From Planctomycetota bacterium (GTDB taxonomy: Bacteria; Planctomycetota; Planctomycetia; Pirellulales; Pirellulaceae), in the NCBI GenBank assembly GCA_029259935.1, contig JAJDEH010000028.1, positions 1-23,761 on the forward strand: a stretch of 23,761 bases of DNA, in the 5' to 3' direction. Numbering within the stretch: the stretch's first letter is position 1; the number at the start of each line of letters is the position of its first letter. The notes below the pieces were generated by a model, which did not search any database, was not told where the DNA came from, and saw nothing but the letters and a program-made list of their open reading frames with translations. The position numbers and the translations under genes were made by a program. Shown here piece after piece: positions 1 to 23,761 of this stretch.

Positions 1-13
1 CGACCCCCTCTAG

Positions 14-34
14 CTCCCCCTTGGCAAGGGGGAG
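14..34. repeat. Perfect short hairpin, possible dispersed repeat or terminator
   Basis: Nine-base arms CTCCCCCTT and AAGGGGGAG flank a GGC loop. The hairpin could be the terminator of a gene lying before the window or one copy of a dispersed palindromic element; only one copy is seen here, so the two cannot be separated. The rest of the stretch before the first gene (35-296) shows no convincing ORF, RNA or promoter. Confidence 0.4.
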
Positions 35-296
35 AACCAGACCTTGTAGCGCCCGGCGGAATTATTAGGATTCGTCCCTCGAAAGGGAACCGGAAGGCGC
101 GGGATTCGATCGGCATTGGAATGAACGGCTCTTGGGACTGACGCGGGCTCTTCTCACTCCTGTTATCTAGTGGATTGATTCCACGGCTGGAACTTTTGCT
201 CCTCATCGGTCGTCAGAGTCTGGCGCGTCCCTTGCGCGCTGGTAGACTATCTTCGTGACGTCAAAAAAACCTACTATTTCACCGGGAAAACCTTCC

Positions 297-3200
297 ATGA
301 AACGCTTTTTGTTGATTAGTGGCTTGTTGTTCGCCCTCGTCACTAGCCGCTCTCTTGCCGGTGAAATTGGATTTGTCGAGGATTTTTCACTCGCCAAGGA
401 TCGCTCCGTTCCGCTCAAGCAACTGATTCCCGGTACCGAGACGTATTACTACTACCATTGTTTGCACTATCAAAACAACGAGCAGTACGACAAGGTCAAC
501 GAAACTCTGGCCGCTTGGATCAAGCGGCATGGATACACGGGGCTGGTCAACGAGATTCGTTATCGTCAAGCACTGCTCACGTATGACAAGAATCCGGAGC
601 GGTCGCTGGCCTTCATCGCCAAGGAGTTAGGGCTGCACTTCAATCATCAACGCGAGACGTTGGGATTCCAGCCGAATCTGCCTACCCGGCTCGACCAGAA
701 GTTGATCGGCCGCGATCGGCTCAAGGCAATCGCCTTTGGCCGATACAACAACTTGCAAGGATTCGAAGACTCGGCACTCGATTGGCTGGCCTATGAAAAG
801 CTTGACGCCAACGATCGCCGGCATCTGATTCAACGTCTGTCGCGGCCCGACTACGTTTCGCTTACGAAGTTGGTGGTCGACGATTTGAACTATCGAAACA
901 GCAGCGGATTCGGCGGCGCGAAGATTCACCGGCAGTTGCTGCACGGGCAATTGGATGAACTGCTCAAGCTGAAGCCCGATTTGCGGAACCAGACGCATTT
1001 CGTCAACGCGTATCTCACCAAATTGCACCCGCCGAATGACGTTGACTTGAATCGCGACGCGGATGCCCGCGAGGCGTATCTCGACCGGCTGTGGGCGTTT
1101 GTCAAAACACTCGCTCCCGTTCACAACTCGCTCAAGGCGCATGTGCTGTATCACCAGTTAGTTCACGATCGAGCAAAGGGCGTCCACGACAAGGATCGCT
1201 TCTTGGCCTACATCGCGACACCGCGGCATGTCAGCTATATCAACGCGGACTTCATGAAGCGCGAAACGAATCGAAAGTATGCGGCGAACCTCAGCGCCGA
1301 CTTCAATGCCACCACGATGTTGCCGCCGGTTGGCAACGACGAACCGCTGGTCCGCGAATATTTGCACCATTTCTTCGTCAAGGAAGCCACCTACAAGCCA
1401 TACGAAAGTTGGATTAACGATTTGTATCTGAAATACAACTTTGCCGAGACCAAGATCGTTAACGGGCTCGGTGAGCCGGAAGCGTGGTATTCGATGCTGC
1501 CGGCCGATCGTTATCAAAAGCTGAAGGAACGAATCGATCTCGATTTCGCTTTCACGAACAAGAGCAGTTTCGCGCCGGACGATGCCGTGACGCTTGATCT
1601 GTTCGTCAAGAACGTCGAATCGTTGATTGTTAAAGTCTACGAAGTCAATACGGGAAATTTCTATCGCGACAACCTGCGCGAGATCGACACGGACATCAAC
1701 TTGGATGGCTTGGTCGCCAACAGCGAGAAAACGCACAAGTTCGTCGACCCGCCCTTGCGGCGTATCAAACGGCATTTTGAGTTCCCGCAGTGCGACGGAC
1801 GGGGTGTCTATGTCGTCGACTTCATTGGCAACGGCACCAGCAGCCGGGCGCTGATTCGTAAAGGGAAGCTTCGCTACCTTGTTCGCACGAGTACGGCCGG
1901 CCATGTCTTTACCGTGCTGGACGATGCAAATCGAAAGCTGCCCAATGCGAGCCTGGTCATGTCGGGCCAGCAGTATCAAGCCGACAAGGACGGCGTCATT
2001 TCCGTACCGTTCAGCAACCGGCCGGCGCGGCAGCCGATCGTTTTGATGCACAGAACTTTCGCATCGCTGGATCATTTTCGCCACGAGTCGGAAAACTATT
2101 CGCTGGCGGCCGGGATCTACGTCGACCGCGAAATGTTGCTCGACCGCGGGAAGGCGGAAGTCGTCATTCGGCCATCGCTTAAGCTGAACGGGGTGCCGGT
2201 GTCGCTCGATCTGCTGGAAGAAGTCAAGCTGGTCATCACTTCGACCGACCTGGACGGCATTGCGTCGACGAAAGAGGCCGTGGATTTTGAATTATTCGAA
2301 AACCGAGAGTCGACCTACGAGTTTACCACGCCCAAACGACTGCGACAGATTGCGTTCTCGCTAAGAGCAAAAGTTCAGAACCTGAGTCAAAACGCCAAGA
2401 TCGATTTGGCGGCCAGCCAGGCGTTTCAATTGAACGCCGTCGATACGACTGAAAAGACTGAAGACCTTCATTTCGGCAAATCCGGCGCGAACTACTTTAT
2501 CGATGTGTTGGGAAAGACGGGCGAAGTGAAAAGCGATCGCCAAGTGAATTTATCGTTCAAGCACCGTGACTTTCGCGAAGCCGTGAACGTTTCATTGCAA
2601 AGTGGCGAGCATGGCCGTGTTAATCTCGGTCCGCTCAAGGATATTGCGGCCATCACGGCAGCCGGACCTCAAGGCACCTCGCGCACTTGGAATCCACGCA
2701 GCGACAGCCATTCGCAATACAGGTCGCTACACGGTTTGGCGGGCGGCACGATCGACATCCCGTTCATGCGCGGTGGCGGCAAACCGGCTCGTAGCGACGT
2801 GTCGTTGCTCGAACTGCGACGCGGCACGTTTGTCGCGGATCGCTTCGAGACATTGTCGATGAAGGACGGGTTGCTGCGCGTTAGCGAATTGCCTCGAGGC
2901 GATTACGATCTGTTGCTCAAGCGAACGGGCCAGCGGATCAAGCTGCGGCTGTCCGAAGGTCGGGTACGTGAGAATTATGTCCTCAGCGATAACCGGCAAC
3001 TCGAAATTCGTGGCTCCAAGCCGCTGCAAGTAGAAAGCGTTGATGTCGGCGATGACGGGCTGACCGTGAAATTGACGAACGCCACGAAGTTTGCCCGCGT
3101 GCACGTTTTCGCGACCCGCTATCGTCCGGCATACTCCGCGTTCGCGACGTTGGGCCGTGTTCGCGATATCGAACCTTACATCCTTTCGATTCCGAAAGAG

Positions 3201-6200
3201 GATTCAGCCTATCTCGCCGGTCGCAATATCGGCGACGAATATCGCTACATCATCGATCGCCGGTACGCCAAGAAATACCCGGGCGTGATGTTGGCGCGGC
3301 CCAGCCTGCTGCTCAATCCTTGGGCCATTCGAACGACCGAAACCAGTCAACAAGTGGCGCGGCCGGGCGAAGAATATGACAGAAGGGGCACCAACGGAGG
3401 CGGCGATGCCGACCGTGATTCGGGTGGAAGTTCCGGCTCGTCCGCGGCTAGCGATTTCGCGAATCTCGATTTCCTGCCCTCGGCGACTGCCGTGATTATC
3501 AACGCGGCCCCGGATAAAAACGGCCGGGTCGTAATAGACCGGGAATTGCTGGGCGCGAATCATCACATTCACGTCGTGGCCTGCGATCCGACGACGACCG
3601 CGTTTCGATCCGTTGCTCTTCCCGACGAAGCGGCGGAAATGCATGACTTGCGGCTCGTCAACGGACTCGATCCGGCGCAACACTACACTCAACAGAAACA
3701 AGTCAGCGTCATCAAACCCAAAACTGACTTTACGATGACGGACATCACGACGTCACGATTCGAGGCCTACGACAACTTGGCGCGTGTCTATTCGCTGTAC
3801 GCCACGCTGTCGCGAGACCCCAAGCTGTTGGAATTCAGTTTCGTTCTCGGTTGGGACAAACTTGAAGACGAGGCCAAGCAAACGCTGTATTCCAAGTACG
3901 CTTGTCACGAATTGGCGTTCTTCATTTCCCAAAAGGACCCTGAGTTCTTTGAGAATTCGATTCAGCCTTATCTTGCCAACAAGAAAAACAAGACGTTCCT
4001 CGATCGCTGGCTGCTGGAAGAGGATTTGGCGGACGACCTAAAACCGTGGAATCACTCGCAACTGAACATTGTCGAGCGAATCTTGCTGTCGCAACGAATC
4101 GACGGCGAGCAGCGACATACGTCGCGGCATGTAAGCGATCTCTTTAATCTGCTCCCACCCAACGTCGACCGATTTAACCATCTGTTCCACACGGCACTCA
4201 AGGGTAGCGCGCTGGAAACGAGCGACCAATTCGGGTTCGCCGGTGCCAAGACGAGGGCCGTTGAAAGTCTAACGGAATCGCTGAAGAGCCAGCTTGGAGC
4301 CGTCGGCAATAAGTCTGGAGGCAGGCCGGGCCAAGGCAGTGCTGGTGGTGGATTCGGAAATCGACCAGACGCCAAGAGCATGCCCTCCGGCGAGGCGGCT
4401 CCCAGAGACGCCCCCGCGAGGGCACCGGGGAAACCGAGTGCGGCGAAGGCACCCAGAGCACAAGAAAGCAAGAAAGGCAAATCCAAGAAGGAGGGCGAGA
4501 AACTGGATCGGCAGCGCGATGATTTCCGTCGCGTGGACGGCACCGACAAGTACTTCGCCAAGGATATGGAACGGCGAAAAGCGGTCCGGCAGTTGTACCG
4601 GAAGCTCGACAAGACCAAGGAGTGGGTAGAAAACAACTACTACAAACTGGCGATTCAACAGCAGAATGCGGACCTGGTTACCGCGAATGCATTTTGGAAC
4701 GACTATGCCCAACACGATTCTCGGCAGCCGTTCTATTCAACGCACTTGGCCGAGGCGTCACGAAACTTTACTGAAATGATGTTTGCCCTCTCGGTACTCG
4801 ATCTGCCGTTTACCTCGCCGGAACACAAGTCGGACTTCGACGGTCCCAAGATGGACCTGGCCGCGGGTGGCCCGATTGTCATCTTCCACGAGGAAATCAA
4901 GCCGGCCCGGGATGTGGCCCGCCAGACTCCGATTCTCGTCAGCCAGAACTTTTTCCGACACGGCGACCGTTTTCGTTACGAAAATAACGAAAAGCTGGAC
5001 AAATACGTGACGGACGAGTTTCTCATTCACACGACGTACGGCTGTCAGGTGGTGGTGACGAATCCCACGTCGTCGCCGCGCAAGTTGGACATGCTGCTTC
5101 AAATCCCGGTGGGCGCCATGCCGGTGCTAGGCGCGAAGCAAACGCGCAGCGCCCACATCCACCTCGCGCCTTACAACACGCAGACTTTGGAATACTATTT
5201 TTACTTTCCGGCCGACGGCGAGTACCAACATTATCCCGTCCACATTGCCCAGAACGAGCAGTTGGTCGCCTTCGCCGAACCGTTCACGTTCAAGGTGGTC
5301 AAGGAACCGACGAAAGTCGACCGCCAGTCGTGGGCTTACATCTCGCAACACGGTTCCAGCGAAGACGTCCTGCGCTACATGCGCGACAACAATCTGAACC
5401 GGACGAACCTGGACAAGATCGCCTTCCGCATGCAAGACGCCCGCTTCTTCGAAACGGCCGTCAAACTGCTGGACATGCGGCATGTCTATAACGGCACGCT
5501 CTTTTCCTATGGAATCAAACACAATAACGTCCCGTCCATTCGCGAGTTCTTGCAGCACCCCAACAATTACATCAATCGCTGTGGCAGCTATCTCGACTCG
5601 ACGCTGGTCACGATCGATCCAGTCGTGCGAAAGACGTACGAACACATGGAGTACAAACCGCTGGTTAATGCTCGTGCTCATCAGCTTGGCCGCCGCCGCA
5701 AGATTCTGAACAACCGTCTGGAAGGCCAATACAACCGTCTGTTGAAGATCCTCAGCTATCGACGCGATCTGAACGACGATCATTTAATGGCGGTGACGTA
5801 CTACATGTTGTTGCAAGATCGCGTCGAAGAGGCGCTGGCTTTCTTTGACGTCGTCAATACGGACAACTTGGCCACGGAAATGCAATATGATTATTTCCGT
5901 GCGTATACCTCGTTGTATCTCGAAGACGTGGGACATGCTCGCGACATCGCCGCCCGTTACGCCGACCATCCGGTCGACCGCTGGCGGAATGCGTTCGCCG
6001 CGATTTCAACGCAGCTTGACGAAATCGAAGGTGCCGAGACGAAAATCATCGATGACGAGAGCCGAACGGAAGCACAAACGAAGCTCGCGGCGACGCAACC
6101 TAATTTTGAGTTCAAGGTCGAAGCGAAAAAGGTCCACTTGAATCACCAGAACTTGGAAAGCGTCACGGTCAATTACTATTTGATGGACATCGAACTGCTG

Positions 6201-6671
6201 TTCAGCCGCAATCCGTTCGTCCAACAGTATTCGGGCCAATTTTCGTATATCACTCCCAACCAGACGCTGGTATTGGAACTGGCCAAGAATCAGTCGCAAA
6301 CCGTGTTTGACCTGCCCGAAGCGCTGCACAACAGCAACGTGTTGGTGGAAATTTCGGCGGCCGGGCAAAAGAAGAGCCAGGCCTATTACTCGAATTCGCT
6401 GTCGGTCCAGACCATCGAAAACTACGGCCAAGTCCGCGCCACTCACGAAGACAGTGGTAAACCAATTGCCAAGACGTACGTCAAAGTTTATGCCCAAATG
6501 CAGGACGGCAGCGTCAAGTTCTACAAAGACGGCTACACGGATTTGCGCGGCCGTTTCGACTATACGTCGCTGAACACGAATGAATTGGACTTTGTGCGAA
6601 AGTTCTCGCTACTGATCCTCAGCGACACCCATGGAGCCGTTGTCCGAGAAGCGAGTCCGCCAAAACGTTAG
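297..6671 (+). CDS. Giant secreted protein with macroglobulin-like beta domains
   Basis: This is a 2124-residue protein of unknown function. The ATG at 297 is preferred over an in-frame GTG at 255 because it places a clean signal peptide at the N-terminus (MKRFLLISGLLFALVTSRSLA, then GEIGF). About residues 423-483 (APDDAVTLDLFVKNVESLIV and onward) resemble the MG-type beta domains of alpha-2-macroglobulins, and a second beta-rich stretch lies near residues 1500-1680. I see no thioester motif (GCGEQ), so a trapping mechanism is not supported. A Gly/Pro/Ala then Lys/Glu-rich linker lies at about residues 1330-1410. The C-terminal 80 residues resemble a carboxypeptidase-regulatory-like beta sandwich. 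It ends 33 bp before a convergent gene. Similar giant proteins are, from memory, common in planctomycetes. The domain assignment is by eye and tentative; that it is a real exported protein is near certain. Confidence 0.85.
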   Translation: MKRFLLISGLLFALVTSRSLAGEIGFVEDFSLAKDRSVPLKQLIPGTETYYYYHCLHYQNNEQYDKVNETLAAWIKRHGYTGLVNEIRYRQALLTYDKNPERSLAFIAKELGLHFNHQRETLGFQPNLPTRLDQKLIGRDRLKAIAFGRYNNLQGFEDSALDWLAYEKLDANDRRHLIQRLSRPDYVSLTKLVVDDLNYRNSSGFGGAKIHRQLLHGQLDELLKLKPDLRNQTHFVNAYLTKLHPPNDVDLNRDADAREAYLDRLWAFVKTLAPVHNSLKAHVLYHQLVHDRAKGVHDKDRFLAYIATPRHVSYINADFMKRETNRKYAANLSADFNATTMLPPVGNDEPLVREYLHHFFVKEATYKPYESWINDLYLKYNFAETKIVNGLGEPEAWYSMLPADRYQKLKERIDLDFAFTNKSSFAPDDAVTLDLFVKNVESLIVKVYEVNTGNFYRDNLREIDTDINLDGLVANSEKTHKFVDPPLRRIKRHFEFPQCDGRGVYVVDFIGNGTSSRALIRKGKLRYLVRTSTAGHVFTVLDDANRKLPNASLVMSGQQYQADKDGVISVPFSNRPARQPIVLMHRTFASLDHFRHESENYSLAAGIYVDREMLLDRGKAEVVIRPSLKLNGVPVSLDLLEEVKLVITSTDLDGIASTKEAVDFELFENRESTYEFTTPKRLRQIAFSLRAKVQNLSQNAKIDLAASQAFQLNAVDTTEKTEDLHFGKSGANYFIDVLGKTGEVKSDRQVNLSFKHRDFREAVNVSLQSGEHGRVNLGPLKDIAAITAAGPQGTSRTWNPRSDSHSQYRSLHGLAGGTIDIPFMRGGGKPARSDVSLLELRRGTFVADRFETLSMKDGLLRVSELPRGDYDLLLKRTGQRIKLRLSEGRVRENYVLSDNRQLEIRGSKPLQVESVDVGDDGLTVKLTNATKFARVHVFATRYRPAYSAFATLGRVRDIEPYILSIPKEDSAYLAGRNIGDEYRYIIDRRYAKKYPGVMLARPSLLLNPWAIRTTETSQQVARPGEEYDRRGTNGGGDADRDSGGSSGSSAASDFANLDFLPSATAVIINAAPDKNGRVVIDRELLGANHHIHVVACDPTTTAFRSVALPDEAAEMHDLRLVNGLDPAQHYTQQKQVSVIKPKTDFTMTDITTSRFEAYDNLARVYSLYATLSRDPKLLEFSFVLGWDKLEDEAKQTLYSKYACHELAFFISQKDPEFFENSIQPYLANKKNKTFLDRWLLEEDLADDLKPWNHSQLNIVERILLSQRIDGEQRHTSRHVSDLFNLLPPNVDRFNHLFHTALKGSALETSDQFGFAGAKTRAVESLTESLKSQLGAVGNKSGGRPGQGSAGGGFGNRPDAKSMPSGEAAPRDAPARAPGKPSAAKAPRAQESKKGKSKKEGEKLDRQRDDFRRVDGTDKYFAKDMERRKAVRQLYRKLDKTKEWVENNYYKLAIQQQNADLVTANAFWNDYAQHDSRQPFYSTHLAEASRNFTEMMFALSVLDLPFTSPEHKSDFDGPKMDLAAGGPIVIFHEEIKPARDVARQTPILVSQNFFRHGDRFRYENNEKLDKYVTDEFLIHTTYGCQVVVTNPTSSPRKLDMLLQIPVGAMPVLGAKQTRSAHIHLAPYNTQTLEYYFYFPADGEYQHYPVHIAQNEQLVAFAEPFTFKVVKEPTKVDRQSWAYISQHGSSEDVLRYMRDNNLNRTNLDKIAFRMQDARFFETAVKLLDMRHVYNGTLFSYGIKHNNVPSIREFLQHPNNYINRCGSYLDSTLVTIDPVVRKTYEHMEYKPLVNARAHQLGRRRKILNNRLEGQYNRLLKILSYRRDLNDDHLMAVTYYMLLQDRVEEALAFFDVVNTDNLATEMQYDYFRAYTSLYLEDVGHARDIAARYADHPVDRWRNAFAAISTQLDEIEGAETKIIDDESRTEAQTKLAATQPNFEFKVEAKKVHLNHQNLESVTVNYYLMDIELLFSRNPFVQQYSGQFSYITPNQTLVLELAKNQSQTVFDLPEALHNSNVLVEISAAGQKKSQAYYSNSLSVQTIENYGQVRATHEDSGKPIAKTYVKVYAQMQDGSVKFYKDGYTDLRGRFDYTSLNTNELDFVRKFSLLILSDTHGAVVREASPPKR

Positions 6672-6704
6672 GCGAGCCGACGCACTGGATTGACCCGTGG
6701 CTGA

Positions 6705-7805
6705 CTAGACTAACCGCGTCAGCTTCGAGATCCGTCCGCCACCGACCCATTCGGCGACGAAGATGTTTCCGTCTTGGTCGAAACAGGCGTCGTGCGGATG
6801 GACGAAGCGGCCCGCTTGCCAGGCACTCGGGTTGGTGCGGACTTTGCGGCCATCCTTGCCACTGATCCGTGCCACGTCGTCGCCCAAGCGGGCCACGACT
6901 TTGTTGTCCGCGTCCAGCAGCGTGACCCGCGCGACCAGTTCGGGCACGACCATCAAATCGTTCCAAATATCGGCGTTGGCGGGCAGTCCGTATCCGTCTT
7001 GCGTGGCGATGTGTTCGCCCTTTAGCGTCAGATACTGCACTTTGTTATGTGCCCGGTCGCAAACGACGACCGTCGGATCGCCTTTCTTTCGCTGATCGAT
7101 CCAAATACCGTGCGGCAGATGGAACTTGCCGTCACCCTTGCCGGGGCCCCCAAAACAGCTTTTCCAATTTCCGTCTTTGTCGTAATGGTGAATGTAGTAG
7201 GAGCCGTAACCGTCGGCGAGTAGAAAATCTCCGTTATCGAGGAAGGCGAAATTCGTGGGGAGAAAGCGATCGCGGCCCCATACTTTTTCCGGCTTGGTGT
7301 CCTCGTCCTTGGCATAAACGCCGGAATCCATGGGGGCAAACTTTTGCCATACGATTTCGCCTTTGAGGTCCATTTTTGCGAAGGTCTTCAGGTGCTGGTA
7401 AGCACAGACGTAGAGAAATTGTTGGCCGTCTTCTTCGCGGACCTCGATGCCGTGGCCGCCGCCTTGAAACTGATTGCCAAAGGAACGTACATAGCGGCCT
7501 TCGGGATCGAACACGAAAATCGACGGATGGTCGGTCTGGTTTGCGCGGCCTTCGTGAATCACGTACAGCAATCCATCGCGGTCGACCGCCACGTTGTGCG
7601 TTGTCTGCCAAGTGAACTTTTCGGGCAGTTGGGGCCAGGCGTGATGCACTTCATAACGATACTCGCCCTCGCCGATGATCGTCCGCGAGCCGGTTTTGTC
7701 GGCCGTCACCACGGCGGGCGCGACCAACGCCGCCGTCGTTCCGACAGCCGCCGCGGAAAGAAACTGACGTCGCGAAACTGAAGCGCCCGTGTGGGATCGA
7801 TTCAT
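6705..7805 (-). CDS. Tat-exported NHL-repeat beta-propeller protein
   Basis: This 366-residue protein starts at the ATG at 7805. An in-frame ATG 13 codons upstream (7844) exists, but the inner start gives a normal-length Tat leader with SRRQFL at residues 11-16 followed by a hydrophobic Ala/Val stretch ending near VVTA. The mature part has NHL-type repeats, for example HNVAVDRDGLLYVIHEG, GHGIEV, HLPHGIWIDQ and VHPHDACFDQDGNIFVAEW, with histidines recurring at blade starts as in peptidyl-alpha-hydroxyglycine lyase-like and SMP-30-like propellers. It is probably a folded periplasmic propeller, possibly metal-binding. The substrate is unknown. It is divergent from the FG-GAP gene at 7989 (183 bp between starts) and convergent with the giant gene at 297-6671. 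The fold is well supported; any enzymatic role is not. Confidence 0.88.
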   Translation of the reverse strand: MNRSHTGASVSRRQFLSAAAVGTTAALVAPAVVTADKTGSRTIIGEGEYRYEVHHAWPQLPEKFTWQTTHNVAVDRDGLLYVIHEGRANQTDHPSIFVFDPEGRYVRSFGNQFQGGGHGIEVREEDGQQFLYVCAYQHLKTFAKMDLKGEIVWQKFAPMDSGVYAKDEDTKPEKVWGRDRFLPTNFAFLDNGDFLLADGYGSYYIHHYDKDGNWKSCFGGPGKGDGKFHLPHGIWIDQRKKGDPTVVVCDRAHNKVQYLTLKGEHIATQDGYGLPANADIWNDLMVVPELVARVTLLDADNKVVARLGDDVARISGKDGRKVRTNPSAWQAGRFVHPHDACFDQDGNIFVAEWVGGGRISKLTRLV

Positions 7806-7988
7806 GGATGCTATCCTTGTGGAAGAGGGAAGGATTTTTGACATGTTGAGCTGCGAAAACTAATCCGCAGAACTTCAATCAGGTGTGTTGCGTATCTCTT
7901 TTAGCCTACCTTCGTTATCCTCAACATCGTCACATGTCTCCAGCATAATCGCAAGCGCTTCGAGACGGAACTTTGATTGGTGGCGTCC

Positions 7989-9278
7989 ATGCAGTCTCAG
8001 CTTTCCAGCCGCGTCGTTACGTTGATTCTTGGCCTGATCGCGATCGGCTTGGGATGGTTGCTTTGGCCGGGTAGCGAAAAACCGGCGGACCAACCGCTGG
8101 CTGTGTCCAAGTCGGTTGCCTTCGACAAGCAACGGCTGGGCGACAAAGGCGACGTGCCGCGAATCGCCAACGTACAAATCGTTGACTTGGACCAGGACGG
8201 CAAGAACGAAGTGCTGGCTTGCGATGTCTCGCGCAACAGCGTGATCTTGTATCGCCCCTCGCAGTCCGGCCAGTGGGAAGAGACGGTCTTGGGCAGCAAG
8301 CTCAAGGCACCCGCGCACGCGACGCTCACCGATTTGGATCAAGACGGCGACCAAGACGTCGTGGTCTCGATCTTGGGCAGCATCACGCCGTCCGACGACC
8401 TGATGGGAAAGGTCGTGCTGCTGGAAAACACCGAAGACGGCTTCGTTCAACACATCTTGCTCGACGATGTGCGGCGAGTGGCCGATGTGCAAGCCGGTGA
8501 TTTGGACGGCGACGGCGACACGGACTTGGCCGTGGCGGTCTTTGGTTACGCTCGCGGAGAAATCTTGTGGCTGGAGAATCGCGGCGAGGGAAAATTCCGC
8601 GACCATCAATTGCTGTCGCGGCCCGGAGTGATCCATGTACCGATCCGCGACTACGACGGCGACGGCGACCTCGACTTGGCGACGGTCGTTTCGCAGTACG
8701 AAGAGGAAGTTTGGGGCTTGGAAAACCAGGGCAACGGCGTTTTTAAGCCGCATGTATTGTACGCTAATCACAATGTCGACCTGGGGACGGGCGGCCTGGT
8801 CGCCTGCGATCTCGATCAAGACGGCGACGATGATTTTCTGCTGCCTTGCGGCGACAATTTGGAATACGGACTGGGCTGGCCGCAACCGTATCACGGTTGT
8901 GTTTGGCTGGAGAATCAAGGCGATTGGAAGTTCGCCAGCAAGACGATCGGGACGTTGGGTGGAACTTACGCGGCGGCGGCGGGCGACGTCGATGGAGACG
9001 GAGACCAGGATGTCGTACTGGCCAGCATGTCCAACAACTGGAGCGACTCGTCGCGGCCGAGCCTGGTGTGGTTGGAAAACGACGGCCAACAGAATTTTAA
9101 AATGTGGCAGGTCGACAATTCACCGGTGGAACTGATCACCGTCGATTGTGGCGACTTGAACCAAGACGGCAAGCTGGACATCGTCGCCGGCGGACTGCAT
9201 GTGAACAATCACCATTCCGCCGGCATCCAGAACGTCCAGCGGGTCACCGTTTGGCTTGGCAAAGGGAGCGGCAAATGA
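7989..9278 (+). CDS. Membrane-anchored seven-repeat FG-GAP/VCBS propeller
   Basis: This 429-residue protein starts at ATG 7989; a TTG at 7977 and a GTG at 7980 are in frame but less likely. An N-terminal hydrophobic segment (residues about 8-26, VVTLILGLIAIGLGWLLW) is an uncleaved anchor or signal. Seven calcium-loop repeats of the form DxDxDGxxD follow (DLDQDGKNEV, DLDQDGDQDV, DLDGDGDTDL, DYDGDGDLDL, DLDQDGDDDF, DVDGDGDQDV, DLNQDGKLDI), predicting a complete seven-bladed beta-propeller facing the periplasm. FG-GAP propellers generally bind proteins or glycans; the ligand here is unknown. Its TGA stop overlaps the ATG of the TPR gene (ATGA), so the two are translationally coupled. It lacks the ASPIC/UnbV and thioredoxin parts of the giant paralogues at 11218-18842. 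Confidence 0.92.
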   Translation: MQSQLSSRVVTLILGLIAIGLGWLLWPGSEKPADQPLAVSKSVAFDKQRLGDKGDVPRIANVQIVDLDQDGKNEVLACDVSRNSVILYRPSQSGQWEETVLGSKLKAPAHATLTDLDQDGDQDVVVSILGSITPSDDLMGKVVLLENTEDGFVQHILLDDVRRVADVQAGDLDGDGDTDLAVAVFGYARGEILWLENRGEGKFRDHQLLSRPGVIHVPIRDYDGDGDLDLATVVSQYEEEVWGLENQGNGVFKPHVLYANHNVDLGTGGLVACDLDQDGDDDFLLPCGDNLEYGLGWPQPYHGCVWLENQGDWKFASKTIGTLGGTYAAAAGDVDGDGDQDVVLASMSNNWSDSSRPSLVWLENDGQQNFKMWQVDNSPVELITVDCGDLNQDGKLDIVAGGLHVNNHHSAGIQNVQRVTVWLGKGSGK

Positions 9279-10660
9279 GGCGTTTACAAGGCTTGCTCTG
9301 CTTGGTCATTCTCGCGGAAGTGGCGGTGCTGTCGGTGCGATACTTCGGCGGAACACTCTTGGAAAATCTCAGCCTGTCGACACTCGAATCGGCCACCGCA
9401 GAAGAAATTCGCCAGTTGCAGAAGCGAATCGATCCGGCCTCGGCCGACGATTGGTTTGCCATGGGGCGCGTGCTGCGGGCCTATGAACTGTTGCCGACGG
9501 CTAACTACTGCTACGAGCGAGCCGACAAGCTGAGGCCGCACGATCATGAGATATTGTTTTCCTGGGGCGTCAGCCTCAGCCGAATGGGACAGTTCGATCA
9601 AGCTCGCGAAAAGATGGAAGCCGCGATTGAGCATGGAGCGGAAAATCCGCACGAATGTTGGTATGTGATCGGCCGCGACTACCTGCGGATGGAAAACCCG
9701 GAAGCCGCCGAACCGGCGCTGCGCAATGCAATCACCGCGCAGCCGAACATGGCGGGTGTCAAGCTTGGCCGCTGGCTGCTGCGTTCCGATCGGCCGGAGG
9801 AAGCCGTGCGGATCCTAGACGAGATGATTGACAAGAATCCCAACACAATGACCGCGCATCAAATCAAGGGGTGGGCCGAAGCGGCGCTGGGAAATGACGA
9901 GGCGGCTTACGAGCATGAGCAGATTTCGCTACGGTGCACCGACCGCATTCCCAAGTTCAACTACGATTCCAAAGAAGATGCGGACATCATTTCCCGATTC
10001 GGAATCTATCGATTGCTGGGCGAGTCGCGCGGACGTCAGCAACGCGGCAACCTGGCCGCCGCCATCACCACTCTACAGCAGGCTGCTGAAATCAGTTGGC
10101 AAGAGCGAATGGCTCGACAATTGGCCCGCTACCAACTTCAGAATCGCGATCCGCAAGGCGCGATCGCCACGCTGAACGACTGCATTCGCAAAGTGGGCGC
10201 GTCGCGCACCGATTTGGAGTTGCTGGGCGTTGCCTATATGCAGCAGGGAGATCCCCAGCAGGCCAAGGAAGCATGGCTCGAAGCGGCGACGATGCAGGCC
10301 ACGGGTGTGCTGATGCCGAACATCACGGTTCACGAAAAATTGTCCGAGGCCTTTCGCATCGAGGGGAATACAGACTTAGCCAAGCTGCATAAGGGACTTC
10401 AATTCTACGAGGAGGGAAAGCTCGCCTGGCGAGAAAATCAGATCCGGCCGGCGCTGGGCTTCTTTGAAAAGGCCGCCAAGTTGTTGGACGACCATGCTCA
10501 TACTTGGTTTTATCTGGCCCAAGCGCGGCGAGTTCACGACGATCTGGACGGTGCGCGGCAAGCCTACCAGCGTTGTCTGGAGATAGATCCCAACCATGGA
10601 CGGGCGCTGAGCCGTTTGGATCACTTGGAATCGTCGCTGAAGTCCGAAGAGCGGGAGTAG
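9275..10660 (+). CDS. Membrane-anchored TPR protein, partner of the FG-GAP propeller
   Basis: This 461-residue protein starts at the ATG overlapping the previous stop, with a good Shine-Dalgarno (AAGGGAG) 8 bases upstream. Residues about 5-25 form a single hydrophobic segment, a signal anchor. The rest is helical with TPR-like pairs: DDWFAMGRVLRAYELLPTAN, HEILFSWGVSLSRMGQFDQA, HECWYVIGRDYLRMENPEAA, and at the C-terminus HTWFYLAQARRVHDDLDGAR ending in a typical CLEIDPNHGRALSRL repeat. TPRs are protein-protein scaffolds. With the ATGA overlap this suggests a two-subunit periplasmic propeller/TPR complex. The giant proteins on the other strand fuse propeller and TPR modules in one chain, which supports a functional pairing. 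No catalytic motif is visible. Confidence 0.9.
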   Translation: MRRLQGLLCLVILAEVAVLSVRYFGGTLLENLSLSTLESATAEEIRQLQKRIDPASADDWFAMGRVLRAYELLPTANYCYERADKLRPHDHEILFSWGVSLSRMGQFDQAREKMEAAIEHGAENPHECWYVIGRDYLRMENPEAAEPALRNAITAQPNMAGVKLGRWLLRSDRPEEAVRILDEMIDKNPNTMTAHQIKGWAEAALGNDEAAYEHEQISLRCTDRIPKFNYDSKEDADIISRFGIYRLLGESRGRQQRGNLAAAITTLQQAAEISWQERMARQLARYQLQNRDPQGAIATLNDCIRKVGASRTDLELLGVAYMQQGDPQQAKEAWLEAATMQATGVLMPNITVHEKLSEAFRIEGNTDLAKLHKGLQFYEEGKLAWRENQIRPALGFFEKAAKLLDDHAHTWFYLAQARRVHDDLDGARQAYQRCLEIDPNHGRALSRLDHLESSLKSEERE

Positions 10661-10673
10661 ATTGGAGCGGGGC

Positions 10674-10698
10674 CCGCCGGATTGATCGTTACCGGCGG
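10674..10698. terminator. Possible bidirectional terminator hairpin
   Basis: Arms CCGCCGG and CCGGCGG enclose an 11-base loop in the 66-bp gap between two convergent genes. There is no U-tract on either side, so an intrinsic terminator is only plausible from position and symmetry. Confidence 0.3.
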
Positions 10699-10726
10699 AC
10701 TGACGTCCACCGCTCGCCGGCGGCCT

Positions 10727-11203
10727 CTATTCCTCGCTGGAAGCAGCATCGTCGGTTGTTTTTGCCGTCACGGAAGCGGCGGCCAACATCACGGCGACGA
10801 ACAACAGCAGCGCGGCGACGGGAACTAGAAAAATCCCCAGGCCCGGATCGCCTTCGTAAAACGTTACGCCGCCGAGGAAGAATCCTCCCGGCAGCAGCAC
10901 GCCCGATGCGAGCAGCATGGGCGAACTCAACCGCCGCCAGCGCGCACTTTCGACGGGCAGCGCGCAAAGCGTAATCGCGAACACGATGTTGACCAGGCCA
11001 AGCAACGATCCGTGGGCGTGCCCCAAGGTCCACATCAGGCGGCGTGTTTCGTTGGCCGCGCCGAAATACCAAGCCACTTGGTAGATGTGCACGACCTCAA
11101 GAAACGCCCCCAGCGACAAAAAGCAAAGCAGCGACCACCAGCCCACCTGCAGGTGCCGGCGTACAAAAGTCAAAGATTCTTGATCCAAGGTTGGTGCTGT
11201 CAA
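10727..11203 (-). CDS. Four-helix membrane protein with HAHG motif
   Basis: This 158-residue integral membrane protein has about four transmembrane segments (residues roughly 21-40, 56-80, 93-113, 122-144) and a short charged C-tail. The start is a TTG at 11203: no ATG lies near, and GAGG sits 9 bases upstream. It begins 14 bp after the giant paralogue's stop at 11218, so it is the last gene of that operon. Histidines 39, 62 and 64 (the last two in GHAHG) lie in or next to helices and could bind heme or metal. The arrangement is loosely reminiscent of truncated heme-copper-oxidase-like or DUF2871-type small membrane proteins, but I do not recognise the family. Its position behind thioredoxin-containing lipoproteins would fit an electron-transfer or metal-handling membrane partner; that is inference. 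Confidence 0.85.
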   Translation of the reverse strand: MTAPTLDQESLTFVRRHLQVGWWSLLCFLSLGAFLEVVHIYQVAWYFGAANETRRLMWTLGHAHGSLLGLVNIVFAITLCALPVESARWRRLSSPMLLASGVLLPGGFFLGGVTFYEGDPGLGIFLVPVAALLLFVAVMLAAASVTAKTTDDAASSEE

Positions 11204-11217
11204 GGATTTCGCCTCGC

Positions 11218-13104
11218 CTATTGCTTTGTGTCCGGGGCCGTGGCCGATTTGATCTGTTCAAGTTGCGTTCGCACCGCCGCCAGGTTGGGATCGAGTTGCA
11301 AGGCCCGCTCGAAGTACTCGATGGCTTCCAAACGGCGTTCTTGTCTGGCGAATTCCGTCCCTATCGCGGCGGTCAAGTTGGCTTGTTCTGGAATCGCCTT
11401 CAGACCTTGCTGGTAGAGCGCGATGGCTTCGTCGCCGCGATCCGCCTGGCGGAGCAACCCGCCGAGAGCAAGGTACAGCTTGGCGCCATCCGGCTTCGAT
11501 CGAATTGCCGTTCGCAAGACCGCCATCGCATCTTCAACCTGCTGCTGATGCGACAGAATACTCGAATAGTTGAGCTGAACCTGTTCGAGTTCCGGCGCGG
11601 ACTTGGCGGCTTGTTCGGCTTCGAGCAGCGCGTCGTCGTATTGGCCCAATTCCGTGAGCGCGATCGCCATGAAGCTTTGCGTCAGTGGCTGAGGCATTAG
11701 CCGCTGCGACGTGCGCAGATGTTCAAGGGCCTTGATGCTTTGCTTCTGTCGCAGGTAAAGGCGGCCCAAAAAGTAGTGGGCGTTCCCATCGTCGGCGTCC
11801 GCCGCCAACATGTCGTGATAAAGATCGACGGCGTCTTCAAGGTACCCGAGCTTGCGGAAATTGTCGGCAATATCCACTAGTTCCCTGCGTCCAGGCTCGG
11901 CGACCCACCGTCCGGGAAACGGCTGAGCAAGCTCGCGACGGCGTATCGGATCGTCCGTCAGTTGCTGGACATCGACGAGCAATTGGTCGACGTCGACGGC
12001 CCCTTTGTAGATGGCGGCCACATAGCCATCGCCGTTGATAAGGAGACTGAGCGGCGCTGGCAGGGGCTGATGCCAATCGTAAACCGAATCGTAGACAAAC
12101 TGAATTCGCCGCCGAATGTTGACGTCCGCTTTCCCACTGCGAAACGGGAAGTCAATCTGTTTGAGGAAGTTGGCGACCTGCTCGTCGTCATCGCCTAGAT
12201 CCGACAAATTGTCGACATTGAGCGCCACGATATCTAGCCCGGTGGCCCGAATTTCTCCGGCATGATGGGTGAACTCCTTCAGTTCCGTGCGACATGGCAG
12301 ACAGAAGCTGGCCCACAAATTGACCAGCACTGGTTGCCCCGAACCGCGGAGGAAGGCGTCGTGTTGTTGGCCGTTGAAGTCCTTGTAGGCAAGCCGCAGC
12401 ATGGGATAAGGCGCGACGGCGATCGTTCGTGATTGTGGTGGGAGATCGGCGGCGACGGTGGGTGACGCCTGTATATCAAGCTTACGTTGCGGCGGAGTCC
12501 ACGGCTCGGCCGCGCCGGTGCCTTCAACAAGTTGAAACCAGCCATCGACGTCCGCGCCTTCAAATTGTTCTGCTTCACCGCCCGGCCAGCGGACGTGGAC
12601 GCTCTGAATCTTTTCGGCCTGGCCCAATCCGAAAGTCACCCATTTGCTGGACTGGCTCTGATAGCCCGAACCCGCGTACAACGTTTTAATCTGTTTTCCT
12701 TGAACTCCCTCGGCGACGACTTCGACCCGCGCGCCGATTGCGTCGCGATTCGTGGTCGGGCCGCTGCCCCGCAGTCGCAATGACACAAAGTGATTCTTAT
12801 GCGGGACATCATTGCGCAGAAACCGCAACCGGGGGCCCGTTCGATTGGCCATCCACAGGTCCTGATCGCCGTCGTGATCCCAATCCACTAGCGCCAGCGA
12901 ACGGCTGTCGTCAAAGTAGTCCAATCCGGAGCAGGCGGAAATGTTCGCGAATCGGGGTCCGCGCGTATTGAGGAAGCAACAGTTCTTTTCGCGTCCACTA
13001 AACGACCGCCCCTGCTGAAGCAGGTTGTTCAAGATGTTGTTTTCATTTTTGGTCCAGCGATCAATTGCTTCGTCCCGGTCCGGGTCGATGGGTGCGCGTG
13101 CCAC
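11218..13104 (-). CDS. Copy 1, part after the UGA: last FG-GAP repeat, ASPIC/UnbV, thioredoxin, TPR
   Basis: If translated separately, the first usable codon is GTG 13104, seven codons after the TGA, with no convincing Shine-Dalgarno and no signal peptide, although every domain in it belongs to exported families. Numbering from that GTG: REKNCCFLNT (Cys 42-43), the seventh FG-GAP repeat DWDHDGDQD (about 74-82) then NRTGPRLRFLRND, ASPIC/UnbV with NRDAIGARVEV (119-129), a TlpA/AhpC-like thioredoxin domain with WASFCLPCRTEL (active-site Cys 268 and 271) and a likely cis-Pro at PAPLSLLING, then about six TPRs to the end. A thioredoxin of this type would handle disulfides or peroxide outside the membrane. 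The missing leader is strong evidence that this is not an independent gene. Confidence 0.55.
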   Translation of the reverse strand: MARAPIDPDRDEAIDRWTKNENNILNNLLQQGRSFSGREKNCCFLNTRGPRFANISACSGLDYFDDSRSLALVDWDHDGDQDLWMANRTGPRLRFLRNDVPHKNHFVSLRLRGSGPTTNRDAIGARVEVVAEGVQGKQIKTLYAGSGYQSQSSKWVTFGLGQAEKIQSVHVRWPGGEAEQFEGADVDGWFQLVEGTGAAEPWTPPQRKLDIQASPTVAADLPPQSRTIAVAPYPMLRLAYKDFNGQQHDAFLRGSGQPVLVNLWASFCLPCRTELKEFTHHAGEIRATGLDIVALNVDNLSDLGDDDEQVANFLKQIDFPFRSGKADVNIRRRIQFVYDSVYDWHQPLPAPLSLLINGDGYVAAIYKGAVDVDQLLVDVQQLTDDPIRRRELAQPFPGRWVAEPGRRELVDIADNFRKLGYLEDAVDLYHDMLAADADDGNAHYFLGRLYLRQKQSIKALEHLRTSQRLMPQPLTQSFMAIALTELGQYDDALLEAEQAAKSAPELEQVQLNYSSILSHQQQVEDAMAVLRTAIRSKPDGAKLYLALGGLLRQADRGDEAIALYQQGLKAIPEQANLTAAIGTEFARQERRLEAIEYFERALQLDPNLAAVRTQLEQIKSATAPDTKQ

Positions 13105-15030
13105 GACGCGCCGCCAGTAGAAACTTCACAAATCGCGGGTGTCGCTGCTGGTAATGTGGCCGTTGGCGACAATCAGATCCTCCCAGCCGTCGTTGTTGAT
13201 ATCGACGAAATTCGAACCCCACGCCCAGCGTCCCAAGGTCACTCCGGCCTCGACGCTGGTCTCGCGAAACTTACCGTCGCCGGTGTTCTCAAACAGCGTG
13301 TTTCCTCGGCTCATTCGCAAGAAACTTGCCCGGACATCGTCGGTGACGCCGGGCCGGAACAACGATTTCGTGACAATTCGGTTGCCCGCGCCGGAAAACA
13401 TGTTGCTGATGTACAGGTCCATCCAGCCGTCGCGGTTGTAGTCGCCCCAACTGGCCGACATACCAAAGTTAAAATCCTCGGTATTGGTTTCGGGAGCCGC
13501 ATTGATGAACTTTCCCCCATCGTTGCGATACAGATTGTTGCGGCCAAAGTCGTTGGCCACATAAACATCTAGATCTCCGTCGTTGTCGTAATCTTCCCAG
13601 GAAGCTGCGAAGGTGTAGCGGCGGTTGTCGACATCCAGTCCCACTTCTTCGGTGACATCGGGGAACTGCCAGTTGCCGTCATTGCGAAGCATGGCGTTAC
13701 GTCCGCCGTTGTTGGCGTCATGGAAGGGCATCGGCATGGGGTAAGTTTCCACATCATCCGTTTGTGGACGATAGCCGCACAAATAAATGTCCAAGTCGCC
13801 ATCTTCGTCATAGTCGGCGGCGGTCGCCGACAAATGATCGCCCTCGCGTAATATCGTCTTGACGGTGAATTTGCCCTGACCGTCGTTTTCCAAAAAGATT
13901 GTCGCCGGGCCGCTGCGCGTACACAGCACAAGGTCCTGATCACCGTCGTTATCCAGATCGACCAGCAACGCCGAGGATGAAACATCGTTAAAGTCGACGC
14001 CTGCCTGGCGTGCCTTATCCGACGCGGTGCCGTCGGGATTCTGCACGAAAAGACGATTCGGCAGTCCGCCCGACTGACAAACGTAGACATCGTCCAGTCC
14101 GTCGCCATTCACGTCGCCGATGGCCAAGCCCTGATGGCCGAAGAAATCGGGTCCCAGCAGGCGGTCTACCCGCTGCACCCAATAACCAACGCCCCGGCCC
14201 AACGCGTCTCGTGACATTTCCTCCTTCGAAAGAACGGCCTCGGTGCACTCACGAAACAGCGACTTGCCTCCAGCCTGCAACTCGGCCTCTTCATATTGTT
14301 CCAGTTGGATGCGTTGGATCCGCGGCGGTTCCTTGCCGGCTGATTCTCTCCATTGGATCCGCCACTTGGCGTTTTGCTCAAAACCATTTTCGCGGGCCGA
14401 ACCGGTTACCGTGACATACTGGACGGTCGTGAATTGGCCCTTTCCGACCTCATCGATTCCAAAGACTTTGAACGCGAAATGTAGTTGCGAGACGTTTTCA
14501 ATCGAAGCCGTTAAGTCGGCGAGTGCCGTGGCGAGTCCGTCGATTCCGGTAAACTCGGCCGCGTCTGTTTCCGTGGTCTTGGCGCGTCCGATTCTCACGA
14601 CTTCGTCGGCGTAGGCCGTGTCGATCTTTGGCCGCAGTGGGCCGCAGGAAAAGTCGCCGGTGACCAGCTTGCCCAAATCTTTCGTCTTAACTTGGCCGTC
14701 GCTGGACACATGCTTGGCCAGTTCTTTCAATTGATCCTTGGCGGCCGATTGCAAGGCTTCCGTTCGCCATCCTTCGCTGAGCGGATCGTCGACGGCGCTT
14801 TCGATTCGCTGCCGTTCACGCAAATATTCTTCATCGAATCCTCCGGTGATCATTTTTTGCGACGTGACCACGGGCAGCGTGGCATCTTGGGTCGCAATTG
14901 GATCGTTTCCCGTGCCAGTGTTGCTGCCGCCTTGGTGGGTGATGTCGCAACCACCACAACCCATAGATATAAATGCCAGCACGCTAATGAGCCATGCGGA
15001 CCGCGACTTTGTCGTTCGTGTAAATAGCAT
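11218..15030 (-). CDS. Read-through giant propeller/UnbV/thioredoxin/TPR lipoprotein, copy 1 (candidate selenoprotein, U635)
   Basis: Read through one in-frame TGA (13128-13126), this is a single 1270-residue protein. The frame before and after the TGA is identical and no other stop occurs over 1270 codons. The seven-repeat propeller motif is completed only when the TGA is read: six DxDxDGxxD repeats precede it and the seventh (DWDHDGDQD) follows. Domain order: lipoprotein signal, NTF2-like N-domain, FG-GAP propeller, ASPIC/UnbV (about 760-835), thioredoxin-like (about 877-1022, CLPC at 910-913), TPRs (about 1047-1262). It follows its paralogue by 38 bp and precedes the small membrane protein by 14 bp, forming one operon. 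Selenocysteine is the likeliest residue at 635 given the SECIS-like hairpin and nearby Cys-Cys (684-685), but Cys insertion, readthrough or reinitiation cannot be excluded without protein data. Confidence 0.7.
13094..13128 (-). promoter_or_regulatory. In-frame UGA with SECIS-like hairpin, copy 1
   Basis: Numbering bases after the TGA (13128-13126) as +1, arm GCGCGT is at +15 to +20, loop CGTGGC at +21 to +26, and arm ACGCGC at +27 to +32. A lower UGG/CCA pairing (+10 to +12 with +35 to +37) is separated by a 2x2 internal loop. Bacterial SECIS elements lie directly after UGA within the coding region and carry a G early in the apical loop; the G at +22 fits that. The bulged U of the E. coli fdhF element is not evident. 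The region also encodes a conserved RRVVxRAP segment, so the stem could be incidental. Confidence 0.5.
13126..15030 (-). CDS. Copy 1, part before the UGA: lipoprotein with six FG-GAP repeats
   Basis: This is the 634-residue product if UGA terminates. ATG 15030 is chosen over a TTG at 15042 because GGGGGA lies just upstream. Residues 1-24 form a lipoprotein leader (LISVLAFISMGC, then GGC). Residues about 60-250 resemble an NTF2/SnoaL-like domain with conserved LVTGDFSCGPLRP. The CRTAC1-type hallmark follows: GVGYWVQRVDRLLGPDFFGH, then six calcium-loop repeats (DVNGDGLDD, DLDNDGDQD, DYDEDGDLD, DYDNDGDLD, DYNRDGWMD, DINNDGWED). Cysteines in YVCQSG, LVLCT and YLCG are shared with copy 2 and suit an extracytoplasmic protein. 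Ending here would leave the propeller one blade short and remove its ASPIC/UnbV domain, which in this family normally follows in the same chain. Confidence 0.6.
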   Translation of the reverse strand: MLFTRTTKSRSAWLISVLAFISMGCGGCDITHQGGSNTGTGNDPIATQDATLPVVTSQKMITGGFDEEYLRERQRIESAVDDPLSEGWRTEALQSAAKDQLKELAKHVSSDGQVKTKDLGKLVTGDFSCGPLRPKIDTAYADEVVRIGRAKTTETDAAEFTGIDGLATALADLTASIENVSQLHFAFKVFGIDEVGKGQFTTVQYVTVTGSARENGFEQNAKWRIQWRESAGKEPPRIQRIQLEQYEEAELQAGGKSLFRECTEAVLSKEEMSRDALGRGVGYWVQRVDRLLGPDFFGHQGLAIGDVNGDGLDDVYVCQSGGLPNRLFVQNPDGTASDKARQAGVDFNDVSSSALLVDLDNDGDQDLVLCTRSGPATIFLENDGQGKFTVKTILREGDHLSATAADYDEDGDLDIYLCGYRPQTDDVETYPMPMPFHDANNGGRNAMLRNDGNWQFPDVTEEVGLDVDNRRYTFAASWEDYDNDGDLDVYVANDFGRNNLYRNDGGKFINAAPETNTEDFNFGMSASWGDYNRDGWMDLYISNMFSGAGNRIVTKSLFRPGVTDDVRASFLRMSRGNTLFENTGDGKFRETSVEAGVTLGRWAWGSNFVDINNDGWEDLIVANGHITSSDTRDL

Positions 15031-15068
15031 GAGTTCCCCCAACCTAAGCTTGGGGCCGCGATTGTGGA

Positions 15069-16880
15069 CTAGGAAGCATTGGAATCGGGCGACCGCGCTG
15101 CTTCGATGGCCTTCTCTAACTGCGCGTTTTTGGGATTGGCTTCCAACCCTCGCTCGAGAATTTTTATCGCTTCTTCCTTTTGGCCGAAGCTAATGAGGAT
15201 TTGGTTGAGATAGATGTAGCTTTCGACAAATCCAGGTTCGGCCTTGATTGCCGTCCGCAGCATCTTGAGCGCCTGGGCGGATTGCCGTAACTCCATCAGC
15301 AAGCGGGCATGATTGACGTAGACCTGACCATAGCCCGGGTCCAACTTGACCGCCTTTTGGTATTGCTCAATCGCGTCGTCAACTCGGCCGAGCGATTCCA
15401 GCGCCTTGGCCAGGTTGTTATGAGCTAGTGGCGAAGGCTGCAATTTGAGCGAGGTTTCATAATGCTCAATGGCCTTCGGGATCTCGTCGGACTTTTGTGC
15501 GATCATCCCCAAGTTGCGATGAACGCCGCCTCGTTCTTCATCCGTCAGCTCCGTTTTCAAGACTTTGTGATAGACGGCGGCGGCATCCTTTTTGAATCCT
15601 TTTTTGTGATAGACCGAGGCCAAGGTGAGCAAATTGCGATGAGGGGGATCGGCAAGCCACTTACCGGGCACTGCCTCGGCCATTTTGACTCGTTCCCCCG
15701 TCGTCGCCGACAGGTCGCGAACGTCCTGCAAGAGTTTTTCAACGTCGATCGCCCCCTTGTACATCGCGGCCAAGCCACCTTGGCCATCGATCAACAAGCT
15801 GGTCGGCGTAACGAGCGGTTCGTGCCAGGCAAAGACTTCGTCTTGAATGATTTGGATCTTGCGAAGGTTTTCATCCGTCGCCATTCCCGCCGTTTGGGAG
15901 TAACCCCAACTGGCAAGTATCCGGGCAGCTTCCGTCGGCGTGCTCGTCACCTTGCAATCGGGTACGCCATTGATGCTGAGGGCCACGATTTTAAGGCCGG
16001 CCTTGTCGAACGCGACGGCCTGTTTGCCAAGATTGCGCAGTTCGACGCCACATGGCTTACACCCGGTAGACCATAGAACCACCAGCACCGGCTGGCCCGA
16101 ATCGCGTTCAAATGCCGTTTGCGGTTGGCCCTGCATATCGTTGTAGTTCAGTTCCAGCATCTCGATCGGCGCGGCAAAGATCGTTCGCTGGCTGAGTGGC
16201 GGGTCGGGGATGCTGGTCACCGAAGGGGTCAATGGTGACTCGGGCCGGGGAGGCGTCCAGGGATCGGCTTTGCCGGTGGCTTGCACAAGCACAAAGAAAC
16301 CATTCGCCTTGACTCCCTCGAACCGCTCTTGGCGGCCGCCAGGCCAATCCACCAAAACATGAGAGACCTTGCCGGATGGGCCGAGCCCAAAGCTGAGCCA
16401 CTTGCTGGACTGGCTTTGAAATCCCGATCCAGCGAACAGCGTCTTGACGAGCTTCAAATCCGAGTTGCCCTCGGTGACGACTTCCACGCGAGCGCCGATC
16501 GCGTCGCGGTTCGTCGTTTTTCCATTGCCTTGCAAGCGAAGAGAAACGAACTGGTTGTCCGTTTTCGAGTCGTTCCGCATGAAACGCACTCGGGGTCCGG
16601 TGCGATTGGTCATCCACAAATCGGGATCACCGTCGAAGTCCCAGTCCGTCGTGGCCAACGAGCGGCTGTCGTCCACGTGATCCAAACCCGCGCAGGACGA
16701 AATATTGGCGAAGCGAGTGCCGCCAGTATTTAGAAAACAGCAATTCTTTTCGTTGCCGCTGAACGCGCGGCCAAACCGCAACATGTAATAAATCCGTCCC
16801 AGCTCTTTGTTGTAATCCTGACCGCGAGCCCCCGTGTCGACTTCAACCGGTGCGCGTTCCACGACGCGCCTCCAAAACAA
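15069..16880 (-). CDS. Copy 2, part after the UGA: last FG-GAP repeat, ASPIC/UnbV, thioredoxin, TPR
   Basis: Separate translation would need TTG 16880 (one codon after the TGA) or GTG 16862, which has GGAGG six bases upstream, so reinitiation is more credible here than in copy 1. There is no signal peptide. Numbering from TTG: NEKNCCFLNT (Cys 47-48), the seventh repeat DWDFDGDPD (79-87), NRTGPRVRFMRND, NRDAIGARVEV (124-134), thioredoxin-like domain with LWSTGCKPCGVEL (Cys 274 and 277) and TPTSLLIDGQ supplying the cis-Pro region, then TPRs such as HNNLAKALESLGRVDDAIEQ. The CxxC centre differs from copy 1 (CKPC against CLPC), suggesting different redox potential or partner. The stop is TAG at 15069-15071. 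Confidence 0.55.
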   Translation of the reverse strand: MFWRRVVERAPVEVDTGARGQDYNKELGRIYYMLRFGRAFSGNEKNCCFLNTGGTRFANISSCAGLDHVDDSRSLATTDWDFDGDPDLWMTNRTGPRVRFMRNDSKTDNQFVSLRLQGNGKTTNRDAIGARVEVVTEGNSDLKLVKTLFAGSGFQSQSSKWLSFGLGPSGKVSHVLVDWPGGRQERFEGVKANGFFVLVQATGKADPWTPPRPESPLTPSVTSIPDPPLSQRTIFAAPIEMLELNYNDMQGQPQTAFERDSGQPVLVVLWSTGCKPCGVELRNLGKQAVAFDKAGLKIVALSINGVPDCKVTSTPTEAARILASWGYSQTAGMATDENLRKIQIIQDEVFAWHEPLVTPTSLLIDGQGGLAAMYKGAIDVEKLLQDVRDLSATTGERVKMAEAVPGKWLADPPHRNLLTLASVYHKKGFKKDAAAVYHKVLKTELTDEERGGVHRNLGMIAQKSDEIPKAIEHYETSLKLQPSPLAHNNLAKALESLGRVDDAIEQYQKAVKLDPGYGQVYVNHARLLMELRQSAQALKMLRTAIKAEPGFVESYIYLNQILISFGQKEEAIKILERGLEANPKNAQLEKAIEAARSPDSNAS

Positions 16881-18842
16881 ACTTCACAAATCGCCCGAGT
16901 CCTGAGGGTTGGAGACATAGCCGTTGGCCACCACCAGATCTTCCCAGCCGTCGTTGTTCAGATCGATGAAGTTGGAACCCCACGCCCAACGTCCCAGCGT
17001 AACGCCCGCATCTTCGCTAACGTCTTGAAACTGACTGCCACCTTGGTTCAGCAGCAACGTGTTGCCGCGGGCCAGCCGCATAAAACGCGAGCGCGTTTTG
17101 GAATCGATCCCCGGTTTAAAGCGATTCTGGGACATGACGCGATTTCCGGCGCTGGAATACATATTGGCGATGTAGATGTCCAGCAGGCCGTCTCGATTGG
17201 GATCCCCAAAACTTACCGACATCCCAAAGTTGCCGTCTTCCGCGCCGGAGGCTTCCGTGACATCCATGAATTTGCCGCCGTCATTGCGATAGAGATTATT
17301 GCGGCCCCAGTCGTTGGCCACGTAGATGTCCAAGTCGCCGTCATTATCAATGTCGGCCCAACTGGCGGCAAAGCTATATCGACGGTTGTTGACGTCCAAG
17401 CCTACTTCTTTCGTAACGTCGGTGAATTGAAAGTCGCCGTCGTTGCGCAACAGCGCGTTACGACCGCCGTTGTTGGCGTCGTGAATCGGCATCGGCGAGG
17501 GGAATCGATCGCCGCCTTTCGTGTTTTGCGCGCAAAGATACAAATCCAAGTCGCCATCGTTGTCATAATCGGCCGCCGTCGGATTGAGATAGTCGGCGTC
17601 GCGAAACTCCTTCACCAACTCGAAATGCCCTTGCCCGTCGTTCGACATGATGACTGTCGAAGGTTGGATTCGCGTGCAGAGTACAAGGTCTTGATCGCCG
17701 TCGTTGTCCAGGTCGATCAACAGCACTCCGGACGACATATCGGCCCAATCGACGCCCGCTTCGGCGGCGATATCGGTGGCCTTGCCGTCGGCATCGTGAA
17801 TGAACAAACAGTTAGGCAGCGCTCCCGACTGGCAAACGTAGACATCATCGATGCCGTCGCCGTTCACGTCGCCCAGGGCGATCCCCTGATGGCCGAAGAT
17901 GTCAGGCCCCAGATGGTTGTCGACCCGCCCCATCCAGTACGACACTCCCCGCGCCAGAGTTTTCTCGAAGAGCGGATTGTGTTGGAGTACCGCCTCCGTG
18001 CACTCGTTGAAGATCTTTTCCTTGCCGGCCAATAGGACCGCTTGTTCGAACTGGCGGACGTTAATGCTTCGCAGTCGCGGCTTTTTGTCCTTGTCGGTCT
18101 TGACCCACTCGGCAAGCCACATCGAGTTTTGCTCAAAGCCATTGCCGTGTGTCGTGCCGGTGAGCGTGATGTACTGCTTGGTGGTAAAGAAGCCGTCCTC
18201 TTGCTGAATTCCAAAAACCTTGACGGCGAAATGCGGATGGTCGACGTCATCCAGTCCATAGAGGCTTTGCCGGAATGCCTTTAGCAAATCGGCGGAGCCC
18301 TTGTGGAGCGGCGATTCGGACTTGGGCTGTTCGCCGGACGGACTCCACCGCACTATCGACAGTTCAGAATCGGCGAACACTTCTTGCAGCGGCGCGGGCC
18401 GCAGTGGCTGGCAACTAAAGTCCTCGGTGATGAGTTTGTCGAGCGCCGCTAGGCGCGCGGAATCAGGGTCCTCGGTGGCGGACCCTTCTTCGTGAGCAGA
18501 GATGCTCTTCTCAAGAATCTCCGCCAACGCATAGAGCTGATGCTTTGCGTCCGATTGGAGTACTTCCGTAGTCCAACCTTCGCCGTCGGGATCGTCCTCT
18601 TGGTCAACTCTCTGCTGCTCCTTTGAGTTCACCTTCAGCGCCTGGGTTACCGCCCCGTCCCCGTTGACCGTTGGCACATCGTTCGCCGGACCGCCGGCGG
18701 CGGGCTCGACAAATGGAGGGAAGTCCACCAGCGCGTTGTCGCCAGCGGGATCTTGGGAATTGGGTTCCGTCGAATCGCAAGCCGGCAGAGCGGCCAGCCA
18801 GACGGTAAGTAGAAGGGGCCACGGCCCACGCACTTGGAACAT
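15069..18842 (-). CDS. Read-through giant propeller/UnbV/thioredoxin/TPR lipoprotein, copy 2 (candidate selenoprotein, U653)
   Basis: Read through one in-frame TGA (16886-16884), this is a 1257-residue tandem paralogue of the gene at 11218-15030. The architecture is the same: lipoprotein leader, NTF2-like domain, seven FG-GAP repeats (six before, DWDFDGDPD after the TGA), ASPIC/UnbV (about 775-855), thioredoxin-like (CKPC at 928-931), TPRs to the end. The two copies have clearly diverged, especially in the N-domain, the linker before thioredoxin and the CxxC centre, yet both keep the TGA at the same aligned codon and an open frame for about 600 codons beyond it. Nearby Cys-Cys is at 701-702, 48 residues after U653, against 49 in copy 1. 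The gene leads into copy 1 with a 38-bp gap. Regulation may come from a promoter just upstream or from the lipoprotein gene at 19017-19442. Confidence 0.7.
16852..16886 (-). promoter_or_regulatory. In-frame UGA with SECIS-like hairpin, copy 2
   Basis: After the TGA (16886-16884) the arms GCGCGT (+15 to +20) and ACGCGC (+27 to +32) enclose loop CGTGGA (+21 to +26). The offsets are identical to copy 1, with a single loop base changed. Sixteen bases spanning the stop (GCGATTTGTGAAGTTT) are identical in the two copies. The lower stem is poorer than in copy 1. A GGAGG at +11 to +15 overlaps the first base of the left arm and could instead serve as a ribosome site for GTG 16862. Confidence 0.5.
16884..18842 (-). 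CDS. Copy 2, part before the UGA: lipoprotein with six FG-GAP repeats
   Basis: This is the 652-residue product if UGA terminates. ATG 18842 is preferred to an in-frame ATG at 18881: it gives a compact lipoprotein leader with lipobox LPAC (MFQVRGPWPLLLTVWLAALPAC) and has GAGG 10 bases upstream. After a low-complexity spacer comes the NTF2-like region with ITEDFSCQPLRP and GFEQNSMWLAEW. Then come GVSYWMGRVDNHLGPDIFGH and six calcium-loop repeats (DVNGDGIDD, DLDNDGDQD, DYDNDGDLD, DIDNDGDLD, DPNRDGLLD, DLNNDGWED). It ends VANGYVSNPQDSGDL immediately before TGA, the same Asp-Leu that precedes the TGA in copy 1. As a stand-alone chain it would be an incomplete propeller. Confidence 0.6.
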   Translation of the reverse strand: MFQVRGPWPLLLTVWLAALPACDSTEPNSQDPAGDNALVDFPPFVEPAAGGPANDVPTVNGDGAVTQALKVNSKEQQRVDQEDDPDGEGWTTEVLQSDAKHQLYALAEILEKSISAHEEGSATEDPDSARLAALDKLITEDFSCQPLRPAPLQEVFADSELSIVRWSPSGEQPKSESPLHKGSADLLKAFRQSLYGLDDVDHPHFAVKVFGIQQEDGFFTTKQYITLTGTTHGNGFEQNSMWLAEWVKTDKDKKPRLRSINVRQFEQAVLLAGKEKIFNECTEAVLQHNPLFEKTLARGVSYWMGRVDNHLGPDIFGHQGIALGDVNGDGIDDVYVCQSGALPNCLFIHDADGKATDIAAEAGVDWADMSSGVLLIDLDNDGDQDLVLCTRIQPSTVIMSNDGQGHFELVKEFRDADYLNPTAADYDNDGDLDLYLCAQNTKGGDRFPSPMPIHDANNGGRNALLRNDGDFQFTDVTKEVGLDVNNRRYSFAASWADIDNDGDLDIYVANDWGRNNLYRNDGGKFMDVTEASGAEDGNFGMSVSFGDPNRDGLLDIYIANMYSSAGNRVMSQNRFKPGIDSKTRSRFMRLARGNTLLLNQGGSQFQDVSEDAGVTLGRWAWGSNFIDLNNDGWEDLVVANGYVSNPQDSGDL

Positions 18843-18872
18843 GCGGAATCGACCTCGGGAGTTACTCTTCCC

Positions 18873-18899
18873 AGTATACATACATCAGGATACGAACAA
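18873..18899 (-). promoter_or_regulatory. Possible sigma-70 promoter for the giant paralogue operon
   Basis: On the minus strand TTGTTC and TATACT are separated by 15 bases, shorter than the ideal 17. The predicted transcript start falls about 24 bases before ATG 18842, which agrees with that start rather than 18881. The 174 bp up to the lipoprotein gene otherwise hold only a small GC palindrome (18993-19005). Confidence 0.3.
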
Positions 18900-19016
18900 A
18901 CCGGAATCGTGGTTCTCATGCAGCCTTGTCGGGCAGAGGCGGTAGGTCCGCAAATCAGGCCGCGGCGGCGTGCTTGGTGATGGCGAATGCGGAGCGCGTC
19001 GCGCTGGCGGCGCTTA

Positions 19017-19442
19017 CTAGTCGGATTCGCCGACCACGGTTCCCTTGAGGTCGATATTGTAGGTGTTTACCTCCGTGGCTTCGATGGTGGTCTTTAATTT
19101 CGACTGAGACGGAGTGGAGTAAACGCCGGGAATCACGTGTACGCTGCGAAGTTCATTTTTCCCCGCCGCGTTGGGCCGCTCTTCTTTTTTGGTTTTGGTG
19201 ACGGCCACCCTATTGGCACCCACATACGCCTGTTCCTCGTAGTTGCCTTGGGCGTCCGTTACCGCCGTAACGACCCAACTGGACTCTTTTAGGTAGAACT
19301 TCACCGTCGCCCCCTCGACCGGCTTATTGTTCCACTTAACGGTGCCTTTGACGGGGTATCGAGCGGGGATATTCTCGGCGCAACCCGCCAAGGCCGAAAT
19401 CATTAGACAGAATAGCAAGACAAGAAGGAATCGTCTTCGCAT
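19017..19442 (-). CDS. Small lipoprotein with carboxypeptidase-regulatory-like beta domain
   Basis: This 141-residue protein has a clear lipoprotein leader MRRRFLLVLLFCLMISALAGC, lipobox LAGC with Cys21. The mature part reads YPVKGTVKWNNKPVEGATVK, then AVTDAQGNYEEQAYVGANRV and a C-terminal strand region with TYNIDLKG. This is the G-x-V-x-x-x-G-x-P-hinge plus TDxxGxY pattern of carboxypeptidase regulatory-like (transthyretin-like) beta sandwiches, a small lipoprotein type that is abundant in planctomycetes. It probably binds or displays something at the membrane surface; no enzyme motif is present. It lies 174 bp upstream of the giant paralogue pair on the same strand and could be co-transcribed with them. 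The 272 bp between it and the MBL gene hold nothing I can identify. Confidence 0.88.
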   Translation of the reverse strand: MRRRFLLVLLFCLMISALAGCAENIPARYPVKGTVKWNNKPVEGATVKFYLKESSWVVTAVTDAQGNYEEQAYVGANRVAVTKTKKEERPNAAGKNELRSVHVIPGVYSTPSQSKLKTTIEATEVNTYNIDLKGTVVGESD

Positions 19443-19714
19443 TAGAAAACCTGGAATCGTGTTTGGTGGCCAACGGGTGCGGGGCGACAGGCCCGTGTGA
19501 TACTCGATTGAGCCAACGTGCGACTTCGCTGGTCGCTTGGATCTTGCTCCACGGGTGAATCAAGTTTAGCGACTGTCGGGAGCGGATTGCTAGTGCCGTA
19601 TCGCCGCTTTTTTGGCGTCGGTCGCCTCCGAGCCCGTGGGCACTGCTGGTCAAGCCAACCGTGGCACGCCAATTGTTAGCGGTGACACCGCACGAGACTC
19701 ACGAATCACTTCGT

Positions 19715-20887
19715 TCACCCGGATTGAGTGGAAATGCGGTCGGGACCCATGGTGTCGGGCATGGGGCCCTCGAAAACGCCGGCACCGATTGGTGGAATCG
19801 GGACGCCAAGCTCGGAACAGGTTCGCATGATTTCGCTTCGCAGGCCGTCAGCGTGCTGGCGAACTTTGCCCGTCGTCAGCCGGTCCAGCGCCTTGACAAT
19901 CGCGTCGTAGCCGTTTGTTTCCAAGCGGATCTCTTCGCCACTTATCGTGATCATTTGTTCGAGTCCATCCTGGATCTCCGTGGATCCCAAGCGTGCCAAG
20001 ACTTCGTAGTAGCCTAACCGTACCGCGGCCGAATTGACCAGTTGCAGCAGCACCTCGCGATAGCCCTCCAAATAGGCGTCGTCCAGTTCGACGGCTAACA
20101 GGTCTTGGCCGACCTTCAAGTCGTACAGCCGTTCCATGAACAGCGGGATCAGATCGCCGGTGATTACGTGTCCGTGTTGAGGAGCGATTACTTCAACCGC
20201 CGGCGTCAGTGCCTGAATTTGCCGGATGGCGTACCGCATAGCTTCGCGGCCGGGCATGTAGATCTGATGAAACTGGGCGATTCCCGCCCAATCTTGTTCC
20301 TCGGCCAGCAACTGCACTCGCCCCAGCAGGTTCAAACCGCCAAACAAATCACCGCTAAAAAGTGTTCGCAATTCGACGTCATAAAATGCCATCGCTCCGC
20401 GGAAGTGGCAAAACGGAGTCGGCACGAGCTGCCAGCGATGCTGATTGCCGATGGTCGCGACCGGGGATCTGGCGGCGTTGGCAAAGTGGATACGATGTGG
20501 CTTGAGCAGCATGTGCTGAGCCAACCGCCAGACCTCTTCCGTTACGATCACGCTGATGGTTGGGTTGGCTTCGCACAGGTACTGCGCATTGCCGATCACG
20601 TCGGGATCTTGATGATTCAGAGAAAAGGAATCTAGTTCGCTCAAATCGCCAATGAGCTGATTGATGTTGGATTCGATCACCGGGTAGTCGAACTGCGATC
20701 CTGGGTCGACACAAACATGGACTGGCGATCCCTCTCGCTCAAATGTGCGGACATAGGTGTTGCATTGAAGCAGAGACTCGGGATTTCGATGCCCGACCAT
20801 GTGGCAGTTCTCGCGCACCAGGAGGGGGCCCGTGGGAACTTTTAGCGGTTGGCTAGCCGGCAAATTGGGATCAAATTCGTCTGGCAT
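19715..20887 (-). CDS. MBL-fold diiron protein, ODP/flavodiiron-like
   Basis: This 390-residue protein starts at ATG 20887, preceded by AGGAAG; an in-frame TTG start at 20926 gives an unlikely N-terminal extension. The N-terminal two thirds is a metallo-beta-lactamase fold with the ligand set of oxygen-binding diiron proteins: His92-x-Asp94-x-Asp96 in NHQDPDV, His161 in TPFCHFRG, Asp180 in FSGDLFG, and His238 or His240 in PQHGHVI. This matches the flavodiiron/ODP family, where the site binds O2 or NO. There is no flavodoxin domain. The last about 130 residues are a helical extension of unknown fold, possibly for signalling or dimerisation. It is divergent from a nitrate reductase operon, which suggests an oxygen or NO sensor or detoxifier in anaerobic respiration. 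Metal identity and activity are inferred. Confidence 0.85.
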   Translation of the reverse strand: MPDEFDPNLPASQPLKVPTGPLLVRENCHMVGHRNPESLLQCNTYVRTFEREGSPVHVCVDPGSQFDYPVIESNINQLIGDLSELDSFSLNHQDPDVIGNAQYLCEANPTISVIVTEEVWRLAQHMLLKPHRIHFANAARSPVATIGNQHRWQLVPTPFCHFRGAMAFYDVELRTLFSGDLFGGLNLLGRVQLLAEEQDWAGIAQFHQIYMPGREAMRYAIRQIQALTPAVEVIAPQHGHVITGDLIPLFMERLYDLKVGQDLLAVELDDAYLEGYREVLLQLVNSAAVRLGYYEVLARLGSTEIQDGLEQMITISGEEIRLETNGYDAIVKALDRLTTGKVRQHADGLRSEIMRTCSELGVPIPPIGAGVFEGPMPDTMGPDRISTQSG

Positions 20888-20955
20888 CAGTCTTCCTTCG
20901 TCGGGCGGGACGGATCTCACGACCAATTCCGTTCGTAAAGCGGAGCCTCAGAGCC

Positions 20956-20973
20956 TTGCACATGGCGCTCCAA
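20956..20973 (-). promoter_or_regulatory. Weak sigma-54-like promoter for the ODP-like gene
   Basis: The minus strand reads TTGGAGCGCCATGTGCAA: GG, ten bases, then GC, the invariant -24/-12 spacing. The -24 box has two mismatches to TGGCACG and the -12 box one to TTGCA. Transcription would begin about 60 bases before ATG 20887. It lies four bases from the inverted repeat. Confidence 0.3.
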
Positions 20974-20976
20974 GAT

Positions 20977-21000
20977 AAATCGGATAAGTTTATCCGATTT
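20977..21000. promoter_or_regulatory. 24-bp inverted repeat, probable operator or activator site
   Basis: Arms AAATCGGATAA and TTATCCGATTT are perfect 11-base complements around GT. The length and symmetry suit a dimeric helix-turn-helix regulator, for example Rrf2, GntR or an enhancer-binding protein. It lies next to the leftward promoter and about 250 bp upstream of the rightward sigma-54 promoter. As RNA it could also form a hairpin, but no gene ends here to need a terminator. Confidence 0.6.
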
Positions 21001-21250
21001 TAGGGCGTGCTATCAGCCACGCAAGGCGACCCCGTCGGTGGGGCACGAAAACCGCTAGATTTCGCGGTGAAATCGCTGCCAGACCGGTCATCTGGGCGGC
21101 CAAACAGTCGAATTGAGTCGGCTCCAAATGATCGAAATCGCACGCGCAATGTGCGGATAAGCACAGTCTGGCACATCCCTCAGCCTTCAGCGGCGGGCGA
21201 GGATAAGAAGGAAATGACAGAGAAAAGCGTGAATCACGAGATTGTGAATT

Positions 21251-21268
21251 TTGGCACGAAGTCTGCAT
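21251..21268 (+). promoter_or_regulatory. Sigma-54 (-24/-12) promoter for narC-narG
   Basis: TTGGCACGAAGTCTGCAT matches the consensus TGGCACG-N4-TTGCA at all but one position, with GG (21253-21254) and GC (21265-21266) exactly ten bases apart. The predicted start is near 21278, giving a leader of about 50 or 107 bases depending on which narC start is used. Such promoters require an enhancer-binding ATPase acting from an upstream site. Confidence 0.55.
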
Positions 21269-21384
21269 AGAGTCGTCAAATCTGCGGCAAAAACAAAGGT
21301 CGACCTAAAGATGAGAGCGAGACGAGCGTGAAGACAAGGATTGATCTTCGTCAGTTGTTGGCCAGCCGTGTTGGCCCTTCATCC

Positions 21385-22247
21385 ATGACATCCCGTCAGG
21401 TTACTTGCCGCGCACGCGTTGTTGTTTTGATAGTGCTAGCGTGGCTTTCTTTTCCCTTCGGCGCGGCACGCGGGCAAGACACGGCCGCTTACTTCCGCCA
21501 GAACTGCATGAACTGCCACACGATTGGCGGCGGGCAACTGAGTGGCCCCGATCTCAAAGATGTCTCGAAACGAAAAGACCGGCAGTGGCTGATCAAGTTC
21601 ATGATGGATCCCAAGGCGGTCATCGCCAGCGGCGATCCGTATGCCAAGAAAATTCTGGAAGAGTCGCGAAACGTTCCCATGCCCACGCTGCCCGGCATGA
21701 CACAGGAGCGCGCCGGATACCTTCTCGACCTGATCGAAGCGGAATCGAAGCTTGAGAAATCACAGTTCAAAGGACTGCAGATATCGAACAAGCCCTTTAC
21801 CGAAGCCGATCGAATTGCGGGGCGTTCCATCTTTGTGGGCCAAACTCCTTTGGAAAGCGGCGGGACTTCGTGCATCTCGTGCCATGGCATGTACGACACT
21901 CCCGCGTTGGGGGGCGGCCGCCTGGGTCCCGATCTGACGAATGTCTACGAACGGCTCAAGGGACGTAAGTCGCTCAGCGCATGGCTGGGAGCGCCCGGCA
22001 CGGAAACGATGCAGCCCATTTTCAGGGATCATCCGATGAGCGGTGACGAGATCCATCGTTTGGTGGCGTATTTTGAATCTTCCGCCGGCGAAAGCCCCGC
22101 CGACCCGTCGACGAATCGCGTGGCGTTTTTGCTCATGGGCCTGCTGGCCGCCGCCGGGATGATTTTCGGCTTCGACGCGATTTGGAAACGACGATTCCAC
22201 AGTGTTCGCCAGCCCCTGGTGGACTCCACTACGGTACGAGGTAACGA

Positions 22248-22251
<4 letters not shown>
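21385..22251 (+). CDS. narC: Membrane-anchored diheme cytochrome c of nitrate reductase operon (NarC-like)
   Basis: This 288-residue protein starts at ATG 21385, chosen because it gives a normal signal peptide (residues about 8-31, ending AARGQ); a GTG at 21328 is in frame and would add 19 residues. There are two c-type heme motifs, CMNCH at residues 41-45 and CISCH at 163-167. Methionines in MPTLPGM (about 99-105) and in MQP or HPMSG (about 210-218) are candidate axial ligands. A C-terminal transmembrane helix (about 244-267, [20 protein letters not shown]) is followed by a basic cytoplasmic tail. It overlaps narG (GTGA), as narC precedes narG in the Thermus narCGHJI operon, where the diheme subunit takes part in electron transfer and assembly of the complex. 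A role as electron carrier between quinone/NarI and the periplasm is inferred from that parallel. Confidence 0.85.

Positions 22252-23761
<1,510 letters not shown>

Follow-up and report, generated by a model that had tools for sequence, protein, structure and literature searches.

In-frame UGA codons in two tandem CRTAC1-like genes of a planctomycete: most likely a new selenoprotein family

How does a ribosome read through a gene that carries a stop codon in its middle? Two neighbouring genes on the minus strand of a stretch of planctomycete DNA, 23,761 nucleotides long (the window), raise this question. In each gene a single TGA interrupts an otherwise open frame. For copy 1, the first-pass annotation had claimed that the frame is the same on both sides of the TGA, with one stop in 1271 codons. 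This is confirmed: the frame from 15030 to 11218 has 1271 codons and exactly two stops, the internal TGA at codon 635 and, at codon 1271, the TAG that ends it. Copy 2 lies directly upstream of copy 1, and an alignment of 1178 positions shows the two proteins to be 50% identical.

11218..15030, minus strand: copy 1, whole recoded frame, 1270 residues if the UGA is read; its single internal stop is the TGA of codon 635
13126..13128, minus strand: in-frame UGA of copy 1, likely a selenocysteine (Sec) codon, residue 635; all 79 loci compared have TGA here (see below)
15069..18881, minus strand: copy 2, the tandem paralogue, whole recoded frame; its single internal stop is the TGA of codon 666
16884..16886, minus strand: in-frame UGA of copy 2, likely a Sec codon, residue 666, at a site homologous to the copy 1 UGA

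The true start of copy 2 may be the ATG at codon 14 (18842). The in-frame TGA is more than chance, because copy 2 has a homologous TGA and relatives keep the codon. TGA is not reassigned throughout the window, since it terminates three of the eight other frames examined there, and genome-wide reassignment is ruled out on the same ground. The explanation that fits best is that the in-frame UGA of both copies is likely read as Sec, which would yield one long polypeptide. We put the probability of this reading at about 0.9; Sec insertion, the chemistry of the product and its export we infer.

The window holds several other genes on its plus strand. An intact FG-GAP protein (7977-9278) is followed by a TPR protein (9269-10660), both on the strand opposite to the recoded genes. 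At 21328-23759 a cytochrome c gene precedes the beginning of a molybdopterin oxidoreductase, and the frame of the latter overlaps the end of the former. An open frame of 2138 residues (255-6671) has no Pfam match at E 0.001.

What kind of protein would be made if the UGA were read? In both copies FG-GAP repeats precede the TGA, and an ASPIC/UnbV domain, an AhpC/TSA-type thioredoxin domain and TPRs follow it. Membership in the CRTAC1 / ASPIC-UnbV group is indicated by FG-GAP repeats and an ASPIC/UnbV domain that exceed their cut-offs and by the CRTAC1 fold. No NCBIfam model exceeds its cut-off for either window copy. The window proteins share domains with CRTAC1 and bacterial CRTAC1-like proteins (FG-GAP PF13517 plus ASPIC/UnbV PF07593) but add the in-frame UGA with its hairpin and the C-terminal thioredoxin-like and TPR domains. 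The predicted product is a lipoprotein that would be exported, in which a CRTAC1-like propeller with ASPIC/UnbV is followed by a TlpA/ResA-like thioredoxin domain and then by TPRs. The structure prediction places the UGA residue in the propeller part, where it begins a helix.

12544..12741, minus strand: ASPIC/UnbV domain of copy 1 (PF07593)
12292..12303, minus strand: CLPC of copy 1 (CxxC, residues 910-913), in the thioredoxin-like domain
12979..12981, minus strand: Cys684 of copy 1, common among UGA forms; its link to the UGA is not significant over independent pairs

Do relatives keep the UGA? Genome contigs were scanned with the read-through protein, and the best 80 of 201 matches were kept, giving 79 loci: 41 from Planctomycetota, 28 from Verrucomicrobiota, 3 from Acidobacteriota, 2 from Lentisphaerota, 1 from Tharpellota and 4 unassigned. 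In all 79 the best match has TGA at the column, usually in the setting DL-UGA-S-x-x-WRQVV; because the loci were chosen by similarity to a UGA protein, this is not a share of all homologues. With a motif that accepts any stop, TGA was found in 142 of 142 matches, counting all loci in the set, against a background of 32058 TGA among 53302 stops in all frames of the same loci. Two off-target motif matches, in L031 and L062, were dropped before the counts. Relatives with an intact frame carry the stretch SFFWRQVV after the site, which argues that the stretch after the UGA is translated. Together these observations support the earlier inference that the UGA is translated.

The UGA form is also found in samples of whole genomes. 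Among 294 planctomycete genomes, 169 match the region around the UGA (at most nine candidates were scored per genome, and rows and genomes were counted by hand). Among the 150 matches listed, 131 have exactly one stop, a TGA, and 19 have no stop. The strict DL-UGA-S pattern matched only the seed in a sample of the verrucomicrobial phylum (1 of 240 genomes), so the seed's own family was sampled. There, in the family of G017 (its locus is labelled Roseibacillus), the pattern occurs in 24 of 117 genomes at 1 to 11 copies each, with none in the control. It was not found in viral contigs. A diverged subfamily, PD(F/Y/W)-UGA-T-x-x-WR, forms tandem arrays at four loci (L139, L140, L149 and L150), with one UGA per gene. 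A strict pattern for this subfamily was matched in 24 places in 7 of the 294 genomes (reversed control 0), and one genome, G164, has at least 8 copies. Among nine flanking proteins of five loci there was no common neighbour. The UGA is very likely the Sec codon of a widespread selenoprotein family, and many carriers have several such genes in one genome.

Two further UGA sites lie in L029, at positions 733 and 6051. Here a similar WRxVV stretch comes after an upstream sequence that differs, VDL-UGA, and overall identity to the query is just 30-31%.

Which residue do relatives without the stop have at this column? From 7775 matches, 120 intact-frame homologues were listed, and exclusion of 6 gap rows left 114. 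These have Asp (38), Ser (19), Glu (15), Cys (12), Ala (8), Trp (1) or others. The pairing of Cys with Sec is the usual mark of selenoproteins. This pairing is present but weak here, because Cys accounts for 12 of 114. A tree of 262 rows places one of the Cys rows, P0003, as a near relative of L066, a UGA row. The statement in the first-pass annotation that some homologues have Cys at the column needs correction in that Cys is a minority; most homologues have Asp, Ser or Glu. On the same tree, made with the site's own columns left out, the UGA label changes at least 29 times, or at least 17 times when only starred branches are counted, each change being a gain or a loss, indistinguishably.

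Reading UGA as Sec would follow the standard bacterial route, which uses SelB, tRNA-Sec and a hairpin just downstream of the codon. A hairpin had been placed at 13094-13128 in copy 1. It is indeed there, with a 6-bp stem, and copy 2 has its counterpart.

13094..13111, minus strand: SECIS-like hairpin of copy 1, stem GCGCGU/ACGCGC, loop CGUGGC, 20 nt after the UGA
16852..16869, minus strand: SECIS-like hairpin of copy 2, stem GCGCGU/ACGCGC, loop CGUGGA, 20 nt after the UGA

A 2026 review (PMC13188914) describes the bacterial SECIS as a stem-loop after the UGA with a G in the first two loop positions and a spacing of 16-37 nt; stability is demanded only to -7.5 kcal/mol. The window hairpins are likewise stem-loops just 3' of the UGA, and both reach -7.5 kcal/mol. 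We tightened these rules into a strict test, requiring a stem of at least 5, a spacing of 16-21, and a G followed by G or U at the first or second base of the loop. This test is passed by 139 of 144 UGA sites (85/89 in a first set and 54/55 in a second), both window copies included. Only 5 of 18 non-UGA homologues pass, and of 4856 background sites elsewhere in the same genes 265 do so (5.5%). Both L158 matches, position 823 of L134 (doubtful alignment) and L133 (gap) were left out of the hairpin sets, and six repeats of first-set sequences were removed from the second.

In most relatives the hairpin has the loop GGUCG, 17 nt after the UGA, formed by codon-constrained bases. The window copies differ in that their hairpins are shifted, with CGUGGC or CGUGGA at a spacing of 20. 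The common register has five stem pairs: 77 of 89 UGA sequences keep all five and 8 keep four, whereas in this register the window copies, whose own stem is shifted, keep three and two. The constraint is also seen in codon choice. Across the 79 UGA loci, the codon-choice entropy of 237 conserved columns is lowest at codons 643, 644, 641 and 642, and codons 634, 636 and 640 rank within the lowest twelve. The median ratio to background is 0.96. Folding energy, tried as proof of a SECIS, failed: it is not below that of synonymous-codon shuffles (mean z -0.28, n=89; -0.22 and +0.57 for the window copies), nor is that of the window hairpins below dinucleotide shuffles. The signal of the hairpin lies in its place, its loop and its codon choice, not in its stability. 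A search of Rfam over 12900-17000 gave no match up to E 10.

Do the carriers have the machinery for Sec? SelB exceeds its cut-off in 40 of 49 genomes with UGA loci and in 2 of 14 controls; for SelA, with fragments counted, the figures are 42 of 49 and 1 of 14. tRNA-Sec exceeds the Rfam cut-off in 38 of 49, but it does so in 5 of 14 controls as well, so a line of 60 bits was adopted, above which 35 of the 49 remain. Second matches to the tRNA-Sec model in the same genomes reach up to 54 bits. Three of the examined matches of 42-51 bits are tRNA-Leu or tRNA-Ser according to ARAGORN, which called tRNA-Sec, with anticodon TCA, in 8 of 8 tested loci above the line. At least one of SelA, SelB and tRNA-Sec (above 60 bits) is present in 47 of the 49 genomes; none of the three was found in G014 and G032.

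The association holds in larger samples. SelB is present in 57 of 62 planctomycete genomes with a listed UGA match versus 133 of 232 others, and in the family of G017 in 23 of 24 UGA genomes versus 34 of 93 others; the genomes were counted by hand, and the 'others' may harbour weaker, unlisted UGA matches. Fisher's test gives p of about 7e-8 in each sample, with kinship ignored. Four of the five planctomycete UGA genomes without SelB have tRNA-Sec; in the fifth, G110, neither tRNA-Sec nor SelA was found either. The locus of G110, L153, is a diverged UGA form with the setting PDG-UGA-SCVWQAV.

A further association lies within the protein itself. The CxxC of its own thioredoxin-like domain is intact in 115 of 117 UGA rows versus 27 of 101 others, and over independent pairs the linkage stands at 7.7 to 0.0 (median p 0.008). 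The first-pass annotation had cited both a Cys-Cys pair and the CLPC as support for Sec. The thioredoxin CxxC is linked to the UGA; the link of Cys684 is not significant over independent pairs, and although this residue is common in UGA forms its role as an obligate partner is not supported. One UGA form, L073 (Candidatus Tharpella), has SRQS in place of the thioredoxin CxxC.

Could the UGA be a true stop after all? Translation might restart downstream, for example at the GTG of codon 643 (13104), to give a propeller protein and an ASPIC-thioredoxin-TPR protein. The first-pass annotation had claimed that the chain after the TGA lacks a good start signal. Inspection of the copy 1 sequence by eye revealed no evident ribosome-binding site for this GTG; the codon could in principle serve as a start. 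It is GTG in all 70 loci, of 79, that have Val there, and gene callers begin the second half at this point (P0121 and P0123). Residues 636-642, however, are conserved as amino acids, with Ser636 and Arg640 in 79 of 79 loci, and they are found in intact-frame homologues too. The hairpin is kept even in several diverged subfamilies whose codon 643 is not GTG. A stop could equally well be TAA or TAG, yet neither occurs in the 142 matches, and a restart leaves the SelB association unexplained. We consider a restart very improbable, and recoding of the UGA is strongly supported.

If the UGA is recoded, it might still be read as Trp, Cys or Ser, by a near-cognate or a dedicated non-Sec tRNA. Ser and Cys do occupy the column in intact homologues (19 and 12 of 114), but Trp does so only once. 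The hairpin, whose loop is of the bSECIS type, and the association with SelB and tRNA-Sec fit Sec instead, and TGA terminates other genes in the window. This alternative strikes us as very improbable. Pseudogene copies or a sequencing error at the TGA, for which nothing speaks except the interrupted frame itself, are for practical purposes ruled out by relatives that share the codon (TGA in 79 of 79) and by its presence in two 50%-identical tandem copies, each without a further internal stop.

Sec is favoured because the column conserves UGA and no other stop, a SECIS-like hairpin follows at a fixed spacing, SelB is enriched in carriers and a redox CxxC is linked to the codon. It is by far the best-supported decoding, and the original suggestion that Sec fits best is upheld by the hairpin counts, the SelB enrichment and the CxxC linkage.

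What would Sec do at this site? The UGA residue may be a redox site that the CxxC in the thioredoxin-like domain of the same protein reduces in cis; its substrate, at a guess, would be a peroxide, a disulfide or a similar oxidised compound outside the cytoplasm. TlpA/ResA-type selenoproteins (UGC-containing TlpA, WAxxUGC NF041054) share the TlpA/ResA-like domain with the window protein. In those proteins Sec lies within the thioredoxin motif, whereas the motif here reads CLPC, and the UGA belongs to the propeller part, 275 codons further upstream. To a fuller picture we give even odds: a catalytic Sec at the start of a helix on the beta-propeller would be recharged by the thioredoxin domain of the same chain; gain or loss of Sec would have occurred repeatedly where Asp and Ser, rather than Cys, are the usual residues; and the gene would be present up to 11-fold per genome in planctomycetes and marine verrucomicrobia.

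Has such a selenoprotein been described? The first-pass annotation knew of none in the FG-GAP/ASPIC family. Table 1 of PMC13188914 lists prokaryotic selenoproteins, given in the text as 119 families or subfamilies, and has no FG-GAP, VCBS, ASPIC, UnbV or CRTAC1 entry, in agreement with that claim, though an earlier mention elsewhere is possible; the review does not mention planctomycetes. By term search, ASPIC, FG-GAP, VCBS and CRTAC are absent from the main texts of PMC12013277, PMC9312934 and PMC5029168. The main text of PMC4807772, whose candidates stand in a supplementary table, reports Sec in planctomycete genomes and names neither ASPIC nor FG-GAP. A passage of PMC3909097 names ASPIC/UnbV in Poribacteria, without selenium. 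A title search for selenoprotein or selenocysteine with UnbV, FG-GAP, VCBS or CRTAC1 returned nothing relevant. Most likely, then, this is a new selenoprotein family, with a CRTAC1-like propeller and Sec at the start of a helix.

The halves of both window genes that follow the UGA are already in the databases as separate proteins, P0121 (11218-13104) and P0123 (597 residues, from copy 2). Taken as a class, 2317 database proteins with about half the full length have a match to the downstream half, and many public proteins may be mis-called halves of read-through chains. According to a passage in PMC13188914, the hunt for new selenoproteins tends to rely on Cys-Sec pairs; if our reading is true, Sec occupies a site that in kin is mostly not Cys, unlike the sites on which such searches are based. 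The CxxC linkage suggests a testable redox function for ASPIC/UnbV proteins of the UGA type. If the reading is true, planctomycetes and other phyla would have a large selenoprotein family in which Sec sits on a propeller fold, outside the thioredoxin motif.
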